Assembly: GCA_958295465.1 (NCBI GenBank) | Contig: OY282353.1 | Span: forward strand, 1,612,001-1,676,000 | Direction of reading: 5' to 3' | Source of the DNA: an uncultured Gammaproteobacteria bacterium | Lineage (GTDB): Bacteria > Pseudomonadota > Gammaproteobacteria > HK1 | DNA length: 64,000 bases | In this document: positions 1-64,000 of the stretch, piece after piece | How positions within the stretch are numbered: the first letter of the stretch is position 1 | Layout of the letters: each line of letters begins with the position of its first letter | Position numbers and translations under genes: made by a program | Notes under the pieces: generated by a model | Databases searched by the model: none | Seen by the model: only the letters and a program-made list of their open reading frames with translations | What the model was told of the DNA's origin: nothing

Positions 1-1
1 C

Positions 2-349
2 GGCTACCACGCCGGCGCCATGGACATCGTCGCCATCAAGATCGGTCGGGTCGGCGGCCTGACCAAAGCCCGGCGGATGCGCGAGCTCTGCCTGGACCTC
101 GGCCTGACGGTGGTGCCGGACGACGTCTGGGGCAGCGAGATCGTCACCTCGGCGCTTGCCCACTTCGCCCAGAGCACGCATCCGAAGTACACCCTGAACA
201 CCACCGACTTGACGGATTACGTGGAGGTTTCGACCGCCGACGGCTGCCCGGAACGTGATGGCGCGGTGCTGAGCGCCTCGACCGCGCCCGGCCTCGGTCT
301 GACTCCGAGGATGGAGGTCCTCGGCGATCCTGTGGCGGTGATCGAATGA
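2..349 (+). CDS. Enolase-superfamily (mandelate racemase/muconate lactonizing type) enzyme, 3' part
   Basis: Only the last ~115 residues lie in the window; the 5' end is outside it. The visible part has a strand-6 lysine (NIK-like VAIKIGRVGG), then DDVWGSEI and a C-terminal stretch ending in GLTPRMEVLGDPVAV. This is the end of the beta/alpha barrel and the returning capping segment of the family. It aligns by eye with the C-terminus of the next gene (IKTARHGG, QDVWGSSI, VEPMMDVLGDPVAV), so the two are adjacent paralogues. The reaction is unknown; racemase, epimerase or dehydratase of a small acid or amino acid are the family options. Confidence 0.8.
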   Translation, partial: GYHAGAMDIVAIKIGRVGGLTKARRMRELCLDLGLTVVPDDVWGSEIVTSALAHFAQSTHPKYTLNTTDLTDYVEVSTADGCPERDGAVLSASTAPGLGLTPRMEVLGDPVAVIE

Positions 350-441
350 CGCAGGGGATTCCCCGGGATCTCCCGGCCGCACCGGCTCCCCGTACAGGCA
401 CGGGGCCGGGAACCAACTTCCGACGATACGGAGAACACCCC

Positions 442-1548
442 ATGAAGATCACCGGGATCATCGCCTGTCAGGCGAGCATCAAGGTCGCGCGCGGCGGCTA
501 TGCCGTCTCTCGCGGGCGCGTGGTGCGGGAGGTCGAGAACACCGTGCTGCTCGTCGAGACCGATGCCGGGATCACCGGGATCGGCGAGAGTTGCCCGATG
601 GGCGCCGACTACCTGCCGGCCTTTCCCGGCGGGGTCCGGGCGGGCCTCGAGCTGATCGCCCCCGTGCTGATCGGTCTCGACCCGCGCGAGATCGCGCGAG
701 TCAACGCGGCGATGGACAAGGTGCTTCTGGGACACCCCTACATCAAGACCGGCATCGACATGGCCTGCTGGGACATCGCCGGAAAATCCGCCGACGTGCC
801 GCTCTACAAGCTGCTCGGCGGCATGCTGAACGAAGGGCCGCGAGCGCGCATCGGCCTTTCGGCGGCGCCGGCCGAGGAGATGGCGAGGATGCTCGCCGAA
901 CGCCAGGCCCAGGGCTACAACCACTTCTCGGCCAAGGTCGGCGATGATCCGGACGAAGACATCGAGCGGCTGGGGCAGATCACCGCCGCTCTCAAGCCCG
1001 GGCAGACCATCGTCGCCGACGCCAACCGGGGCTGGACCGTGCACGGCGCGTTGCGCGTGTGCCAGGGCATCGCCCATGTCCACAACGTCTACATCGAGCA
1101 GCCCTGCGACACCTACGAGGAATGCCTGCTGGTGCGCCGGGCGGCGCCGCAGCCCATGATCCTCGATGAATGCATCGACACGATCGGGTCCTTCATACGC
1201 GCCTGGAACGACAAGGCCATGGACTGCGTCAACATCAAGACCGCGCGCCACGGCGGTATCAGCAGGACCCGGCAGCTACGCGATCTGTGCACGAGCCTGG
1301 GCGTCGCGGTCTACATCCAGGACGTATGGGGATCGTCGATCTCCGCTTCCGCGATCGCCCACCTCGCGGCCTCGACCCCGCCCGGACAGTTCCTCGGCAT
1401 CTGGGACCCGATCGGCTGGAACGAATCGGACGTGGCGACCGGTGGACCGGAAATGCGCGACGGCAGGTACTATGCCAGCCATCGCCCGGGCCTGGGCGTC
1501 GAGCCGATGATGGACGTTCTCGGCGACCCTGTTGCCGTTTATGCCTGA
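442..1548 (+). CDS. Enolase-superfamily dehydratase/epimerase
   Basis: The product has 368 residues, the usual length for the mandelate racemase/muconate lactonizing group. The capping domain is residues ~1-120. A lysine sits in the strand-2 position (FSAKVGDD), metal ligands follow in VADANRGW, IEQPCD and LDECID, and a second lysine lies in NIKTARHGG. Lysines on both faces fit racemase or epimerase chemistry; the N-terminal half recalls cis-3-hydroxyproline dehydratases (inference). An upstream ATG at 346 overlaps the previous stop, but 442 is preferred because the family starts with M-K-I and a GGAG-like site precedes it. Rieske and dehydrogenase genes follow on the same strand, which suggests one catabolic route, possibly for betaines or hydroxyproline derivatives. 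Confidence 0.85.
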   Translation: MKITGIIACQASIKVARGGYAVSRGRVVREVENTVLLVETDAGITGIGESCPMGADYLPAFPGGVRAGLELIAPVLIGLDPREIARVNAAMDKVLLGHPYIKTGIDMACWDIAGKSADVPLYKLLGGMLNEGPRARIGLSAAPAEEMARMLAERQAQGYNHFSAKVGDDPDEDIERLGQITAALKPGQTIVADANRGWTVHGALRVCQGIAHVHNVYIEQPCDTYEECLLVRRAAPQPMILDECIDTIGSFIRAWNDKAMDCVNIKTARHGGISRTRQLRDLCTSLGVAVYIQDVWGSSISASAIAHLAASTPPGQFLGIWDPIGWNESDVATGGPEMRDGRYYASHRPGLGVEPMMDVLGDPVAVYA

Positions 1549-1699
1549 TTCGGATTCACCGGGACCCGGGTCGGCTTCCGCCGGCTCGGGCGACAGCGGT
1601 GGATGGCAGTGGCGGTCAGAGACGTGAGGGCGACATCAACGATCAACGCCAGGCAGCCGTTCCGAAACGGCGTAGCTGCATTTCAGCGGATCGGAGCCC

Positions 1700-2863
1700 A
1701 TGTCCGACATCGTGGCAGACTGGATTTCCTCCGATGTTCTTGACGCCGGGCTGAAGAGGCGTCTGGCTCTTCCTGCGGCCGAGGGCTCCTGCCTGCCCAA
1801 CGCGGCGTACACCAGCGCGGAATTCCATCGGCGGGAACAGCACACGGTGTTCAGGAACACGTGGGTGTTCGCCGGTTTCACCCACCAGCTTCCGAAGGCC
1901 GGAGACGTGCTGCCGGTGGAGATCGCCGGTCAACCGCTGGTTCTCGTCCGGGACGATGCGGGGCGTGTCCGGGCCTTTCACAACGTGTGCCGGCATCGCG
2001 GCGCCAAGCTCGTGAGCGAGGCGCGGTCCGGCGTGAGCCGTTTCGTCTGTCCGAACCACTCCTGGAGCTACGGCCTCGACGGGAGGCTGCTGGCGCGGCC
2101 TCATTTCTTCGGCGGAGACCGGCACGACGTGAACCGCGCGCAATGTCATCGCGCCGACCTCGTCAAGGTGCGTTGCAACGTCTGGCACGACTGGATCTTC
2201 GTCAACCTCGGCGGCGAGGCGGACGATCTTCCCGAGCACACCCGTTTCATCCGGGAGCGGCTGGCAGACCACGACTTCACACAACTTCGCGTTGCCGAAA
2301 CCCTTCAATTCGACCTGAACGCGAACTGGAAGCTCGCAATAGAGAACTTCATCGAGCCGTACCACGTCTTTGCCTGCCATCCGTGGCTCAACACCTTCGT
2401 CAGTATGGCGGAGCGCGAGCCACCGGGGTTTCAGGGGCACGTGCTGTTCTGCGGCTATCGATTCTCCAGGACCGATCCTGCACGCGGCGAAGGGCTGCCG
2501 TACTTCCCGGACTTGCCGGAAGCACGGCGGATGCGCGGGGACTGGTTCGTCCTCTTTCCCAACTTCGCGTTCGAGATCTTCCCCGACCAGGTGGCCGTGT
2601 TCGTGGTCACTCCGCTGGGGGCCGGCCGGTGCAGGGAGACGATCGCGCTCTATTTCGTCGGCGAGGGCGCGGACGGGGCGCGCTACGCCGAGGCCCGCGA
2701 GCGGGTGGTTCGGAGCTGGCGCGACCTGAACCTGGAGGATGTCGGAGTCGTTGAGCGCATGCAGGCGGGGCGCGCCTCGGACGGCTTCGACGGCGGCGTA
2801 CTGTCTCCCTACTGGGACCCGGTGCTGCAGCAGTTTGCGCGCCTCGTCGCCGATGCCGTCTGA
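1700..2863 (+). CDS. Rieske non-heme iron oxygenase, alpha subunit
   Basis: The 387-residue protein has an N-terminal Rieske [2Fe-2S] domain with CRHRGAKL and CPNHSWSYGLDG, the C-x-H...C-x2-H cluster ligands. The C-terminal catalytic domain has NWKLAIENFIEPYHVFACH, which matches the mononuclear iron 2-His-carboxylate region. Such enzymes hydroxylate or N-demethylate aromatic or quaternary-amine substrates using electrons from a separate reductase, which is not present here. Its position after an enolase-superfamily enzyme resembles betaine demethylation clusters (inference). The next gene starts within 10 bp of its stop, so the two are probably cotranscribed. Confidence 0.9.
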   Translation: MSDIVADWISSDVLDAGLKRRLALPAAEGSCLPNAAYTSAEFHRREQHTVFRNTWVFAGFTHQLPKAGDVLPVEIAGQPLVLVRDDAGRVRAFHNVCRHRGAKLVSEARSGVSRFVCPNHSWSYGLDGRLLARPHFFGGDRHDVNRAQCHRADLVKVRCNVWHDWIFVNLGGEADDLPEHTRFIRERLADHDFTQLRVAETLQFDLNANWKLAIENFIEPYHVFACHPWLNTFVSMAEREPPGFQGHVLFCGYRFSRTDPARGEGLPYFPDLPEARRMRGDWFVLFPNFAFEIFPDQVAVFVVTPLGAGRCRETIALYFVGEGADGARYAEARERVVRSWRDLNLEDVGVVERMQAGRASDGFDGGVLSPYWDPVLQQFARLVADAV

Positions 2864-2870
2864 ACGCACG

Positions 2871-3956
2871 ATGCGGGCGGTCGTCCTCACCGGGCACGGC
2901 GGGCTCGACAAGCTCGAGTACCGCACGGACTGGCCGGCGCCGCGGCCGGGCGCAGGCGAGGTGCTGATCCGGGTCGGGGCGTGCGGACTCAACAACACCG
3001 ACGTCAACACGCGCACCGCCTGGTATTCCGGCACCGTGACCGAGGGTGTGACCGAAAGCAGCGGCGCGGGCGGCTTCGCCTCGGCCGATGCCGCCACCGC
3101 GAGCTGGCGCGGCGATGCGTTGCGCTTTCCATGCATCCAGGGCGCCGACGCGGCCGGCACCATCGCGGCGGCAGGCGAAGGGGTGGACCCGGCGCGTGTC
3201 GGCGAGCGTGTGCTGGTGGACCCGTGGCTGCCTGCCCCCGGCGGCGGGCCGGACAACGGTGTCTTTCCCTATTTCGGCTCGGAACGCGACGGCGGGTACG
3301 CCGACTACGCGACCGTGCCGGGCGAGAACGCGATTCCGGTCGACAGCCCCCTGTCCGATGCAGAGCTGGCCACCTTTCCGTGTGCTTACGGCACCGCCGA
3401 GAACCTCGTCGCGCGTACCGGTCTGCGGCCGGGGGAGACGGTGGTCATCCTCGGCGCCTCCGGCGGCGTCGGCTCGGCCGCGGTGCAGTTGTGCCGGCTG
3501 CGAGGTGCGCGCGTGCTCGCGGTCAGCGTTCCCGCCAAGGCGGAGCTTCTGAAATCGCTCGGCGCAGACGAGGTGATCGACCGCGGCGGGGACTTGGAGG
3601 CGGACGTTCGCCACGCCGCCGGCGGCCCGGTGGACGTTGCGCTCGACGTGGCGGGCGGCGCCCTGTTCATGCGGGTGCTCCGCGCCCTGCGCCAGGGCGG
3701 ACGCTATTCATCATGCGGGGCGATCGCCGGGCCGCTCGTCGAATTCGATCTGCGCCTGCTGATCTACAAGGACCTGCAATTGACCGGCGCGACCATCGTG
3801 CCGCCGGGCACGATGCGGCGTATCGTGAGGCTGATCGAGCGATCGCAGCTTCGCCCGCTGCTCGCGCGGACGTATCCGCTGGCCGAGCTGGCGCAGGCGC
3901 AGCGCGAGTTCATGAAGAAGAGCCACGTCGGCAACATCGTGGTGACGATGGACTGA
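2871..3956 (+). CDS. Zinc-binding-dehydrogenase family oxidoreductase (quinone oxidoreductase-like)
   Basis: The 361-residue medium-chain dehydrogenase/reductase has an N-terminal GroES-like domain, with GEVLIRVGACGLNNTDVN at ~25-45. A Rossmann domain follows with the nucleotide motif LGASGGVGSAAVQL. The structural-zinc cysteine cluster of classical alcohol dehydrogenases is absent, so a zeta-crystallin-like NADPH oxidoreductase is likely. Starts at 2853 and 2871 are both possible; 2871 matches the family N-terminus (MRAVVLTGHGG). It closes the catabolic group that begins at the left edge. Confidence 0.85.
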   Translation: MRAVVLTGHGGLDKLEYRTDWPAPRPGAGEVLIRVGACGLNNTDVNTRTAWYSGTVTEGVTESSGAGGFASADAATASWRGDALRFPCIQGADAAGTIAAAGEGVDPARVGERVLVDPWLPAPGGGPDNGVFPYFGSERDGGYADYATVPGENAIPVDSPLSDAELATFPCAYGTAENLVARTGLRPGETVVILGASGGVGSAAVQLCRLRGARVLAVSVPAKAELLKSLGADEVIDRGGDLEADVRHAAGGPVDVALDVAGGALFMRVLRALRQGGRYSSCGAIAGPLVEFDLRLLIYKDLQLTGATIVPPGTMRRIVRLIERSQLRPLLARTYPLAELAQAQREFMKKSHVGNIVVTMD

Positions 3957-4039
3957 TCGGACGGAGCCGTCAGGCGTCCGGAGCGCGAGTGACGCCACCC
4001 TCGTTTGTCGCTCCTCCGGCACCGGTGTCGAGGCTCGGC

Positions 4040-4144
4040 ATGTCGAGGACAGGCGAGTTCATCGACTTTCCCGCCACCGCTGGCGTACCGGTGGTCGATT
4101 ACACGCCGGAAGAGCCGGAGGACGAGTTGAAATCGGCGCTGTGA
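4040..4144 (+). CDS. Small ORF, possibly a toxin-antitoxin relic
   Basis: This 34-codon reading frame is acidic at its C-terminus (DYTPEEPEDELKSAL) and overlaps the GTG of the following PIN-like start by a GTGA-type junction. Small acidic antitoxins typically sit in this position relative to DUF3368/PIN toxins. No antitoxin domain can be recognised and the start is arbitrary, so this may be only the tail of a decayed gene. Confidence 0.3.
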   Translation: MSRTGEFIDFPATAGVPVVDYTPEEPEDELKSAL

Positions 4145-4222
4145 GCGACGTATTGGTTGCGGACACCGGACCGCTCATCGCTTTGGCGCGGATCGGCAAG
4201 CTCGGTTTACAGCGTGACCCAA
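4141..4222 (+). pseudogene. Truncated PIN-domain (DUF3368-like) toxin
   Basis: From the GTG at 4141 the reading begins VSDVLVADTGPLIALARIGKL. This is the hallmark first strand of PIN ribonucleases, with the first catalytic Asp in VADTGPL. After about 25 codons the sequence no longer resembles the family and runs into the 3' end of spoT on the opposite strand. Essential later acidic residues are missing, so no active toxin can be made. Confidence 0.6.
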
Positions 4223-4302
4223 GGACGTCCACGGGTCATCTCGACCGGCCGGGAATCGCCGTCGCCGGCCCGGTCATGTCGTTTCTTCGACGATCCGGGC
4301 CC

Positions 4303-6432
4303 TCACTGGCCGGTCCGCACGATGCGGGAGACCTCGCCGATGCCGCGGATGCGCCGCATGATACGCGCGAGGTGCACGCGATCGTGCACACCGATCACGA
4401 AGTTCAGGGCGGAATTGAGACCGTCCCGGTTCTCGATGTTCACGTTCTCGATGTTGGCGCCCATCTCCGCGATCGCTGCCGCGACGGTCGCGAGGACGCC
4501 CTTGCGGTCGGCCATGTCGACGCGGATCTCCACCGGGAACTCGCCGCCGGCGCCGGGCTCCCAGGCCACGTCCACCCACCGCTCGGGGCGGTCTGAGAAC
4601 TCCGTGAGGTTCTTGCAGCCGGTGGTGTGGATGACGATCCCGCGGCCCGTGCTCACGAACCCCATCACCGAATCGCCGGGAATGGGATGGCAGCACTTGC
4701 CGAAGTCGACGATCATCCCCTCCGAGCCCCGGATGTAGAGCGGGGCGCCCGCGCTCGCGCCCGGCGCCGGGTCGCTGTCCGTCGACGGCTCCTCGCCGCC
4801 GCCCGCCAGCCGCCTTGCGATCATCGGCGCGAGCCGCCTGCCGATCCCGATCTCCTCGCACAGCGCTTCCATCGAGTCGAGCTTGAGCTCCGCCAGCAGC
4901 GTCTCCAGGGTCGGGGCCGACACGTCGTCGAGCCCGATCGATTCGACCGCGAGGGCCCGGCCGAGCAACATCTCCCCGAGCTCCACCGCCTCTTCGGTGC
5001 GCAGGTGCTTGAGGTGGTTGCGGATCGCGGTGCGGGCCTTTCCGGAGACCGCGAAGTCGAGCCACGCCGCATTCGGCCGGCCCCACGGCATGTTGACGAT
5101 CTCGATGGTCTGGCCGTTCGTGAGCGGGGTGCGCAGCGGCGCGTAGCGTCCGTCCACCTTGGCCGCGACGCAGTGGTTGCCGACGTCGGTGTGCACCGCA
5201 TAAGCGAAATCGATCGGCGTCGCACCTCGCGGCAGCGCCATGATGTCCCCGGCCGGGGTGAACACGTAGGTCTCCTTCGGGAAGAGATCGACCTTCACGC
5301 CCTCGAGAAACTCCACCGAATCCCCGGCATGGATCTGCATCTCCAGCAGATCGCGCACCCATTCCCGGACCCTGAGCTGGGCGGTGTTCGTCCCCGGCTG
5401 CCCGATCTTGTACATCCAGTGCGCCGCAACCCCGGACTCCGCGACCTGATCCATCTCCTCGGTGCGGACCTGCACCTCGATGGGGGTCCCGAACGGCCCG
5501 AACAGCGTGGTGTGCAGAGACTGGTAGCCGTTCGCCTTCGGGATCGCGATGTAGTCCTTGAATCGCTCCGGCACCGGCTTGTAGAGGCTGTGCACCATCC
5601 CCAGCACGCGATAGCAGTCGTCGGAACGCTCGACGACGATCCGGAACCCGTAGACGTCGAGCACTTCCTTGAACGAAACGCGCTTGATGCGCATCTTTCG
5701 GTACAGGCTGTAGAGGTGCTTCTCCCGACCCTCGATGCGGGCCTTGACGCCTTCCTGGCGCAGGCGGCGCTTCATCGCGGTCTCGATCTTGCGCACGACG
5801 TGCTTGCGGTGCCCGCGCTTCTTCCTGACCTGGGCCTTGAGCACCCGGTGGCGCCGCGGATAGAGGGCGCGGAAGCCGAGCTCCTCCAGCTCGATCCGGA
5901 TGCTCCGAAGCCCGAGGCGATTGGCGATGGGTGCGTAGATCTCGATCGTTTCGCGCGAGATGCGACGCCGCTTGACGAGCGGCAGCGCATCGAGGGTGCG
6001 CATGTTGTGCAGCCGGTCCGCGAGCTTGATGAGCATGACCCGCAGATCGCGGGCCATCGCCATCAGCATCTTGCGAAAATTCTCGGCTTGCGCCTCGGCC
6101 CGGCTCTCGAACGAGAGATGGGTGAGCTTGCTGACCCCGTCGACGAGGTCGGCGACCGCGTCGCCGAACCGGGTCGCGATATGGGGCTTGGCGGTCGGGG
6201 TGTCCTCGATGACGTCATGGAGCAGGGCGGCGACGATGGTCTCGTGATCGAGGCGCATCTCGGCGAGGATCCATGCGACCTGGACGGGATGGTGTATGTA
6301 GGGCTCGCCGGAGGCCCGGCGCTGCTCGCCGTGGGCGTCGGCCCCGAACAGGAAGGCGCGATGGATCTTCTCGACCTCCGCCGGCTCCAGGTAGGCGCCG
6401 GCAAGGCGGCGGAGATCGCCGATACGAGACAC
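4303..6432 (-). CDS. spoT: (p)ppGpp synthetase/hydrolase SpoT/RelA family
   Basis: The 709-residue bifunctional alarmone enzyme has the full set of domains. An HD hydrolase domain comes first (PYIHHPVQVAWIL, LLHDVIEDT near 71-78), then the synthetase domain (YGFRIVVERSDDCYRVLG, PKANGYQSLHTTLFG). A TGS domain (VFTPAGDIMALPRGATPIDFAY), a helical region with the conserved cysteine pair (FGKCCHPIPGD) and a C-terminal ACT domain follow. The intact HD motif implies ppGpp hydrolysis as well as synthesis. The start is the GTG at 6432, preceded by AAGGGA; the longer upstream reading is arginine-rich low complexity. It follows rpoZ on the same strand, an order common in proteobacteria. Confidence 0.95.
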   Translation of the reverse strand: MSRIGDLRRLAGAYLEPAEVEKIHRAFLFGADAHGEQRRASGEPYIHHPVQVAWILAEMRLDHETIVAALLHDVIEDTPTAKPHIATRFGDAVADLVDGVSKLTHLSFESRAEAQAENFRKMLMAMARDLRVMLIKLADRLHNMRTLDALPLVKRRRISRETIEIYAPIANRLGLRSIRIELEELGFRALYPRRHRVLKAQVRKKRGHRKHVVRKIETAMKRRLRQEGVKARIEGREKHLYSLYRKMRIKRVSFKEVLDVYGFRIVVERSDDCYRVLGMVHSLYKPVPERFKDYIAIPKANGYQSLHTTLFGPFGTPIEVQVRTEEMDQVAESGVAAHWMYKIGQPGTNTAQLRVREWVRDLLEMQIHAGDSVEFLEGVKVDLFPKETYVFTPAGDIMALPRGATPIDFAYAVHTDVGNHCVAAKVDGRYAPLRTPLTNGQTIEIVNMPWGRPNAAWLDFAVSGKARTAIRNHLKHLRTEEAVELGEMLLGRALAVESIGLDDVSAPTLETLLAELKLDSMEALCEEIGIGRRLAPMIARRLAGGGEEPSTDSDPAPGASAGAPLYIRGSEGMIVDFGKCCHPIPGDSVMGFVSTGRGIVIHTTGCKNLTEFSDRPERWVDVAWEPGAGGEFPVEIRVDMADRKGVLATVAAAIAEMGANIENVNIENRDGLNSALNFVIGVHDRVHLARIMRRIRGIGEVSRIVRTGQ

Positions 6433-6585
6433 TTGCGTCCCTTCAACACGCCGGCGCCCGCGTCGCCGGCCGGGCGCGGTGCCGGGCAAGCCCGCGGGGG
6501 CGTGTGGTGACCATTCGCGGGTCTCGGCGTCGTGTCTTCGTGCCGGGCGGGGAGCCGGCGCCGTGCCGGGACGGCGGCCGCATCG

Positions 6586-6843
6586 TCAGATGCCGCGGAG
6601 AGGAAAGACCTCCTGCGCCTCCTCTTCGGCGAGAACGGCTTTCGGCGTCTCGTCCAGAATGGTCTTGTCCACCAGGCCCTCGGCGATCTCGCGCAACGCG
6701 ATGACCGTGGCCTTGTCCTTCGGCTGGTGGATGAGCAACGGCGAACCGTGGGCGATCTGGCGCGCGCGCTTCGCCGCGACGAGCACCAGCTCGAATCGAT
6801 TCGGGATCTTCTCGATACAGTCTTCGACCGTGATCCTGGCCAT
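6586..6843 (-). CDS. rpoZ: DNA-directed RNA polymerase omega subunit
   Basis: The 85-residue protein begins [19 protein letters not shown], followed by [14 protein letters not shown], the signature of omega. It assists assembly of the beta-prime subunit and contributes to a ppGpp site on RNA polymerase, which fits its position directly upstream of spoT. The length is normal for proteobacteria. The frequent upstream neighbour gmk is not here; sequence upstream holds mobile-element debris, so the operon head has probably been rearranged. Confidence 0.95.
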
Positions 6844-7112
6844 GTCCTGCTCCGGGGTGTCTGGGGGGCGCCGCGCTGAACGGCGGTTGCGGGCCTCGTT
6901 GCGGCGGCGTCCGAACCCGGGGTCCCTGTCCGGCGCCGGCGGTCCCGCGGGGAGGGTGGGCCAGCCCGGACCAACGCCCGGGTTCCCTGCCCGCCGCGGG
7001 GCGGCCTCTTCGGAAGAGGCCGGAGGGGCTCGATCCACGCCGCGCGGCGCAACGCACCGATGCGCGTACCCGCGAAGTCTACTCAATCCGGCCGCCGGGG
7101 GGCCAGTAGCAG

Positions 7113-7256
7113 TCTTGTCCCACAGCAATTCCCGCCAAGCGCGAGAACGTCTGAAGATCCGTCATGATCAGGCGCTCCGGCCATCGGAAATCGCTCGATA
7201 TCGCATCGTGACGTCGCGCATCGGGACGTTGGCGGGAACTGCTGCTTGTCCCATGA
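7113..7256. repeat. Imperfect inverted repeat, probable insertion-sequence ends
   Basis: The segment TTGTCCCACAGCAATTCCCG near 7113 is mirrored by GGCGGGAACTGCTGCTTGTC near 7232, forming ~24-bp arms ~90 bp apart. The right arm runs into CATGAGACATGAGCCTG, which resembles the end of the IS481-like elements whose integrase fragment starts at 7332. A weaker match to the same core (TTGGCGGAAATTACTGCAAG) occurs near 32287. The likely reading is a terminal-repeat relic or a small non-autonomous element. Confidence 0.4.
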
Positions 7257-7331
7257 GACATGAGCCTGAAGGGGTGGCGCGAATCCCACCAGAGGTGAGT
7301 CTGAACGAAGGGGTTTCGGGATCATCGGAGG

Positions 7332-7717
7332 ATGGTCTCGAGACTCGACGTCGAACGGCTGCGCACCATCGAGGAGGTGCGCGACTTCATGGCCGGCAGC
7401 GAGCCGGTCGACGTTCACCTCACCGAGCGGCGCGGGGCCTGCGATTTCGTGAGACGGACTCTGGTGCGGCCGGCCTGCGGCGGGTTGACCAAGGCGCACA
7501 AGGGGGGCGTGCGTCGCGTTGTGGCGAAGGTCACGGGATTGACCAGGGCGCAGACGACGCGGCTGATCGCCCAGTCCCACAAGACCGGGCGCATCGAGGG
7601 CCGTCGCCGCGGGGCGACGCGCCCGTTCGAGCGGCGCTACCGCGCGCGCGGGAGCGGCGATTCGACCAGGGTCGCATCCCGGACACGGAACGCTACAACG
7701 GCCGGCGGGCGGCTTGA
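7332..7717 (+). pseudogene. IS481-like integrase/transposase, N-terminal fragment
   Basis: The first ~100 codons read through an N-terminal helix (TIEEVRDFMAGSEPVD) and a helix-turn-helix segment (VTGLTRAQTTRLIAQ, HKTGRIEGRRRG). These are typical of integrase-core transposases that recognise the element ends. Similarity then stops; a short C-terminal-like scrap (DTERYNGRRAA) appears around 7685-7717 in a different frame. The DDE catalytic core between them is deleted. A middle fragment of a closely similar gene occurs at 33.7 kb. Confidence 0.65.
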
Positions 7718-7775
7718 CGAGCAGGCGGGCCGCCGCCGACACTCGCTCCTCGTCACACCGGCGGGCGGCCTTCCA

Positions 7776-8156
7776 GTGGGAAGAATCGTCGTACAGGCCA
7801 GGATCACCAACCTGTCCGGTGAAGGCAGATCCATACGGTGCGGCATGTTGGTCGATACCGGCGCCGGAGCGCTGATCCTTCCCATGACGTGGAAGGAAAG
7901 ACTCGGCGATTTCCAGCGTTCCGAAGCGGTCGAACTCCAGCTTGCCAACGGGGACGTCGTGCAAGGCGAAGCCTGCTGGCCGGTGGAAATACGGATCCAG
8001 GGGTTTCGTCCGGTGTCCAATGAAGTGGTCTTCGTGGAAACGAACGGCGGGGACGAAGAGCCGCTTCTGGGAGACGTCATCCTCGCACAGGCCCAGGCGG
8101 CGGTGGACATGCTCGGCCATCGCCTGGTTCCGGTACGCTACATCGACATGAAGTAA
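7776..8156 (+). CDS. Retropepsin-like clan AA aspartic protease, small
   Basis: The ~126-residue protein carries the retropepsin active-site motif [12 protein letters not shown] and a later hydrophobic-Gly region ([12 protein letters not shown]), the second part of the single-lobe fold. It should dimerise to form the active site. The GTG at 7776 is the best start because the reading frame upstream belongs to the integrase fragment. Stand-alone proteins of this size, beginning G-R-x-V-V, are scattered in bacteria and their substrates are unknown. Confidence 0.65.
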
Positions 8157-8248
8157 CCGCCTGCCGCTCCGCCGGCCAGGCCGGATGCAACGGCTCATAC
8201 ACCCCTTCCTCATCGGCCACGCCCGGCTCAAGGAGAGAGACGCCACCG

Positions 8249-9385
8249 GTGAACGACCGTTTGCTGCGGGCGCTCGCGAAAGAGCCCGTCGACCGAACCC
8301 CGGTGTGGTTCATGCGCCAGGCCGGGCGCTACCTCCCGGAGTACCGGGCGGTGCGTGAGCGCGCCGGCAGCTTCCTCGCGCTGTGCAGCACCCCGGAGCT
8401 GGCCTGCGAGGTCACCTTGCAGCCGTTGCGCCGGTTCGCGCTGGATGCGGCGATCCTCTTCTCCGACATCCTGACCATCCCCTGGGCGATGGGGCTGGGG
8501 CTCGAATTCGTCGAGGGCGAAGGTCCCCGGTTCCGCGAGCCGGTACGCACGGCGGCCGACATCGGCCGGCTCGGCGTTCCGGACCCCGAGGACGATCTCG
8601 GCTTCGTGATGGATGCGGTCAGGGCGGTGCGGCGCGAGCTCCACGGACGCGTGCCGCTCATCGGCTTCGCGGGGAGCCCGTGGACGCTCGCGACCTACAT
8701 GATCGAAGGCCGGAGCTCGCGCGACTTCGTGCGCGCGAAGACGATGCTCATCGAACACCCTCGCGAGCTCCACCGCCTCCTTGCGCTGCTCGCCGCCGCG
8801 ACCACCGGCTATCTGGTGGCGCAGGTGCGCGCCGGCGCGCAGGCGCTCATGATCTTCGACACCTGGGGCGGCATCCTCACCACGCCCGCCTACCACGAAT
8901 TCTCTCTCGAATACATGCGCCGGATCGTGAGGCGCCTGCCCCGCGAGCACGAATCCCGGGCCGTCCCGGTGGTGCTGTTCACCAAGGGCGGCGGGGGGTG
9001 GATCGAGTCGATGGCGCAAAGCGGCTGCGACGCGGTCGGGCTCGACTGGACGGTCGATCTGGAAAGCGCACGCGCGCGGGTGGGAGCGCGGGTCGCGCTT
9101 CAGGGGAACCTGGACCCGGCGACGCTGCTCGCATCGCCGGCCCGGATCCGCGGCGAGGTGGGCCGCATCCTCGCCGAATACGGTCCGGGCTCCGGGCACG
9201 TCTTCAACCTCGGGCACGGGATCACGCCGGACGTCGATCCGGAGCACGTCGGCGCCTGCATCGACGCCGTGCACGCGCTCAGTCCCGAGTACCACCGCGC
9301 GCCCGGATCCGCGACGAAGCCGGCCGCGTCCTCGCCGGGGACGGTACGGGCTCCGGGCACCACCTCATCCTCGGGCACGTCTTGA
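8249..9385 (+). CDS. hemE: Uroporphyrinogen decarboxylase with extended C-terminus
   Basis: The enzyme decarboxylates uroporphyrinogen III to coproporphyrinogen III in cytosolic heme synthesis. The signature [17 protein letters not shown] is at ~17-33, followed by the catalytic loop region [12 protein letters not shown] and the C-terminal [14 protein letters not shown]. The start is a GTG preceded by AAGGAGAG. Family members end soon after the position of LSPEYHR, but here translation continues for ~28 Ala/Pro/Ser/Thr-rich residues. The extension is encoded by a shifted-frame copy of the gene's own 3' region, so it looks like a by-product of duplication. Confidence 0.95.
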
Positions 9386-9510
9386 AAGACGCCGTGCGCG
9401 CGCTCGATCCCGGATACCACCGCGCACCCGGACCCGCGGCGAGGCCGGCCGCGTCCTCGCCGGGGACGGTTCGGGCTCCGGGCACCACCTTATCCTCGGA
9501 CACGTCTTGA
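9141..9510. repeat. Repeated copies of the hemE 3' end across the hemE/DUF368 junction
   Basis: A unit beginning CCCGGATCCGCGGCGAGG occurs inside hemE at 9141 and again, diverged, at 9302 and 9427. The last two copies share ~85% identity by eye over ~85 bp, have a period of 125 bp and each end in CACGTCTTGAAAGACGC. The third copy's TTG is the probable start of the next gene. In its original frame the second copy still reads like HemE ([13 protein letters not shown]...GHHLILGH...ALDPGYHRAP). Confidence 0.85.
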
Positions 9511-10427
9511 AAGACGCGGCGCTCATCTTCGCCAAGGGGTTCTGCATGGGCGCCGCGGACGTGGCGCCCGGGGTGAGCGGCGGGACGATGGCGTTCATCC
9601 TCGGGATCTACCGGCGGCTGATCGAGGCGATCCGCGCGTTCGACGCCGCGCTGGTGCGCCTCCTGCTCGCGCGCCGGTTCCGGGATGCGGCCGGGCACGT
9701 GGATCTCGCGCTCATCGTCCCGCTCGCCATCGGGATCTTCGCGGCCCTGATGTTCTTCACGCGCGTCGTCCCGCTCCCGCGGCTGATCGAGACGCATCCG
9801 GCTCTGGTCTACGGCCTGTTCTTCGGGCTGATCGCCGGCTCGATCGCGGTGCTGCTCCGATCCCTGGAGGGGATCCGGCCGGTGGAATGGGCCGCGATCC
9901 TGGCCGGGGCCGCGGCGGGTTTCGGGATCGTCAACCTCGTGCCGGTATCGACGCCGGATGCACCCTGGTTCGTCGCATTGAGCGGGGCGCTGGCGATCTC
10001 GGCCATGCTCCTGCCCGGAATCTCCGGCTCGTTCATCCTGCTGATCCTGCGCAAGTACGCCTACGTGTTCGACGGCATCGGCCGGCTCGATCCGGGCGTC
10101 ATCATCCCCTTCGGCATCGGCGTGGCGCTCGGGCTGATGGCGTTCAGCCGCCTGCTCGCCTGGCTGCTTCGCAAATGGCAGCGCGTGACGCTGCTCGCGA
10201 TCTGCGGGGTGCTGATCGGCTCGCTGTGGATGGTATGGCCGTTCCAGGAGCGCCGCTTCGAGATCGTGCGCGGCAAGCGCCGCCTGATGGAGAGCGAGCC
10301 GGTGTGGCCGGACGCGGCCGACGAGACCACGCTGGGCGCGTTCGCCCTGATGGCGGCGGGGCTCGCGTTCGTCGCCGTGCTCCACCGCCTCGCGCGGCGG
10401 CGCGGCGGCGTACCGCAACGCCTCTGA
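9507..10427 (+). CDS. DUF368 membrane protein (undecaprenyl-phosphate flippase family)
   Basis: The 306-residue polytopic inner-membrane protein has the family signature FCMGAADVAPGVSGGTMAFILGIY near the N-terminus and the second repeat MLLPGISGSFILLILRKY. At least seven hydrophobic segments are apparent. DUF368 proteins (PopT) have been shown to return undecaprenyl phosphate across the membrane for envelope glycan synthesis; that role is inferred here. The start is probably TTG at 9507, created or duplicated with the hemE tail; ATG 9546 would remove conserved residues. There is no gap to hemE's repeats. Confidence 0.85.
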   Translation: MKDAALIFAKGFCMGAADVAPGVSGGTMAFILGIYRRLIEAIRAFDAALVRLLLARRFRDAAGHVDLALIVPLAIGIFAALMFFTRVVPLPRLIETHPALVYGLFFGLIAGSIAVLLRSLEGIRPVEWAAILAGAAAGFGIVNLVPVSTPDAPWFVALSGALAISAMLLPGISGSFILLILRKYAYVFDGIGRLDPGVIIPFGIGVALGLMAFSRLLAWLLRKWQRVTLLAICGVLIGSLWMVWPFQERRFEIVRGKRRLMESEPVWPDAADETTLGAFALMAAGLAFVAVLHRLARRRGGVPQRL

Positions 10428-10675
10428 GACCGGCTGGCGACATGTCCCAACTGTCCGAAGTGGAGCCGGTGTGCCGGGGTCCGGCGCGTGGCGCCGTGCT
10501 CCATCCTCTCGGGCGGCGGCGTGGCGCACCGTCGCGCATCCGTGACCGCCCGGCGGCCATGCCTGAATTGCCCGAGATGAAGTCGGTACGACGGGGTCCG
10601 GCGCGTGGCGCCGTGCTCCATCCTCTCGGGCGATGGTGCGGCGTACCGCCGCGCCTCTGAGACCGCCCGGCGGCC
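10428..10675. repeat. Two decayed tandem copies of the mutM start region
   Basis: Between the DUF368 stop and mutM there are ATGs at 10442 and 10559, exactly 117 bp apart and 117 bp before the real mutM ATG at 10676. Each is followed by a degenerate copy of the MutM start (compare CCGAACTGCCCGAAGTGGA with CCCAACTGTCCGAAGTGGA and CCTGAATTGCCCGAGATGA). Each is preceded by a copy of the DUF368 tail (GGCGTACCGC...CTCTGAGACCG...CGGC). The unit is therefore 3' end of one gene plus 5' end of the next. Confidence 0.9.
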
Positions 10676-11491
10676 ATGCCCGAACTGCCCGAAGTGGAAT
10701 CGACGCGCCGGGATCTGGCGCGCGCCGCCGCCGGCCGCACCATCGCCGCGGTGACCGTGCGCGACCGGCGCCTGCGCTGGCCGGTGCCCGCGGGGCTGGC
10801 GCGCAGGCTCGCCGGCCAGGAAGTGCGCGAGGTCCGGCGCCGCGCGAAATATCTCCTGATCGGGGTCGGAAACGGAACCCTGCTCGTCCACCTGGGGATG
10901 TCGGGAAGCCTGCGGCTCCTCGATGCGCAAACTGCACCGCAACCCCACGATCACATCGACCTCGTCCTCGACGACGGCCGGTGCGTGCGCTACCACGACC
11001 CGCGCCGCTTCGGCTGCTGGTTGTGGGCCGGCGCCGATCCCACGCGGCATTGGCTGCTCGCCCATCTCGGCCCCGAGCCGCTCGGACCGGCGTTCACCGG
11101 GGCCTGGCTGCACCGGCGGCTTCGCGGGCGCACCGCGCCCGTCAAGAACCTCCTGATGGATTCGCGGATCTTGGCGGGCGTCGGCAACATCTACGCGAAC
11201 GAGGCGCTGTTCGTCGCGGGCATCGATCCTCGCCGGGCCGGGGGACGGATCGCACGCCGGCGCGTCGATCGACTGGTATGCGCGGTCCGGCAGGTGCTGG
11301 GCGCGGCGATCGACGCTGGCGGCACGACCTTGCGCGACTACGTGCGCACCGACGGCGCGGCGGGGGAGTTCGTCGCCCGGCTCGGCACGTACGGGCGAGA
11401 AGGCGAGCCCTGCCCGAGCTGCGCCGCTCCGATCGCCCGGGAGGTCATCGGGCAGCGCTCGACCTGGTTCTGCCGGAGATGCCAGCGGTGA
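10676..11491 (+). CDS. mutM: Formamidopyrimidine-DNA glycosylase
   Basis: The 271-residue bifunctional DNA glycosylase/AP lyase removes 8-oxoguanine and ring-opened purines. Catalytic Pro2 and Glu3 are present (MPELPEVE), with the conserved Lys near residue 57 (RRRAKYLL). The helix-two-turn-helix has NLLMDSRILAGVGNIYANEAL, and a C-terminal zinc finger has CPSC...FCRRCQR. All essential residues are intact and the length is normal, so the gene appears functional despite the duplicated starts upstream. Confidence 0.95.
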   Translation: MPELPEVESTRRDLARAAAGRTIAAVTVRDRRLRWPVPAGLARRLAGQEVREVRRRAKYLLIGVGNGTLLVHLGMSGSLRLLDAQTAPQPHDHIDLVLDDGRCVRYHDPRRFGCWLWAGADPTRHWLLAHLGPEPLGPAFTGAWLHRRLRGRTAPVKNLLMDSRILAGVGNIYANEALFVAGIDPRRAGGRIARRRVDRLVCAVRQVLGAAIDAGGTTLRDYVRTDGAAGEFVARLGTYGREGEPCPSCAAPIAREVIGQRSTWFCRRCQR

Positions 11492-11669
11492 GCCGCGCCC
11501 GGCGCGGCGCCGTCACACTATCCAGTGTTTGCCAGAAAATAGATATCTATTTGAATCCAAAGAATAAATGGTGATTCGAGATTGCGAAGATTTTCCATGT
11601 CAGGTAGTTCATGCAGGAATTTCCTCCCCAATCCGCCCATTGTCGGCAATCTTCGCACGACGGACATCA

Positions 11670-12733
11670 ATGAGACAGACACGGAAATCGCAGCTCGCAC
11701 TCGGTGAAGCACGGATCGAGGATATCGAGCTGGACCACAAATCACGCGATGACATCCCAGCGGTTCTCCTGGGTCTCCAGCATCTGTATTCGCACAAGCA
11801 GACCCGCGACAAGCTCTTCTCTCTGTTGGAGGAACACATTCTGCCGGGCGCCAATCGCAACGTGGGTCGTCCGGGGATGGAGTTGTGGCGGATCCTGGTG
11901 ATGGGTGTCCTCAAACAGGGTCTTGGCTGTGACTTCGACCGTCTCCATGAGCTTGTGAACCAACATCGAACGGTCCGTGAGTTCCTGGGCCACGGTGCGT
12001 TCTCGCAAGGCGATACCTACGAGTTGCAGACGATCATCGACAATGTGCATCTGTTGACCCCTGAGCTTCTGTCAGAGATTGGGCGGTTGGTTGTGGAGAG
12101 CGGCCACGCGGTCGCAAGAAAAAAGCCTGGCGAGCCGTTGCGCGGGCGCTGTGATTCGTTTGTGGTCGAGACCGATGTGCACGACCCGACCGATGTCAAC
12201 CTGCGGTGGGACGCGATGCGGTGTTTGCTCCGGGAGTTGGGCCATGCGGCGAAGAAGTCCGAAATCGTGGGCTGGCGCCGGTGGCGGCATCTCACCAAAG
12301 AGGTGAAGAGGTGTTTCAACAAGGTGCGCTCGACACGTCGCGCGAAGAGCCGGCCGGACCGGGTCGAAGCGTATATCGAACGTTGCCGTCACTTGGTCGG
12401 CCGAGCCGAAGAGAGTCTCAAGGAGCTGGAGCAGGCAGATGTGACGCAATCGGGCATGATCCAGTCTCTGATGCTCGGCGGCACATCGACCAGGTCGACC
12501 GGCGTCTTCTCATTCGCTCCCACGGTGCCGATGGGTTTGCACACACCGTTGCATTGTCGATACTGGCCGCCAACGTGCACCGCATCGGTGTGCTCGTGCG
12601 ACAGCGCGTGCGTGACGCCGATTCTCCGTTGACGAGGAGATCGGTCCCGGGCGGCGGGTATGGACACTGCCCTGAACCACGTGCACGGCATCGGGTCAGA
12701 ATGCGAGGCACCGCCGGGACGCTCTGGCCGTAG
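11670..12733 (+). pseudogene. ISNCY-family transposase with internal deletion
   Basis: The N-terminal ~270 codons read normally (MRQTRKSQLALGEARIEDIEL, KSRDDIPAVLLGLQHLY, GRPGMELWRILVMGVLKQG), as in ISNCY transposases. After SGMIQSL the frame shifts; in the next frame ARRHIDQVDRRLL is followed directly by RSHGADGFAHTVALSILAANVHRIGVL, which resembles the family's extreme C-terminus. The DDE region that should lie between is missing. The preceding 11.5-11.67 kb stretch is AT-rich and probably contains the left end of the element. No clear terminal repeats were found. Confidence 0.75.
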
Positions 12734-12784
12734 CGGCTTCGGCCGGCGCCGGCGGCCATCATCCGATACAGGAGAGGAAACACC

Positions 12785-13372
12785 ATGGACATCATGAAGA
12801 AGACACGCCGTCTCGGGCTCGGCCTCGTTCTGGGGCTCTCCCTGGGAGGCATGGGGGCGACCGCACCCGCCGCCGACTACGAGATCGACCCCGCCCATTC
12901 GTTCATCGAGTTCAGGATCAAGCATCTCGGCTATAGCTGGCTCTACGGCCGGTTCAACCGGTTCTCGGGCGGGTTCAGCCATGACCCGGCCGACCCCTCG
13001 GCGAACAGGATCTCGGTGTCGATCGACCCCGCGAGCGTCGATACCAACCACGCCGAGCGCGACAAGCACCTGCGCAACCCGGACTTCCTCGACGTGGAGA
13101 AGTATCCGGACGCGGGCTTCGAGAGCACGAAGTACACCGGCGACGCGGAGAGCGGGACCCTCGACGGGATGCTCACCCTGCACGGGGTGACGAAGCCGAT
13201 CTCGCTCGAGCTTCGCAAGATCGGGGAGGGCAAGGACCCCTGGGGCGGTTACCGGGCCGGCTTCATCGGCACCGTCACCCTGACCCGCGGAGACTTCGGG
13301 ATCAGCTACAACCTCGGCCCGGCCAGCGAGACGATGGAGCTGGAGCTCGGCATCGAGGGCATTCGGAAGTAG
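12785..13372 (+). CDS. yceI: YceI family periplasmic lipid-binding protein
   Basis: The 195-residue protein has a Sec signal peptide ([18 protein letters not shown], cleavage near TAPAADYE). The lipocalin-like YceI fold follows: [47 protein letters not shown] and [13 protein letters not shown]. Members bind polyisoprenoids in the periplasm. CAGGAGAGGA precedes the ATG. It stands alone, convergent with the hydrolase gene on its right. Confidence 0.93.
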
Positions 13373-13423
13373 GCCGCTTCCATGCGGCGCGTTCGGCGGG
13401 GCGATGCGGCGTGGCCCCGGCGG

Positions 13424-14155
13424 CTACGTGCGCTCCTTCCCGTCCAGCCACCGGCGGATGATCCGCCGGTGGCGCTCCCCGCCGTAGCTCGGGAAATGGC
13501 CTCCATGCACGATCCGGACCGGGACGTCGTGGAGCCGCTTCATGCTGGCGTAGTAATCGCCGGGGTCGGAGTGGTAGGCGTCCTCGATCAGGGGGCCGTC
13601 GTACACCACGTCGCCCGAGAACAGGACCCCCGTGGCCGCTTCCCAGAGGACGATCCCGCCGGGTGAATGCCCCGGGGTATGGAGGACCTCGAAGTGCCGG
13701 TCGCCGAGGTCGATGACGTCGCCGTCGGCCACGATGCGCGTGGCGGGCGCGGCTCTCACCGCGTAGGCGGCGGAGCGGTAGGGCTCGGGCGGCAGCCGGG
13801 TGAACATCTCGTCACTGACGAAGGACTCGGCCAGGGTATTGGCGCGGGTCGGACCGGCGAGCAGCGCCGCTTCCGCGCCGTGCACCAGCCGGTCGGGGAA
13901 CTCGTGGTGGCAGCCGATGTGGTCGAAGTGGGTGTGGCTGGCGATGGCGAGGCATCGCTTCCCGGTCACCAGCGGAACGTGGGCGCGCAGGCTGACCACG
14001 CCCATGCCGCTGTCGATCAGCAGATCCCGGTCGCGCCCGCCGACGTGCCACATGTTGCAGCGGTAGAACTCCCGGATGAACGGCTCGCAGATGTGGGTCA
14101 CCCCGTCGCCGGCCCGCTCGGTTCGATACCAGTCCCCGGCAGCAACTCTTTCCAT
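13424..14155 (-). CDS. Metallo-beta-lactamase-fold hydrolase
   Basis: The 243-residue protein has the HxHxDH metal motif in ASHTHFDHIG, with downstream ligands in HTPGHSPGGIVLW, FSGDVVYDG and HGGHFPSYGG, which fits a glyoxalase-II-like dinuclear site. Its start is 4 bp after the stop of the PotA-like ATPase, so it is the last gene of the transporter operon. It probably acts on the imported compound or an ester/thioester derived from it; the substrate cannot be read from sequence. Confidence 0.85.
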   Translation of the reverse strand: MERVAAGDWYRTERAGDGVTHICEPFIREFYRCNMWHVGGRDRDLLIDSGMGVVSLRAHVPLVTGKRCLAIASHTHFDHIGCHHEFPDRLVHGAEAALLAGPTRANTLAESFVSDEMFTRLPPEPYRSAAYAVRAAPATRIVADGDVIDLGDRHFEVLHTPGHSPGGIVLWEAATGVLFSGDVVYDGPLIEDAYHSDPGDYYASMKRLHDVPVRIVHGGHFPSYGGERHRRIIRRWLDGKERT

Positions 14156-14159
14156 CCGA

Positions 14160-15251
14160 TCAAGCCTCCTCTCTTGCCAGCACCACCGCCAGGGAAGCGT
14201 CCAGCCGCATCCGTATCCGGTCGCCCGGAGACACGGTGCGGGTTTGCGGCAGGTGGGCGATGAAACGAACGCCGGGCGCTTGCGCCGGGATCAGGCGCAC
14301 CCGGTGGTGGGTGCCGAAGAATGCGGCATCCTCGACCACGGCCGGCCCGAGATCAACGACGGGTCCGCACTCCGGCGCGGGATCGACGTGCTCGGGCCGG
14401 AAGCACAGCGTCACCCGGTCGCCCGGCCGGATGCCCTCGTGGACCACCGCCCCCGCGGGCAGCTCCAGGCTGCCGAGTCCGGTGTCGAGCGAGACCGATC
14501 GCCGGTCGATGCCGCGCACCGTGCCGGCCACGAGGTTCGCCTCGCCCATGAAGGCGGCGGAGAACTCGCTCCGCGGCCTGAGGTAGATCGACTCCGGCGC
14601 ACCCGCGTCGCGGATGCGGCCCTCGTTCATGACGATGACGTCGTCGGCGATGGCCATGGCCTCGTCCTGATCGTGGGTGACGTGCACGAACGTGGTGCCC
14701 ACGCGCCGCTGGATGGCCTTCAGCTCGTCCTGCATCTGCCGGCGGAGCTTGAGATCGAGTGCGCCCAGCGGCTCGTCGAGCAGCAGCACGTCCGGCTCCA
14801 CGGCCAGCGCCCGGGCCAGGGCGACGCGCTGGCGCTGCCCGCCGGACAGCTCGTGCGGCTTCTTCTCGAACGCATCCTCCAGGCCCACCAGGGCCAGCAT
14901 CCCGCCGGCCGCACGATCGCGCTCGCGGCGCCTCATGCCGCGCATCCTGAGCCCGAAGCCCACGTTGGCGCCGAGGGTCATGTGCGGAAACAGCGCGTAG
15001 TCCTGGAACATCGTGGTGGTCGGACGCCGGGCGGGCGGCAGCGCGGTCACGTCCACGCCGCCGATGGAGACGGTGCCTCGGGTCGGGGTGAGAAAGCCGC
15101 CGACGATCGACAGCAGGGTCGTCTTGCCGCAGCCCGACGGGCCGAGCAGCACCGCAAGACGGCCGGCTTCGATATGCAGATCGACGTCCGCGAGGGCGGT
15201 GAAGGTCCCGAAGCGATGGGTCACCGCGTGAAGTTCGACGTCCGCCGTCAT
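14160..15251 (-). CDS. ABC transporter ATP-binding protein, PotA/CysA-like
   Basis: The 363-residue ATPase has Walker A GPSGCGKTT, signature [15 protein letters not shown], Walker B VLLLDEPLGALD and the switch histidine in HVTHDQDEA. A C-terminal TOBE-like regulatory domain (FRPEHVDPAP...RVRLIPA) is typical of polyamine, iron or opine importers. It energises the two permeases encoded upstream. The start at 15251 (MTADVELHAVTHRFG) is the last of five similar ATG contexts; the other four lie in the tandem repeats upstream. Confidence 0.92.
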   Translation of the reverse strand: MTADVELHAVTHRFGTFTALADVDLHIEAGRLAVLLGPSGCGKTTLLSIVGGFLTPTRGTVSIGGVDVTALPPARRPTTTMFQDYALFPHMTLGANVGFGLRMRGMRRRERDRAAGGMLALVGLEDAFEKKPHELSGGQRQRVALARALAVEPDVLLLDEPLGALDLKLRRQMQDELKAIQRRVGTTFVHVTHDQDEAMAIADDVIVMNEGRIRDAGAPESIYLRPRSEFSAAFMGEANLVAGTVRGIDRRSVSLDTGLGSLELPAGAVVHEGIRPGDRVTLCFRPEHVDPAPECGPVVDLGPAVVEDAAFFGTHHRVRLIPAQAPGVRFIAHLPQTRTVSPGDRIRMRLDASLAVVLAREEA

Positions 15252-15667
15252 CCCGATCCTCGCCCGCGGGTCGTCGTCCTCGTCCCGCTCATGGATCGCC
15301 GCGATGGCTCGACGTCCGCGGTCATCCGGACCCCGGCCCCCGGAGCACCGTCACCTCCGGCACGATGACCGCCGGCCGGGCGGCAGGGGCGCCGGAACCA
15401 TGAATCGCGGTCAACGCATCGAACTGGACATGCACCGTCATCCCCGGACCCTGGCCCCCGGAGCACCGTCACCTCCGGCACGACGGCCACCGGCCGGGCG
15501 GCAGGGGCGCCGGAACGATACATCGCGGTCAACGCATCGAGCTCGACATGCACCGTCATCCGGATCCCGGTCCGCGGAACACCGTCGTCTCCGGCACGAC
15601 GGCGGCCGGCAGGAACGCCGTAGCGGCGGGTCACGGTCACCGCGTCAGGCCCGGCGTCCGCGGTCAT
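15252..15667. repeat. Tandem copies of the permease-tail/ATPase-start junction
   Basis: On the minus strand, similar start contexts (CCGGATGACCGCGGACG type) recur at 15667, 15559, 15441, 15325 and 15251. Each of the first four is followed by a short ATPase-like N-terminus, for example MTADAGPDAVTVTRRYG and MTVHVELDALTAMYRSG. Each of the later ones is preceded by a copy of the permease C-terminal codons (GTGACGGTGCTCCG for the region around EATVFRRPRPDD). Spacings are 108, 118, 116 and 74 bp. The first copy overlaps the real permease end, which shows the ancestral ATGA-type overlap. Confidence 0.9.
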
Positions 15668-16457
15668 CCGGCCTTGGCCTGCGGAACACCGTCGCCTCCA
15701 GCACCACCACCACCAGGATGGAGATCAGGAAGACGATGGAGCCCACGGCGTTGGTCCTGGGGTCGAGGCCGGATCGCAGCAGGCTCCAGATCTCCACCGG
15801 CAAGGTGACGTCAAAACGCGACAGCAGGAAGGCGATGATGAACTCGTCCCAGGAGAACGTCACCGAGAGGAAGTAGCTCGCGAGGATCGCGGGCGCGAGC
15901 ATCGGGGCGGTGATCAGCCACATCACCTGCCGGTCGCTTGCACCGAGGTCGCGCGCGGCGCGCTCGACGTTGACCTGATGGGCGCCCATCTGGCTGTAGA
16001 TGATCGCGAAGCAGAGCGGCGTATTGATCACCGCATGGCCGATGCCCACCGTCAGCAGCGAGCGGGGGACCCCCATCATGTTGAACGTGATCAGCAGGCC
16101 CATCCCGATGATGAGGTAGCTCACGGCCAGCGGCGCCGTGATCAGCGCACGCTGCAGGGCGCTTCCCGGCAACCGGTAACGGGCGAATCCGTAGGCGGCG
16201 AGAAATCCGAGCACGCAGGCGACGACGGAGGACAGGAAGGCGACCGCGAGCGAGTTCACCAGCGCCTGCACCAGCCGATCGTCGGCGAGCACCGCTTCGT
16301 ACCACTTCAGGGAAGGGCCGTTGAACGGAGGGATGGGGAAGCGCCCGCCCTGGAAGGAAAACAGCACCAGCACCGCCACGGGGAGGAAGATGAAGCCGTA
16401 GAGCAGCGCCGCGTACAGCCCCCCGAGCCACGACACGCCGGCCGGCCCGATCCTCAT
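15645..16457 (-). CDS. ABC transporter permease, PotC-like
   Basis: The 270-residue inner-membrane permease has six predicted membrane segments. The cytoplasmic EAA-type loop reads VERAARDLGASDRQVMWLITAP and contacts the ATPase. Its ATG at 16457 overlaps the stop of the preceding permease (ATGA), so the two are translationally coupled. The C-terminus (EATVFRRPRPDDRGRRA) is the segment copied in the repeat array downstream. Family relatives import spermidine/putrescine or related cations. Confidence 0.9.
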   Translation of the reverse strand: MRIGPAGVSWLGGLYAALLYGFIFLPVAVLVLFSFQGGRFPIPPFNGPSLKWYEAVLADDRLVQALVNSLAVAFLSSVVACVLGFLAAYGFARYRLPGSALQRALITAPLAVSYLIIGMGLLITFNMMGVPRSLLTVGIGHAVINTPLCFAIIYSQMGAHQVNVERAARDLGASDRQVMWLITAPMLAPAILASYFLSVTFSWDEFIIAFLLSRFDVTLPVEIWSLLRSGLDPRTNAVGSIVFLISILVVVVLEATVFRRPRPDDRGRRA

Positions 16458-17317
16458 GCGCGCTCCAGGCGCAGCCAGCGCGCGCACGCGGCGTACACGG
16501 CGGTGACCACCAGCATCAGGATGATGGCCAGCGCCGAGGCGGCCGGAAAATCCGCGCGGCGGCCGATCTGCTGCATGATGATCTGCGGCAGGACGAGCTC
16601 GTTGTTGCCGCCCAGGATCTGCGGCGTGACGTAGTCCCCGATGCACAGCACGAAGGTGATGAAGGCGCCGACCACGACCCCCGGCACGGTGAGCGGCCCG
16701 ATCACGTGGATGAAGGTCTGCACCCGGCTCGCCCCGAGGTCCGCGGCGGCCCGGGCGTAGTTGGGGGAGAGCTGCTTCAGGTTCGCGTAGATGGTGAGGG
16801 TGAGCAGCATGACGAAGAAGTGCACGAACCCGATCACCGTAGCGGTCCGGGTCGAGGCGATGTCGAGCGGCCGGTCGATGAGGCCCGAGCCCACGAGCGC
16901 CTGGTTGACGATGCCGTTGCCCGCCAGCACCAGCGTCCAGGCATAGGAGCGCACCACGTAGGAGGTCCAGAACGGCAGGATGGCGAGCAGCAGGGCGGCG
17001 CGTTGCCAGCGCTCGGGGACGCGCTCGGCGATGAACCAGGCCAGGGGGTACGCGAGCAGGGCGGAGATCACCGTAACCGCGACGGTGATCTCCAGTGAAT
17101 TGACCAGCCCCTCGACGAAGTGCGGCCGGGCGAAGAACGATGCGTAGTTTTGCAGGTCCCAGGTGCGGACGAGCCCGGCGCCGGTGCGCTGCCACAGGCT
17201 CATCGCCACCATGCAGGCGAACGGCACCACGAAGAAGGCGAGCGTCCACAGCATCGCCGGGAGCACCAGCCGCCATGCCGTCCGGCGCTCATGCGCCGCG
17301 CGCTCATGCGTGGTCAT
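16454..17317 (-). CDS. ABC transporter permease, PotB-like
   Basis: The 287-residue permease has six membrane segments and the EAA loop YARAAADLGASRVQTFIHVIGP. The ATG at 17317 with GAGGG upstream is chosen over a start six codons earlier. In related operons this gene directly follows the substrate-binding protein. Here that gene lies at 23.1-24.2 kb and the interval is filled by defence genes, so expression of the permeases may now depend on a new promoter. Confidence 0.9.
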   Translation of the reverse strand: MTTHERAAHERRTAWRLVLPAMLWTLAFFVVPFACMVAMSLWQRTGAGLVRTWDLQNYASFFARPHFVEGLVNSLEITVAVTVISALLAYPLAWFIAERVPERWQRAALLLAILPFWTSYVVRSYAWTLVLAGNGIVNQALVGSGLIDRPLDIASTRTATVIGFVHFFVMLLTLTIYANLKQLSPNYARAAADLGASRVQTFIHVIGPLTVPGVVVGAFITFVLCIGDYVTPQILGGNNELVLPQIIMQQIGRRADFPAASALAIILMLVVTAVYAACARWLRLERA

Positions 17318-17329
17318 GGATCCCTCGGA

Positions 17330-17692
17330 CACCAAGGGCGTCCACCGCCTGCGGGGCGCACGTGCACTTCTGACGCGAAGGCCGCGGCGAGCTCGGGGAT
17401 CATGCGGAAGCTTGCCGTGGCTGCCCCGATGCGGCGTGCCCGCATCGTCGCTGCCATGCAGCGGCTCGGCCAGCTCATCGAGCGCCTCCTCGCTGTCCTG
17501 CGCCGGTTGCTCTTCGGGGCGTCGCCGGGAGTCAGAAAGCCCGTCAGGTACCAGCGCGACGGCGCCCGCGGCAGGCGTTCGTGCTGCAACGCCGCATCCC
17601 CGGGCCGCGGGCCGACGAGGTCGATCCGCAAGGCATCGCAGAGGTAGCGGCGCACGGAGACGCTGGCAGGTGGGGGTTTGCAGAGAGATTGG
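17330..17692 (-). pseudogene. Relic of a DISARM DrmA-like helicase N-terminus
   Basis: On the minus strand a frame reads VRRYLCDALRIDLVGPRPGD and then APSRWYLTGFLTPGDAPK. This is the characteristic start of large DrmA-type helicase proteins: a short helical segment followed by P-SRWYLTGFL. Continuing similarity jumps frame (QDSEEALDELAEP...GSDDAGTP), so at least one frameshift is present. The helicase core is absent; the fragment runs into the permease start. It marks an earlier DISARM-like insertion. The assignment is from remembered family motifs and needs a profile search. Confidence 0.5.
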
Positions 17693-18355
17693 TCATGGGT
17701 GTATAGGAACAGCCTCGAACACCCGGCGAAACCACCTGACGAAGCACTCGGCGATCGGGCTGTCGTGGCGAAAATACCGCGCCCGGATAGCCGTACCGTA
17801 CGGCAAGCCCGGCTCCTCCTGCCATGCAAGCCACGTGTGCAGCACGGCCTTCATGGTTTTCTCGGCGGTCTCTGGATATCTTGCGCCATGTGCCCGCGCG
17901 TTCTCCGTCGATTCCTTGGCGTAGTCGAGCAACGGATCATTTTCTTGAACGAGGGCTTCGAGGAAATGCTCCAGGGTGCCTTCCTGCCGATTGTCCGGCA
18001 TGAGCCATACGCCCACCCGAGCCTGGAACTTCCGGGATTCGCCCACGAATCCTTCGCATGGAATCTCCTTCGGTACTTCCAGATCGAGCTTGCCGAGTTG
18101 CGCTGCCACCGCCTCCCATCGGCTTCGGAGCGAGGAATTGGCATCCAGCACGAAGCCGACCGCCCTGCCGCTGCTTGCCCGCACGTTGAGCGCCAATGTC
18201 TCCAACAGCTTGTCCTTGCCGCCCGTTTCTGCGATGCACGGAAACCATGTCGGCCACGGCTTCTGATCGTAATCGACACCGTGCCTGATGAGGAGATGCC
18301 GGAGCGCGTGACTGTCGTCATTGCCCTCGACCCGAAGCTGCGATCGCGTCGCCAT
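17693..18355 (-). CDS. DUF3226 TOPRIM-like protein, partner of the upstream ATPase
   Basis: The 220-residue protein starts with RSQLRVEGNDDSHAL. Glu10 in a V-E-G-x-D-D context and a later Leu-Asp71-Ala-Asn73 motif fit the acidic residues of TOPRIM nuclease/primase folds (DUF3226). Its start codon overlaps the stop of the AAA ATPase by one base (TAATG), so the two are coupled. ATPase plus TOPRIM pairs include OLD and PARIS anti-phage systems. By analogy this protein would be the nuclease effector and the ATPase the sensor, which is inference. Confidence 0.7.
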   Translation of the reverse strand: MATRSQLRVEGNDDSHALRHLLIRHGVDYDQKPWPTWFPCIAETGGKDKLLETLALNVRASSGRAVGFVLDANSSLRSRWEAVAAQLGKLDLEVPKEIPCEGFVGESRKFQARVGVWLMPDNRQEGTLEHFLEALVQENDPLLDYAKESTENARAHGARYPETAEKTMKAVLHTWLAWQEEPGLPYGTAIRARYFRHDSPIAECFVRWFRRVFEAVPIHP

Positions 18356-19449
18356 TACCGGAGCTCGACGTTCTGTTCAACCGCTGCCAGTACGTCCGCC
18401 GCATCGAAGCGCACGGCTTCCTTCAGGGATCGTTCAATCTTCTGAATGGAGACGTCCCCGGCAAGATCCGGACGGGATTCGACGAGGGACGCGAGTCCCC
18501 GAATACAGTCGTAGCTATGCGTCGTGGCGAACACCTGGACCGAAGACCGCCGCGCCGTCTCGACCACCAGACGCCACATCTCTTCCATGACCGTCCAGTG
18601 CAGCCCGGTGTCGATCTCGTCGACAAGCAGTATCCCCTGCTCGGTTCGTATAAGAGAAAGCGAAAGCGCGAGCAGCCGGCGCATGCCGTCTCCATGGCTG
18701 CTGAGCGGTATCCGGCGGCCTCCCCCGCGAAATCCCAGCAACACACCGGAGCGGCCTGACCGTACTCGTGACAGCTCACTCGTCAGAAAATGGATGGACT
18801 CGATGTCGTCTTCGAGCACCTTCATGGCATTGATGACCTCGGACTCACGTCCCTCGATGAGGACGTTGTCCCACATGGCCCGCATGGGGTCGAAGTCCAG
18901 TGAATCCGGGGTGACGAACTGGACGGGAGGTGGTTCCGGAGCAGTTTCAGACCACGGGTTTCGAGCTCGCAGATGTCGTAAATTGAAAAGCGCGCCGTTT
19001 TCAGCGATGGGTATCATGGGAGAATTTCTAATGTTACTCCCCCTTATTCGGAGAAGAAGAGAAGGCTGATCGGCATCGTCATCAAGAAGTCGAAACTCGT
19101 CTTCGATGCCCGCGGTGTGGATCACGACCTCTATCTGTACGTGTTTGTCATCGGAAGAAAGATGGAAATCCGTGCCTGGCTTGATACGATGGCCGAAAAA
19201 GAAGTGGGAGATTTCAGGTCCCCCCCATTGACGTCCGGATCCTGCCTCGACGGCGTTCAGCTCGCCCCGCCGATTCGCCGAATGCGTAAGCACGGCCGGA
19301 TCCCCTCTCGCCGCCAGGAAATGAACAGCTTCGAGGATCGATGTCTTGCCGGAATTGTTCCTGCCAACGAGCAGATTGACGCGGGTCAGATCGGCCAGCT
19401 CGTACTCGTCAAATCCACGATAGCTTTTCAGTGTGAAAGTGCGAATCAT
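18355..19449 (-). CDS. AAA family ATPase (OLD/AAA_15-like)
   Basis: The 364-residue protein begins MIRTFTLKSYRGFDEYEL, the usual RecF/OLD N-terminal strand. Walker A is GRNNSGKTS at 29-37. An ABC-like signature is seen in LSSHGDGMRRLLAL, Walker B in ILLVDEIDTGLHW, and a switch histidine in FATTHSYDCI. There is no fused nuclease domain; the next gene supplies a TOPRIM-like protein. The start at 19449 has AAGGAG upstream. The pair lies in an insertion within the pot-type operon, which supports a defence role. Confidence 0.8.
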   Translation of the reverse strand: MIRTFTLKSYRGFDEYELADLTRVNLLVGRNNSGKTSILEAVHFLAARGDPAVLTHSANRRGELNAVEAGSGRQWGGPEISHFFFGHRIKPGTDFHLSSDDKHVQIEVVIHTAGIEDEFRLLDDDADQPSLLLRIRGSNIRNSPMIPIAENGALFNLRHLRARNPWSETAPEPPPVQFVTPDSLDFDPMRAMWDNVLIEGRESEVINAMKVLEDDIESIHFLTSELSRVRSGRSGVLLGFRGGGRRIPLSSHGDGMRRLLALSLSLIRTEQGILLVDEIDTGLHWTVMEEMWRLVVETARRSSVQVFATTHSYDCIRGLASLVESRPDLAGDVSIQKIERSLKEAVRFDAADVLAAVEQNVELR

Positions 19450-19606
19450 GCGATTGTTTCTCCTTGCCCGGATGTGCCGCCGTGCGGGTTCCGCAATGGA
19501 GCCTGCCGCACGATGCTGCGCCCTTGGCGGACCGTGTTCAGTAACTTCCCCCGGCCAAACGGCGCGGCTACGCTCGGCGACACTTTCTCCACGCTGCCCG
19601 TCCTCG

Positions 19607-19834
19607 TTACCGGCCAATGGCCGCTGCCACCCGGTAGCGCCGTTCCCTTGTCTCCGCTGCCCTTGTCTTCTCCGGCAGCCGTGTCCGCGTCCTCTCGATA
19701 CGCGTTTCCATGTCCCGCCCCCTGAAGACCAGGTTCAGCAGCCGCTCCCCATTCATCTCGCACCACGTGGCATGAAACACCCGTTGCGTGCGATGCCCGA
19801 CCCGGTTGCTGTCGAAGGCGATTTCCGTGCTCAC
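19607..19834 (-). CDS. Small hypothetical protein, second of a coupled pair
   Basis: The 75-residue basic protein starts with GTG (STEIAFDSNRVGHRTQRVF) and overlaps the previous small gene by GTGA. The first half has a plausible beta-rich pattern (HATWCEMNGERLLNLVFRGR); the last half is Arg/Thr/Glu-rich. No family is recognised. The overlap with its neighbour and orderly codon use are the main evidence that it is a gene. Confidence 0.45.
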   Translation of the reverse strand: MSTEIAFDSNRVGHRTQRVFHATWCEMNGERLLNLVFRGRDMETRIERTRTRLPEKTRAAETRERRYRVAAAIGR

Positions 19835-20052
19835 GGCTCTGCTTCTTCACGTGTTGCGCGTGCCCGCGCCAGCGCTTCCTCCAGTGCGATCCGTTCGAAC
19901 ATCGACGTGCCGCCAGCCGGTGTGCGTCGTCGGTCTTCCCATTGTTCCAGTCTTCTGGCGAAGGTTTCTTCGTCGCACCGTGGTTCCCCTGGTGCTTGCA
20001 TGGCTTGTGCGACCAGGGTGACGCGCCGATGCTCGCTCTCGTGTGTCTTCAT
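19831..20052 (-). CDS. Small hypothetical protein, first of a coupled pair
   Basis: The 73-residue charged, mostly helical protein begins MKTHESEHRRVTLVAQAMQ and ends in an acidic alanine-rich helix (RIALEEALARARATREEAEP). A GAGGGGGCG sequence precedes the ATG. Together with the next ORF it has the size, charge contrast (acidic/helical first, basic second) and overlap of a toxin-antitoxin-like pair. No domain supports that beyond the layout. Confidence 0.45.
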   Translation of the reverse strand: MKTHESEHRRVTLVAQAMQAPGEPRCDEETFARRLEQWEDRRRTPAGGTSMFERIALEEALARARATREEAEP

Positions 20053-20387
20053 CGCCCCCTCCGTTTTCTCCACCAAACGGCGCCCTCGGCCCCCGGTGAG
20101 CGGTCTACCATACCCAAGGTTGTCTGCGTGTAAACCGCCCCGGGAATCCAGGAGACTACACTTGTCGAGCCTTTGGGAGGAAGGAGCGAGGGGAATCCAT
20201 CGACAGGACATTCCCCGGAACTCCGGGAAAGAGCCGGTGCGCCATAGGTGTTCGGGCGCCAAGCGAAGCACGAATCGCGGTGGGCGGCGATCGGGTCGGG
20301 CGCGGCCGAAATCGGCTGCATGGCTGCACGGCAGAAGCGGCATCCCTTCTCCTCCTCCGTATCGGGCAGGTGAAGGAGGGCACGTCC
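20053..20387. other. No gene recognised
   Basis: This stretch of 335 bp lies between the start of the small gene pair and a doubtful plus-strand ORF. No frame gives a recognisable product. It should contain the leftward promoter for the small pair. Confidence 0.4.
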
Positions 20388-20696
20388 ATGAACAAGCCGA
20401 CTACCGATCCCCGGAACACGCACTCCACGGATCCCGCGCTGCCGGAACGGGCGGGGACGGACGGCGCGACCGGGATTCGCCGTGCTGGTCCGCGCGTTCG
20501 CGGGTGTCGGTATGACGCCGTCACCAACACCGTTCGACCGGTTCCTCCTCGAACGGCAGGTCTGGTGGGGAGGGCTGTTCCTGGACCCGGACAGACAGTA
20601 CGAATTCCAGTCAGGCACCGATTCGGGTTCCTGCGCCGCTTGGTTACCGTCGCTCTCCAGGTCTCTTGTCGAGTGACAAGGGCGATAGATCCTTAG
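20388..20696 (+). CDS. Doubtful small ORF with strong ribosome-binding site
   Basis: An excellent AAGGAGG lies seven bases before ATG 20388, unusual for this window. The 102-codon product (MNKPTTDPRNTHSTDPALPE...) shows no family resemblance and has an arginine-rich C-terminal half. An alternative frame after ~30 codons reads DRFLLERQVWWGGLFLDPD, which looks more protein-like, so a frameshift in a small gene is possible. Confidence 0.3.
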   Translation: MNKPTTDPRNTHSTDPALPERAGTDGATGIRRAGPRVRGCRYDAVTNTVRPVPPRTAGLVGRAVPGPGQTVRIPVRHRFGFLRRLVTVALQVSCRVTRAIDP

Positions 20697-20831
20697 ATTT
20701 CAGGGCCAGTCGCCTGTGAAATCGCCGGAACCGGTCGCGGTGCACACGAAATCCGGACCGCGGATGCCTGTGCCCCAAGAAATCAACGCCACGATCCATC
20801 AAATTCGCAACGGAATCGGACATCACGGCTA

Positions 20832-22082
20832 CTATCGCCATCTTCCTCCGGTCCACCGCGCAGAGACATCAAACTCAAACAATTCTTTCTTTGAATTTCG
20901 CTTGCGTATTGCACGGCAGTCGATATCCTCGAACCCCAAGCGTTCGAGCATCACTACGTAAAGTTTCTCTACTGACAACAAGACACCGTAAAAAGTAGAA
21001 TTCCCTATGATGTAATGTATCTCACTGTTGTCGTTCAGCACGGAAATCAGAGAATTGAAATGTTTCCACATATCGTCGAAATACTTCGCAACGTAGTTCG
21101 CCAGTATCCTTCCATTCTTGTTGTCGTGATGCCGTATTCCTTTCAATGTCCGATCCAGGAGTGGGTGTTCAAATGATTTCGTCGGACGCTCCCAATCGGT
21201 AAGTTTGCTCGTTGCTACACCCCATGTTCCACCTATTGCAATCCAATCCAGTTCACCAGCATCTCGTCCATTATCCAGAAATCCGAGCCAGTACATGTAC
21301 GGACGAAGTTCTCGGATATACGACATCCGGTTTGCGTACGGCGGAGAGGTAATGACAAGATCGAAAACGCCATCTACCGTTTCGGAGAGGTTCCTGGAGT
21401 CTCCATAAATCACTTGACCCGAACCTTCCGGATTCTCCCCGGCGCCATCCAATACAAAACGCACGTCCTCACTGAACACGTATCCCATGTCCATATCGAG
21501 CGGGAAATGCAATTGCCCATTGTCCTTGAAAGACATGGACTGGTGATTGAATGCGGCATTCGAAAGTTCAATCAGCGTCCTGCAGAACGCGATCAGCAGA
21601 AGTGCTCTTTCCGGCGAACCTTCCTTGCTCTCCACCTCGATCCCGGATCGCAGCGCACACAGAAATTCCAGCGTTTCTTCGGGCCACCATCTTTCAATAT
21701 TATGAATAGGCGGCGCTTTCATCGGCTCAACTGCTTTGCATTTCACGGATTCGACTACCCTCACACATGCTCTGCGTGTTGAAGCAATCAAGGCATCGGA
21801 ATACTGCGCCGTCTTGGCTTGGCCGAGCCAGACCAGAAACGGATTGATTTCCGTCGTCACACAGCCATGTCCATGATACGCCGCGCTCAGTGCAGTGGTC
21901 GCCGTTCCGCAAAACGGATCCAGTACCCGCATTGGATCCTCGTACCGGCTGATGATCTCTTCAACAATCTTGACCGAGTACGCCGGCGTCAGCCGCAGCC
22001 AGCCGTGTCGTCCCGTGTTGGCGTTGAACTTGTGGGTATAATCCGCTCTTTGGCGGAGTTGTTCTCTGGCAACCGTACTCAT
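20832..22082 (-). CDS. DNA methyltransferase of a type II restriction-modification system
   Basis: The 416-residue SAM-dependent N4-cytosine/N6-adenine methylase has motif I DPFCGTATTALSAAY (~60) followed by the catalytic TSPPYANR (~256), the order of the beta class. The gene overlaps the restriction endonuclease stop by ATGA, so the two are coupled, endonuclease first. The segment is clearly richer in A+T than its surroundings, which indicates recent acquisition. Recognition sequence cannot be told. Confidence 0.88.
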   Translation of the reverse strand: MSTVAREQLRQRADYTHKFNANTGRHGWLRLTPAYSVKIVEEIISRYEDPMRVLDPFCGTATTALSAAYHGHGCVTTEINPFLVWLGQAKTAQYSDALIASTRRACVRVVESVKCKAVEPMKAPPIHNIERWWPEETLEFLCALRSGIEVESKEGSPERALLLIAFCRTLIELSNAAFNHQSMSFKDNGQLHFPLDMDMGYVFSEDVRFVLDGAGENPEGSGQVIYGDSRNLSETVDGVFDLVITSPPYANRMSYIRELRPYMYWLGFLDNGRDAGELDWIAIGGTWGVATSKLTDWERPTKSFEHPLLDRTLKGIRHHDNKNGRILANYVAKYFDDMWKHFNSLISVLNDNSEIHYIIGNSTFYGVLLSVEKLYVVMLERLGFEDIDCRAIRKRNSKKELFEFDVSARWTGGRWR

Positions 22083-22894
22083 TTTGTTTCCGGGGCCAAG
22101 AGTGCCTTCAGGATGGCATCAATCTCTCTTTGGAGCGTGGAGCTGTTCCGCTCGAAGAATGCCGCCAAGTCGTATCCAATCACATCCTTCATGAAGTCAT
22201 AGGTCGATATCACAGGGTTCGCCGCACCGACAACTCCGGTTACGACCGACCACTTCTCGGTACGATAACGAAATAAAACATCGTTGTCGATTTGTCCAGA
22301 CAAAATAACGGCACAAGGAAAGTATCCTTTCGTGTAAGCGGTGGCAGCGTTGGCGATATCAGCATTTTGACGCTTCGAACCTTTGCTCTTGTAACCCTGG
22401 CGTACTTCGAAGACCGTGCCCGTCAAGTTTTCGAATACCTTATGATCGACCTCCAGCATCTTTGCGGAATCGTTCATCCAACCATGAAAACGATCCCGTT
22501 TGTCTCTGCTGCCGATCTTCTCAAGTGGAACCCGGCCATCCAGATACAATGTCCGCTTCCGTCCACTCGGCAACGTGACCCGGTACGACCAAGTCACGTC
22601 TTCTTCTGACAATTCGAGTGAATCCTTCACTACCCTGCGAAATAATTTTTCGCATCCGATTCCGATTTGCCGGTACACACTCGTCATCCCCCCGGCTGCC
22701 TTGTGTGCCGCGTACAGCATGGGATTATTCAGCCCGAACCAGCTATAGAACGCATCTTCCCGATACAGATTTCGGAACTGTTCCAGTGTCAAGCCTTCGC
22801 CCTTGACCCCTTGGCCGAATTTCGGCTTGTAGCGTGCACAGACACGAATCGCATCGAGCACGATCTTCATGTATTCGTCATCTGTGCCGTTCAT
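22079..22894 (-). CDS. Type II restriction endonuclease (putative)
   Basis: The 271-residue protein directly precedes and overlaps the methylase. A Glu-containing strand followed by charged residues (TVFEVRQGYKSKGSKRQNADI), preceded by LEVDHKVFENL, is a plausible PD-(D/E)XK-type active site. The start at 22894 (MNGTDDEYMKIVLDAIRV) has GGGGAT upstream; the longer frame is arginine-rich filler. Base composition matches the methylase. Assignment rests mostly on the pairing. Confidence 0.75.
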   Translation of the reverse strand: MNGTDDEYMKIVLDAIRVCARYKPKFGQGVKGEGLTLEQFRNLYREDAFYSWFGLNNPMLYAAHKAAGGMTSVYRQIGIGCEKLFRRVVKDSLELSEEDVTWSYRVTLPSGRKRTLYLDGRVPLEKIGSRDKRDRFHGWMNDSAKMLEVDHKVFENLTGTVFEVRQGYKSKGSKRQNADIANAATAYTKGYFPCAVILSGQIDNDVLFRYRTEKWSVVTGVVGAANPVISTYDFMKDVIGYDLAAFFERNSSTLQREIDAILKALLAPETK

Positions 22895-22904
22895 TTCGAT
22901 CCCC

Positions 22905-23085
22905 GTCAACCATTGCTCTCTTCCATGACGTCGTCGAGCTGTCCCTTGAGGACCTTCACGCCGCGGCAACAGCGTTGCGGGTCGAGAATTTCCAGCAGCG
23001 CGGAGAAGCTGTCGGAGTCGCCGAAATCAAAAGCCGATTGGCGAATCGATCTTCGCCACGTGGTTCAGGATTTCACGGGTGAAGA
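22905..23085 (-). pseudogene. Frameshifted small ORF relic
   Basis: On the minus strand one frame gives SIDLFTREILNHVAKIDSPIGF and stops. One base over, the reading continues FDFGDSDSFSALLEILDPQ...KGQLDDVMEESNG and ends just before the endonuclease start. The joined reading looks like one protein broken by a frameshift. The function is unknown; it could be an original control protein of the restriction-modification system or debris at the edge of the inserted island. Confidence 0.4.
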
Positions 23086-23087
23086 GA

Positions 23088-24161
23088 TCAATGCTGCAGG
23101 AACTCGGTCCAGACGTCCTGCGTCCTGGCATCGAGCTCGGCGCTCGGCGCGGGGTAAAGCTGGGATCGGGCGAGATAGCCCGGCTGGTCGTCCCAGCGCA
23201 ACGCCCGTTTCTGCTGCTCGGTCAGATGCGCCGCCGCCTCGCGGTTGGCGGGCATCGCCCAGTAGCACGACGAAGTGGCGAGCCGCGCCTGGCCCTCGGG
23301 GCTCAGGATGTACTTGACGAATTCGAACGCGAGGTCCGGTTTGGTCGATGACGCGAATACGCCGATGGACTGGGACCAGCGCACGCCGCCCTGCTCGGGC
23401 AGCACCCAGTCGAGATCCGGGATCTCCGCGCTCAGGCCGGCCGTCACCCATTCGCCGCCCCCTACCAGCACGTCCACCTCGCCGGTGGCGATGGCCGTCT
23501 GGCTCGACACCACCTCGCCGATCTGCCTGGCCGACGCCTTCATGGCGAACAGCTTCTCCCGGATGGCGGGCAGGTCCGCTTCCGTCAGATCCGTCGTGCG
23601 CCTGCCGAGTCCGATGGCCACCATGCCCATGACGGGAAGGTAGTAGTCGTAGACGGCGATGCGGCCCGCGTACTTGTCGCTCCAGATGATCGACATGTCG
23701 TTCATGTCGGCCGGATCGACCCTGGTCCTGTTGTAGGAAATCGTGTTGTACCCGAACTTCTCCGAGACGGCGTAGGTCTTGCCGTCCCTGGTATGGTTCT
23801 CCGCCATCACCAGCTCGGGGAAGAGGTCCGCGGTGGGGAGCTCGCCGGCCGGAAGCGGCGCCAGGATGCCCGCCTCCGCCACCCGAGGGACGTCGACGCC
23901 GTCCACCACGAACACGTCCCAGTCACCGGGCTGCGACTGCTCGATGATCGAGAGCGCGGTGCCGGTCCCTTCGTAGTCCTTGAGGTTGACCTCGACGTCG
24001 TGCGCCCGCTCGAACGGCTCGATCAGGGCCGGGTCGGTGTGGTCGCACCACACCAGCGCGTTCAAGGTCTCCGTGGCCTCGGCGGACGACAGCGCCGCCA
24101 GCAGACACGCACCGGCGGCCACCGGGCGCGGCAACCGGTTCCTGAAAATTTCGATGATCAT
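23088..24161 (-). CDS. ABC transporter substrate-binding protein, PotD-like
   Basis: The 357-residue periplasmic binding protein has a signal peptide (PVAAGACLLAALSSAEA). The bilobed fold has LNALVWCDHTDPALIEPFE, VFVVDGVDVPRVAEAG and late VKYILSPEGQARLA, a pattern of polyamine/opine-type binding proteins. It is the expected first gene of the importer whose permeases and ATPase lie at 14.2-17.3 kb on the same strand. The ligand is unknown, though polyamine-like cations are the family default. Confidence 0.9.
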   Translation of the reverse strand: MIIEIFRNRLPRPVAAGACLLAALSSAEATETLNALVWCDHTDPALIEPFERAHDVEVNLKDYEGTGTALSIIEQSQPGDWDVFVVDGVDVPRVAEAGILAPLPAGELPTADLFPELVMAENHTRDGKTYAVSEKFGYNTISYNRTRVDPADMNDMSIIWSDKYAGRIAVYDYYLPVMGMVAIGLGRRTTDLTEADLPAIREKLFAMKASARQIGEVVSSQTAIATGEVDVLVGGGEWVTAGLSAEIPDLDWVLPEQGGVRWSQSIGVFASSTKPDLAFEFVKYILSPEGQARLATSSCYWAMPANREAAAHLTEQQKRALRWDDQPGYLARSQLYPAPSAELDARTQDVWTEFLQH

Positions 24162-24419
24162 CGATTCCCCTCCTGCTCATCGTGTTGATCGATCGGCAGC
24201 GGCAGACGCCACCACCGGTACGCAAGCGTAAGCGCCCCCGCGGCCGTTGTCAGGCAACGCCGGGGAAGCCGCGCCGGACCCAGCCCTTCGGCGCCCTGCC
24301 CGTGGCTCCGGACGGTGGCCCCGGACGGAGGCCCCGGACGGTGGGCTCCCCTCGGTTGAAGCCGGGGACGCAAGGTGCGGGCGGACCCGCGGAGGCGGCA
24401 GGTTGCGCGAACCCGCCGT
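24162..24419. other. Intergenic with short GC-rich repeats
   Basis: No gene is seen. Around 24300-24345 the motif CCCCGGACGG recurs three times (GGCCCCGGACGGAGGCCCCGGACGGTGGGC), capable of forming local hairpins between cytochrome b561 and the binding-protein start. Confidence 0.5.
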
Positions 24420-24959
24420 TCACCACAGCATCCGCCGCAATGTGCCGTCCCGGTCCAGGAACTGGTGCTTGACCGCGGCGGCGGCATGCACCGCCGCGAT
24501 GGCCAGCGTCCCGTAGGCGCACCAGTAATGCGCTTCGATCGCGAGATCTCGCAGCCCCTCTCCCACGACGGCGACGGCGGGCACCGTGAACCACCCCCAC
24601 AGGTCGATCCCCTCGCCTTCGGAGGTCGAGACGAGGTAGCCGGTGAGCGGGATCAGCACCATCATCACGTAGAAGAGGTGATGGACGGCGGTGGCCGCGG
24701 CCCGCTCCCATCGTTTCAGTGACCCGGCATAGGCCGGAGGCCGCGAATGCACCGCCCAGCCGATCTTCACGACCGCCAGCACGAACGCGACGATCCCCAA
24801 CGCCTTGTGCCAGGCCAGCGAGTCGTTGTACCAGGCGTCGTAGTAGGTCAGATCGACCATGTACCACCCGAGCCAGACGAGCCCGAGGATCAGGACCGCG
24901 ACGGACCAGTGCAGCAGCTTCGTCGCAAGCCCGTAGCGGCTCCCGGTGTTTCTCCACAT
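24420..24959 (-). CDS. Cytochrome b561 family protein
   Basis: The 179-residue inner-membrane di-heme protein has four hydrophobic segments. Heme-ligand histidines appear in TKLLHWSVAVLIL, SLAWHKALGIV, AVHHLFYVMMVL and IEAHYWCAYG. Members transfer electrons between ubiquinol and periplasmic acceptors or superoxide. The ATG at 24959 follows CGGAGTCC; upstream codons lack family similarity. It appears monocistronic. Confidence 0.88.
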   Translation of the reverse strand: MWRNTGSRYGLATKLLHWSVAVLILGLVWLGWYMVDLTYYDAWYNDSLAWHKALGIVAFVLAVVKIGWAVHSRPPAYAGSLKRWERAAATAVHHLFYVMMVLIPLTGYLVSTSEGEGIDLWGWFTVPAVAVVGEGLRDLAIEAHYWCAYGTLAIAAVHAAAAVKHQFLDRDGTLRRMLW

Positions 24960-25661
24960 GGTGCCGGACTCCGTGCGGACCGATGGCCGCCAGTGTCGCA
25001 CAGGGGCGCCGCGCCATCATGATTCCCGCGGGCCCGCGGCCCGGCCGGCCGAAACGTCCGCATCGCCGCCCGGATGCCGGGGGCCACGAAACGCGCCGCC
25101 GCGGGACACATGGCCGAACAGCGTCCGCGAGCACTGCTTGCGGGCGGCCGGCAGAGAAGTATCCGTTGCGCCGGTCGAGCGGGCGGACCAGTGATCGATA
25201 CGATCCGCATCACCGGATTCGGCTCAGGGCGCACGCGATCCCCGTATGTGGAACAAGCTCGTTGCCCGCCCGTCAGCGCGTCGGGCATGGACGCCGGCGA
25301 CTTCGCGCAGCGAAATCGCGGGACGACCACGCCAACGGTCGCGTCCTCGCATCGTATCCCGGATGCGCCGCCCGCCGCGCTCCATGGGCCTTGCCCGTGG
25401 AACCTCCGACCAAACGACGAAGAGTGGTCCGCCGGCCGGCCCCCGATTCCCCGAGGCCGGCTCCCAGGTTCACGACAAGCCCCCGGCTCCGCCGGGTCGG
25501 GGAGGGCGCGTAGCCCTGCGCCGCCGGGCGCCCGCATCCTCCGCCCTGGTGGGTACATGGCCCCCCGGGCCGAATTTCGGCATTATCCGAGCACCCGACC
25601 GCGGGACCGACGAACGTTCGCGCGGTCATGGTGAAAGGCAACGACCGTAAGGAGGACCAGC
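24960..25661. other. Long intergenic region, no gene recognised
   Basis: About 700 bp between the divergent cytochrome b561 and metallo-hydrolase genes. All long frames are compositionally biased (Arg/Pro/Ala) and resemble no family. TAAGGAGGA immediately before 25662 is the hydrolase ribosome-binding site. The region probably carries both promoters; nothing else could be supported. Confidence 0.5.
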
Positions 25662-26609
25662 ATGCGCAAGTACGTCATATTCGGTGCGGTGGGAACGATG
25701 GCGCTGGCCGCCATAGGTATCGGCGCGGTCATGGCGTACGGCACCTCGGGGCTCGATACGTGGAAATCCGGAAAGAACCACAACCGGGTCATCCAGGTAC
25801 AGAACGAGGGGGGTGTCCAGGCCGACAGCGGCAAGGTAGGCATCGCCTTCTTTTCCAACTCGGCGTTCCAGGTGACGTCACCAAGGGGTATCAGGATCAT
25901 GGTCGATCCGTGGCGCAACGATCCCTCGGGCGCCTGGGGCTTGTGGTACCGGATGGAGTTCCCCGCCGCGGAGGTCGACATCGGCATGTCGACCCATGCT
26001 CATTTCGACCACGACGCCCTCGGCCGGCTGGAGGCCAACATGCTGCTGGACCGCATGGCCGGCACGTTCGAGCTGGGTGACGTCATGATCACCGGGGTCG
26101 CGGACAAGCATCAATGCGTCGCGCCCGGGATCGTGGCGTGGACGGACGCGGTGAAGCAGTTCGAAGGCCGCGACAACGTCTGCCCGCCGACCAATGCCCG
26201 GCACTTCGACAACAACCTGTACATCATCGAAACCGGGGGCATGAGGCTGCTGATGTGGGGCGACAACCGCCCGAACCCGCCGCAGGAAATCTGGGACAGG
26301 ATCGGCGAAGTGGACGTGATCTTCGTTCCCGTCGATGGCTCGCGCCATATCCTGGATTACGAGCAGGCGGATTCCGTGGTCGCCAGAACCGGTGCGAAGA
26401 TCGCCATTCCGCATCACTACCTGGTGCCTGAAACCACCTACGTGACCTCGACCCTCATGCCGGCGGCGGAATGGGCGCAGACCCATGAGCACACCATGCT
26501 GGACAAGCCCTCGATCGAGATCTCGAAGGCCGATCTCGAAGGGAAATCCGGCCACGTCTACTACTTCGGCTCCAACAACATGGCCACGGAGATGGCGAAA
26601 GGCGGTTGA
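25662..26609 (+). CDS. Metallo-beta-lactamase superfamily hydrolase, exported
   Basis: The 315-residue protein has an N-terminal hydrophobic segment (YVIFGAVGTMALAAIGIGAVMAYG) that could be a signal anchor. A metal-site core follows: IMVDPW, STHAHFDHDALGR, and later MWGDNR and IPHHYLVP. The layout resembles UlaG/YtnP-like lactonase-type enzymes. A strong AAGGAGGA precedes the ATG. The next gene, a HupE/UreJ-type membrane protein, follows after 31 bp and is likely cotranscribed, with no obvious functional link. Confidence 0.82.
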   Translation: MRKYVIFGAVGTMALAAIGIGAVMAYGTSGLDTWKSGKNHNRVIQVQNEGGVQADSGKVGIAFFSNSAFQVTSPRGIRIMVDPWRNDPSGAWGLWYRMEFPAAEVDIGMSTHAHFDHDALGRLEANMLLDRMAGTFELGDVMITGVADKHQCVAPGIVAWTDAVKQFEGRDNVCPPTNARHFDNNLYIIETGGMRLLMWGDNRPNPPQEIWDRIGEVDVIFVPVDGSRHILDYEQADSVVARTGAKIAIPHHYLVPETTYVTSTLMPAAEWAQTHEHTMLDKPSIEISKADLEGKSGHVYYFGSNNMATEMAKGG

Positions 26610-26640
26610 GCCATGTGACGGAACGCGCCCGGCCGAGGGA

Positions 26641-27951
26641 ATGGCGGCGGGGGCACGGACCTTGCCGGCGCCGGGGCGGGGTGTCGCACACCCCGCCCTT
26701 GTTTTCGCGATTGCCGCTTCGCTGGCCACGGCGCTGCTCGTCTCCCTCGGCGGTGCCGCCTCGGCCCATTTCCTTCTCAACGTCAACATCCGGATCTTCC
26801 ACGTCGTCCACGAACCGGATCGGATCCGGCTGCTGGTCCGGCTGCCCATGCCCTGGCTCGTCGCCGACAAGCTCGGCCCGGAGACCGCCGCCGGCACGCG
26901 CACGCCGGCCCCCTATACGACCAACCGGATCGAAGACGGCAAGCTTGTGCATTACCTCGACGCCGACAGGTTCCGGCGCTTCCCCGAAGGGCTTGCCGGG
27001 ATTCTCGCCGGCGGATTGGTCCTGAAGGCCGGTGGGGAGACGCTCCGAGCGAACATCGGGCGCGTTCGCGCCTGGCCGGCCAGGAAGCAGGGACCGTTCG
27101 CGCAACTGGATGAAGCCGAAGCCGCACTCGCCGGGCCGGTCTACCCGGACGAGTTCGAGATCACGTACGTCGGCGACACGGTGGTGGACGCCGAGCTGAT
27201 CTACCCGACCCGCGGAAAGATCGCCGGCTATACGCTTCGAAGCACCCTGGACCCCGGCCTTCCCGAGCAGGAGGAAACCGCAAACCTGATCCTGGACCAC
27301 GCGACGGCGCCGCCTCTCGTCTTCCGCGTCCGTGGCCTGATGGCGGAGCCGATGGAAGTCTCACGCTCCGTCCTGAAAGCCGCCTGGACTTTCGTCAGGG
27401 AGGGGGTACGCCACATTCTCGAAGGCAAGGATCACGTGCTGTTCGTCCTCTGCCTGGTGCTGGGGGCGACGGCGGCAGGCGCTCTGGCGTGGCGGATCAC
27501 CGGGTTCACCATCGGCCACAGCGTCACCCTTTCCCTCGGATTCTTCGGCTACGTGCCGGAGGGGGCGTGGTTCATACCGCTGGTCGAAACCGGCATCGCC
27601 CTGTCGATCCTCTACGCCGCCGCCGTCGCGTTGGCAGCGGCCGGGCACCACGTGACGACCGTGATCACCGCGGTGCTCGGATTGCTCCACGGACTCGGCT
27701 TTTCCTTCGTCTTGAGGGAGATACTGAAACTCGACGCACCGAATCTTTGGCAGAGCCTGCTGGCCTTCAACGTGGGCATCGAAATCGGCCAGCTCCTGAT
27801 CGCTCTTGCGATCTGGCCGATCCTGGCGTTCATCGCGAAGAAATGGCCGGAACGGATCGCCCTCGTACGCTGGGCGGTGGCGCTGCCCTGCATCCTCATC
27901 GCCACGGTATGGACCGGCGAGCGGGCCATGCAGCTCTTCTCCAGCCTGTAG
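26641..27951 (+). CDS. HupE/UreJ-family membrane protein with large periplasmic domain
   Basis: The 436-residue protein has a signal-like segment to residue ~45 (LATALLVSLGGAASAHF) and a ~220-residue periplasmic beta-rich region. The HupE/UreJ_2 membrane domain follows, recognised by VREGVRHILEGKDHVLFVL, ITGFTIGHSVTLSLGF and LLHGLGFSFVL. Histidines in these helices suggest metal (Ni or Cu) transport or heme handling, but members of the two-domain type are uncharacterised. It is convergent with the selD fusion. Confidence 0.8.
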   Translation: MAAGARTLPAPGRGVAHPALVFAIAASLATALLVSLGGAASAHFLLNVNIRIFHVVHEPDRIRLLVRLPMPWLVADKLGPETAAGTRTPAPYTTNRIEDGKLVHYLDADRFRRFPEGLAGILAGGLVLKAGGETLRANIGRVRAWPARKQGPFAQLDEAEAALAGPVYPDEFEITYVGDTVVDAELIYPTRGKIAGYTLRSTLDPGLPEQEETANLILDHATAPPLVFRVRGLMAEPMEVSRSVLKAAWTFVREGVRHILEGKDHVLFVLCLVLGATAAGALAWRITGFTIGHSVTLSLGFFGYVPEGAWFIPLVETGIALSILYAAAVALAAAGHHVTTVITAVLGLLHGLGFSFVLREILKLDAPNLWQSLLAFNVGIEIGQLLIALAIWPILAFIAKKWPERIALVRWAVALPCILIATVWTGERAMQLFSSL

Positions 27952-28150
27952 TCATGCGGCCGGGCGTGCCGTCCGCGGAGCCTTTGCAAGCCGCGTCGCT
28001 TCGTCCACACCGCCGGCTCGCATCCGGGATCGCGGATGTCGCAGTGGCAAGCAGTGCGAGCCTGCGCGTTGCGAGGGGGGGCGAGCAGGAGACGCCGAGC
28101 CGCAGGGGCAGGTTTGCGCCGGAATCGCAGCCTGGATGTCGGCGTTGCAT

Positions 28151-30538
28151 TCAACCCACCAGCGTCACCGGCTCCGAGGCGTCGCTCCGCACCAGGACGC
28201 GCCCGATGAGCGCGGCGCGCGGATAGCCCAGCGCGCGCAGCTCCTCGACGCATGCTTCGGCCTCGCTTCCGGCCACGGAGGCGAGCAGGCCACCCGCGGT
28301 CTGCGGGTCGAAGAGCAGCGGCCAGCGCGGGTCGTCCGCGGCCTTCTCGTGATCCCGCACCGCACGGCGCAGGCGCAGGTTCTGCGGCTGCAGCGAGCTC
28401 GTGATGCCGGCGGCGACGGTGTCGAGGGCGCCGGCCAGGAAGGGGAGCGCGCCCAAGTCGAGCTCCACGTCGACCCCCACGTCGACCCCCACGTCGACCC
28501 CCACGTCGACCTCCGACGCGCGGATCATCTCCACCAGGTGGCCGAGCAGCCCGAAGCCGGTGACGTCGGTGCAGGCGCTCGCGCCGCGCCGGTGCAGGCA
28601 GCGCGCCCCGTCGTGGTTCGACTGCTGCATGACTTCGAGCGCGGCCGTGATCCACGCGCCGCGCGCCTTGTGCCGCATGTCTGCGGCGAAGAGGGCGCCG
28701 GTGCCCAGCGGCTTGGTGAGGATGAGCCGGTCGCCCGGGCGCATCCCGCCCTTGCGCAGGATCGTCCCGCGCTCGACGAGCCCGCTCACCGCGAAGCCGA
28801 GGGCAAGCTCCGCCCCCTCGCCCGTATGCCCGCCCACCAGCGCGGCCCCGGCCTCGCTCAGCACCTCCGTGGCGCCGGTCATCATCTGCGCCAGCGTGTC
28901 CTCGACCTTCGACTCGAGGCCGTAGGGCAAGGTCGCGATAGCCAGCGCGGTCTGCGGCTCGGCTCCCATCGCGAAGACGTCGCCCAGGCTGTGGTTCGCG
29001 GCGATGCGGCCGAACAGGTACGGATCGTCGATCATCGCCCGGAACGAATCGACGGTATGCACCATCACCTTGCCGGGCGGCGTCTCCACCACCGCCGCGT
29101 CGTCGGGGGCGTCGAGGCCGATGAGCACGTCGTCGCGCGCCACCGGCTCGACCCGGCTCATCACCCGCGCGAGCACCGTGGCCCCGACCTTCGCCCCGCA
29201 TCCGCCGCAACGCATCGCGACGGCCGAGAGCTCACGGATCGCGTCGTCGCCGGCGAGGCCGCTCGGCAGGTCGATCTTCGTGTCGTCGGCCATGTCCGGG
29301 AGATCGGCGAACTTGCGCATGAAGCGCCGGTCGATCAGGTCCTTCCACCGCCATACCCAATCGCCCTCGAACACCAGTGCACCGCCGCGGGTGGCGACGG
29401 CGTGCCTGCCGCCGGTACCGATGAGGCTCAGGTAGCGGCGCTGCGGGGTGAACGGCCTCGGCGGGAGGCCGCGCAGCGCGCGGCGGAGATTCTCCGCGAG
29501 CGGCGGACCCTGCCTGACCGCGAAGACCCCGGCCTTCTCGCGGGGATGCGCGAGCACCGCGGCGCAGTCCCCGGCCGCGAAGACGCCGGAATGGGAGGCC
29601 GATTCGAGGGTCGGATGTACCGCGACGAAGCCGTCCTGATCGGTGGCAAGGCCCGATTCGGCGAGCCATGCCTGCGTACCCGCCTGCGTGACCCAGAGCA
29701 CCTCGTCGAGCGCGTGCAGGGCGCCGCCGACGGTGTGCAGCACGCATGGAAATCCGGTCTCGGATACGGTTCCATCCCCGGCGCCGAGCTCCGTTCCCCC
29801 GGTGAGGCCGGCGGCGTGCAGCGCACCCGGTGTGACGCGATCGATCCACGCGTCGAGATGAACCCGCACGCCCTGCTCCGCCAGCACGCGGGCGAAGGCG
29901 GCGCGGACCCGGGGTGGGTTCCGGGGCAGTACCTCGGCTCCGGCCGCGAACAGATCGAAGCTCAACCGATCGGGGTCGCCCCCCGTCGCGCGCAGCCGGG
30001 TGCGCAGCCCGTGGCGCATCGCGAGCACCATCTCCACGCCGCCGGCGCCGGCCCCCACCACGCCGATCCGCACCGGGCGATCGGTGGCGAGCACCCGCTC
30101 GACGAGTGCGTTCCAGCGGGCGACGAAGTTGTCGATCGGCTTGACCGGCACCACCGCGTCTCCGGCGCCCGGCACGTCGCACACTCGCGGCGCCGAGCCG
30201 ACGTCGATGGAGAGCACGTCGTATGGCACCGGCGGCCGGTTGCGGCAGATCACCTTCCGCTCGACCGGATCGAGCCCGATGACCTCGCCATGGTAGAAGC
30301 GCGCGTTCGCGAAGCGCGCCAGCGGCCCCAGATCGATGTGGACGTCGTCGTGGGTATAGTGTCCGGCGACGTGTCCGGGGAGCATCCCCGAGTACGGGGT
30401 CTCCACGTCGCGGCTGATGAGGGTGATCCGCACGCCGGGCATCGGCTTCATCCCGAAACGCTTGAGCACGATGACGTGGCTGTGCCCGCCGCCGGCGAGC
30501 ACCAGATCCCTGATGACCGGAGTGGTGTCGGCTTTCAC
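28151..30538 (-). CDS. selD: Fused FAD-dependent dehydrogenase / selenide, water dikinase
   Basis: The 795-residue two-domain protein has an NDH-2-like pyridine nucleotide disulfide oxidoreductase at residues ~8-390 (DLVLAGGGHSHV FAD site, GVVGAGAGGVEM NAD site, GVFAAGDCAA). SelD follows at ~450-795 (AMRCGGCGAKVGATVL with the catalytic Cys and Lys, VHTVDSFRAMIDDPYLFG). SelD makes selenophosphate for selenocysteine and selenouridine. The active-site residue is Cys, not Sec. GTG 30538 follows GGGAGGA. A 12-bp repeat (GTCGACGTGGGG, ~4 copies) adds VDVGVDVGVDVG to SelD. Confidence 0.93.
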   Translation of the reverse strand: MKADTTPVIRDLVLAGGGHSHVIVLKRFGMKPMPGVRITLISRDVETPYSGMLPGHVAGHYTHDDVHIDLGPLARFANARFYHGEVIGLDPVERKVICRNRPPVPYDVLSIDVGSAPRVCDVPGAGDAVVPVKPIDNFVARWNALVERVLATDRPVRIGVVGAGAGGVEMVLAMRHGLRTRLRATGGDPDRLSFDLFAAGAEVLPRNPPRVRAAFARVLAEQGVRVHLDAWIDRVTPGALHAAGLTGGTELGAGDGTVSETGFPCVLHTVGGALHALDEVLWVTQAGTQAWLAESGLATDQDGFVAVHPTLESASHSGVFAAGDCAAVLAHPREKAGVFAVRQGPPLAENLRRALRGLPPRPFTPQRRYLSLIGTGGRHAVATRGGALVFEGDWVWRWKDLIDRRFMRKFADLPDMADDTKIDLPSGLAGDDAIRELSAVAMRCGGCGAKVGATVLARVMSRVEPVARDDVLIGLDAPDDAAVVETPPGKVMVHTVDSFRAMIDDPYLFGRIAANHSLGDVFAMGAEPQTALAIATLPYGLESKVEDTLAQMMTGATEVLSEAGAALVGGHTGEGAELALGFAVSGLVERGTILRKGGMRPGDRLILTKPLGTGALFAADMRHKARGAWITAALEVMQQSNHDGARCLHRRGASACTDVTGFGLLGHLVEMIRASEVDVGVDVGVDVGVDVELDLGALPFLAGALDTVAAGITSSLQPQNLRLRRAVRDHEKAADDPRWPLLFDPQTAGGLLASVAGSEAEACVEELRALGYPRAALIGRVLVRSDASEPVTLVG
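28459..28512. repeat. 12-bp tandem repeat inside selD
   Basis: About four copies of GTCGACCCCCAC (plus strand) give a Val-Asp-Val-Gly repeat between conserved SelD motifs. The unit is a multiple of three, so copy-number change keeps frame. Confidence 0.85.
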
Positions 30539-30724
30539 GGTATCCTCCCTGACCCCGACCCGGTCCAGTCCGTTCGGACGGGTGGCGCTGCCTCCGGTCG
30601 ATCGTACCGCGCGCCAGATTCCGCGCGATGGTGCGAGCGCCCCCCAGGACGAGCCGTTCCCAGGACAAGGCCCGCGGATCGGCAAGCGGGCGGACGCCGG
30701 TGCTTCCGGGATGGGGCGGAACCG

Positions 30725-32095
30725 CTACAGGGTTCGTTTCAACCCGGAGATCGCGGCAACGTAGCGCCGGACGATCTCGTCGCGGCGGACGTGGCGGCCG
30801 TCCCTGACGACGTGCCGTCCCGCGGACCACACGTCCGTCACCATCCGATCGCCGCCGGAGAAGACGAAGCCGTCGAGGAGCGTGTCGCCCGTCCTCCCCG
30901 CGAGATCCGGATCTTGTGCGTCCAGTGCGACCAGATCGGCGAGCCGCCCGCGTGACAGTGTTCCGCCGTCGCGCATCGCCGCCTGCGCTCCGCCGCGCGC
31001 CGCGCCCTCGAACAACGTCCGTCCCGTCGATGCCGGAGGCCGGGCCAGCACCGCCCGCGCGCGGTCGCGGAGGCGCTGGGAGTATTCGAGCGTTCTCAAC
31101 TCCTCGTTCAGCGAAATGCGGACGTTGGAATCCGTACCTACGCCGAACGTACCGCCCTGGGCCAGCCAGGCCGACGCCTCGAAGATCCCGTCGCCGAGGT
31201 TCGCCTCGGTGATCGGGCACAGGCCGGCCACCGCTCCGCTTCGCGCCAGTCCTTCCGTTTCCCGGGGGGTCATGTGGGTGGCATGGATCAGGCACCAGCG
31301 CCTGCCGACCTCGGCGTTCGCCAGGAGCCACTCCACCGGCCTCGCGCCGAGACAGGCTTCGACCTCCTCGACCTCCGCCACCTGCTCGGCGGCGTGCACG
31401 TGCAGCGGCGCGTCGGGTGCGAGGGCGGCGGCGAACGCGAGCCCCTCGGGGCTCACCGCCCTCAGCGAATGGGCCGCCACCCCGAGCCGGGCATCCGGGG
31501 CCAGCGCGCGCACCGCCGCGGCGGCGTCCTCGTGGAGCCGGGCGAAGCGATCCGGGTCGTTGCCGAAGCGCAACTGCGCGGGCTGAAGCGCCCGGCCGTC
31601 GCAGCCGCCGCGCTGGTAGAGCACGGGCAGCAGGGTCAGGCCGATGCCGGTCCGCGATGCCGCACCGGCGATGCGGTACGCAAGCTCGGCGAGGTTGTCG
31701 TACGGGGCGCCCCCGGGACGATGGTGGACGTAGTGGAACTCCGCCACCGCGGCGAAGCCCGCCTCGAGCATCTGCATCTGGGCGAAGGCGGCGATTGCTT
31801 CGATCTCCTCCGGGCCGATTCGGTCGAGGAAGCGGTACATCAGCTCCCGCCAGGTCCAGAAGCTGTCGCGCGGATCCGGCCCGCACCGCTCGGTCAGGCC
31901 GGCAAGGGCGCGCTGGAAGGCGTGGCTGTGCAGGTTGGCGGGCGCGGGCAGGAGCACGTCCACCCGTTGCGCACCGGGATCGGGACCCGAATCCGCATCC
32001 ACCGCGGCGACCTGCCCGTTCGCATCGATCGCCACGCGCACGTCGCGCCGCCACCCCTCGTCCGTCAGCGCCTGCTCCGCCCAGAGTGTCTCCAT
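30725..32095 (-). CDS. hutF: Formimidoylglutamate deiminase
   Basis: The 456-residue amidohydrolase converts N-formimino-glutamate to N-formylglutamate in the five-step histidine pathway. Metal ligands are seen in NLHSHAFQRAL, AHSLRAVSPEGL, LHVHAAEQVAEVEEVEACLG, LIHATHM and GTDSNVRISL. The start at 32095 (METLWAEQAL) is preferred to one three codons upstream. It is divergent from hutI, with 224 bp between the starts, so a shared control region is likely. hutH, hutU and hutG are not in the window. Confidence 0.93.
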   Translation of the reverse strand: METLWAEQALTDEGWRRDVRVAIDANGQVAAVDADSGPDPGAQRVDVLLPAPANLHSHAFQRALAGLTERCGPDPRDSFWTWRELMYRFLDRIGPEEIEAIAAFAQMQMLEAGFAAVAEFHYVHHRPGGAPYDNLAELAYRIAGAASRTGIGLTLLPVLYQRGGCDGRALQPAQLRFGNDPDRFARLHEDAAAAVRALAPDARLGVAAHSLRAVSPEGLAFAAALAPDAPLHVHAAEQVAEVEEVEACLGARPVEWLLANAEVGRRWCLIHATHMTPRETEGLARSGAVAGLCPITEANLGDGIFEASAWLAQGGTFGVGTDSNVRISLNEELRTLEYSQRLRDRARAVLARPPASTGRTLFEGAARGGAQAAMRDGGTLSRGRLADLVALDAQDPDLAGRTGDTLLDGFVFSGGDRMVTDVWSAGRHVVRDGRHVRRDEIVRRYVAAISGLKRTL

Positions 32096-32319
32096 TGCGC
32101 CCATCGCCGTTGACCGTCGAGAATCCGGGCATTCTATCGTCCGGTCGAGTATTGAACGCGGCCACGACGAGGGGGAGGCCGGCGATTCCCGCCAACGTCC
32201 CGGACACGGTCGCGTAGCTGGGGTTTCGCAGCCAGCTCTGTCGTCTGGGCGCCTGGTCGAGGTGATTCAATGGACACATTCGGGGTTTGGCGGAAATTAC
32301 TGCAAGAGGAGGCCAGCGG

Positions 32320-33537
32320 ATGCGCCGGGAACTGTTGACCAACGGGACGCTGGCCACCATGGAGCACGGAGGGCAGGCTTACGGCCTGGTTCCGGGGGGC
32401 GCGGTGGCGCTGGACGGCGGGCGCATCGCCTGGTGCGGGCCGGCCGATGCGCTACCCGGCGACCATGCCGGCTGGCCCCGCCGCGATCTGGAAGGACGCC
32501 TCGTCACCCCCGCGCCGATCGACTGCCATACCCACATCGTCCACGGGGGCGACCGCGCCGCGGAGTTCGAGATGCGGCTTCAGGGCGCGACCTACGAGGA
32601 CGTGGCCCGCGCCGGCGGAGGCATCGTCTCCACCGTCCGCGCCACCCGCGAAGCGACGCAGGACGCGCTGCTCGCCGGTGCCCTGGTCCGGGTCGATGCC
32701 CTGATCGCCGAGGGGGTCTCGGCCGTCGAAGTGAAGTCGGGCTACGGCCTCGACGTCGAGACCGAGCTTCGCATGCTGCGTACCGCGCGCCTGATCGCGC
32801 TCGAACGCCCGGTGCGGGTGCGGACCAGCTTCCTGGGCGCCCACGCCGTCCCGCCGGAATACGAAGGCCGGTCCGACGCCTACATCGACGAGGTCTGCCT
32901 GCCCGCGCTGGAGGCGGCCCATGCCGAGGGGCTCGTGGATGCGGTGGACGGGTTCTGCGAGGGCATCGGCTTCTCCCCGGAGCAGATCGCCCGCGTGTTC
33001 GAGCGCGCCCGCGCGCTGGGGCTGCCGGTGAAGCTGCACGCGGAGCAGCTCTCGAACTTCGGTGGCGCCCGCCTCGCGGCCGGGTTCGGCGCGCTGTCGG
33101 CCGATCACCTGGAACATGCCGGGGAGGCGGACGTTCGCGCGCTCGCCGGGGCGGGGACCGTCGCGGTGCTGCTGCCCGGCGCCTTCTATACCCTGCACGA
33201 GACGAGGCGCCCGCCGGTGGAGGCGTTCCGCAGGCACGGCGTGCCGATGGCGTTGGCGACCGACTGCAACCCGGGCTCCTCGCCGCTCACCTCGCTCCTG
33301 CTGGCGATGAACATGGCCTGCACCCTGCTCGGCCTGACCCCGGAGGAAGCGCTCGCCGGCGCCACCCGGGAGGCGGCGCGCGCACTCGGGCTCGACGACA
33401 CCGGCCGGATCGCCGCGGGGCTCCGGGCCGATCTCGCGATATGGAACGTGGCGCACCCGGCGGAGCTGTCCTACCGGATCGGATTCAATCCGCTCGCTGA
33501 ACGGGTGTTCCGTGACAAGAATGGGCGCCGGGGGTGA
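32320..33537 (+). CDS. hutI: Imidazolonepropionase
   Basis: The 405-residue amidohydrolase hydrolyses imidazolone-5-propionate to formiminoglutamate, the substrate of HutF. Motifs are [41 protein letters not shown] and [23 protein letters not shown] lies before ATG 32320, which excludes the longer upstream frame. Together with divergent hutF it indicates the HutF/HutG variant of histidine degradation. Confidence 0.95.
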
Positions 33538-33929
33538 GATCGCGGGGCCGGCCCCGATCTCGATGACCTCCCTCCTGCCGATTCTGTGATACGAGTGGGC
33601 GTCTGGGGTGAGAGTGCGGGGCGGCAGGTGGCTCGCTCGTCCCCGGACGGCCGGAGGACGGTTTTCCCCTCGGATGCGGCGCCGGTACGAGGTCTTCGGC
33701 GACGAGCGGTTCGAGCGTTCGGCGGGGCCGTCCAACCGCCACTTGTACAACCTGCGCCGGTCCACGGCCTGCCAGCGCCGGCGGATCGTCCCCGGACGTG
33801 GCGGCATGGAGGAGCGCGCGCCGGTCCGGGGCCGGTGTATGGTGCGGTATCCGTATACGAGCCGGCATCGGGTACGCGAGCCGGCGCCGGTCCATGGGCC
33901 ATCCGAACCGACATTCAAGGAGCCTCGCC
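33538..33929. other. Intergenic region with integrase debris
   Basis: Apart from the integrase fragment at 33674 no gene is seen. The last 30 bp contain CAAGGAG, the ribosome-binding site of the DUF1223 gene. Confidence 0.5.
33674..33795 (+). pseudogene. IS481-like integrase, middle fragment
   Basis: One frame reads RRRYEVFGDERFERSAGPSN and then RHLYNLRRSTACQRRR. This matches the segment between the N-terminal HTH and the catalytic core of the integrase family whose N-terminus is at 7332. Both ends are missing. The fragment is too short for activity. Confidence 0.6.
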
Positions 33930-34673
33930 ATGCTTCGCCACCTCGCCGTTCTGTCTCTCGCCCTCGCGGCGCCGGTCCTGGCATCGGCCCAGAGCGCCGA
34001 CGTCCGGGGTCCGGCCTCGCGGGTCGCTCTGATCGAGCTGTTCACCTCGGAGGGGTGCAGTAGCTGCCCGCCGGCCGAGAAGTGGGTCAACGGCCTTGAA
34101 GACCGCTCCGATCTCTGGACCCGCGTGGTGCCGGTCGCGTTTCACGTGGACTATTGGGATTACATCGGGTGGCCGGATCGTTTCGCCACGCGCGAGCACT
34201 CGCTCCGCCAGCGGGCGTACCGGGAGGTGGGCCATACCCGCGGGATCTACACCCCCGGCTTCGTGGTCGGGGGCCGGGAATGGCGCGGCTGGTTCCGGAA
34301 CCCGACCCTCGACCTTTCCCCGGACGCCGACGTCGGATCGATCTCGGTGGACGTTCGCGACGGCCGTTTCGCGGCGCGCTTCGAGCCCGCCTTCGAGGTC
34401 CCCGAATCGCTGGAGCTGCACGTGGCGCGGCTCGGGTTCGATCTCTCCACCGAGGTCCGGGCCGGCGAGAACCACGGCCGCCGGCTCGAGCACGACTTCG
34501 TGGTGCTGGGATGGAGCCGGCACCGGATGAGCGGCGGCGGTTCCGGCTACGAGGCGTCAGGGGTGCTCCCCGCGGCCTCGAATCCGGCGCCCCGCGAGGC
34601 GGTCGCGGTATGGGTGAGCGTCCCCGGAGATCCGTTTCCCATCCAGGCCGCGGGCAACTGGCTCGGGGACTGA
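33930..34673 (+). CDS. DUF1223 thioredoxin-fold protein, exported
   Basis: The 247-residue protein has a signal peptide (LRHLAVLSLALAAPVLASAQS). The DUF1223 core is LIELFTSEGCSSCPPAEKW, with a C-x-x-C pair, then VVPVAFHVDYWDYIGWPDRF and TRGIYTPGFVVGGREW. The family has a thioredoxin-like fold and is presumed periplasmic; the biochemical role is not established. AAGGAG precedes ATG 33930. Confidence 0.88.
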   Translation: MLRHLAVLSLALAAPVLASAQSADVRGPASRVALIELFTSEGCSSCPPAEKWVNGLEDRSDLWTRVVPVAFHVDYWDYIGWPDRFATREHSLRQRAYREVGHTRGIYTPGFVVGGREWRGWFRNPTLDLSPDADVGSISVDVRDGRFAARFEPAFEVPESLELHVARLGFDLSTEVRAGENHGRRLEHDFVVLGWSRHRMSGGGSGYEASGVLPAASNPAPREAVAVWVSVPGDPFPIQAAGNWLGD

Positions 34674-34999
34674 AGTTCCCGCGCGGCGGTGGGCCGCCGA
34701 GCCGCCCGCCGGCGTGGCCGGGCCCGTGCGGCAATTCCTGCCGGCCCGGCAACGTCCATTGAATGGCCACGACCAAGCGCTCGGAGGGCAGGGAAGGCCG
34801 CGAAATTCCGATGACACGATTGTGCGGGAATTACCGGAGCCCGCCCGCTTTCAACCTCGAACCCGCGCCCGCCGGGCCGCCAAGCCGCCGGCCACGGCGC
34901 ATCGCGGCTTCACATTCGTTCTTCGAATCTTCGGCACCACCAGCACGCCGTCCGTGCCGCTCACGACGGCGCATCGCACCTTCACACTCGTCCATCGAA
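34674..34999. repeat. Intergenic region with two ~36-bp direct repeats at a gene 3' end
   Basis: The segments ACGGCGCATCGCGGCTTCAC...TTCTTCGAATC (~34896) and ACGGCGCATCGCACCTTCAC...CATCGAATC (~34971) are direct repeats ~75 bp apart. The second abuts the 3' end of the next gene (minus strand), so the arrangement resembles the junction duplications seen elsewhere. No gene is recognised in the rest. Confidence 0.7.
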
Positions 35000-35884
35000 T
35001 CAATCCTCTTCCGGACGATCGGGCGTGTCGCGTACGAAGGGGTAGATGCGCGTGATGTCCGCGTTCGGCCGATGCGCTTCGAGCCGCCGCCAGACCTCGA
35101 AAACCGCCGGGCTGACGGGGCGGGACGCGCCGACCGCCTCCGCCGCGTCGCGATAGAGCCCGAGATCCTTGTTGAACTGGGTGCTGGAGAAGCCGGCGTC
35201 CCAGGTTCCGGTCAGGACCCGGTTCGGGAACTTGTCGGAGGTCGCGGTGTTGCGCCCGCTCGATGCGTTCACCACGTCGAGGATCATGCCCATGTCGAGG
35301 CCCTGCGCGACCCCGAACGCGACCGCTTCGGCGGTCGCGGCCATCGCGGTGCCGGAGAGGAAGTTGTTGAGCACCTTCATCGCCTGGCCCTGGCCGGGAC
35401 GGCTGCCGACCCGGAACACATGGCCGGCGACGGACTCGAACACCGGCCTCAGCCGGTCGAACGTCGCCTCCGGACCCGAGTACATGATCGCCAGGGTCGC
35501 GTTCACCGCCCCGCTCACGCCGCCCGAGATCGGCGCATCCACGTACTCCACGCCGTGCTCTGCGAGCAGCCCATGCACGCGCCGGGCCGCCCCGGTCCCG
35601 ATCGTCGAATGATCCACGACGAGCCGCGTCCTGCGCTCCGGCGCCCCGGCGATCTCGCGCGCGATCGACTCCGACGTCCGGCCGTTCGGCACGCACAGGT
35701 GGATCACCTCCACCCTGCCCGCCAGTGCAGCGTTCGATGCGGCGAGCTTCGCCCCCCGAGGCGCCCGCGCCTGGGTGCCCGCCGCGTCGTACACGACGAC
35801 GTCCCGCCCCGACTTCACGAGGTTTGTCACCATCGGCCGGCCCATGTTGCCGAGGCCGACGAATCCGATCTCAGTCGCCGCCAC
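35000..35884 (-). CDS. 3-hydroxyisobutyrate dehydrogenase-family oxidoreductase
   Basis: The 294-residue NAD(P)-dependent beta-hydroxyacid dehydrogenase has the N-terminal Rossmann motif GFVGLGNMGRPM, substrate loop DAPISGGVSGA and the catalytic-lysine helix GQAMKVLNNFLSG. Candidate substrates include 3-hydroxyisobutyrate, tartronate semialdehyde and related C3/C4 hydroxyacids. Its first codons overlap the end of the upstream decarboxylase gene by 14 bp, so they are cotranscribed. Confidence 0.88.
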   Translation of the reverse strand: MAATEIGFVGLGNMGRPMVTNLVKSGRDVVVYDAAGTQARAPRGAKLAASNAALAGRVEVIHLCVPNGRTSESIAREIAGAPERRTRLVVDHSTIGTGAARRVHGLLAEHGVEYVDAPISGGVSGAVNATLAIMYSGPEATFDRLRPVFESVAGHVFRVGSRPGQGQAMKVLNNFLSGTAMAATAEAVAFGVAQGLDMGMILDVVNASSGRNTATSDKFPNRVLTGTWDAGFSSTQFNKDLGLYRDAAEAVGASRPVSPAVFEVWRRLEAHRPNADITRIYPFVRDTPDRPEED

Positions 35885-36257
35885 CGTCCATCTCGTCGAG
35901 CACGCGACGCGCGATCCGGAAGCTCTCCACCCCAGCGGGGATCCCGCAGTAGATCGCGATCTGGTGCAGCACGTCCTTCAGCTCGTCGCGGGTGACGCCG
36001 TTCCTGATCGCGCCGCGGAAATGCAGCTCGAATTCATGGCTGCGGCCAAGCGCCGCGAGCATCCCGAGGTTCAGGATGCTGCGCTGCTTGCGGTCGAGAT
36101 GGGGACTGCCCCAGACCTCACCCCAGCAATACTCCGTGACGAGGTTCTGGAACTCGCGATTGAAGTCGGTCGCGCCCTGTACCGCCTTGCTGACGTACTC
36201 GTCTCCGAGCACCTCGGCGCGTATCTTCAGCCCGGTTTCGTAGCGTTCTCTATTCAT
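35871..36257 (-). CDS. Carboxymuconolactone decarboxylase family protein
   Basis: The 128-residue protein begins MNRERYETGLKIRAEVLGDEYV and has the PcaC-like core EYCWGEVWGSPHLDRKQRSIL and GVTRDELKDVLHQIAIYCG. PcaC decarboxylates 4-carboxymuconolactone in protocatechuate degradation, but many small members are peroxidase-like; without other pca genes the specific reaction is uncertain. It is translated just before the dehydrogenase with overlapping ends. Confidence 0.85.
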   Translation of the reverse strand: MNRERYETGLKIRAEVLGDEYVSKAVQGATDFNREFQNLVTEYCWGEVWGSPHLDRKQRSILNLGMLAALGRSHEFELHFRGAIRNGVTRDELKDVLHQIAIYCGIPAGVESFRIARRVLDEMDGGGD

Positions 36258-36572
36258 GGATGCGGCTCTCTCCGGTTGGTGCGAACGGCGGCGGCGCCGG
36301 CCGGGTCGGGAGATTGCCGGTCGCCGATGGTCGCCACACGAGGTTGGGAGGGGCAGGATTCCGACCGTGCGATGGCGAGTCAAGACCCGCGATGCTCGGG
36401 TCGCACCTCGATCGTCTCGTTCGAGCCGGGTCGGTCCGGGCGTAGTCGGCCGGTCAGGACTTTCACTGCCGGGTCGCATGGAAGGTTTCCGCCGTGTCCT
36501 TCCCTCTGCATGTCACCCCCCTTCACCAAGCTTTGCCCGGCGCAACAGCACATTGTCGTCGACCAGACGCCG
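36258..36572. other. No gene recognised
   Basis: 315 bp between the decarboxylase start and the 3' end of the BREX operon, both minus strand. No credible reading frame. It should hold the decarboxylase promoter and a BREX terminator, but no clear hairpin was found. Confidence 0.4.
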
Positions 36573-37352
36573 TCAGGTACGCCCCTTCGCATCGCAATCC
36601 AGGGCGGCTCCGGCGAGACCGAGCAGCACCACGTGATCGAGCCCGTGCCGGACGATCTCGAAGGCGCCGCAGGCTTCCAGCTCCGCCGTCGAAGGCAACG
36701 CCATCTCGAACGGGAACAGGCGGGGGGCGCGAAGCAGCGCGGACGGCGGTCGGAGCTCGCCTCCCCCGGCCGAGAGCATGGCCTTCAGGACCCAGACGGT
36801 GATCGGCCCGTCGCCCGCGGCGCGCTTCGCGGCACCGCGATAGAGTCCCTTCTTGCCGGTCTCCAGCAACACGCCCCAGTCGATGAACGCCCGCAGGACG
36901 CGGCGCGCGGCGCGGGCGACGGTCTCGCGTTCGCCCAGGCGTTCTCGGAGCCGGCGCTGTATCTGGGCCGCCGCGGCCGTTCCCTGCAAGCGCAGCAGCC
37001 GCCCGGTCGCGTCGGCGACCGTGCCGAAGAAGGGATAGGCCGCCATGCACATGCACCAGTGCACCAGCATCCGGCCGTCCGCGTCCGTCTGCCGGAGAAG
37101 GTCGAGTCCTTCGTTGCGGAGCGTCCAAAGCTCTTCCGGAGTCGTGACCCAGACCCTGGTCAGGATCGCGACGGCCTTGTCCCGATTCCCGCTCACCCGG
37201 TCGCCGCCGAGCGAGAAGCGCTCTCTCAACCGTTCACGCAGAGCCGTGACGATCTCGTCCTCCGAGCTCCCGGCGAGGACGGCGTTGGCCGTGTATTCCA
37301 GCCAGTCGAGCCGGATACGCTGGCTGAACCCGATCCCTTCCTCGCGTTTCAC
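36573..37352 (-). CDS. brxA: BrxA-like BREX protein
   Basis: The 259-residue, mostly helical protein is encoded last in the BREX operon; its GTG overlaps the pglZ stop (GTGA). It begins VKREEGIGFSQRIRLDWLEY and has two wHTH-like helical parts (PEELWTLRNEGLDLL, RAARRVLRAFIDWGVLLET). Type 3 BREX operons end pglZ-brxA, and BrxA is a small DNA-binding wHTH protein of similar size. The identity is taken mainly from position and helical pattern. Confidence 0.6.
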   Translation of the reverse strand: MKREEGIGFSQRIRLDWLEYTANAVLAGSSEDEIVTALRERLRERFSLGGDRVSGNRDKAVAILTRVWVTTPEELWTLRNEGLDLLRQTDADGRMLVHWCMCMAAYPFFGTVADATGRLLRLQGTAAAAQIQRRLRERLGERETVARAARRVLRAFIDWGVLLETGKKGLYRGAAKRAAGDGPITVWVLKAMLSAGGGELRPPSALLRAPRLFPFEMALPSTAELEACGAFEIVRHGLDHVVLLGLAGAALDCDAKGRT

Positions 37353-39400
37353 GCCGCCGCCCGCCCGATTTCCACCATCGGCACGACGACCTCTTCGAGC
37401 GAGACGCCGCCGTGGCCGACGATGCGTTCGCCTTCGCGAACGAAGGCCGTCCGGCCCGGAGCGAGCAGCGCCAGACAGTCTTCGGGAAGCCCCGGACCCG
37501 GCCATTCGACCGCGTCCGGGAACCGCTCCTTCACGCGGGACCGCAGTGCGGCATCGGGATAGATGCGCGCGCGCTCTCCCCGCACGTCGGCGATCGCGCC
37601 TTCGGCGGGCCGGCCGCAGCCTTCCGCCTCGACGTTGCCGTGGTCCGAAGTCAGGAAGACGGCGAAGCCGTCGTCCAGCAACGCATCCAGCAGCCCGGCC
37701 ATGAACCCTTCCTCGGCCCATTGCCGAACCTGGTTGTGCATCCCCGCCGTGCCGAGGGTCATGCCGTGCATGATCTTGTCGACCTTGTCGACGACGAGGC
37801 CGAGCGCGCGGATCTTCGGTCGCGAAAGAAGCTCCCGGATGCCGTCGGGGGAGCCGTCGCCCAACCCCCTGGCGTAGCCCGCTTCCCGCACGGTCAGGCC
37901 CCGGTCGGCCCAGAAGCGGGTCCACAGCGAGGCTTCCCGGTCGGTCGTCAGGAGGCTCGACGGAAAATAGAACGGCGGCTTGCCGGCGAAGATCGCCTGC
38001 CGGGACACGGACGTGATGGTCGGCACCCAGGCGAACGCGGCGCCTTCGCGAAATCGGAGCTCCGGCCGCTGTATCGCCAGCACGTCCCGGAGCACCAGCC
38101 ACTGGTCGAGGGCGAGTCCGTCCACGACGAGGAGCGCGACCTTGCACCGGGGGTCGTCCGCGAGCCGCCGGGCGAGGAAACGCGGCAGGTGGTGCACCAT
38201 CACCGGCGGGGCCGGCGGCTGGTTGTGGAGCCCCGCGTAACGGCGCTCGACCCAGGCGAGGAAGGCCCGGTCCACGTCCGCGCGGAGTCCGGTGATCGAC
38301 GAGCCCGTATCCGCTCGCGTTGCGCGGAGTCCGGCGAGCAGCGAGCCCGTATCCGCCCGCGCCGCGGCGGCGGTTTCCGACAGGAGAACGCCGAGCTCGG
38401 CCCAGCGGAAGGCGAACGCCGTCCAGTCCCGGTGATTCGCATCCGCGCCGGGGATCGTCGCGCCGACGGTCTCTGCGAGGCGACGGAGGCGGCGCCTCCG
38501 GTCCGCCTCGGGGTCGATACGGATTCCGACCGCCGCCCATGCTTCGCGAAGGGCGGTGCCGGACTCGTGGCCCACGGGGCGCAGCATCCCTTCGACGAAC
38601 AGGTTGTCGATATAGACCCGGACGTCGTCATGGTCGAAAGGCAGGTCCACGGGTCCGCCGATGGCGAGGCCGGGCGTCCCTTCCGCATCTTGCGGCCCGC
38701 CGTTCCCGGCGTTGCCCGCCAGACGGTCGAGAAACAGGGGCCAGCGCTCCTGAAGAAAGGCGAAGAAGGCATCCCGATCCGGAAGGATGGCCTCCAGCGA
38801 CCAGGCAGTGAAGGCGCCGCCTTGCCGGAGCAGATGAGCCACCCGCTCGTCCAGGAGGCGCGGCAGCCGCTGCCCCCGGTAGTGCCTCCGCAACAGGAGG
38901 CGCAGCAGGTCGGAGGGGCGCCTGACGAGCTCGGGCGCGAAGTCGAAGACGTGCCGAAGCACGAAGTCCCTGGTCGCATCCTCCCCGAGCCTGCCCGGTC
39001 GGTGACGTTCCTGCGCCCGGTAGAGCGCGTCGAGGTCGCTACGGTCGAGCGACGCGACGACCGGGTAGCTGAAAGCGGGAAACAGATCGTCCAAGCCGAA
39101 GAAAAGCCGCCGACCGGCTTGCAGCAGATCGTAGGGAAGCGCCGCCGGATCGCGTGTCTCGGTCCGCACGACGAGTTCGAGGCCGGCGCCCTCGCCCCGG
39201 TCCCAACGAGACCGGAACCTCGATTCGTAGTCGAAGCGGAACGCGACGGGATCATCGAAGGTAACGACCTCGAAGCCCCGCTCGCGGATGGCTTCGAGGA
39301 GGGCGGCTTCGAGCAGCAGGCCATCGGAGTCGACCGCCAAGGTCAAGCGCGCGACCCCCGGCGTGAGCGCCTTCAGGATACGGTCGCGCCAGTCAGGCAC
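37349..39400 (-). CDS. pglZ: BREX PglZ, alkaline phosphatase-superfamily protein (full copy)
   Basis: The 683-residue protein begins with GTG (PDWRDRILKALTPG). The N-terminal half is BREX-specific; the C-terminal phosphatase-like domain has ALLVVDGLALDQWLV (metal Asp) and VFLTSDHGNVEAEG (metal Asp/His). PglZ is required in all BREX types. A 14-residue tandem duplication (RADTGSLLAGLRAT, RADTGSSITGLRAD) lies near residue ~365. It is separated from the intact pglX by 10 kb of duplicated and foreign DNA but keeps the strand and order of the operon. Confidence 0.88.
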   Translation of the reverse strand: MPDWRDRILKALTPGVARLTLAVDSDGLLLEAALLEAIRERGFEVVTFDDPVAFRFDYESRFRSRWDRGEGAGLELVVRTETRDPAALPYDLLQAGRRLFFGLDDLFPAFSYPVVASLDRSDLDALYRAQERHRPGRLGEDATRDFVLRHVFDFAPELVRRPSDLLRLLLRRHYRGQRLPRLLDERVAHLLRQGGAFTAWSLEAILPDRDAFFAFLQERWPLFLDRLAGNAGNGGPQDAEGTPGLAIGGPVDLPFDHDDVRVYIDNLFVEGMLRPVGHESGTALREAWAAVGIRIDPEADRRRRLRRLAETVGATIPGADANHRDWTAFAFRWAELGVLLSETAAAARADTGSLLAGLRATRADTGSSITGLRADVDRAFLAWVERRYAGLHNQPPAPPVMVHHLPRFLARRLADDPRCKVALLVVDGLALDQWLVLRDVLAIQRPELRFREGAAFAWVPTITSVSRQAIFAGKPPFYFPSSLLTTDREASLWTRFWADRGLTVREAGYARGLGDGSPDGIRELLSRPKIRALGLVVDKVDKIMHGMTLGTAGMHNQVRQWAEEGFMAGLLDALLDDGFAVFLTSDHGNVEAEGCGRPAEGAIADVRGERARIYPDAALRSRVKERFPDAVEWPGPGLPEDCLALLAPGRTAFVREGERIVGHGGVSLEEVVVPMVEIGRAAA

Positions 39401-39418
39401 GGGACGGCCCCTTGGCCG

Positions 39419-39589
39419 CTACGAGCGGCGCTGAACGAGCGCGAAGGATTCCACCAGAACGTAGTTCGAGGTGAACAGGGCTCGATCATCGGCGATCACC
39501 CGATCCCAGGCATCGATCACCTCGGCGTGCCGGGGTTGATCCGCGTCGAGAAACGCAACGAGGGCGGAGGTGTCGACGAAGATATTCAC
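39419..39589 (-). pseudogene. Truncated third vapC copy
   Basis: From GTG 39589 it reads VNIFVDTSALVAFLDADQPR, nearly identical to the two full VapC proteins at 40.6-41.1 and 48.8-49.2 kb. It ends after 56 residues at VLVESFALVQRRS. The central and last acidic residues of the PIN site are lost. No vapB start is next to it. Confidence 0.85.
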
Positions 39590-39592
39590 GGG

Positions 39593-39781
39593 CCGCGTGG
39601 TCCTGCTTGAGGGACGGCGAAGAAGACACCCAGGTCCGGCAGGGTGAGCGTGAGTAGCAGCCCGTCGGGATAGTCCACGTCCGTCTTCCGGAGGTTTCGA
39701 CTGCGGCATTCCGGCTGTCGGTATCCGATTGGCAGTGCCGCTTCATGGCTTGTTCTTCCAAAAACTTGCTCCTGCCCGGGA
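39593..39781. other. Short region of unassigned debris
   Basis: Between the vapC remnant and hicA, one minus-strand frame reads VDYPDGLLLTLTLPDLGVFFAVPQ, which looks protein-like but has no start and no family. It is probably the tail of a lost gene. Confidence 0.35.
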
Positions 39782-39987
39782 TTACAGCTCCGAATCCTCA
39801 ATCCGTGCGATCTTCATCAGGTGTTTCTGCAAGCCGCGTTTCAAGACCGTGTTGCCATGAACCGGCACCGAGATACGGGCAGCGACTCCTTCCTTCATGT
39901 AGATGTGGTGGCTGCCGTTGATCCTCCTCAAGCCCATCCCCGTGATTCGAGAAGTTGACAGAGCCGCTTTCCGCTGACGGCCTTCAC
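39782..39987 (-). pseudogene. hicA: HicA mRNA interferase toxin, frameshifted
   Basis: From GTG 39987 the frame gives VKAVSGKRLCQLLESRGW, the HicA N-terminus, then a stop. Shifted by one base it continues LRRINGSHHIYMKEG (catalytic-histidine region) and VPVHGNTVLKRGLQKHLM to the stop. The span is 206 bp, one short of a multiple of three, so a single-base deletion after GGATGG explains it. Its start overlaps the hicB stop. The toxin is presumably inactive unless frameshifting occurs. Confidence 0.8.
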
Positions 39988-40187
39988 ACCGTGATCTCGA
40001 TGATCCGGTCGGCCTCCGAGATCGGGACGTCTCGAACATCAACGGACAGGCAGCCCTCGACCGCCTCATGGACGTTCTTCAGCAGTTCTTCGATGCTGTC
40101 CCCTTGGGTCGCACACCCGGGAATGGAAGGCACTTCCGCCCAATAGCCACCTTCATCCGCTTGGTGGACCACAACGTGGAGCTTCAT
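39984..40187 (-). CDS. hicB: HicB-type antitoxin
   Basis: The 67-residue protein begins MKLHVVVHQADEGGYWAEVPSIPGC and continues with GDSIEELLKNVHEAVEG, the compact HicB partial RNase-H fold. There is no C-terminal DNA-binding extension, so it is of the short type. It precedes hicA, with ends overlapping, the less common antitoxin-first order. The antitoxin is intact although its toxin is broken. It sits between truncated copies of the BREX-associated ATPase and vapC. Confidence 0.85.
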   Translation of the reverse strand: MKLHVVVHQADEGGYWAEVPSIPGCATQGDSIEELLKNVHEAVEGCLSVDVRDVPISEADRIIEITV

Positions 40188-40216
40188 GGTTCGTCTCCTT
40201 GCTTCTCAACAGTGAG

Positions 40217-40489
40217 TTATCGACGAATACGAGCGCGACAGTGCGAGCTTTCACCCCGCCACTTGACCAGCCGCCCGATAGCGCCCCCGGGCGGCATGAA
40301 GACGCGGACGATCTTTTCGGCGAATCCGATGTCCGTCTTGCTGACGTCGCAGGCGGCATAGGCGACCTTCATGAGATGGGTCTTCCCGGTCCCGTTGGCG
40401 CCGACAAGGACGTTGATGCCGGGCGAGGGCTTGATGTCCAGTGCCTCGAAGGCGGTGAACCGTTCCAGCTTCAGTCTCGTGATCGTCAT
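40217..40489 (-). pseudogene. Truncated copy of the BREX-locus AAA ATPase
   Basis: The first ~80 codons (MTITRLKLERFTAFEALDIK, Walker A GANGTGKTHLMK) are nearly identical to the full gene at 47649-48659, at an offset of 8170 bp. It stops where hicB begins. Walker B and the signature are missing. Confidence 0.9.
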
Positions 40490-40575
40490 GTAGTCGCTCC
40501 CGTGCGGGTCAGCGCCTGGTCCTACCAGAGCAGGAGCTTCCGGTTCTCTTGGAGGACGGTCTCGGGGATCCTTTC
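40490..40575 (-). repeat. Displaced copy of the pglX 3' end
   Basis: The sequence CTCCCGTGCGGGTCAGCGCC and the next ~65 bp repeat the last codons of pglX (LLWYDQALTRTG region, 41467-41560) immediately upstream of the ATPase start. It lacks the rest of the gene. It forms one flank of the inserted vapBC cassette. Confidence 0.85.
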
Positions 40576-40648
40576 GGTGACGTGGCTCGACCGGGGAGAC
40601 GTGGCGCGTACGGCATTGCCGGTGCCGGATGTACGGGCGGGAGTCATG

Positions 40649-41053
40649 TCATGGGGCCGGCAGCAGCCGGAACCCCTGGCGGGCGAAGTCATCATCCAGT
40701 GCGAGTGCTTCCGTCAGTCCGCGGCGGCGCATGAGCTCGAAGCTTGTGCAATCGACCAGCGACAGTTTCCTGCGCCCGGCAGCGAACAGCGAGGCGACCG
40801 CCGCCGCGTGCAGCTCCTCGTCGATCCAGAGCGGCCGGAGCATCGGCACGAGAACATCGGCCAGGGCACGTAGTGCTTCCAGCCCCAAGCGGCGCTGAAC
40901 GAGCGCGAAGGATTCCACCAGAACGTAGTTCGAGGTGAACAGGGCCTTCTCATCGGCGACCGCCCGATCCCAAGTGTCGATCACCTCGGCGTGCCGGGGC
41001 TGATCCGCATCGAGGAACGCAACGAGGGCGGAGGTGTCGACGAAGATGCTCAC
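40649..41053 (-). CDS. vapC: VapC PIN-domain toxin (copy 1)
   Basis: The 134-residue PIN ribonuclease has first Asp in IFVDTSALVAFLD, the Asn-Tyr-x-x-x-E strand SNYVLVESFALVQRR, and late acidic residues in LVDCTSFELMRR and ALALDDDFARQGF. Its ATG overlaps the vapB stop (ATGA). It is almost identical to the copy at 48819. The sequence AGGFRLLPAP closes it at the normal PIN length. Confidence 0.9.
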   Translation of the reverse strand: MSIFVDTSALVAFLDADQPRHAEVIDTWDRAVADEKALFTSNYVLVESFALVQRRLGLEALRALADVLVPMLRPLWIDEELHAAAVASLFAAGRRKLSLVDCTSFELMRRRGLTEALALDDDFARQGFRLLPAP

Positions 41054-41298
41054 GAGTCGAACGCGTCGTCGAGGTAACGATCATGCGCCTCGGCGAGGTC
41101 GGCGGCCCCCGAGCGAAAGCGTCCCTTGAGACCGCGTGCGCGACGAGCGAGCTCCTGCACGTCCGGAGTGCGCCGCCGCGCCAGGTACTCGGCGACGCAC
41201 TCGCGCACCAGCTCGGCGATCGAGCGTTCTTCCCTCCGCGCCTGGGCCTTGAGCGCCCGCGCCTGCTCCTCGGTCAACTGAATCTGGGTTCGTATCAT
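41050..41298 (-). CDS. vapB: VapB-type ribbon-helix-helix antitoxin (copy 1)
   Basis: The 82-residue protein begins MIRTQIQLTEEQARALKAQA, a ribbon-helix-helix N-terminus, then SIAELVRECVAEYL. The C-terminal part (RFRSGAADLAEAHDRYLDD) would wrap the toxin. Start 41298 is chosen since the upstream extension is a fragment of another gene. A palindromic TGCCATCATGATAGC lies just upstream and may be its operator. Confidence 0.88.
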   Translation of the reverse strand: MIRTQIQLTEEQARALKAQARREERSIAELVRECVAEYLARRRTPDVQELARRARGLKGRFRSGAADLAEAHDRYLDDAFDS

Positions 41299-41394
41299 GC
41301 CATCATGATAGCGAATCAGCCGGCATGACGGCATACGCACTTGAAGATCGCCCGATTCATTCCCCGGCGCGGCCCGACCCGAGGCGCAGCCGTG

Positions 41395-41470
41395 GGTCGG
41401 CGCCGCAGGGCTTGAAGTCAATCTTCTCGAAGGCGGCGAAGCGATCCGATTCCAGTCTCGTGCTCGTCAT
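41395..41470 (-). repeat. Displaced copy of the ATPase gene start
   Basis: The reading TSTRLESDRFAAFEKIDFKP follows directly from the pglX copy stop and is a diverged duplicate of the ATPase N-terminus (TITRLKLERFTAFEALDIKP). After ~25 codons it ends. It is the other flank of the vapBC cassette. Confidence 0.8.
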
Positions 41471-42983
41471 GTAGCCGCTCCCGTGCGGGTCAGCGCCTGG
41501 TCGTACCAGAGCAGGAGCTTCTGGTCCTCCTGGAGGACGGCCTCCGGGATCTTCTCCGCGGCCGAGACGATCGTGGCGTAGTCCTGGTCCTGGTATGCCT
41601 TGAAGAAACCGGCCCGCATCGCTTCGAGGCGGAAGAGCTTGAGCTTCCTCTGCGGAGACCGGCGGTACTCCTCGAACTCGCGCAGCAGGATGCGGGCGCG
41701 GCGCATCTCCACGTCGGCCGCCTTGTTGGGGTCGGGCACGTACCAGCGCCCCTTCGCCTTGTCGCGCAGGGCCGGATGGTCCTTGGGCAGCTTCCGCAGC
41801 TCCTTGAAGTTGGTGGAGAGGTAGCCGTGGATCTGGCTCGGGACCTCGCCGGCGCCGTCGTAGTACAGGAAGTTCTGCTCCAGCATCTCGGACAGCTCGG
41901 GCAGCTTCTCGTGCTTCCGCCAGCCCGCGATCTCGCGGAGGAACTGCGGGTGGACCTCCTGGAAGCTCTGCGGCCTCCGGCTCAAGTGCCGCTTGAGCCA
42001 CTGGATGGCGGAGACTTCGTCGACGACGAAGATCTCGATCTGCGCCACGTCCTCGACCGCCGCGCGCTTCCCGTCGTATTCGGCGACCTGATCGGGGAGG
42101 AACACCATGCCGTCGCGCTCGGGGAAGCGTTGGGCGAGGCCGGACAGGAACTCGCCGATCGACAGCGGGACCGCGACGTTGCGCAGCACGTGGAAGGCGA
42201 CCATGCGATCGAAGAGCAGATGCGGCTGCCGTTCGTTGACGACCTCGACGCGGCCGCCCTTGCGCACGAACACCGGAAGCTGGCCGAGATGGGTGCGGAC
42301 GAAATCCCAGGCGCCTTCCTCGGTGCCCTTCTCGAGGGCGAAGCGTTCCTCCAGCCCGTCGTTCGGCTTGTAGGCGGAGATCACGAGGTCCTGCTTGACC
42401 GCGGTACTGGTGACCTGCCGGTAGGAGCCCTGCTGCTTGTCCATCGTGCGCACGTCGGCGACGACGAAGCCGGCCGCGAGGAGGGCTTCCTGGATCGCGG
42501 TCCAGACCGCGTTCCGGGAGTTGTGGAAGACGACCGTGATCCAGCGCCCCGGCTTGAGCACCCGCCGGTATTCCTCGAAGCAGCGCTGCATCAGCCGCTG
42601 GTACTCGGGCAGCCCCTTCCCCTTGAAGCGATCGACGATAGCCTCGGGCGCGGGGTTGGTCAGCACCCGGTGCCAGGACTCGACCAGGAAGTTGAGATCG
42701 GCGTAGTAGATGTTCTCGCCGAACGGCGGGTCGGTGAAGACGTAGTCGATCGAATCGTCGGGGATCCCGAGCGATGCGGTCGTGCTCGCGGTCGCGATGC
42801 AGGAGGACGTTCGTCGGGCACCTGCTCTATCGAACGCCTTGACCAGCCGGGACAATTTGTTTCCAAGATTGTATCGGGGAGAGACTTCGGAGATCTGCGA
42901 TGCGACATAGTAGACGCCGGTAAGATGCTGATTGATTTGAGAATAGTGTGTCGGCACGTATCGGGCGAGAATCGACATGCCCC
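41467..42983 (-). pseudogene. 3' half of a second pglX
   Basis: About 505 codons nearly identical to the last half of the intact pglX at 49.6-52.7 kb, including TDPPFGENIYYADLNFLVES. Similarity ends abruptly at 42983, so the SAM-binding motif I half is missing. It lacks the 84-bp internal duplication found in the intact gene. An internal ATG (MSILARYVPTH) could allow translation, but such a product could not bind SAM normally. Confidence 0.9.
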
Positions 42984-43300
42984 CATGAACACGATGCCGG
43001 GGAGCAGCGCGGCCGGGTGGCTGGCGTTCCGGTGCATGACGGCGCGGGTCCTCGGGGTCGCCAATACGATCACGCTCCGGCTCGGGGCCAGGAAGTTCCG
43101 CCCACTCCCGAAGACGGCCGCGGAACCGCTACGATTCGGCGTCCGGACCCGGGCGATTGGAATACCGCGAAATCGATGCGTGAAGCCGTGTTTCGAGGCA
43201 TGGCGGGAATTTCCGGTTCGGAGCCGGGCGCGAGTTGACGCGCTTGCGCCGCGCTCTCGACAATGGCGATTGTACCGCCGATCAGCAGGATGCCATTCCC
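42984..43300. other. Duplication breakpoint region, no gene recognised
   Basis: Unique sequence between the pglX breakpoint and the DUF938 gene. No reading frame resembles a family. The DUF938 start could be extended to TTG 43235 but conserved sequence begins at 43301. Confidence 0.4.
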
Positions 43301-43897
43301 GTGAAGCCGTTCGCCCCCGCCTGCGAGAGGAACAAGGAGCCGATCCTGGAAGTGCTGCGCCGGGTGTTCGGCGACGCGGGCGACGTGATCGAGATCGGCA
43401 GCGGCACCGGCCAGCACGCGGTGTGGTTCGCGGCGGGGCTGCCGCATCTCGTGTGGCGGACGAGCGATCTGCCGGAGAACCACGCGGGGATCAACGCCTG
43501 GATCGACGAAGTGGGGCTCGACAACGTGGAGCGCCCGCTCGCCCTCGACGTCGCGCGCCACCCCTGGCCGCTCGCGAGCGCCGGCGGCGCGTTCAGCGCG
43601 AACACCGCGCACATCATGCACTGGCCGGAGGTCGAGGCGATGTTCGGCGGTCTCGCCGAAGTGCTGTCACCCGGCGCGCGCTTCGCGCTCTACGGCCCCT
43701 TCGCCCGCGACGGCCGTCATACCAGTGCGAGCAATGCCGCGTTCGATCGATCGCTGCGGGTGCAGGACCCGGGCATGGGGGTGCGTGATCTGCGCAACCT
43801 GGAACGGCTCGCGGCCGGCGGGGCGATGGCACTCGAGGACGACGTCGCGATGCCCGCGAACAACCATATCCTCGTGTGGCGGAAGGCGCCGGGTTGA
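43301..43897 (+). CDS. DUF938 family SAM-dependent methyltransferase
   Basis: The 198-residue protein starts at GTG (KPFAPACERNKEPILEVL) and has SAM-binding motif I in VIEIGSGTGQHAVWFA and a second motif in FSANTAHIMHWPEVEAM. DUF938 proteins are small class I methyltransferases of unknown substrate. It is the only gene on the plus strand between BREX parts other than the intron ORF, and sits inside the duplication join, so it probably arrived with a rearrangement or marks an ancestral neighbour. Confidence 0.85.
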   Translation: MKPFAPACERNKEPILEVLRRVFGDAGDVIEIGSGTGQHAVWFAAGLPHLVWRTSDLPENHAGINAWIDEVGLDNVERPLALDVARHPWPLASAGGAFSANTAHIMHWPEVEAMFGGLAEVLSPGARFALYGPFARDGRHTSASNAAFDRSLRVQDPGMGVRDLRNLERLAAGGAMALEDDVAMPANNHILVWRKAPG

Positions 43898-44451
43898 CTG
43901 CGGGCAGGCGTTCCCATCGACTTCGGCAGAGCTGGAACCGGGCGATATCTACAGATTTAGTGCGCCGTGCCAAGGCGCCATTCCTCAGCGGGTGCGAATC
44001 CCGCCCGGCAACTGTCGCTCCAGCCGGTAGCAGTCGGAGCGGTTGATGAAGGTAACGACATGGACTGAAGCACTCCGATGAGACGGGTCGCGACAGGCGA
44101 CTCAGCGACCATGCGGGCCGCAACGCGAGTGAACGCCGAGCAGGCCTCGAAACTTATGATGCGGAAGCCGACCCGCCTGAATCTCGGGGAAGGCTGGCAT
44201 CGGTCGGGAAGCGAGCGACGGACGCACCGGCCGGTTCCGCCGGGGTAGTGGCGGCGGCACGTATGGAGGAGGGGGATGGACGCAACACGGGAAGCCCCGG
44301 CGGTGGCATGGCACGTGCCAACCGGCGGCCTGCGAGGGACAGGCCGGGCCGTTCGGGGTGGCGGAGAGGCCCGTAGTACCGTGGAAACTGGGTAATGCCG
44401 GCTGAGGGAAGGGGCCTTGGTTCGAGAGGAGCGCAAGAAGGAGGAAGGGAG

Positions 44452-45792
44452 ATGGGGACTGGCAAGAGCCTAACAGCCCCGGAACGAGTTCGGAGACTCC
44501 GGGCGGCGCTACATGCGAAAGCGAAGGAAGCTGCGGGCTATCGGTTCTATACGCTGAGCGACAAGGTGTGGCGCGACGATGTGTTGTTGGTCGCCTGGGG
44601 TGAGGTCCGTCGTAATGGCGGAGCGCCCGGGGTGGATGGCGAGACGGTGGCGGACATCGAGGCGCGAGGCGTGGAGCGGTGGCTTGGGGGACTGGCGCGG
44701 GAGTTGAAGGAAGGGACCTACCGGCCCAAGGCGGTTCGGCGGGTGTGGATTGCGAAGAAACAACGCGGGAAGTATCGGGCACTGGGCATTCCCTGCCTAC
44801 GGGACCGGGTGGCGCAGACGGCGGCGTTGCTGGTGTTGTCGCCGATAGTCGAAGCGGACTTGGCCCCGGAGCAATACGCCTATCGGCCAGGGAGAAGCGC
44901 ACACGATGCGGTCAATCAGGCGCATCGGCTGGTCAATACGGGCCACTGCGAGGGAGTGGACGCGGATTTGTCGGACTACTTCGGCCAGATACCGCACGCC
45001 GAACTGCTCCACTGCGTCGCCCGTCGGGTCAGTGACGGGCGGATGTTGGGCTGGGTGAAGGCGTGGTTGGAGATGGCGGTCGAGGAAGACGACGGGCGAG
45101 GCGGCACCCGCCGCACGAACCGGGCGCGTCGGGAGAGGAAGGGGACCCCGCAAGGGGCGCCGATTTCTCCGCTGCTGAGCAACCTGTACATGCGTCGCTT
45201 CGTATTGGGCTGGAAGGTGTTGGGGCATGCCCAACGGTTCAAGGCGGACATCGTCAACTACGCCGATGACATCGTCATCCTTGGCAAGGAGTCGGCGGCG
45301 GCGATGCGAGAAGCGGTCGAGGACATGCTGAAGCGTCTGAAACTGCCGCTCAACGCCGAGAAGACCCGATGCGTGCGTGTTCCGGAGGAATCGTTCGACT
45401 TCCTTGGCTACCGGGTGGGACGCAACTATCGCCGGGATACGGGCCGGGCCTACATCGGCACGCGCCCCACACAGGCGAGCGTGCAGAGCATCTGCCGCAG
45501 GGTAAGCGAGCTGACGGCGCGACGATATGGGCGGCTGGACCCGGAAGTGGTGGTGGGGCGGCTGAACCGGCTCATGACCGGATGGGCGAACTACTTCCAC
45601 CTGGGACAAGTGAGCCCGGCTTACGCCGCGATTGACCGGCACGCGACCCGGCGGCTGCGCCGGTGGCTTTGTCGCAAGCACAAGGTTCGAGCCGGGGGAT
45701 ATGTGCGTTTCCCGGACCGGCGCCTATGGGAAGACCTGGGGCTGACTCGCCTTGCACCGCGAACGACGAGCTTTCCGTGGGCGAAGGCATGA
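44452..45792 (+). CDS. ltrA: Group II intron reverse transcriptase/maturase
   Basis: The 446-residue protein has reverse transcriptase blocks: RNGGAPGVDGETV (RT-0/1), KQRGKYRALGIPCLRDRVAQ, AYRPGRSAHDAV, GTPQGAPISPLLSNLYM (RT-4) and the catalytic YADD at 270-273. A maturase domain X with LMTGWANYFHLG follows. No C-terminal HNH endonuclease domain is visible. It should splice its intron and prime mobility from replication forks or nicks. The start at 44452 has AGGAAGGG upstream. Confidence 0.93.
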   Translation: MGTGKSLTAPERVRRLRAALHAKAKEAAGYRFYTLSDKVWRDDVLLVAWGEVRRNGGAPGVDGETVADIEARGVERWLGGLARELKEGTYRPKAVRRVWIAKKQRGKYRALGIPCLRDRVAQTAALLVLSPIVEADLAPEQYAYRPGRSAHDAVNQAHRLVNTGHCEGVDADLSDYFGQIPHAELLHCVARRVSDGRMLGWVKAWLEMAVEEDDGRGGTRRTNRARRERKGTPQGAPISPLLSNLYMRRFVLGWKVLGHAQRFKADIVNYADDIVILGKESAAAMREAVEDMLKRLKLPLNAEKTRCVRVPEESFDFLGYRVGRNYRRDTGRAYIGTRPTQASVQSICRRVSELTARRYGRLDPEVVVGRLNRLMTGWANYFHLGQVSPAYAAIDRHATRRLRRWLCRKHKVRAGGYVRFPDRRLWEDLGLTRLAPRTTSFPWAKA

Positions 45793-45802
45793 TCTCGTCC
45801 GA

Positions 45803-45835
45803 GAGCCGGATGCGGGAGACCCGCACGTCCGGTTC
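45803..45835 (+). ncRNA. Group II intron domain V
   Basis: GAGCCGGATGCGGG...CCCGCACGTCCGGTTC folds into the conserved 33-nt hairpin: an 8-bp lower stem with the AGC catalytic triad, a CG two-base bulge, and an upper stem closed by a GAGA-type loop. It contributes the catalytic metal site of the ribozyme. Confidence 0.9.
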
Positions 45836-45957
45836 GATGAGCGGGGGTGTGGAAACGCGGCTATGGCACAGACTGAGGCACCGGCACAAGGCGAAAGCAG
45901 CCGGCAAACAGCGACTCTCCATGCCTACGGCAAGGCGCGCCACTCCCCGACTCTACC

Positions 45958-47124
45958 ATCCATGCCGGGGATCGTCGCGCCGACGGTCTCCGCGAGGCGG
46001 CGGAGGCGGCGCCGCCGGTCCGCCTCGGGATCGATGCGGATTCCGACCGCCGCCCATTCACCGCGAAGCACGTGGCCGGACTCGTGGGAAACGGGGCGCA
46101 GCATCCCTTCGACGAACAGGTTGTCGATGTAGACGCGGACGTCCTCATGGTCAAAGGGCAGGTCTGCGGGTCCGCCGATGGCGAAGCCGGGCGTCCCTTC
46201 CCCCTCTTGCCGGTCGCCGTCCCCGGCGTTGCATGACGTCGTGCGGCTTGTCTGCGCGGGACGACGAGCTTCTGCGCCCTGCCGGTCGCCGCCCCCGACG
46301 TTGCCCGCCAGATGGTCGAGATCTTGCGGGCCGCCGCTCCCGGCGTTGCCCGCCAAGCGGCGAAGATCTTTCGGGCCGCCGCCCCCGGCGTTGTCCGTCA
46401 GGCGGCCGAGATCTTGCGGCCCACCGTTCCCGGCGTTGCCCGCCAGGCGGTCGAGAAACAGGGGCCAGCGCTCCTGAAGAAAGGCGAAGAAGGCATCCCG
46501 ATCCGGAAAGATGGCCTCCAGCGGCCAGGCAGCGAAGGCGCCGCCTTGCCGTAGCAACTGCACCAGCCGATCGTCCAGGAGGCGCGGCAGCCGCTGCCCT
46601 CGGTAGTGCCTCCGCAACAGGAGGCGCAGCAGGTCGGATGGGCGCCGGACGAGCTCGGGCGCGAAGTCGAAGACGTGCCGAAGCACGAAGTCCCTGGTCG
46701 CGTCCTCGCCGAGCCGGTCCGGCCGGTGGCGTTCCTGCGCTCGGTGGAGCGCGTCGAGGTCGCTACGGTCGAGCGACGCGACGACCGGGTAGCTGAAAGC
46801 GGGAAACAGGTCGTCCAAGCCGAAGGAAAGCCGCCGACCGGCCTGCACCAGATCGTAGGGAAGCGCCGCCGGATCGCGGCTTCCGGTACGCACGACGAGT
46901 TCGAGGCCGGCGCCCTCGCTCCGATCCCAGCGAGACCGGAACCTCAATTCGTAGTCGAGGCGGAATGCAACGTGATCCTCGAAGGTGACGATCTCGAAAC
47001 CTCTCCCGCGGACAGCTTCGAGGAGGGCGGCTTCAAGCAGCAGGCCATCGGGATCGGCCACCAGGGTCAGGCGCGCAACCCCCGGCGTGAGTTCCGTCAG
47101 GATACGGTCGCGCCAGTCAGGCAC
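45958..47124 (-). pseudogene. 5' half of a second pglZ, with amplified internal repeat
   Basis: From GTG 47124 (PDWRDRILTELTPG) about 390 codons match the first half of the full PglZ; similarity stops at ~45958. The phosphatase domain is gone. Where the full copy has one LAGNAGNGGPQDA, this copy has at least three 15-residue units (LAGNAGNGGPQDLGR, LTDNAGGGGPKDLRR, LAGNAGSGGPQDLDH) and further decayed ones. It is more diverged from its twin than the pglX/vapBC copies are from theirs. Confidence 0.88.
46210..46460. repeat. 45-bp tandem repeats in pglZ copy 2
   Basis: Units such as GTTGCCCGCCAGATGGTCGA...CCCGGC recur every 45 bp three or four times, with degenerate copies to the left. The full pglZ at 38.7 kb has a single unit. 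Confidence 0.85.
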
Positions 47125-47141
47125 TGGACAGGCCCGCGGTG

Positions 47142-47645
47142 CTACGGGATGCGCGACAACGGGAAGCGAGGCTGGTGTCGGTTCCACGTGTCGATGTTGA
47201 ACACCATGCAGCCCGTGACGATCCGCCGCTTCCATTCTCCGGACGGCGGTCCCTTCAGCGGGAGCCCGCGCCTCAGATCGTCCGTTCGTGCGAAAAGCTC
47301 AGCTTCGGTCAGCTTGTCCAAGGCGATGATGACCCAGTAGTAGATCGGTTTATCGACGCGCTCGGATGCCCACTGATAAAGGAAGGTATCGCGGTATTTG
47401 TATTTCAGATTTTCATCCAGCTTTCCAGATCGAAATTTCTGGATGAATTTACTACTTCTCTCTGCCGCGGCATTCGGATGATCCGGATCCTTGATTTCGA
47501 TGAACGATATGCGAGCGGCCTCCTCGACGATGAAATCCACTGCTTTCATACAAGGCAGACTATGAGATTTCGGATCGTCGAACTTTCTGGCCTTCGCACT
47601 CCGGGGAAAAGTAATTTGGAGATTGCCTTCGCGCAGCGTGGTCAT
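47142..47645 (-). CDS. Candidate PD-(D/E)XK-like protein paired with AAA ATPase
   Basis: The 167-residue protein starts 3 bp after the ATPase stop. AVDFIVEEAARISFIEIKDP holds Asp37 and Glu50-Ile-Lys52, spaced as in D-x(n)-E-x-K nuclease sites; the strand context (SFIEIK) supports it. Further conserved-looking aromatics are in DTFLYQWASERVDKPIYYWVIIALD. No named family was recognised. ATPase plus nuclease-like pairs are a common defence layout; a nuclease role is inference. Present only in the right-hand copy of the duplicated BREX segment. Confidence 0.6.
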   Translation of the reverse strand: MTTLREGNLQITFPRSAKARKFDDPKSHSLPCMKAVDFIVEEAARISFIEIKDPDHPNAAAERSSKFIQKFRSGKLDENLKYKYRDTFLYQWASERVDKPIYYWVIIALDKLTEAELFARTDDLRRGLPLKGPPSGEWKRRIVTGCMVFNIDTWNRHQPRFPLSRIP

Positions 47646-47648
47646 TGT

Positions 47649-48659
47649 TTACTTGCCCCCCAGACTGCGTTCGACCTCGCGGTCGTACAGGTTGGTGAAC
47701 GCTTCGGCGATGGTGTTGGGATGGATGTCGAGATAGGCGCGGGCCGTTTGGCAGGCGATCTCGCCGCCCTCACGATAGAGGGAATAAAAAACGAGCTTGT
47801 CCTCTTGCTTCCTTTGTAGATCCAGTTCCTTGAGAACAGCGTAGTCATGGGTGGCAAGGAATATCTGGACTCCCTTACGCTGCAATTCGAGAAGAATTTT
47901 GACCACCGCCCCGAACAGCTTGGGATTGAGATTGGTTTCCGGTTCGTCCCAGAAAAGCACCGACCCTTCGAGCAGCGTTCCGTTCTGGATCAACAGCCAT
48001 AGCAACCCCAGCTTGCGCATCCCCTCGGCGAGTAACGAGAATTCCAGGTTTCCTTGTCTGCTGCGAAGAAAAAACTCTTCGTTCTTCGCATGGACTCTTC
48101 CGTCGATCGCCTTCTGTAGAATAGTGAGCAAGCGTTTGCGTTCGCCAGGCGCAGGGCCGCGCAAGGCAGGCCGATAGGCGCGGTCGAGAATGTCCGCGTA
48201 CACCTCCTCGAAATGGATCTCCCGTTGCGCATAGAGAGAACGGAATCCCGGAGCATTCGCGAGCATTTCCTTCACCGGGACGTAGACGCCTTCGATGGGC
48301 TCGGTTCTCCAACGCCGTGCGCCACGGACAATGGCCGAATCCGCCGCGATGGTGTGATTCGAGAAGAAAGCCCGAAGCAGTCGATCTCCGCGCCGAATAC
48401 GAACGGCGCAACGCGAGCTTTCACCGCGCCGTTTGACGAGCCGCCCGATGGCGCCCCCGGACGGCATGAAGACGCGGACGATCTTTTCGGCGAATCCGAT
48501 GTCCGTCTTGCTGACGTCGCAGGCGGCATAGGCGACCTTCATGAGATGGGTCTTCCCGGTCCCGTTGGCGCCGACAAGGACGTTGATGCCGGGCGAGGGC
48601 TTGATGTCCAGTGCCTCGAAGGCGGTGAACCGTTCCAGCTTCAGTCTCGTGATCGTCAT
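47649..48659 (-). CDS. AAA family ATPase in BREX locus (full copy)
   Basis: The 336-residue SMC/OLD-like ATPase has Walker A GANGTGKTHLMK (~32-43), Walker B in SVLFWDEPETNLNPKL and switch HDYAVLKELD in FLATHDYAVLKEL. It has no fused nuclease; the downstream 167-residue protein is the likely partner. The C-terminus (DLYDREVERSLGGK type) is basic. It sits in the BREX operon between vapBC and the second pglZ copy. Only its first ~80 codons exist in the left duplicate. Confidence 0.85.
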   Translation of the reverse strand: MTITRLKLERFTAFEALDIKPSPGINVLVGANGTGKTHLMKVAYAACDVSKTDIGFAEKIVRVFMPSGGAIGRLVKRRGESSRCAVRIRRGDRLLRAFFSNHTIAADSAIVRGARRWRTEPIEGVYVPVKEMLANAPGFRSLYAQREIHFEEVYADILDRAYRPALRGPAPGERKRLLTILQKAIDGRVHAKNEEFFLRSRQGNLEFSLLAEGMRKLGLLWLLIQNGTLLEGSVLFWDEPETNLNPKLFGAVVKILLELQRKGVQIFLATHDYAVLKELDLQRKQEDKLVFYSLYREGGEIACQTARAYLDIHPNTIAEAFTNLYDREVERSLGGK

Positions 48660-48745
48660 GTAGTCGCTCCCGTGCGGGTCAGTGCCTGGTCCTACCAGAG
48701 CAGGAGCTTCTGGTCCTCCTGGTGGACAGCCTCCGGGATTCCTTC
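48660..48745 (-). repeat. Displaced copy of the pglX 3' end (right copy)
   Basis: CTCCCGTGCGGGTCAGTGCC and the following bases repeat the last codons of pglX (49637-49720) just upstream of the full ATPase, as at 40490 in the left copy. Confidence 0.85.
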
Positions 48746-48818
48746 GGCGACGTGGCTCGACCGGGGAGACGTGGCGCGTACGGCATTGCCGGTGCCGGAT
48801 GTACGGGCGGGAGTCATG

Positions 48819-49223
48819 TCATGGGGCCGGCAGCAGCCGGAACCCCTGGCGGGCGAAATCGTCATCCAGCGCGAGCGCGTCCGTCAGTCCGCGGCGGCGC
48901 ATGAGCTCGAAGCTCGTGCAATCGACCAGCGACAGCTTCCTGCGCCCGGCGGCGAACAGCGAGGCGACCGCCGCCGCGTGCAGCTCCTCGTCGATCCAGA
49001 GCGGTCGGAGCATCGGCACGAGAACATTGGCCAGGGCACGTAGTGCTTCCAGCCCCAAGCGGCGCTGAACGAGCGCGAAGGATTCCACCAGAACGTAGTT
49101 CGAGGTGAACAGGGCTTTCTCATCGGCGACCGCTCGATCCCAGGTGTCGATCACCTCGGCGTGCCGGGGCTGATCCGCATCGAGGAACGCAACGAGGGCG
49201 GAGGTGTCGACGAAGATGCTCAC
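48819..49223 (-). CDS. vapC: VapC PIN-domain toxin (copy 2)
   Basis: The 134-residue product is nearly identical to copy 1; visible differences are conservative (for example ALANVLVPML for ALADVLVPML and GLTDALALDDDF for GLTEALALDDDF). All PIN acidic residues are kept. It overlaps vapB copy 2 by ATGA. Since either VapB should neutralise either VapC, the modules are presumably cross-immune. Confidence 0.9.
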   Translation of the reverse strand: MSIFVDTSALVAFLDADQPRHAEVIDTWDRAVADEKALFTSNYVLVESFALVQRRLGLEALRALANVLVPMLRPLWIDEELHAAAVASLFAAGRRKLSLVDCTSFELMRRRGLTDALALDDDFARQGFRLLPAP

Positions 49224-49468
49224 GAGTCGAACGCGTCGTCGAGGTAACGATCATGCGCCTCGGCGAGATCGGCGGCCCCCGAGCGAAAACGTCCCTTGAG
49301 ACCGCGTGCGCGACGAGCGAGCTCCTGCACGTCCGGAGTGCACCGCCGCGCCAGGTACTCGGCGACGCACTCGCGCACCAGCTCGGCGATCGAGCGTTCC
49401 TCCCTCCGCGCCTGGGCCTTGAGCGCCCGCGCCTGCTCCTCGGTCAACTGAATCTGGGTTCGTATCAT
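49220..49468 (-). CDS. vapB: VapB-type ribbon-helix-helix antitoxin (copy 2)
   Basis: The 82-residue antitoxin differs from copy 1 by few residues (YLARRCTPD versus YLARRRTPD). It has the same start context and the same upstream palindrome near 49470-49490. It is translated with vapC copy 2. Confidence 0.88.
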   Translation of the reverse strand: MIRTQIQLTEEQARALKAQARREERSIAELVRECVAEYLARRCTPDVQELARRARGLKGRFRSGAADLAEAHDRYLDDAFDS

Positions 49469-49561
49469 GCCATCATGATAGCGAATCAGCCGGCATGACG
49501 GCATACGCACTTGAAGATCGCCCGATTCATTCCCCGGCGCGGCCCGACCCGAGGCGCAGCC

Positions 49562-49640
49562 GTGGGTCGGCGCCGCAGGGCTTGAAGTCAATCTTCTCGA
49601 AGGCGGTGAACCGATCCGATTCCAGTCTCGTGATCGTCAT
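49562..49640 (-). repeat. Displaced copy of the ATPase gene start (right copy)
   Basis: Immediately after the pglX stop the sequence encodes TITRLESDRFTAFEKIDFKP, a diverged duplicate of the ATPase N-terminus, then ends. With the 48660 fragment it brackets vapBC copy 2. Confidence 0.8.
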
Positions 49641-52600
49641 GTAACCGCTCCCGTGCGGGTCAGCGCCTGGTCGTACCAGAGCAGGAGCTTCTGGTCCTCC
49701 TGGAGGACGGCCTCCGGGATCTTCTCCGCGACCGTGATGATCGTGGCGTAGTCCTGGTCCTGGTATGCCTTGAAGAAACCGGCCCGCATCGCTTCGAGGC
49801 GGAAGAGCTTGAGCTTCCTCTGCGGAGATCGGCGGTACTCCTCGAACTCGCGCAGCAGGATGCGGGCGCGGCGCATCTCCACGTCGGCCGCCTTGTTGGG
49901 GTCGGGCACGTACCAGCGCCCCTTCGCCTTGTCGCGCAGGGCCGGATGGTCCTTGGGCAGCTTCCGCAGCTCCTTGAAGTTGGTGGAGAGGTAGCCGTGG
50001 ATCTGGCTCGGAACCTCGCCGGCGCCGTCGTGGTACAGGAAGTTCTGCTCCAGCTCCTTGAAGTTGGCGGAGAGGTAGCCGTGGATCTGGCTCGGAACCT
50101 CGCCAGCGCCGTCGTAGTACAGGAAGTTCTGCTCCAGCATCTCCGACAGCTCGGGCAGCTTCTCGTGTTTCCGCCAGCCCGCGATCTCGCGGATGAACTG
50201 CGGGTGGACGTCCTGGAAGCTCTGCGGCTTCCGGCTCAAGTGCCGCTTGAGCCACTGGATGGCGGAGACTTCGTCGACGACGAAGATCTCGAGCTGCGCC
50301 ACGTCCTCGACGGCCGCCCGTTTCCCGTCGTATTCGGCGACCTGATCGGGGAGGAACACCATGCCGTCGCGTTCGGGGAAGCGCTGGGCGAGGCCGGAGA
50401 GGAATTCGCCGACCGACAGGGGAACCGTCACGTTGCGCAGCACGTGGAAGGCGACCATGCGATCGAAGAGCAGATGCGGCTGTCGTTCGTTGACGACCTC
50501 GACGCGGCCGCCCTTGCGCACGAACACCGGAAGCTGGCCGAGATGGGTGCGGACGAAATCCCAGGCGCCTTCCTCGGTGCCCTTCCCGAGGGCGAAGCGT
50601 TCCTCCAGCCCGTCGTTCGGCTTGTAGGCGGAAATCACGAGGTCCTGCTTGACCGCGGTGCTGGTGACCTGCCGGTAGGAGCCCTGCTGCTTGTCCATCG
50701 TGCGCACGTCGGCGACGACGAACCCGGCCGCGAGCAGGGCTTCCTGGATCGCGGTCCAGACCGCGTTCCGGGAGTTGTGGAAGACGACCGTGATCCAGCG
50801 CCCCGGCTTGAGCACCCGCCGGTACTCCTCGAAGCAGCGCTGCATCAGCCGCTGGTATTCGGGCAGCCCCTTCCCCTTGAAGCGATCGACGATGGCTTCG
50901 GGCGCGGGGTTGGTCAGCACCCGGTGCCAGGACTCGACCAGGAAGTTGAGATCGGCGTAGTAGATGTTCTCGCCGAACGGCGGGTCGGTGAAGACGTAGT
51001 CGATCGAATCGTCGGGGATCCCGAGCGATGCGGTCGTGCTCGCGGTCGCGATGCAGGAGGACGTTCGTCGGGCACCTGCTCTATCGAACGCCTTGACCAG
51101 CCGGGACAATTTGTTTCCAAGATTGTATCGGGGAGAGACTTCGGAGATCTGCGATGCGACATAGTAGACGCCGGTAAGATGCTGATTGACTTGAGAATAG
51201 TGTGTCGGCACGTATCGGGCGAGAATCGACATGCCCCAGATGGCTTGCTCGACGAAGTAGAGGAGCATGTGGCGAACGCGGGAATCGGAGTGAGCGTTGG
51301 CCTTGCGCCACATCGCCGCCAGGGCGTGCGCGGCGCGGGGAAGAAAGAAATGATGGGCGTGTGTGACCCCCTTCGGCGCCAGACGCGAACCGTGATACAT
51401 GCTTTCGATCGGGATCCGTATCGTCGGAACCTCCATTGAAAGGGGCGTTTCCTCGATACGCCGCAGGACGTCCCGATCGCCGGCATCCGGTGTTTTCGTG
51501 AACCTTCGGCCGTCCACCTTGTACCGGATCAGCGCCGGTCTGAAGGTCACGTGTTTCCATAACTGCCCGGTATCCGCGTCCATATCGGATTGAAACACCC
51601 GCTCCAGATTGTTCTTGTTCAGCAAAGAATCGCAGTCGGGACACGCAAAGACATCGCTGACCCTGCCGGTTGCCCGATCCAGTGCTTCTTCCAGGAACAC
51701 GATCTCGCTGGTGCATTCGGGGCAGGAAAACACCTCGCTCCAGACGGTGTAGTCGATCCGTCCCTTGGTCTTCCCGTCCGAGTGCAGGGTCTCGTACATC
51801 CAGCCGAGCTCTTCCTCCACCTCGTCGAGCAACGCGCGGCCGGCGTCGGCGAACTCGGCGACGTCGAAGGGAAGGGTGTAGTTGGCGGCGATGAAGCCCG
51901 CGGCCGGCGACAGATCGTTCAGGATCGCATGGCGGGCGCCCCAGCGCGGCTTCCCGAACCCTTCCCCGGACCACAACGCTTCAAGGGACTTCCGCCAGCT
52001 CTCCGGCGCGGTCCCGCACCATTGCGCGGCGACGCCGGTCATGCCGGAGCCGGCGAATCCGTCCAGCACCAGATCGCCGGGCTCCGTGTAGTGGAGGATC
52101 GAGGGCACGATCGCCAAATGCGGCACCTTGGTGTGATAGCCGTGCGCCCGGTAGACGGGGTGGGTCTTGCCCTCGCTGACATCGACCGCGAAGGGCTTGC
52201 GGCGATAGGGCTCGGCGGGGTCGCAAGGCCGGCCGTGCGCCTCCACGAACGCGCCCAGGAACGGGTTCGGACAGGCGGTGTGCCAGGGCGGGTCCGACAG
52301 GCTCAGGAGGTCGTCGATCTCACCGTGGGGAAACCCGGTCTCGTCCTTCCAGCGTTGCAGCAGGTCTTTCGACGAATCGGCTCGCGCCATGCGCTCGGCG
52401 AGACTGCGAAGCCGGCCTTCGTCCCCCATCGGCCAGTGCGCGACGGCCGCCAAGCGGGCGATCGTGTCGTCGATGCCGGAGAAGGGCACGCCGGCGAGCG
52501 TGGCGTGCAGCTCCTCCAGACCCTTCTTCAGCTCGCCGAGAAAATGGGCGCGCCGCGCCGCCTCGTTCTCGAACGTCAGGCCCAGGCATTCGACCGGCCG

Positions 52601-52711
52601 GTCGCGCGCGGCTTCCGCGGCCTCCTCCCGGGCCTTCTCGAACAACCCGTCCTGCCCCGAAGGGTTTCGCAACGACCGGCCGGCCTCGCGGTTCGTCTTG
52701 CCGCGCGCCAT
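49637..52711 (-). CDS. pglX: BREX PglX-like DNA methyltransferase (full copy)
   Basis: The 1024-residue methylase has SDPPWHTACPNPF near 139-151, the SAM site LVLDGFAGSGMTGVAAQ at ~214-230, a CPEC...CPDC metal-binding pair at ~330-360 and the catalytic TDPPFGENIYYADLNFL near 570. It resembles type 3 BREX methylases, which mark host DNA at N6-adenine. An 84-bp in-frame duplication (LEQNFLYYDGAGEVPSQIHG twice) lies near 50035-50120 and is absent from the partial copy. Gaps to its operon neighbours are 3-5 bp. Confidence 0.9.
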   Translation of the reverse strand: MARGKTNREAGRSLRNPSGQDGLFEKAREEAAEAARDRPVECLGLTFENEAARRAHFLGELKKGLEELHATLAGVPFSGIDDTIARLAAVAHWPMGDEGRLRSLAERMARADSSKDLLQRWKDETGFPHGEIDDLLSLSDPPWHTACPNPFLGAFVEAHGRPCDPAEPYRRKPFAVDVSEGKTHPVYRAHGYHTKVPHLAIVPSILHYTEPGDLVLDGFAGSGMTGVAAQWCGTAPESWRKSLEALWSGEGFGKPRWGARHAILNDLSPAAGFIAANYTLPFDVAEFADAGRALLDEVEEELGWMYETLHSDGKTKGRIDYTVWSEVFSCPECTSEIVFLEEALDRATGRVSDVFACPDCDSLLNKNNLERVFQSDMDADTGQLWKHVTFRPALIRYKVDGRRFTKTPDAGDRDVLRRIEETPLSMEVPTIRIPIESMYHGSRLAPKGVTHAHHFFLPRAAHALAAMWRKANAHSDSRVRHMLLYFVEQAIWGMSILARYVPTHYSQVNQHLTGVYYVASQISEVSPRYNLGNKLSRLVKAFDRAGARRTSSCIATASTTASLGIPDDSIDYVFTDPPFGENIYYADLNFLVESWHRVLTNPAPEAIVDRFKGKGLPEYQRLMQRCFEEYRRVLKPGRWITVVFHNSRNAVWTAIQEALLAAGFVVADVRTMDKQQGSYRQVTSTAVKQDLVISAYKPNDGLEERFALGKGTEEGAWDFVRTHLGQLPVFVRKGGRVEVVNERQPHLLFDRMVAFHVLRNVTVPLSVGEFLSGLAQRFPERDGMVFLPDQVAEYDGKRAAVEDVAQLEIFVVDEVSAIQWLKRHLSRKPQSFQDVHPQFIREIAGWRKHEKLPELSEMLEQNFLYYDGAGEVPSQIHGYLSANFKELEQNFLYHDGAGEVPSQIHGYLSTNFKELRKLPKDHPALRDKAKGRWYVPDPNKAADVEMRRARILLREFEEYRRSPQRKLKLFRLEAMRAGFFKAYQDQDYATIITVAEKIPEAVLQEDQKLLLWYDQALTRTGAVT
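50035..50120. repeat. 84-bp in-frame tandem duplication in pglX
   Basis: Adjacent 28-codon units encode EQNFLYYDGAGEVPSQIHGY and EQNFLYHDGAGEVPSQIHGY followed by LS(A/T)NFKEL. The partial pglX at 41.5 kb has one unit, so the second arose after the segmental duplication or was lost there. Confidence 0.9.
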
Positions 52712-52714
52712 TGC

Positions 52715-55069
52715 TCAGCCCCCGCCTGCGTGGCGGGCCTTGAGCGCGGCCCCGGCCTCGGTCAGCACGTAGGCCTGATGCGGGTGGTTGGGCCGGTCCG
52801 GGTGGGTCATGCGGAGCACGCCGCCCCACAACAGTGGGTCCAGATGGGCGCGGCGGAAAAAGGCCCGGTGGCTCAACCCCAGTTCGCCCATTACTTCCGC
52901 CATGGTACGGGGGATGTCGCAGAGCGCCACGATCTTCCACTGGATCGGCGATAGCTCGGTCAGAGGCGCAGCTTGGGCACTGGACAAGTCGGGTGCGTCC
53001 GACCCAACTTGGTCGGTGACCAACCTCTCCGCGGGCACATCAGCTTGGTCAGTGACCAACCTCTCCGCGGGCGCATCGACTTGGTCAGTGACCAACCTCG
53101 CCCCAGGCACATCAGCTTGGTCAGTGACCAACCTCGCCCCAGGCACATCAGCTTGGTCAGTGACCAACCTCGCCCCAGGCACATCAGCTTGGTCAGTGAC
53201 CAACCTCGCCCCAGGCACATCAGCTTGGTCAGTGACCAACTTCGCCCCAGGCGCATCAGCTTGGTCAGTGACCAACTTCGCCGCAGGCGCATCAGCTTGG
53301 TCAGTGACCAACCTCTCCGCAGGCACATCAGCTTGGTCAGTGACCAACCTCGCCGCAGGCACATCAGCTTGGTCAGTGACCAACCTCGCCGCAGGCGCAT
53401 CAGCTTGGTCAGTGACCAACCTCTCCGCAGGCACATCAGCTTGGTCAGTGACCAACCTCTCCGCAGGCACATCAGCTTGGTCAGTGACCAACCTCGCCCC
53501 AGGCACATCAGCTTGGTCAGTGACCAACCTCTCCGCAGGCGCATCAGCTTGGTCAGTGACCATGTCCGGTTGTCCGGCGCTGCTCCGGCCAATTCGGCCG
53601 AGTCGTCCCGCGAGATGCCCGGCGACGGCGAACACCGGCGCTCCGGTTCCTTCCAGTGGCGATATGAGCGCCTGGACGACCAGACGCTCCAGGACCGCCT
53701 GTACGTCGGCGCCGGAAAGACCCGTGACGGCACGCACGTCGCGCGGGCGTAACCTGCCCTCACGGCAGGCGAAGGCGAAAGACCTGGCCTCGGCCTCGTC
53801 GAGGCGAACGCCGAGGCTGGCCTGAAACAGAAGCTGCTCTTCGGACAGGAGCTCCTCCTTGAGGAGGGTCAATTGGAATGCCTTCCGAGCCTTGTCGTTG
53901 TCGACGATCGGCGGAACGCGCCCGAGCCTCCGCCAGCGGTCGAAGATGGCGCGGATGCCGGTCCCGGCCTGTTCGCTCAAGCCTATGCGGCGGAAAGCGG
54001 CGACGATCCTGGGGTTGCGGACCTCCTTCTCGCCGGGATCCAGGAGTTCCTCGGCCGATGCGAAAGTGTCACCCGGATTCCACAACAGCGTACGGTCGTC
54101 GAAGAACCGGATCGACGGCTTGCGGGTATGGTCGGCGTAATCCTGATGGATCAGCAGATTGATCGCAGCCTCCCGGAAAGCGACGTAATCCGGCGGCCGG
54201 TCGGCCCGCCGCAGTGTTTCGGGATCGACGGAAAAAGGCTTCTCGGCGCGCTGTTGATAGCGATCCACGAGCGCCCTCCAGGCCTTCACGAGATTGGCCT
54301 CGATCACCAGCCGATCGGCCCAGCGTTCCTCCGGCAAGTCCTCCGACCAGTCCCCGCGGTGCCACTGCCAGTCCACGACGGGGCGGGGCAGCACCTGGCG
54401 GAACGCGGGGTCCACGCCGAACAGGAGGACCGCCGCGCGCGTCGGCAGCAGCCGGCCGCCGGTTTCGACGATCAGACCCCAGTGGTGGAGGAACTCCAGG
54501 TGCGGCAGCGACTCGTCGCGGTCCGGGTTTCGGTCGTAAAAGCGTGTCCGATACCAGCGCACGGACTCGTCGTCGAAACAACGCCCGGGATCGAGATCGA
54601 CGGTCTCCGCATCGTAGCGCTCGTCCGCCGCGTCGCGGAGAAGCCGTTCGATCTCACCCTGGGTGCATTGTTCGTCGCCGGCACCGCGGCGGATGAACGA
54701 CTTTCGGATATCGCCGCCGAGATAGACCGGCTTGTCCTGCCTGCGCGCCTCGGGGATGTGGAAGACGAGAAGCGCCTTGCCGTCTTCTTCGATCAACTGC
54801 TCCTTCGCCGCGACGACGCGATTCAACTTCTGGCCGGCACGGAGGACGTTGAGGAAGTCGTTCTGGATCTGGTCCACTTTCGGAACGCCGACGATCTCGA
54901 AGCCGCCCCCGACTTCCCGGACGCCGAAGACCAGCCAGCCGCCCTTGGTATTCGCGAAGGCGGAAACCGTCTCATAGGCGGACTTGGGAACGCCCCCATG
55001 GGCCTCCTTGACCTCGACGTCGGTCCACTCGTACCCCTTGAGGCGTTCGATGATCTCCTCCCGTTCCAT
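52715..55069 (-). CDS. AlbA/Schlafen-type ATP-binding protein with 12-residue repeats, BREX-embedded
   Basis: The 784-residue protein has an AlbA_2 domain at ~1-150 (WTDVEVKEAHGGVPKSAYET, SAFANTKGGWLVFGV). A HATPase-like region lies at ~290-400 (REAAINLLIHQDYADHT, EQAGTGIRAIF), followed by wHTH segments. About 15.5 copies of a 12-residue unit (LVTDQADVPGAR) come at ~500-690, then a C-terminal wHTH. Such proteins often act as nucleic-acid-binding regulators. It is 6 bp from brxC and 3 bp from pglX. The repeats probably form a flexible acidic linker. Confidence 0.82.
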   Translation of the reverse strand: MEREEIIERLKGYEWTDVEVKEAHGGVPKSAYETVSAFANTKGGWLVFGVREVGGGFEIVGVPKVDQIQNDFLNVLRAGQKLNRVVAAKEQLIEEDGKALLVFHIPEARRQDKPVYLGGDIRKSFIRRGAGDEQCTQGEIERLLRDAADERYDAETVDLDPGRCFDDESVRWYRTRFYDRNPDRDESLPHLEFLHHWGLIVETGGRLLPTRAAVLLFGVDPAFRQVLPRPVVDWQWHRGDWSEDLPEERWADRLVIEANLVKAWRALVDRYQQRAEKPFSVDPETLRRADRPPDYVAFREAAINLLIHQDYADHTRKPSIRFFDDRTLLWNPGDTFASAEELLDPGEKEVRNPRIVAAFRRIGLSEQAGTGIRAIFDRWRRLGRVPPIVDNDKARKAFQLTLLKEELLSEEQLLFQASLGVRLDEAEARSFAFACREGRLRPRDVRAVTGLSGADVQAVLERLVVQALISPLEGTGAPVFAVAGHLAGRLGRIGRSSAGQPDMVTDQADAPAERLVTDQADVPGARLVTDQADVPAERLVTDQADVPAERLVTDQADAPAARLVTDQADVPAARLVTDQADVPAERLVTDQADAPAAKLVTDQADAPGAKLVTDQADVPGARLVTDQADVPGARLVTDQADVPGARLVTDQADVPGARLVTDQVDAPAERLVTDQADVPAERLVTDQVGSDAPDLSSAQAAPLTELSPIQWKIVALCDIPRTMAEVMGELGLSHRAFFRRAHLDPLLWGGVLRMTHPDRPNHPHQAYVLTEAGAALKARHAGGG
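53006..53565. repeat. 36-bp tandem repeat array, ~15.5 copies
   Basis: The unit ACCTCGCCCCAGGCACATCA plus GCTTGGTCAGTGACCA recurs with no spacers. Variation is limited to a few positions that give Val/Ala, Pro-Gly/Pro-Ala and Arg/Lys/Glu changes. Neighbouring copies 10-13 are identical, as expected from recent slippage or unequal exchange. It is inside the coding sequence and in frame. Confidence 0.95.
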
Positions 55070-55075
55070 CGGCGC

Positions 55076-58000
55076 CTACTCCAGCACCAGCCGGACCTTG
55101 TCCGGCTCCTCGCCCCTGGCGAGGTCGTCCAGGTAGCGTTCGAAGCGCTGCTTCATCTCGGCGGGGCTCGCGGGCGAGCCGCCGGCGAGGAGGGCGGCCT
55201 TCACGTCCCCGGTCTTCACCACGACCTTGACGAGGCCGGACAGGACCTCCCGGAGGGCCTCGATGAAGCCCCGCCCCAGAGGATCGGGAAGCTCCCCCCG
55301 CTCCACGAAGGCGTCGATCCGCTCCCTCTGCTCGGGCTTGAGCAACGACAGGTTCTCGCGCGTCGCGGGCGCGTCGAGGTTGGTGAGCAGCGTCCGCGTC
55401 CAGCCGGCGAGAAGCTCGTCGAGCTCGTCGTCGAGCCGCGCGAGGGTCGCGCCGGCGGCGGCACCAGAGGCGCCGGGCACCGTTTCCAACGCGGGCCTGA
55501 ATTCGCAGTGCGGGCAGATCGGAGAGGCGGCGATCTCCTCCCTGGTGAGCGCAAAGCAGCTCTCCAGCCCGGCGAGGCGGTTCAGGTAGTCGGTCAGATG
55601 CTGGACGGGCATGAGGTCGATGCCGGAGAGCAGATGGAGCCGGGCGAGCCGGTCGTCGCGCAGCAGCGCGGATTTCCGCTCGTCCTCGTTCACGCCGAGC
55701 CGGGCCTTGGCGTGGAGGCCGAGGTAGATGCCGGCGAAGGCATTCTTCAGGTCGTCCAGAGTGCGCAACGCCTCCCGGCGGAAGGGTGCGGCCTCGCGAC
55801 GGGACGGGCACGCGATCTCGGCGAACAGCTCTTCACGCGCCTTCCTCATCCGCTTCACCCATTCGTGGGACGGCGGGAGCGCCGCTTCCGCCGCGGTGAG
55901 GAACGCGGCGGCGGCGCCCAGCTCCGAAGCGAATTCCCGGAGGGTCTCGACCCGGGCGAGGGAGTCGAGCCCCTCCCGATAGCCGTCCACCTCCTTCGCC
56001 TCATGGCGGAAGTTCTTGAGGCGGCCGGGCGAGTTGTAGCCCTGGAGGGATTCGAGAAAGGACTTGGTCCGTTCCAGGTCCGGGCGGAGGCTCTCGGCTC
56101 CGTCTCCGTCGATCAGGTTCCTGCCCCAGAACGGGATGCCGCCCTGGAGGGCGTGATGGGCCACGGCCAGCCTTCCGACGAGCCGGGCGACGGCTCTCTG
56201 GAGCTCCTGGATCGGCTCATCCTTGCCCTCGATGACTAGGTTCGCCATGCCCGGGCTCAGCCCCAGCAGCGCGAACAACGCCTTGAGGGCCGGAAGGTTC
56301 CATTCCTTGGGCCGCTCGACGTGCTTGAAGTGGACGAGCTCGTCGAGCGGCGTGGTGGCCAGCGCGGCCAGGCCGGCGGCATCGAACTTGCGGCCGGGAA
56401 CGGCGAGCACGAGGTCGCCGGAATGGACCAGCGCCGCGAGCAGGACCACGGCCCATTCGGGTTCGAGGCGCAGGGTCTCCGCGGCCAGGTACTCGACGCC
56501 GAGCCGCTCCTGGATGAGCTCGGAACGGTTGACGACTTGGCCGTGCCCCTTTGCGCGCATCCGTTCGAGGATGTGATCGGCATATTTCGACCGGGAGGGG
56601 TCGAGCCGGTCGCCGTCGAGGAGTTCGAGCGCATCGAGGACCGCGGTGGCCTGCTTCGTCTTCGTCGCCCCCGCGATCCGGCGCAGCGCGTCCTGGGCCG
56701 CCTGGGCGCGGTTCCAGGACGTGATCAGCACCGCGAAGCCCGGATAGTCCGGCGCCTGGTCGGCGAAGTGCGTCTCCAGGCAGATGCCCGCCACCGCGTT
56801 GACCAGATCGCGCAAGTTGATGCGTTCGGCCGGGGAGATCCCCGAGAGCTCGCGAAGGGAATGGCCCCTGGCCCATTCCGGCAACCTCTTCCGGCGGCCC
56901 TGGTAGACGACCTCGAAGGCCGAGGCCATATGTCCCTGCAGCCAATTGACCAGATCGCGAAGGAAACTCGTGGCCTTCGACTGGTAGGTGGCTTTCGCGT
57001 GGCCCGAGGACGTCGAGGCCAGATCGAGGGCCGCCGCATAGCCGCGCAGTGTGCCGCGGAAGCAGTCGTCCGCGCCGCTCAGGTGGAAGAAGACCTCGTC
57101 CGCCGCCTTCTCGTCCCTGAAGTGCGGCGCGTCGTGGGGCGGGATGAAATAGAGGTAGAAGTCGCGCGGCGGCACCGCCGTGGACCGCTCGTTCGGCGCC
57201 CCGAAGAACAGGTATCCCTGGCGCGCCGCCCGGCGCCCGCGCCATTCGAGCTCGTGCTCCCAGATCCGGTAGCCGGTGACATAGGTCTCGTCGGTGCACT
57301 CCATCACCCGCCGCAGGGCGTCGTAGTAGTAGCGGTCCAGCCGCGCCGCATCGAGGCTCTCGGCCCGCTTCTCGATCAGGGCGTCGAAGTCGTCGCTCTT
57401 CTTGAGGTCGAGGTAGTACTGGCGGTTGTCCGGGTTGGACGAAACGAACTGCCCGCTGACCGTCCGGTGGATCTCCCGGAGCACCGTCTCCACCTGTGAC
57501 AGCAGGTCGTCGGCGGGGTCTCCGCCGAGGTCCTCGATCCCCGGCTGGTACAGGCAGAGGCTGTCCCTCAGCTCTTCCGCAGTGGCGCCCAGACGGGCGT
57601 GGATGTCGCCGGTGGTCAGGCGGTGCACCGACAAGGCATGGATGACCCGCAACGCCATCGGCTTGTACGCCGGCCGCGTATATGCCTGCTCGATGCGCGA
57701 TTCGAGCACCTGGCTGCAATCGATGACCGCCTTGATGTCGGGGACGGCGCGGAAGGAGGCGTCCTCCCGCAGCACGGACCAGTAGCCGTCATAGGCGATG
57801 AGACCGGGGTGGTCCGCGGGAAGCTCCTGCCCCAGCCGCCGCTTCATCGAGCGCGACAGGGTGCGGAGGATTTCGCGCTTCTCGACCGCGGTCACCCGCT
57901 CGAAGGTGTCGATATAGTCGGGATGGACCGGGAACAGGGCCACGTACTCGTCCATGCGCTCGTTCATGCGCCCGTAGAAGCGGGCGAAGGGCGCGAGGTA

Positions 58001-58816
58001 TTCCCGGACCTTCGCCTGTTGCTCGCCCGTCTTGCGCAGCAGGCGTTGCGCCACCACGAACTTCACGTCCCGCCGGGCGATGCGGACCTGCTCGAAGCGG
58101 TCCTTCACGCGGCGGATGCTGTCCGCGACGAAGGCGAAGCGGGGGCTGTCGAAGATGGCCTCCTGCACGCCGGCGACGAAGCGGAAGCGGAGGTCCTTGC
58201 AGACCTCGCCGATCTCCCGCAGGAAGTTGAGGTCGAGGATCAGGTCCTGGTCCTTGCGCGAGCGCAGGAAGTCCAGCAGCTCGTCCACGACCAGCAGCAG
58301 CCCGTGATCGGGGTGGACCGCGTGGAACGCGGCCATCATCTCCTCGAAGGCGCGCTTGTTGCCGGCGGCCTCGGCGGCGCCCGGGAAGGCGAAGACGACC
58401 CCGAGCGCCGCCAGGCGATCCTCGAGCTCGCCGGCCACGATGTCGCGCAGGGACATGGTGGTCGCGCCGATCTCGGTGCGGACGACCTTGAAGCGGCCGG
58501 CGATGCCTTGCGCCGCTTCCGCGGCCTTCGGGTTCGAGAGCTCGGACGCCAGCCCGGCGTGTTCGGCGATCCCGGAGATCACCGACATCAGATGCGACTT
58601 GCCGGTGCCGTAGTTGCCGACGACCAGCAGCCCCTTGTTGTCGGCGGGTGCGTCGTAGCGGAGCTGCGGGAAGATCAGGTCCGACAGGGTCTCGGCCATC
58701 GCGTCGGAGACGACGTAGCCGTTCACGAGGCGGCGCGCGGCGTCCGCCTCGTCGGCGTCGCGGAGCTGCACCACGGTTTCGATGGGGTCGAACCGGACCA
58801 GTTCTTCGTACTTCAC
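55076..58816 (-). CDS. brxC: BREX BrxC-like ATPase (DUF6079 type)
   Basis: The 1246-residue AAA+ protein has Walker [12 protein letters not shown] at 67-77, Walker B in [17 protein letters not shown] and a long helical body. A Cys pair is in [10 protein letters not shown] near ~1120. BrxC/PglY is the large ATPase core of BREX and binds DNA or methylase complexes. The GTG start ([14 protein letters not shown]) follows degenerate copies of the same start in the 180-bp gap to brxF. Length matches the family. Confidence 0.9.
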
Positions 58817-58996
58817 CGCACCGCCCTCCGCGAGAGCCGTGGCACGGCGCCATCGGGGAGCGGGCTGGTGATCGGATCCCGGTACTTCACCGTATCGCCC
58901 CCCGCCCTGGTCCGGCGCCGATCATGCCGCGGCGCGCGTGCGAAGCCGCGGGATGGACGCCGCACGACACCGCCCCCCGCCTTGATCCGGTGCTGG
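58817..58996. repeat. Degenerate copies of the brxC start in the brxF/brxC gap
   Basis: On the minus strand GCGGTGCGGTGAAGTACGAA (true start, GTG 58816) is echoed by GGGGCGATACGGTGAAGTAC (GTG 58890), 74 bp upstream, and by a partial GGCGGGGGGCGGTGTCGTGC about 80 bp further. The CACCGGATCAAGGCGGGG / GCCGGACCAGGGCGGGG stretch is also duplicated. The brxF stop lies at the first copy. Confidence 0.75.
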
Positions 58997-59473
58997 TCAC
59001 GTCACCGCTCCGGCGCCCACGGCCAGAACGCCGTCCAATGGGTAGCTGCGGTATTCCGGATGGCCGGGTACGGCATAGCGGACATGGTTGCCTTCGACGA
59101 ACCCGTTCCAGGCCGCGGCCACGGTCCGGCGCCGCGAGAGGCCCTGGAGAAGGCGGAGCGGGTCCTGCCGTAGCGCGGTATCGAAGAGGAGCTCGAGGTT
59201 GTCCAGCAGGACGACGTCGCTTCCGGACCCGGCGGCGATCTCGTCGAGAAGGCGCCGCACCTGAAGCGGGCGCTGCCGCCCGGTCAGGTCGAGCAGACGG
59301 CGCGAGAGCTCCAGGTTGACGTTGACGAGCGGCGCGCCGAGGTGGGCGGCGGCCTCCCGCAAGGCGCCGGTCTTGCCCGCACCCGCCGCGCCGACGACGA
59401 GGGCCAGCCGGTAGTAGAGGGTCCCGGCCTCTCCGATCTTCTCGATCACCTCTTCGGACAAAGGCCGCGTCAC
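58997..59473 (-). CDS. brxF: BREX-3-type P-loop protein BrxF
   Basis: The 158-residue P-loop ATPase has Walker A GAAGAGKT at 28-35, then NVNLELSRRLLDL, the Walker B-like DVVLLDNLELLFD and RTVAAAWNG, a pattern specific to BrxF. Its GTG overlaps the stop of the HTH gene (GTGA). BrxF is the main marker that this is a type 3 locus. The C-terminus (PGHPEYRSYPLDGVL) is as expected. Confidence 0.85.
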   Translation of the reverse strand: MTRPLSEEVIEKIGEAGTLYYRLALVVGAAGAGKTGALREAAAHLGAPLVNVNLELSRRLLDLTGRQRPLQVRRLLDEIAAGSGSDVVLLDNLELLFDTALRQDPLRLLQGLSRRRTVAAAWNGFVEGNHVRYAVPGHPEYRSYPLDGVLAVGAGAVT

Positions 59474-59685
59474 GCGCCGTCTCCCCCGCCTTCGGTCGTC
59501 GCCTTGTCCACTCCGCCTCGTTTCGACCGGCGGCCAATCGCCTGCTTCCGGGACCGCCATCGACGACCGACCTTCCGGCCCGGGACCCCGCCTTCCCGAG
59601 CCGGTTCGTAGCGCGTCGAGCGCGAGGTCCGCGGATAGCCGGGCAGATCGTCGATCGTCATGACGCCGCCAGGCCGTTCCTCCAT
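59470..59685 (-). CDS. Excisionase/MerR-like HTH protein at the BREX operon head
   Basis: The 71-residue basic protein has the pattern of a helix-turn-helix_17 domain: TIDDLPGYPRTSRSTRYEPA followed by REGGVPGRKVGRRWRSRKQAI. Prolines and glycines replace usual helix residues (L to P in DLPGYP, YEP), so DNA binding may be impaired. The GGGATC...GAGGG context precedes ATG 59685. As first gene of the operon it is a candidate regulator. Confidence 0.6.
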   Translation of the reverse strand: MEERPGGVMTIDDLPGYPRTSRSTRYEPAREGGVPGRKVGRRWRSRKQAIGRRSKRGGVDKATTEGGGDGA

Positions 59686-59863
59686 CCAGCAACCCTCGCC
59701 GATCGGTGGACGGACCGGTATCGGCGCCCGCGCAGGAGGCCGTCACCGTCGGTGACCGATATGGATGATACCAAGCGTCATCGGATGTGGAGTCGACCCG
59801 ATTTCGTGGACCCCCGACCCGTTTACGCTGGAACGGCGGCTGGCCTCCGCGGGTGGACGCGCG

Positions 59864-60835
59864 TCAGTCGGAGGAGCGCCAGGGCGCCAGCACCTCGATC
59901 GCGCGATCCGGGTAGTCGGTGATGATCCCATCGACCCCGAGTCGGGCCAGCGCCAGCATCTCGTCAACCTCGTTGACGGTCCAGACCACCACCTTCAGGC
60001 CGAGCGCGTGGGCCTCGGCCACTGCCTCCGCGGTCAGGTCACGATAGTACGGCGACCACACGGCGCATCCGGCGGCCTCCACCATGCGCGGAACCGAGCC
60101 GCCGAACGCCCCGACGTCCAGCCCCGCGGTCCACGGCGACGGGTCGGGACGGCCCCGATGGACGTTGTCGAGCCAGCTCTGCTCGGCGGTGAGGCAGACG
60201 GTGGAGAGCTCCGGCGCCAGCCTCCGTGCTTCGAAGAGGACGCGCCAGTCGAATGACTGGACGTTGGCCCTGCCGAGCATCCCCTCCGCACGCAGCACCG
60301 CCACCACCGACCGTGCGAATTCTTCCGGCCCCGCCGTCTCTTCCGGGGCCAGGGGGATCAGCTTGGTCTCCAGGTTGAAGCGGATTGCGCCGGCCCCGGG
60401 TCGTCTCCCCAGCGCCAGTACCTCCGACAGGGTCGGGATGCGCGTTCCGTCGCGAGGCGCCTGCTCCGGAAACTGCTCCGCGGTCTTGCCGCCCGGAGCG
60501 GCCCTGCCGACGTCGAATTCGGACAGCTCCGCCAGGTCCAGTGTCCTGATAAACGGTCCCGGCCCCGAAAGCCACGCGCCGGCCGCGTCCCGGGTGCGAT
60601 CGGGATTGAGCCCCCGGTCGTGATGCACGACGGGGACCCCGTCCCGGGTCAGGCCGAGGTCGAGCTCCAGGACATCGACGCCGAGCTCGATGGCGCGCTC
60701 GAAGGCGGGAATGGTGTTCTCGGGGAGCAGTCCCCGAGCGCCGCGATGCCCCTGGACCTCGATCGCCTGAGCCGTCATCGAGCCGATGCCTCCGAGCACC
60801 GTGATGAGCGTGACCGCCCGCGCAAGCCGCCGCAC
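59864..60835 (-). CDS. glpQ: Periplasmic glycerophosphodiester phosphodiesterase
   Basis: The 323-residue enzyme hydrolyses glycerophosphodiesters to glycerol-3-phosphate. A signal peptide (RRLARAVTLITVLGGIGSMTAQA) supports GTG 60835 over the in-gene ATG 60877. Catalytic and metal residues are in QGHRGARGLLPENTIPAF, DVLELDLGLTRDGVPVVHHD, RFNLETK and the closing VWTVNEVDEM. It is the last gene of the Ugp operon; its product feeds the importer. Confidence 0.93.
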   Translation of the reverse strand: MRRLARAVTLITVLGGIGSMTAQAIEVQGHRGARGLLPENTIPAFERAIELGVDVLELDLGLTRDGVPVVHHDRGLNPDRTRDAAGAWLSGPGPFIRTLDLAELSEFDVGRAAPGGKTAEQFPEQAPRDGTRIPTLSEVLALGRRPGAGAIRFNLETKLIPLAPEETAGPEEFARSVVAVLRAEGMLGRANVQSFDWRVLFEARRLAPELSTVCLTAEQSWLDNVHRGRPDPSPWTAGLDVGAFGGSVPRMVEAAGCAVWSPYYRDLTAEAVAEAHALGLKVVVWTVNEVDEMLALARLGVDGIITDYPDRAIEVLAPWRSSD

Positions 60836-60848
60836 CGATCCGGTCGCC

Positions 60849-61934
60849 TCAGACAAGGCGGCGGCCGTTCCCGGCATCGAAGAAATGGACGCGCTCCGGC
60901 GCGAGCGCCAGCGGAAGCGTCTCCCCGGCCGCGACCCGCAGGGCGCCGTCGACCCGAACCGTCACGGCAGGCCCTTGCCCGTCGCCGGCCAGTTGTCCGT
61001 GGACCAGACTGTCCGCCCCGAGAGCCTCCACCAGATCGACGGCCAGCTCCAGGGTCGCGGCATCGCGGGAGACCGGCTCCAGATGCTCGGGGCGGATGCC
61101 GACGGTCACCTTGCCGCGGGGAGCGGACGAAGGGAGCGGAAACGGCAGGGCCTGGGCCGAGCCGTCGAGCACCACCCCCGGCCCGTCCGGGACGGGCGTC
61201 CCCGCCAGGAAGTTCATCGCCGGGGAGCCGATGAACCCGGCCACGAACACGGTGGCCGGCTCTGCATAGACGTCGAGCGGCGAGCCGATCTGCTCGGCGA
61301 CCCCCGCGTTCATCACGATGAGCCGATCGGCGAGGGTCATCGCCTCGACCTGGTCGTGGGTCACGTAGAGGCTGGTGGTCCCCAGGTCGCGTTGCAGCCG
61401 CTTGATCTCCAGCCTCATCTGCACCCGCAGCTTGGCGTCGAGGTTCGAGAGGGGCTCGTCGAAGAGGAAGACCTCGGGCTCGCGCACGATGGCCCGGCCC
61501 ATCGCCACCCGTTGCCGCTGGCCGCCGGAGAGCTGGCTGGGACGCCGGTCGAGCATCCCGTCCAACTGGAGGATCCGTGACGCATCGGCCACCCGGCGCT
61601 CGATCTCGTCCCTGGGGGTGCGGCGGTTGCGCAGCCCGTAGGCCATGTTGTCGAACACGCTCATGTGGGGGTAGAGCGCATAGTTCTGGAACACCATGGC
61701 GATGTTCCGATCGGCGGGCTCCAGTGCGTTGACCGGCCGCCCGCCGATCCTGATCTCGCCCTCGGTGACCGTTTCGAGGCCGGCCACCATGCGCAGCAGC
61801 GTCGACTTGCCGCAGCCCGAGGGACCGACGATGACGATGAACGCCCCGTCCGCGACCGAGGTGTCGACCCCGTGGATCGCCCTGAATCCATTGGGATAGG
61901 TCTTGCGCACGCCGATGAATTCCAGTCCTGCCAT
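60849..61934 (-). CDS. ugpC: sn-glycerol-3-phosphate ABC transporter ATPase
   Basis: The 361-residue ATPase has Walker [11 protein letters not shown]-loop [11 protein letters not shown], signature [16 protein letters not shown], Walker [13 protein letters not shown] and a TOBE/MalK-type C-terminal domain ([10 protein letters not shown]). It is assigned to Ugp because of adjacent UgpA/UgpE-like permeases and the phosphodiesterase. The start at 61934 ([16 protein letters not shown]) is preceded by duplicated junction sequence. Confidence 0.92.
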
Positions 61935-62135
61935 GCCGTCCGCTCCCCCGGCTCCGCCGATTCCTTCCGCTCCCCGGTGCTCCCGCCGCCCGCCGATGCG
62001 ACCTCCGTGTCACGCGCGCCGCCGGTTCCGTCCGCCCCCGATGCTCCCGCCGCCCGCGCACCCGCCGCCCGCCGATGCGACCTCCGTGTCGCGCGCGCCG
62101 CCGGTTCCATCCGCCCCCGGTGCTCCTGCCGCCCG
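61935..62135. repeat. Tandem repeats in the ugpE/ugpC gap
   Basis: The block GATGCGACCTCCGTGTC...CGCCGCCGGTTCCGTCCGCCCCCG...GCTCCCGCCGCCCGC occurs at 61995 and 62074 (period 79 bp), with a third partial copy near 61955. It separates two genes that normally abut. On the minus strand each copy includes a run similar to CGGCGGACGGCATGGCAGG near the ugpC start. Confidence 0.75.
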
Positions 62136-62984
62136 CTACTTTTCCTGCTCGATCAATCCTTTCACGAACAGGCGCTGCATGAAGACCACGACCAGCACCG
62201 GCGGCAGCATCGCCAGCATCGACGTCGCCATGATCTCGTGCCAGACCGGCTCAGAGTCCGGGACCGCGACCATGCGCTGGATGCCCATGACGATGGTGTA
62301 GTAGCTCTCGTCGGTGGTGACCAGGAGCGGCCACAGGTACTGGTTCCACCCGTAGATGAAGAGGATCACGAAGAGCGCCGCGATGTTGGTCCGCGACAGG
62401 GGCAGGAGGATGTCGCGGAAGAACTTGAGCGGCCCGGCCCCGTCGATGCGCGCCGCCTCGGCCAGCTCCTCCGGCACCGTCAGGAAGAACTGGCGGAACA
62501 GGAACGTCGCGGTCGCGCTGGCGATCAGGGGCACCGACAGGCCCCAGTAGCTGTTCAGCATGCCGAGGTCGGCCACCACCCCGAAGGTCGGCAGGATGCG
62601 CACCTCGACCGGCAGCATGAGGGTGATGAAGATGATCCAGAAGCACGTCATGCGCAACGGAAACCGGAAATAGACGATGGCGTAGGCGGCGATGATGGAG
62701 ATCGCGATCTTCCCGATCGCGATCATCAACGCCATGACGAGCGAGTTCCACATCATCATGCCAACCGGCACGCTGCCGGCCGCCTCCATGCCGGAGCCGA
62801 GCACGGTGGTGTAGTTCTCGATGAAACGGTCCCCGGGCCACAGCGGGGTCCGCCCCGACATCAGGACCTCCACCGGATGGGTCGAGGCGACGAACGTGAT
62901 CCAGATCGGGAGGGCGGTGACCAGCACCCCGATCGACAGCACGAGGTGCGACAGCACGGTGAGCCAGGGGCGGTTCTCGACCAT
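62136..62984 (-). CDS. ugpE: sn-glycerol-3-phosphate ABC transporter permease UgpE
   Basis: The 282-residue permease has six membrane segments and the EAA loop [20 protein letters not shown]. Typical UgpE/MalG features are WPGDRFIENYTTVL after the first segment and NQYLWPLLVT near the end. The start lies 13 bp after the ugpA stop. Confidence 0.92.
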   Translation of the reverse strand: MVENRPWLTVLSHLVLSIGVLVTALPIWITFVASTHPVEVLMSGRTPLWPGDRFIENYTTVLGSGMEAAGSVPVGMMMWNSLVMALMIAIGKIAISIIAAYAIVYFRFPLRMTCFWIIFITLMLPVEVRILPTFGVVADLGMLNSYWGLSVPLIASATATFLFRQFFLTVPEELAEAARIDGAGPLKFFRDILLPLSRTNIAALFVILFIYGWNQYLWPLLVTTDESYYTIVMGIQRMVAVPDSEPVWHEIMATSMLAMLPPVLVVVFMQRLFVKGLIEQEK

Positions 62985-62997
62985 GCGCGGTGCTCCC

Positions 62998-63879
62998 TCA
63001 GTAGGCCACTTTCCGCTCGATGTAGCGGAACTGGACCACGGTGAGCCCGATGACGACGACCATGAGGACCACCGACTGGGCGGCGGAGCCCCCGAGGTCC
63101 AGGCCGATGAACCCGTCGCTGAACACCTTGTAGACGAGGATGGTGGTGGCCTGCGCCGGCCCCCCGGTGGTGGTTGCGTGCACGATCCCGAAGGTGTCGA
63201 AGAAGGCGTAGACGATGTTGACCACCAGAAGGAAGAACGTGGTCGGGGAAAGCAGGGGGAAGACGATGGTCCGGAACCGCTTGAGCGGGCCGGCCCCGTC
63301 GATGGCTGCCGCTTCGATCAGCGAACGTGGAATCGCCTGGAGTCCGGCGAGAAAGAACAGGAAATTGTAGCTGACCTGCTTCCACGAGGCGGCCAGGATG
63401 ATCAGGACCATGGCGTCGGTGCCGTCGAGGTAGTGGTTCCAGTCGTAGCCGACCGCCTTCAGGCAGTAGGCGAGGACCCCGATGGAAGGATTGAACATGA
63501 AGAACCAGAGCACACCGGCCACCGCCGGAGCGACGGCATAGGGCCAGATGACCAGCGTCCGGTAGGCGGTCGTCCCCTTGATGATCCGGTCGGCCATGGC
63601 CGCCAGCAGCAGGGCGATACCGAGGGACAGGGACGTGGTCGCGACCGAGAACACGATGGTGCGGCCGAAGCTCTCCAGATAGATGGGATCCGAGAACAGG
63701 CCGGTGAAGTTGTCGAGCCAGACGAGCTTGCGGCTGAGCCCGAAGGGGTCTTCGAGCAGGACCGACTGGTAGAGGGCCTGGCTCGCGGGCCAGATGAAGA
63801 ACACCAAGGTGATGACGATCTGGGGGGCGACCAGCAGCAAGGCCAGCCCCCGCCTGGAAAATGTGACGCGCTTTTCCAA
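62998..63879 (-). CDS. ugpA: sn-glycerol-3-phosphate ABC transporter permease UgpA
   Basis: The 293-residue permease begins [20 protein letters not shown] and has six membrane segments, with the EAA loop [20 protein letters not shown] and WLDNFTGLF in the first periplasmic loop. It forms the translocation pore with UgpE. A strong hairpin lies between it and the binding-protein gene upstream. Confidence 0.92.
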
Positions 63880-63897
63880 TGAACCGGCGTTGTGCGA

Positions 63898-63949
63898 TGG
63901 CTGATCCGGCGGTCCCGAAACGATCGTCCCGGGACCGCCGGATCAGCCA
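63898..63949 (-). terminator. Strong intergenic hairpin between ugpB and ugpA
   Basis: TGGCTGATCCGGCGGTCCC (63898-63916) and GGGACCGCCGGATCAGCCA (63931-63949) form a perfect 19-bp stem with a 14-nt loop. There is no U-tract on either strand, so it may act as a partial terminator or an mRNA-stabilising element that lets the binding protein be made in excess over the permeases. Confidence 0.8.
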
Positions 63950-63976
63950 GGGCGGGTCGAGGAGGGTCGGCCCGCC

Positions 63977-64000
63977 TCAGTTCGCCGCTTCGAACTTGCG
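63977..64000 (-). CDS. ugpB: C-terminal end of the glycerol-3-phosphate binding protein
   Basis: The last codons (RKFEAAN then TGA) run off the right edge. The position upstream of ugpA and the terminal sequence fit UgpB; too little is present for proof. Confidence 0.55.
   Translation of the reverse strand, partial: RKFEAAN

Follow-up and report, generated by a model that had tools for sequence, protein, structure and literature searches.

The closest tested analogue of the gene pair described here is WonAB, an OLD-ABC ATPase and a small PD-(D/E)xK protein carried by the WASA-1 prophage (PMC12137116). WonAB defence requires both genes and the nuclease lysine, and infection is aborted with translation arrest; WonB toxicity depends on WonA, and the system does not restrict incoming phage DNA (PMC12137116). 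PD-T4-4 has a two-gene organisation of ATPase and nuclease similar to that of WonAB (PMC12137116). Rakesh and Krishnan (2026; PMC12839542) describe by comparative genomics a class of OLD-ABC ATPases paired with HNH, PD-(D/E)XK or PIN nucleases in BREX and propose that such pairs act as backup suicidal effectors; the paper also records a known link between PARIS and BREX inhibition by Ocr. HEC denotes Hma-embedded candidate, a set defined in a preprint by Payne et al. (2024; doi 10.1101/2024.01.29.577857; cited in PMC11411939; also PMC12988326). Both the catalogued HEC-02 family and the OLD-ABC/PD-(D/E)XK pairs in BREX described in 2026 (PMC12839542) are already known. The literature searched contained no published functional test of HEC-02.

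The window (the whole 64,000-nucleotide stretch of DNA that was analysed) carries an intact member of the catalogued candidate defence system HEC-02. Two open reading frames follow one another on the minus strand, the first encoding a 336-residue ATPase (HEC-02A, 47649-48659) and the second a 167-residue protein (HEC-02B, 47142-47645), with 3 bases (47646-47648) between the ATPase stop codon and the next ATG. Both proteins match the HEC-02 profiles of PADLOC-DB 2.0.0 over their full length, and the order and immediate adjacency of the two genes agree as well. The first-pass annotation of this DNA had given the same protein lengths, the same 3-bp spacing and a D37...E50-I-K52 pattern in the smaller protein, all of which were found as claimed. 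It had not recognised the family of the small protein, a point that needs correction: a profile search, as it proposed, identified the pair as HEC-02B and HEC-02A, the former an already catalogued family (PDLC04229).

HEC-02A is an ABC ATPase of the OLD/PtuA/SMC type with intact motifs. Residues 1-334 of 336 align with positions 1-335 of the 337 in PADLOC profile PDLC04213 (E 4.5e-126), and the protein contains Walker A (GANGTGKTH), Walker B (FWDEPETNLNP) and H-loop (TH) motifs. The nucleotide-binding and catalytic positions are all intact in the window protein, and G30-x4-G35-K36-T37, the signature E212-G213, D238-E239 and H271 are conserved in 66-68 of 68 homologues. An AlphaFold2 model (pLDDT 85.8) gave Septu PtuAB (8eea) as its best Foldseek match (E 1.7e-13). 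In structural comparison, Z values of 18-20 were shared by SMC heads, retron Eco7/Ec78 PtuA and Rad50. The earlier description of the protein as an SMC/OLD-like ATPase agrees with its resemblance to Septu and retron PtuA, SMC and Rad50.

HEC-02B matches PADLOC PDLC04229 over its whole length (E 4.2e-58, residues 1-166 of 167). Searches of Pfam, NCBIfam and PHROGs returned no family name for it, and sequence searches of the PDB returned no match. The sequence around the motif is CMKAVDFIVEEAARISFIEIKDP, with D37, E50, I51 and K52 in place; the motif segments read CMKAVDFI...ISFIEIKDP, the first holding D37 and the second E50 and K52. D37 and E50 were invariant in all 53 homologues compared, and position 52 was lysine in 52 of them and arginine in one. 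Judged by this conservation of D37, E50 and K52 in the aligned sequences, the D37...E50-I-K52 pattern is not a chance occurrence. F22, C32, K34, V36, K83, D86 and Y90 were likewise invariant across the 53 sequences.

An AlphaFold2 model of HEC-02B built from the 53-sequence alignment had a pLDDT of 91.5 and a pTM of 0.88. Its strands at residues 38-41, with D37 at the start, and 46-52, which holds E50 and K52, place the conserved D...(D/E)XK motif on the expected core strands. The top rows of a VIA-align comparison were mostly PD-(D/E)XK enzymes, with moderate scores (best Z 6.4 over 120-127 residues): Nt.BspD6I 6.4, BstEII 6.4, McrC 6.3, Can2 6.2, FokI 5.9 and Shedu 4.5, with EcoO109I and Cdn1 also among the best rows. 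Foldseek gave no match to the model at E <= 1e-3; the evidence for the fold is therefore the VIA-align comparison together with the conserved motif. HEC-02B is accordingly a protein with a predicted PD-(D/E)XK nuclease-like fold and conserved catalytic residues. The structure prediction suggested in the first-pass annotation agrees with the proposed PD-(D/E)XK fit, in that the confident model contains such a core, resembles mostly restriction-type nucleases and carries the motif where it is expected.

Comparison with described systems separates the pair from Septu, PARIS and PD-T4-4 by the identity of the partner. Septu PtuAB and retron Eco7 (Ec78) PtuAB are the top Foldseek matches of HEC-02A (Z about 19-20 over 271-304 residues), but their PtuB nuclease is an HNH protein whereas HEC-02B has a PD-(D/E)XK pattern; the PtuB profile did not match HEC-02B at E <= 1, and the retron versions additionally have a reverse transcriptase and an ncRNA. 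PARIS (AriAB), too, has a separate nuclease beside its OLD-type ABC ATPase, and HEC-02A matches the AriA profile (E 9.2e-23); its AriB effector, however, is a TOPRIM (DUF4435) protein, and neither the AriB profile nor Pfam TOPRIM matched HEC-02B. For PD-T4-4, HEC-02A matched the PD-T4-4_A profile weakly and over the core only (E 1.8e-10), and the PD-T4-4_B profile had no match to HEC-02B at E <= 1. We claim no membership of Septu, PARIS or PD-T4-4, since searches for the partner features of these systems (PtuB HNH, AriB TOPRIM and PD-T4-4_B, respectively) gave no match in HEC-02B.

By analogy, WonAB is likened to HEC-02 for its combination of an OLD-ABC ATPase and a small PD-(D/E)xK partner; the catalytic positions are K34/E300/H333 in WonA and K71 in WonB, compared with K36/E239/H271 in HEC-02A and K52 in HEC-02B. 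WonAB is prophage-borne and lies outside BREX, whereas the window pair lies in a BREX cluster. The pair has the same architecture and the same genomic setting as the OLD-ABC and PD-(D/E)XK dyads of PMC12839542, and it fits that class. The name HEC-02, on the other hand, refers to embedding in Hma, whereas the host here is a type 3-like BREX cluster. The resemblance to sensor-effector defence pairs pointed out in the first-pass annotation agrees with the PADLOC assignment, with the class in PMC12839542 and, by analogy, with WonAB (PMC12137116). We file the pair as HEC-02, probably WonAB-like in its action, and claim no membership of WonAB.

Three surveys of the gene neighbourhood, of the kind proposed in the first-pass annotation, bear out that the two genes keep together. 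A HEC-02B relative was found in 54 genome contigs and was adjoined by HEC-02A in 53 of them; the contigs come from Pseudomonadota, Chloroflexota, Planctomycetota, Myxococcota, an archaeon (Methanocalculus) and others. The sole contig without an adjacent ATPase, L063, holds a decayed remnant: all but the last residues of the ATPase have been deleted, and the HEC-02B left there is truncated and has T instead of K52. In a phylum sample of 398 genomes, HEC-02B occurred in 17 (the window's own genome included) and was adjoined by HEC-02A at 18 of 18 places (the window's place excluded). When the search began with the ATPase, a small gene with the same D...ExK pattern, or E...ExK at distant loci, lay directly downstream at no fewer than 24 of 29 loci. 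Distances among HEC-02A proteins correlated with those among their HEC-02B partners (Mantel r 0.80, 68 pairs, none of 999 permutations as high). The dN/dS ratios relative to the closest relative, L011, were 0.33 for HEC-02A and 0.39 for HEC-02B, indicating that both genes are under purifying selection. HEC-02A and HEC-02B are a near-obligate, co-inherited two-gene unit. No HEC-02B was detected in 50,697 phage records; viral contigs yielded one, at a locus that carries a BREX cluster. A second, divergent HEC-02-type pair stands alone in the window's own genome (G000:C1:2439684-2441152; L010:272-1504 and 1501-2025); its genes overlap, match PADLOC PDLC04146 and PDLC04145, and encode the motif KAVDIL...LVEIKD.

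Within the window, the pair belongs to a BREX cluster read on the minus strand in the order BrxC, AlbA_2/Schlafen protein, PglXI, RHH-PIN, HEC-02A, HEC-02B, PglZ and BrxA. BrxC (DUF6079; 55076-58816) was identified by PADLOC PDLC02482 (1907 bits) and Pfam PF19557. It is followed by a Schlafen AlbA_2/HATPase_c_4 protein (52715-55069; PF04326, PF13749), which has the same place in L011 and L045, and by a complete type 3 BREX methyltransferase, PglXI (49637-52711; PDLC02541, 1328 bits). The AlbA_2 gene contains a tandem repeat of about 36 bp (53005-53562) encoding repeated VTDQADxPxxRL units. A VapBC-like pair (48819-49468) consisting of an RHH antitoxin (49220-49468; PF01402) and a PIN toxin (48819-49223; PF01850) lies between PglXI and HEC-02A, as it does in L011. 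The window pair is thus placed between pglXI and a truncated, right-hand copy of pglZ (45925-47151, with homology from about 47121), whose best PDLC02558 stretch covers only the first ~228 positions of the profile. A complete pglZ is present as the left copy (37349-39400; PDLC02558, E 7.7e-282), and BrxA is encoded at 36573-37352 (PDLC02444, E 4.1e-75). These PADLOC matches to the type 3 components BrxC, PglXI, PglZ and BrxA confirm the BREX setting noted earlier. A BrxHII/BrxH helicase was not found in the window or in the L011 cluster; the helicase matches that the window's genome does have are partial and located elsewhere. The host cluster is a type 3-like BREX system whose operon lacks a BrxHII helicase.

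Part of this cluster is duplicated. Positions 48391-51237 recur at 40221-42983 with 97% identity, and part of pglZ is repeated as well (91%); L011 has the same gene order without the duplication. The left duplicate has lost the pair, as the first-pass annotation had stated: what remains of the ATPase is its first ~90 codons (40217-40489, minus strand), the rest of the gene is gone, and there is no second copy of HEC-02B. In the place of HEC-02, the left duplicate (39424-40489) holds a PIN fragment, a HicA-like fragment (PF07927) and the 90-codon ATPase remnant. Two plus-strand genes lie between the BREX copies, a DUF938 SAM methyltransferase-like gene (43235-43897) and a group II intron reverse transcriptase/maturase (44395-45792), the latter adjoining the truncated pglZ.

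Two direct repeats of roughly 150 bp, both on the minus strand, flank the RHH-PIN pair. The first (49577-49736) comprises the PglXI tail and a decayed HEC-02A start and is 87% identical to the second (48596-48754), which comprises a decayed PglXI tail and the working HEC-02A start. The PglXI stop codon overlaps the ATG of the decayed ATPase start (ACATGACG), and the working start comes after RHH-PIN. The insertion and the repeated PglXI tail are also present in L011. We infer that PglXI probably overlapped HEC-02A by ATGA in the ancestral layout, with HEC-02B next, and that the toxin-antitoxin insertion split them later.

Association with BREX was then counted across HEC-02 loci. The pair lay in or beside BREX at 23 of 75 loci (16 of 54 genome contigs, the single viral contig, both plasmids and 4 of 18 phylum-sample places) and mostly stood alone at the others. 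The genome contigs were found with a BREX-embedded query and are therefore biased towards BREX, making the phylum-sample figure (4 of 18) the fairer one; some loci (L034, L043 and L060) lie at contig ends, where 'beside' BREX is the most that can be claimed. Because BREX clusters take up a small fraction of a genome, the frequency of HEC-02 in BREX should be far above chance, a judgement made informally rather than against a formal expectation. Three different places in the operon were seen for HEC-02, across two BREX types: between PglXI and either BrxH or PglZ in type 3, between BrxC and PglX in type 1 (L084, L085, L090 and L094), and between PglX and PglZ in a third arrangement (L062, L096 and L101). 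On a quickly built ATPase tree with several long branches, the state inside or outside BREX changed at least 12 times. At one locus (L012:936-2198) HEC-02 adjoins a DUF4007 protein, which PMC12839542 assigns to type 4 BREX as its BrxA-like part; this is possibly a further BREX type carrying HEC-02. In clusters that also contain HEC-02, another candidate defence ATPase (HEC-01A at L023:4410-5570, or a close tblastn match to it in L083) lies between BrxC and PglXI, indicating that several embedded modules may occur together in a single BREX operon. Most copies of HEC-02 outside BREX are not in defence islands; their neighbours are mostly housekeeping genes, with few defence genes, and to that extent a defence reading fits less well.

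We consider it moderately probable that HEC-02 is an ATP-gated nuclease effector that acts like WonAB, aborts infection and backs up BREX. HEC-02A would dimerise around ATP and bind the HEC-02B nuclease. Infection would be sensed by HEC-02A, perhaps as phage inhibition of BREX, and HEC-02A would then license HEC-02B to cut nucleic acid, either DNA or RNA; the cutting may abort the infection in a WonAB-like manner. The module would work alone and would have been taken repeatedly into BREX operons as a backup. If HEC-02 resembles WonAB, the requirement of WonB toxicity for WonA favours ATPase-activated cutting over simple sequestration, with RNA a possible target. We count against this reading the moderate structural matches of HEC-02B (Z 6.4) and its lack of a PD-T4-4_B match, as well as the drop in the correlation of HEC-02A and HEC-02B distances to r 0.52 among the 52 nearer pairs.

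A possible but doubtful explanation is that HEC-02 performs auxiliary restriction within or beside the BREX restriction step, with HEC-02A recognising invading or BREX-unmethylated DNA and HEC-02B cutting it while the host is spared. The placement of HEC-02 immediately next to the BREX methyltransferase gene, on one side or the other, in all three arrangements is consistent with this, as is the resemblance of the modelled HEC-02B fold to restriction nucleases such as Nt.BspD6I, BstEII and McrC. Most loci, however, have no adjacent BREX and few defence genes, so the marking of self and non-self by BREX cannot be a general feature, and the analogue WonAB spares incoming phage DNA (PMC12137116). 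It is also conceivable, though unlikely, that HEC-02 has, in BREX operons, the specific task of detecting when BREX fails: HEC-02A would monitor a BREX component (the PglX/BrxX or BrxC complex) and release HEC-02B when phage proteins block BREX.

An arrangement resembling a toxin-antitoxin system, in which HEC-02B acts as a free toxin that HEC-02A does no more than silence, appears improbable. Near-obligate pairing, operon overlap and the combination of a small nuclease with a larger partner would suit it. The conserved catalytic residues of the ATPase, however, argue for a use of ATP beyond sequestration, and toxicity in WonAB needs the ATPase (PMC12137116). An asymmetry in which HEC-02B is never intact without HEC-02A was considered as a sign of such a system and rejected, because draft assemblies show both break patterns: HEC-02A is broken and HEC-02B open in L029, L038 and L040, and HEC-02A is intact and HEC-02B broken in L103 and L117.

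A housekeeping role as a Rad50/SMC-like nuclease of DNA repair or recombination we likewise regard as improbable. The HEC-02A model is structurally as close to Rad50/SMC heads as to PtuA, many copies lie among housekeeping genes, and some Chloroflexota keep the pair in conserved places; against this stand the patchy distribution (17 of the 398 sampled genomes), the repeated embedding in BREX with copies on BREX-carrying plasmids, and the loss of the pair from the window's own duplicate. Least probable of all is a passenger gene pair without present function, briefly kept in a rearranged cluster: the duplication and the truncation of the right-hand pglZ beside the intron reverse transcriptase would fit, but both genes are open, retain all catalytic residues and have the low dN/dS ratios (0.33-0.39) measured against L011.

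The survey provides the HEC-02 family with a defined catalytic motif, statistics on the pairing, a proposed mechanism based on the predicted folds, and three BREX positions by the methyltransferase gene in two BREX types. Sensing of BREX failure, if it were true, would explain the repeated recruitment of HEC-02 beside pglX in type 1 and type 3 BREX. The survey also makes a specific question testable, namely whether HEC-02 is an ATPase-gated nuclease that backs up BREX under phage inhibition.

Follow-up and report, generated by a model that had tools for sequence, protein, structure and literature searches.

Proteins in which a Schlafen RNase is joined to a minimal histidine kinase and a wHTH have been described beside BREX genes in at least 1017 taxa, and they have been proposed to act as BREX auxiliaries or backup effectors that cleave tRNA in abortive infection (PMC12839542). 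This Schlafen-GHKL-wHTH family and its BREX link are already known, and the protein described here has the same domain order and the same BREX linkage. Linker repeats, a VTxQ motif, and nucleotide constraint are not mentioned in the main-text sections consulted from that study. The long, fast-changing array that we report is new relative to the known proteins of the family.

Linker repeats of another kind occur in EcoR124 HsdS, where in-frame TAEL repeats lie between nucleic acid-binding domains and a change in their number changes function (PMC3874165). The TAEL repeats are 12 bp long, helical, and present in two or three copies, whereas those described here are 36 bp long, predicted to be disordered, and present in 15–18 copies. 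With these data, a common and ignored linker of defence proteins becomes testable at two levels, tether length and synonymous positions. Two questions are raised: whether a Schlafen effector of BREX is tuned by quick, in-frame change of tether length, and for what reason the synonymous positions of the motif stay fixed across phyla.

The type 3 BREX locus

The window, that is, the whole stretch of 64,000 nucleotides that was analyzed, contains the following genes and elements.

36573..37355, minus strand, brxA, start approximate (PADLOC BrxA, 246 bits, residues 398–638 of ORF 36573–38540)
37349..39400, minus strand, full-length pglZ (PADLOC PglZ, 934 bits)
41467..42978, minus strand, partial second pglX, C-terminal half, 503 aa
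43986..45956, plus strand, group II intron with an RT/maturase ORF at 44395–45792 (Rfam RF02003 and RF00029; Pfam RVT_1 and GIIM)
45957..47235, minus strand, pglZ copy 1, 5′ part, cut by the group II intron; the 3′ end of the span is the intron border
47142..48659, minus strand, HEC-02A (47649–48659) and HEC-02B (47142–47645) (PADLOC)
49637..52711, minus strand, pglXI methyltransferase, full copy (PADLOC PglXI, 1329 bits)
52715..55069, minus strand, Schlafen (SLFN_AlbA_2)-HATPase_c_4-wHTH-array-Fic-like_C protein, ORF of 784 aa
55076..58816, minus strand, brxC, type 3 (PADLOC BrxC, 1905 bits)
58997..59467, minus strand, brxF, start codon approximate (NCBIfam BREX_3_BrxF, 176 bits; PADLOC BrxF)

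The presence of brxF, brxC, pglXI, pglZ, and brxA in one locus constitutes the type 3 BREX gene set. Copy 1 of pglZ is interrupted, since the 3′ end of the intron adjoins exactly its start at 45957, but the full-length copy is present downstream. The ORF, strand, and coordinates of the Schlafen gene are those given in a preliminary description of this DNA. The gaps, given there as 3–6 bp, are 6 bp to brxC (55070–55075) and 3 bp to pglX (52712–52714).

A scan of named genomes yielded 32 relatives of the Schlafen protein. In 21 of them the gene was located between brxC and pglX, and two more had another BREX gene in the locus. No BREX gene was found in the available DNA of the other nine, five of which were on contigs shorter than 10 kb; loci L164 and L165 were also outside BREX. 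The distances between Schlafen proteins were correlated with those between BrxC proteins (r = 0.76, 18 loci; P = 0.0005 by permutation, the lowest value possible), and the correlation was looser for PglX against BrxC (r = 0.49, 16 loci). The gene is an integral member of the operon, as had been proposed. Homologues of this subfamily were found mostly inside BREX loci, but more distant relatives lay outside, with BREX genes in none of the 12 loci inspected.

The BrxF cut-off was passed by seven of 398 genomes of the phylum, three of which (G000, the genome of the window; G046; and G062) had a close relative of the protein. In three other BrxF-positive genomes the slot between brxC and pglX held another AlbA_2-HATPase protein, an AAA_21 ATPase, and a DUF1828 protein, respectively; in the fourth, G179, the contig was too short for the slot to be read.

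The operon is partly duplicated in tandem over 36573–51237: positions 48391–51237 are 97% like 40221–42983, and 45957–47135 are about 89%–91% like 38440–39410. In the stretches examined, the congener G002, which appears from a coordinate match to be record OY282378.1, has only one pglX-HEC-02-pglZ set.

The Schlafen gene and the helicase slot

The preliminary description placed the gene where a helicase gene is expected in type 3 loci and suggested testing whether homologues go with BREX loci lacking the helicase BrxHII. The position does not agree with this, as the BrxHII slot of type 3 loci is located between pglX and pglZ; in the window it is occupied by HEC-02. BrxHII was absent from the window and from the locus of G002, and no true member was found in the whole genome (best profile match, 350 bits, compared with 1453 for a real member), which is what a replacement of BrxHII by the Schlafen protein would predict. 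However, among the 17 related loci with a whole pglX-pglZ interval, 12 had BrxHII there together with the Schlafen gene, and the five without it were L042, L043, L044, L054, and L066. In addition, Pfam and PADLOC searches gave no match to a helicase core or SNF2 domain in the Schlafen protein. With separate slots and co-occurrence in 12 of the 17 loci, we rejected the replacement, which we consider extremely unlikely, and the Schlafen gene is now set apart from the helicase slot. BrxHII is not universal in type 3 systems in any case, since it was reported in 77% of type 3 taxa (PMC12839542).

The contents of the BrxHII slot varied among loci. A second AlbA_2-like protein was found there in a Thermoanaerobaculia BREX locus (L044:15121–16404), a PHP-ATPase (Ppl-like) in L043, and an AAA-type ATPase (HEC-01A-like) in L054; therefore, this slot hosts varied defence genes.

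Domains of the Schlafen protein

Four domains or domain-like segments were recognized.

54665..55030, minus strand, SLFN_AlbA_2 domain, residues 14–135 (Pfam, E = 2.2e-14)
53867..54121, minus strand, HATPase_c_4 (GHKL-type) domain, residues 317–401 (Pfam, E = 1.2e-12)
53600..53842, minus strand, first wHTH-like segment, residues 410–490 (AlphaFold2, confident)
52724..52957, minus strand, Fic-like_C winged helix, residues 705–782 (Pfam, E = 1.5e-11; the match itself covers residues 721–770)

The Pfam scores exceeded the curated cut-offs for AlbA_2 (54.4 bits, cut-off 25.3), HATPase_c_4 (48.1 bits, cut-off 26), and Fic-like_C (44.5 bits, cut-off 27), which assigns the protein to the Schlafen/AlbA_2 family and gives it a GHKL ATPase domain and a Fic-like_C winged helix. 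The first wHTH-like segment had a weak MarR_2 match, under the Pfam cut-off. The protein had previously been called an AlbA-type ATP-binding protein; the AlbA_2/Schlafen assignment holds for the N-terminus, but the ATP-binding domain is a separate one, at residues 317–401. In an AlphaFold2 model built with 26 sequences, residues 495–699 had pLDDT values below 50 (about 30 in the array) and were flanked by confident domains on either side. The array region is predicted to be disordered.

Fold comparison, whose list of matching families need not be exhaustive and in which the N-terminal and GHKL parts were thinly represented, related the N-terminal domain to 2kyy and to the rabbit SAMD9 tRNase domain (PDB 9o0d), with which it shares the AlbA_2 fold (Z 10.7 over 139 residues). 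Its sequence similarity to Schlafen 8 (PDB 5yd0) is weak. DIP2311 (PDB 3lmm) has the chain of AlbA_2, HATPase_c_4, and wHTH folds in common with our protein (Z 22.2 over 410 residues, rmsd 14.1 Å, 19% identity), the model being aligned over residues 3–490 only. The C-terminal winged helix is like that of the Fic protein 4rgl (Z 12.2, rmsd 1.3 Å) and also resembles MarR-type winged helices.

The residues of the SAMD9 tRNase have been described (PMC12331169), and the catalytic acids of the SAMD9 and Schlafen tRNase domains are matched only in part by the candidate nuclease. In an alignment of 26 relatives, E14, E19, K21, and D66 were invariant. For the three-carboxylate Schlafen site, E14 and E19 are candidates for two of the acids, and the third is uncertain. 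At the position that we take to correspond to Schlafen13 D248, the acid is not invariant among relatives; the invariant D66 may stand in as the third acid. The Schlafen/AlbA_2 domain is probably a tRNA- or RNA-cleaving nuclease, to which its fold and sequence provide a fit rather than proof.

The 36-bp repeat array

The repeats occupy the linker between the two winged helices.

53021–53560, minus strand, 15 full 12-residue units VTDQ(A/V)D(A/V)P(A/G)(A/E)(R/K)L (array 53009..53560 with the terminal VTDQ)
53009–53020, minus strand, terminal VTDQ closing the array
53009..53563, no strand assigned, 16 copies of the 15-bp palindrome TTGGTCACTGACCAA, one every 36 bp

TRF reported a 36-bp unit in 15.4 copies with 95% matches (53008–53562). 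The preliminary description counted about 15 identical repeats. The number is correct, but the units are not identical: nine DNA unit types occur among the 15, and the consensus VTDQADVPGARL accounts for five. A run of four identical neighboring units, also described before, is present once. Fourteen of the 16 palindrome copies are exact, and the first and last each have one change. With up to two mismatches allowed, the palindrome pattern had 32 matches in the window, against 0.04 expected from shuffles. The array was found once in the 5.68-Mb genome.

Copy-number change had been predicted from the homogeneity of the units, and the number is indeed not fixed. The congener G002 has 18 units plus a terminal VTDQ, in an order different from that of the window. 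In codons 281–510 and 685–784, which flank the array, the two genes differ in four codons. Change in the array is therefore faster than the accumulation of point mutations: unit number (15 and 18) and order differ, with the flanks almost unchanged.

The Schlafen domain (54665–55069) is the part of the protein most diverged between the congeners, with 22 amino acid changes in the first 120 codons; the remainder is nearly identical.

Motifs with a 12-residue period were also found in other lineages: two in L045, L046, L047, and L068, three in L162, and five in L163. It follows that the long arrays arose by expansion of a linker that is itself old.

Nucleotide constraint on the linker motif

The residues LVTDQ are encoded as TTGGTCACTGACCAA. 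Across 31 units of both arrays, none of the 15 positions of this sequence varied, compared with 9 of the 21 spacer positions (Fisher P = 0.005); this comparison leaves out the first unit of each array, which is preceded by ATG, and the terminal VTDQ, which has ACC. The codons GTC ACT GAC were common to the window and to L045, L046, L047, and L068, labeled in their records as Armatimonadetes, Eisenbacteria, Planctomycetota, and Acidobacteria, respectively (taxa of metagenome-assembled genomes are record labels as given). In the gene bodies, ACT accounts for at most one of the 16–21 Thr codons of L046, L047, and the window gene, and the same codon was used at 47% of the shared residues elsewhere. 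L045 and L068 carry less weight, since ACT is commoner in their gene bodies (5/18 and 4/21). The LVTDQ evidence amounts to four lineages and not six, since G000 and G002 are not independent and L046 and L047 are close relatives (63% same codons).

Members with LSTAQ have TTG or TTA followed by TCC ACT GCA CAA in most copies. In all LVTDQ lineages, at least one copy had seven of seven palindrome pairs. Among the LSTAQ genes, L043, L044, and L162 had six of the seven pairs in at least one copy, and L163 had five.

For a wider comparison, 103 genes were grouped into 68 clusters at 70% identity, 35 of them with VTxQ, and one motif was taken per cluster. At 70%, the clusters still fall short of full independence; lower thresholds of 45% and 35% placed nearly all genes in two groups and were uninformative. 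The Q codon of VTxQ was CAA in 30 of the 35 clusters, compared with 13.7 expected from the codon use of the genes themselves (P at the simulation limit, 5e-6). In the motif, T avoids ACA and ACG and V avoids GTG. CAA was not enriched at Q before V or A (51/136, 52.3 expected), in Q codons of the linker flanks (37/90, 36.0 expected), at QxY (27/58, 26.1 expected), or at HQD (4/25, 11.9 expected). Our results showed that the VTxQ linker motif is constrained at the nucleotide level. Searches of open-licence papers yielded no relevant work on such linkers and no prior description of synonymous constraint on this motif.

Codon context was discarded as the cause, as Q before V or A and Q before GNN showed no bias. 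Low GC content of the linker was also discarded: GC3 was 0.571 in the flanks, 0.618 in the body, and 0.479 in the motif, and the Q codons of the flanks were unbiased. In the LVTDQ group, recent transfer of the linker with the wHTH was rejected because the wHTH had no excess of codon identity (same-codon fraction 0.46, body 0.47). In the LSTAQ group the fractions were 0.52 and 0.45, driven by L043/L044 against L162; here codon identity could still come from recent transfer.

Fic proteins with VTPQ or VTDQ linkers and a Fic-like_C wHTH have the same motif in the same place with the same CAA preference, but their repeats are mostly of 12 bp and not 36 bp. Judging from the Pfam family name, these proteins presumably carry a Fic domain instead of the Schlafen-GHKL part.

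Viral carriage of the linker was rejected, as the double-motif pattern had no match in viral contigs. Four viral loci were matched by the Fic_C alignment and two by the SLFN alignment.

Proposed role of the protein and alternative explanations

We hold, with moderate confidence, that the protein is an accessory effector in the type 3 BREX operon, namely a gated RNase-type Schlafen whose tether to the last winged helix varies in length. The GHKL ATP-binding domain probably gates the N-terminal nuclease, and the second, Fic-like_C winged helix would be carried on the flexible tether that follows the first. ATP binding or contact with the BREX complex would hold the nuclease off. Once phage DNA or inhibition of BREX is sensed, the nuclease would be released to cleave RNA, either as a backup or in an abortive response. 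The array would represent in-frame expansion of an ancestral linker, which in relatives contains a pair of LVTDQ (or LSTAQ) motifs at a distance of 12 residues. The tether length can vary freely because each gain or loss of 36 bp corresponds to 12 residues and keeps the frame. That linker length tunes the distance between the ATPase and the wHTH, as suggested in the preliminary description, is plausible given the low pLDDT of residues 495–699 in the AlphaFold2 model. By analogy with the TAEL repeats of EcoR124 (PMC3874165), we infer that repeat number may affect function here.

A serious alternative, and one that we regard as quite possible, is that replication slippage in a repeat-prone genome produced the long array as a neutral side effect, any linker length being tolerated and copy number having no function. 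The expansion could be neutral because the host genome is repeat-rich: a 400-kb sample of G000 (L191–L210) contained 67 TRF arrays, 43 of them with a period divisible by three, and the density of 16.8 arrays per 100 kb was about three times that in BREX loci of other taxa (5.7). Slippage is also favored by the palindromic unit, which folds on itself. The linker of most relatives is only 50–90 residues long, and long arrays occur in only two members, which leaves a functional role of length conjectural. However, arrays of at least 10 copies numbered only 2 of the 67 sampled, independent lineages have kept both the motif and the 12-residue register, and the 15-mer is invariant across the 31 units in which the spacer varies.

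In another set of readings, the nucleic acid itself is selected. The VTxQ linker before Fic-like_C winged helices might be a cis element within coding sequence, in Schlafen-GHKL and Fic proteins alike, that is selected at the DNA or RNA level, travels with the wHTH, and reaches 15–18 copies here; in the BREX Schlafen group the element would be the 15-bp palindrome. We judge this proposal, taken jointly with its palindrome part, to be doubtful. If true, linker DNA that a module carries with it would be a new way for shuffled defence modules to keep their regulation. A more specific version, in which the linker DNA would serve within the ORF as an operator or recruitment site for the adjacent winged helix, a portable self-operator that moves with the wHTH module, is improbable. 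The CAA enrichment with unenriched control Q codons, the avoidance of ACA, ACG, and GTG, the palindrome pairs kept in all LVTDQ lineages and, at six of seven, in three of the four LSTAQ genes, and the failure of whole-module recent transfer to explain the LVTDQ group all fit it. However, the VTGQ, VTEQ, and VTPQ groups retain the codons without a long palindrome, and the 36-bp spacing is not helically phased. The palindrome core GGTCACTGACCA was confined to the linker in five of the six genomes searched (which include the mutually non-independent G000 and G002) and had one extra copy, in an unrelated ORF, in G000; this near confinement therefore speaks against a dispersed operator. A promoter operator elsewhere was rejected because none of these six genomes had a promoter copy of the core.

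At the RNA level, the repeats in the mRNA could be a substrate or decoy that limits the Schlafen RNase, like the tandem RNA antitoxins of type III toxin-antitoxin systems. The message of a putative RNase does carry 36-nt repeats, and the array RNA folds better than its shuffles (z = −9.1), but tandem palindromes fold well by construction, the repeats are translated, and in many relatives the repeats number only two or are 12 nt long. A search of 34000–62000 with the Rfam families of type III toxin-antitoxin RNAs, at gathering scores, gave no match. We consider a decoy very unlikely.

Repeats and divergence in pglX and pglZ

Coding repeats were also observed in other genes of the operon. In pglZ copy 1, a 45-bp coding repeat is present in 3.9 copies (46280–46456), and the full pglZ copy lacks it. 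The full pglX copy has an 84-bp in-frame tandem duplication of 28 residues (49967–50138), which is missing from the second partial copy and unaligned in G002. Between G000 and G002, codons 320–480, approximately, of pglX (49637–52711) have diverged strongly, with the remainder of the gene close; this region is likely a TRD insert, as if the specificity had been swapped or diversified between the two congeners.
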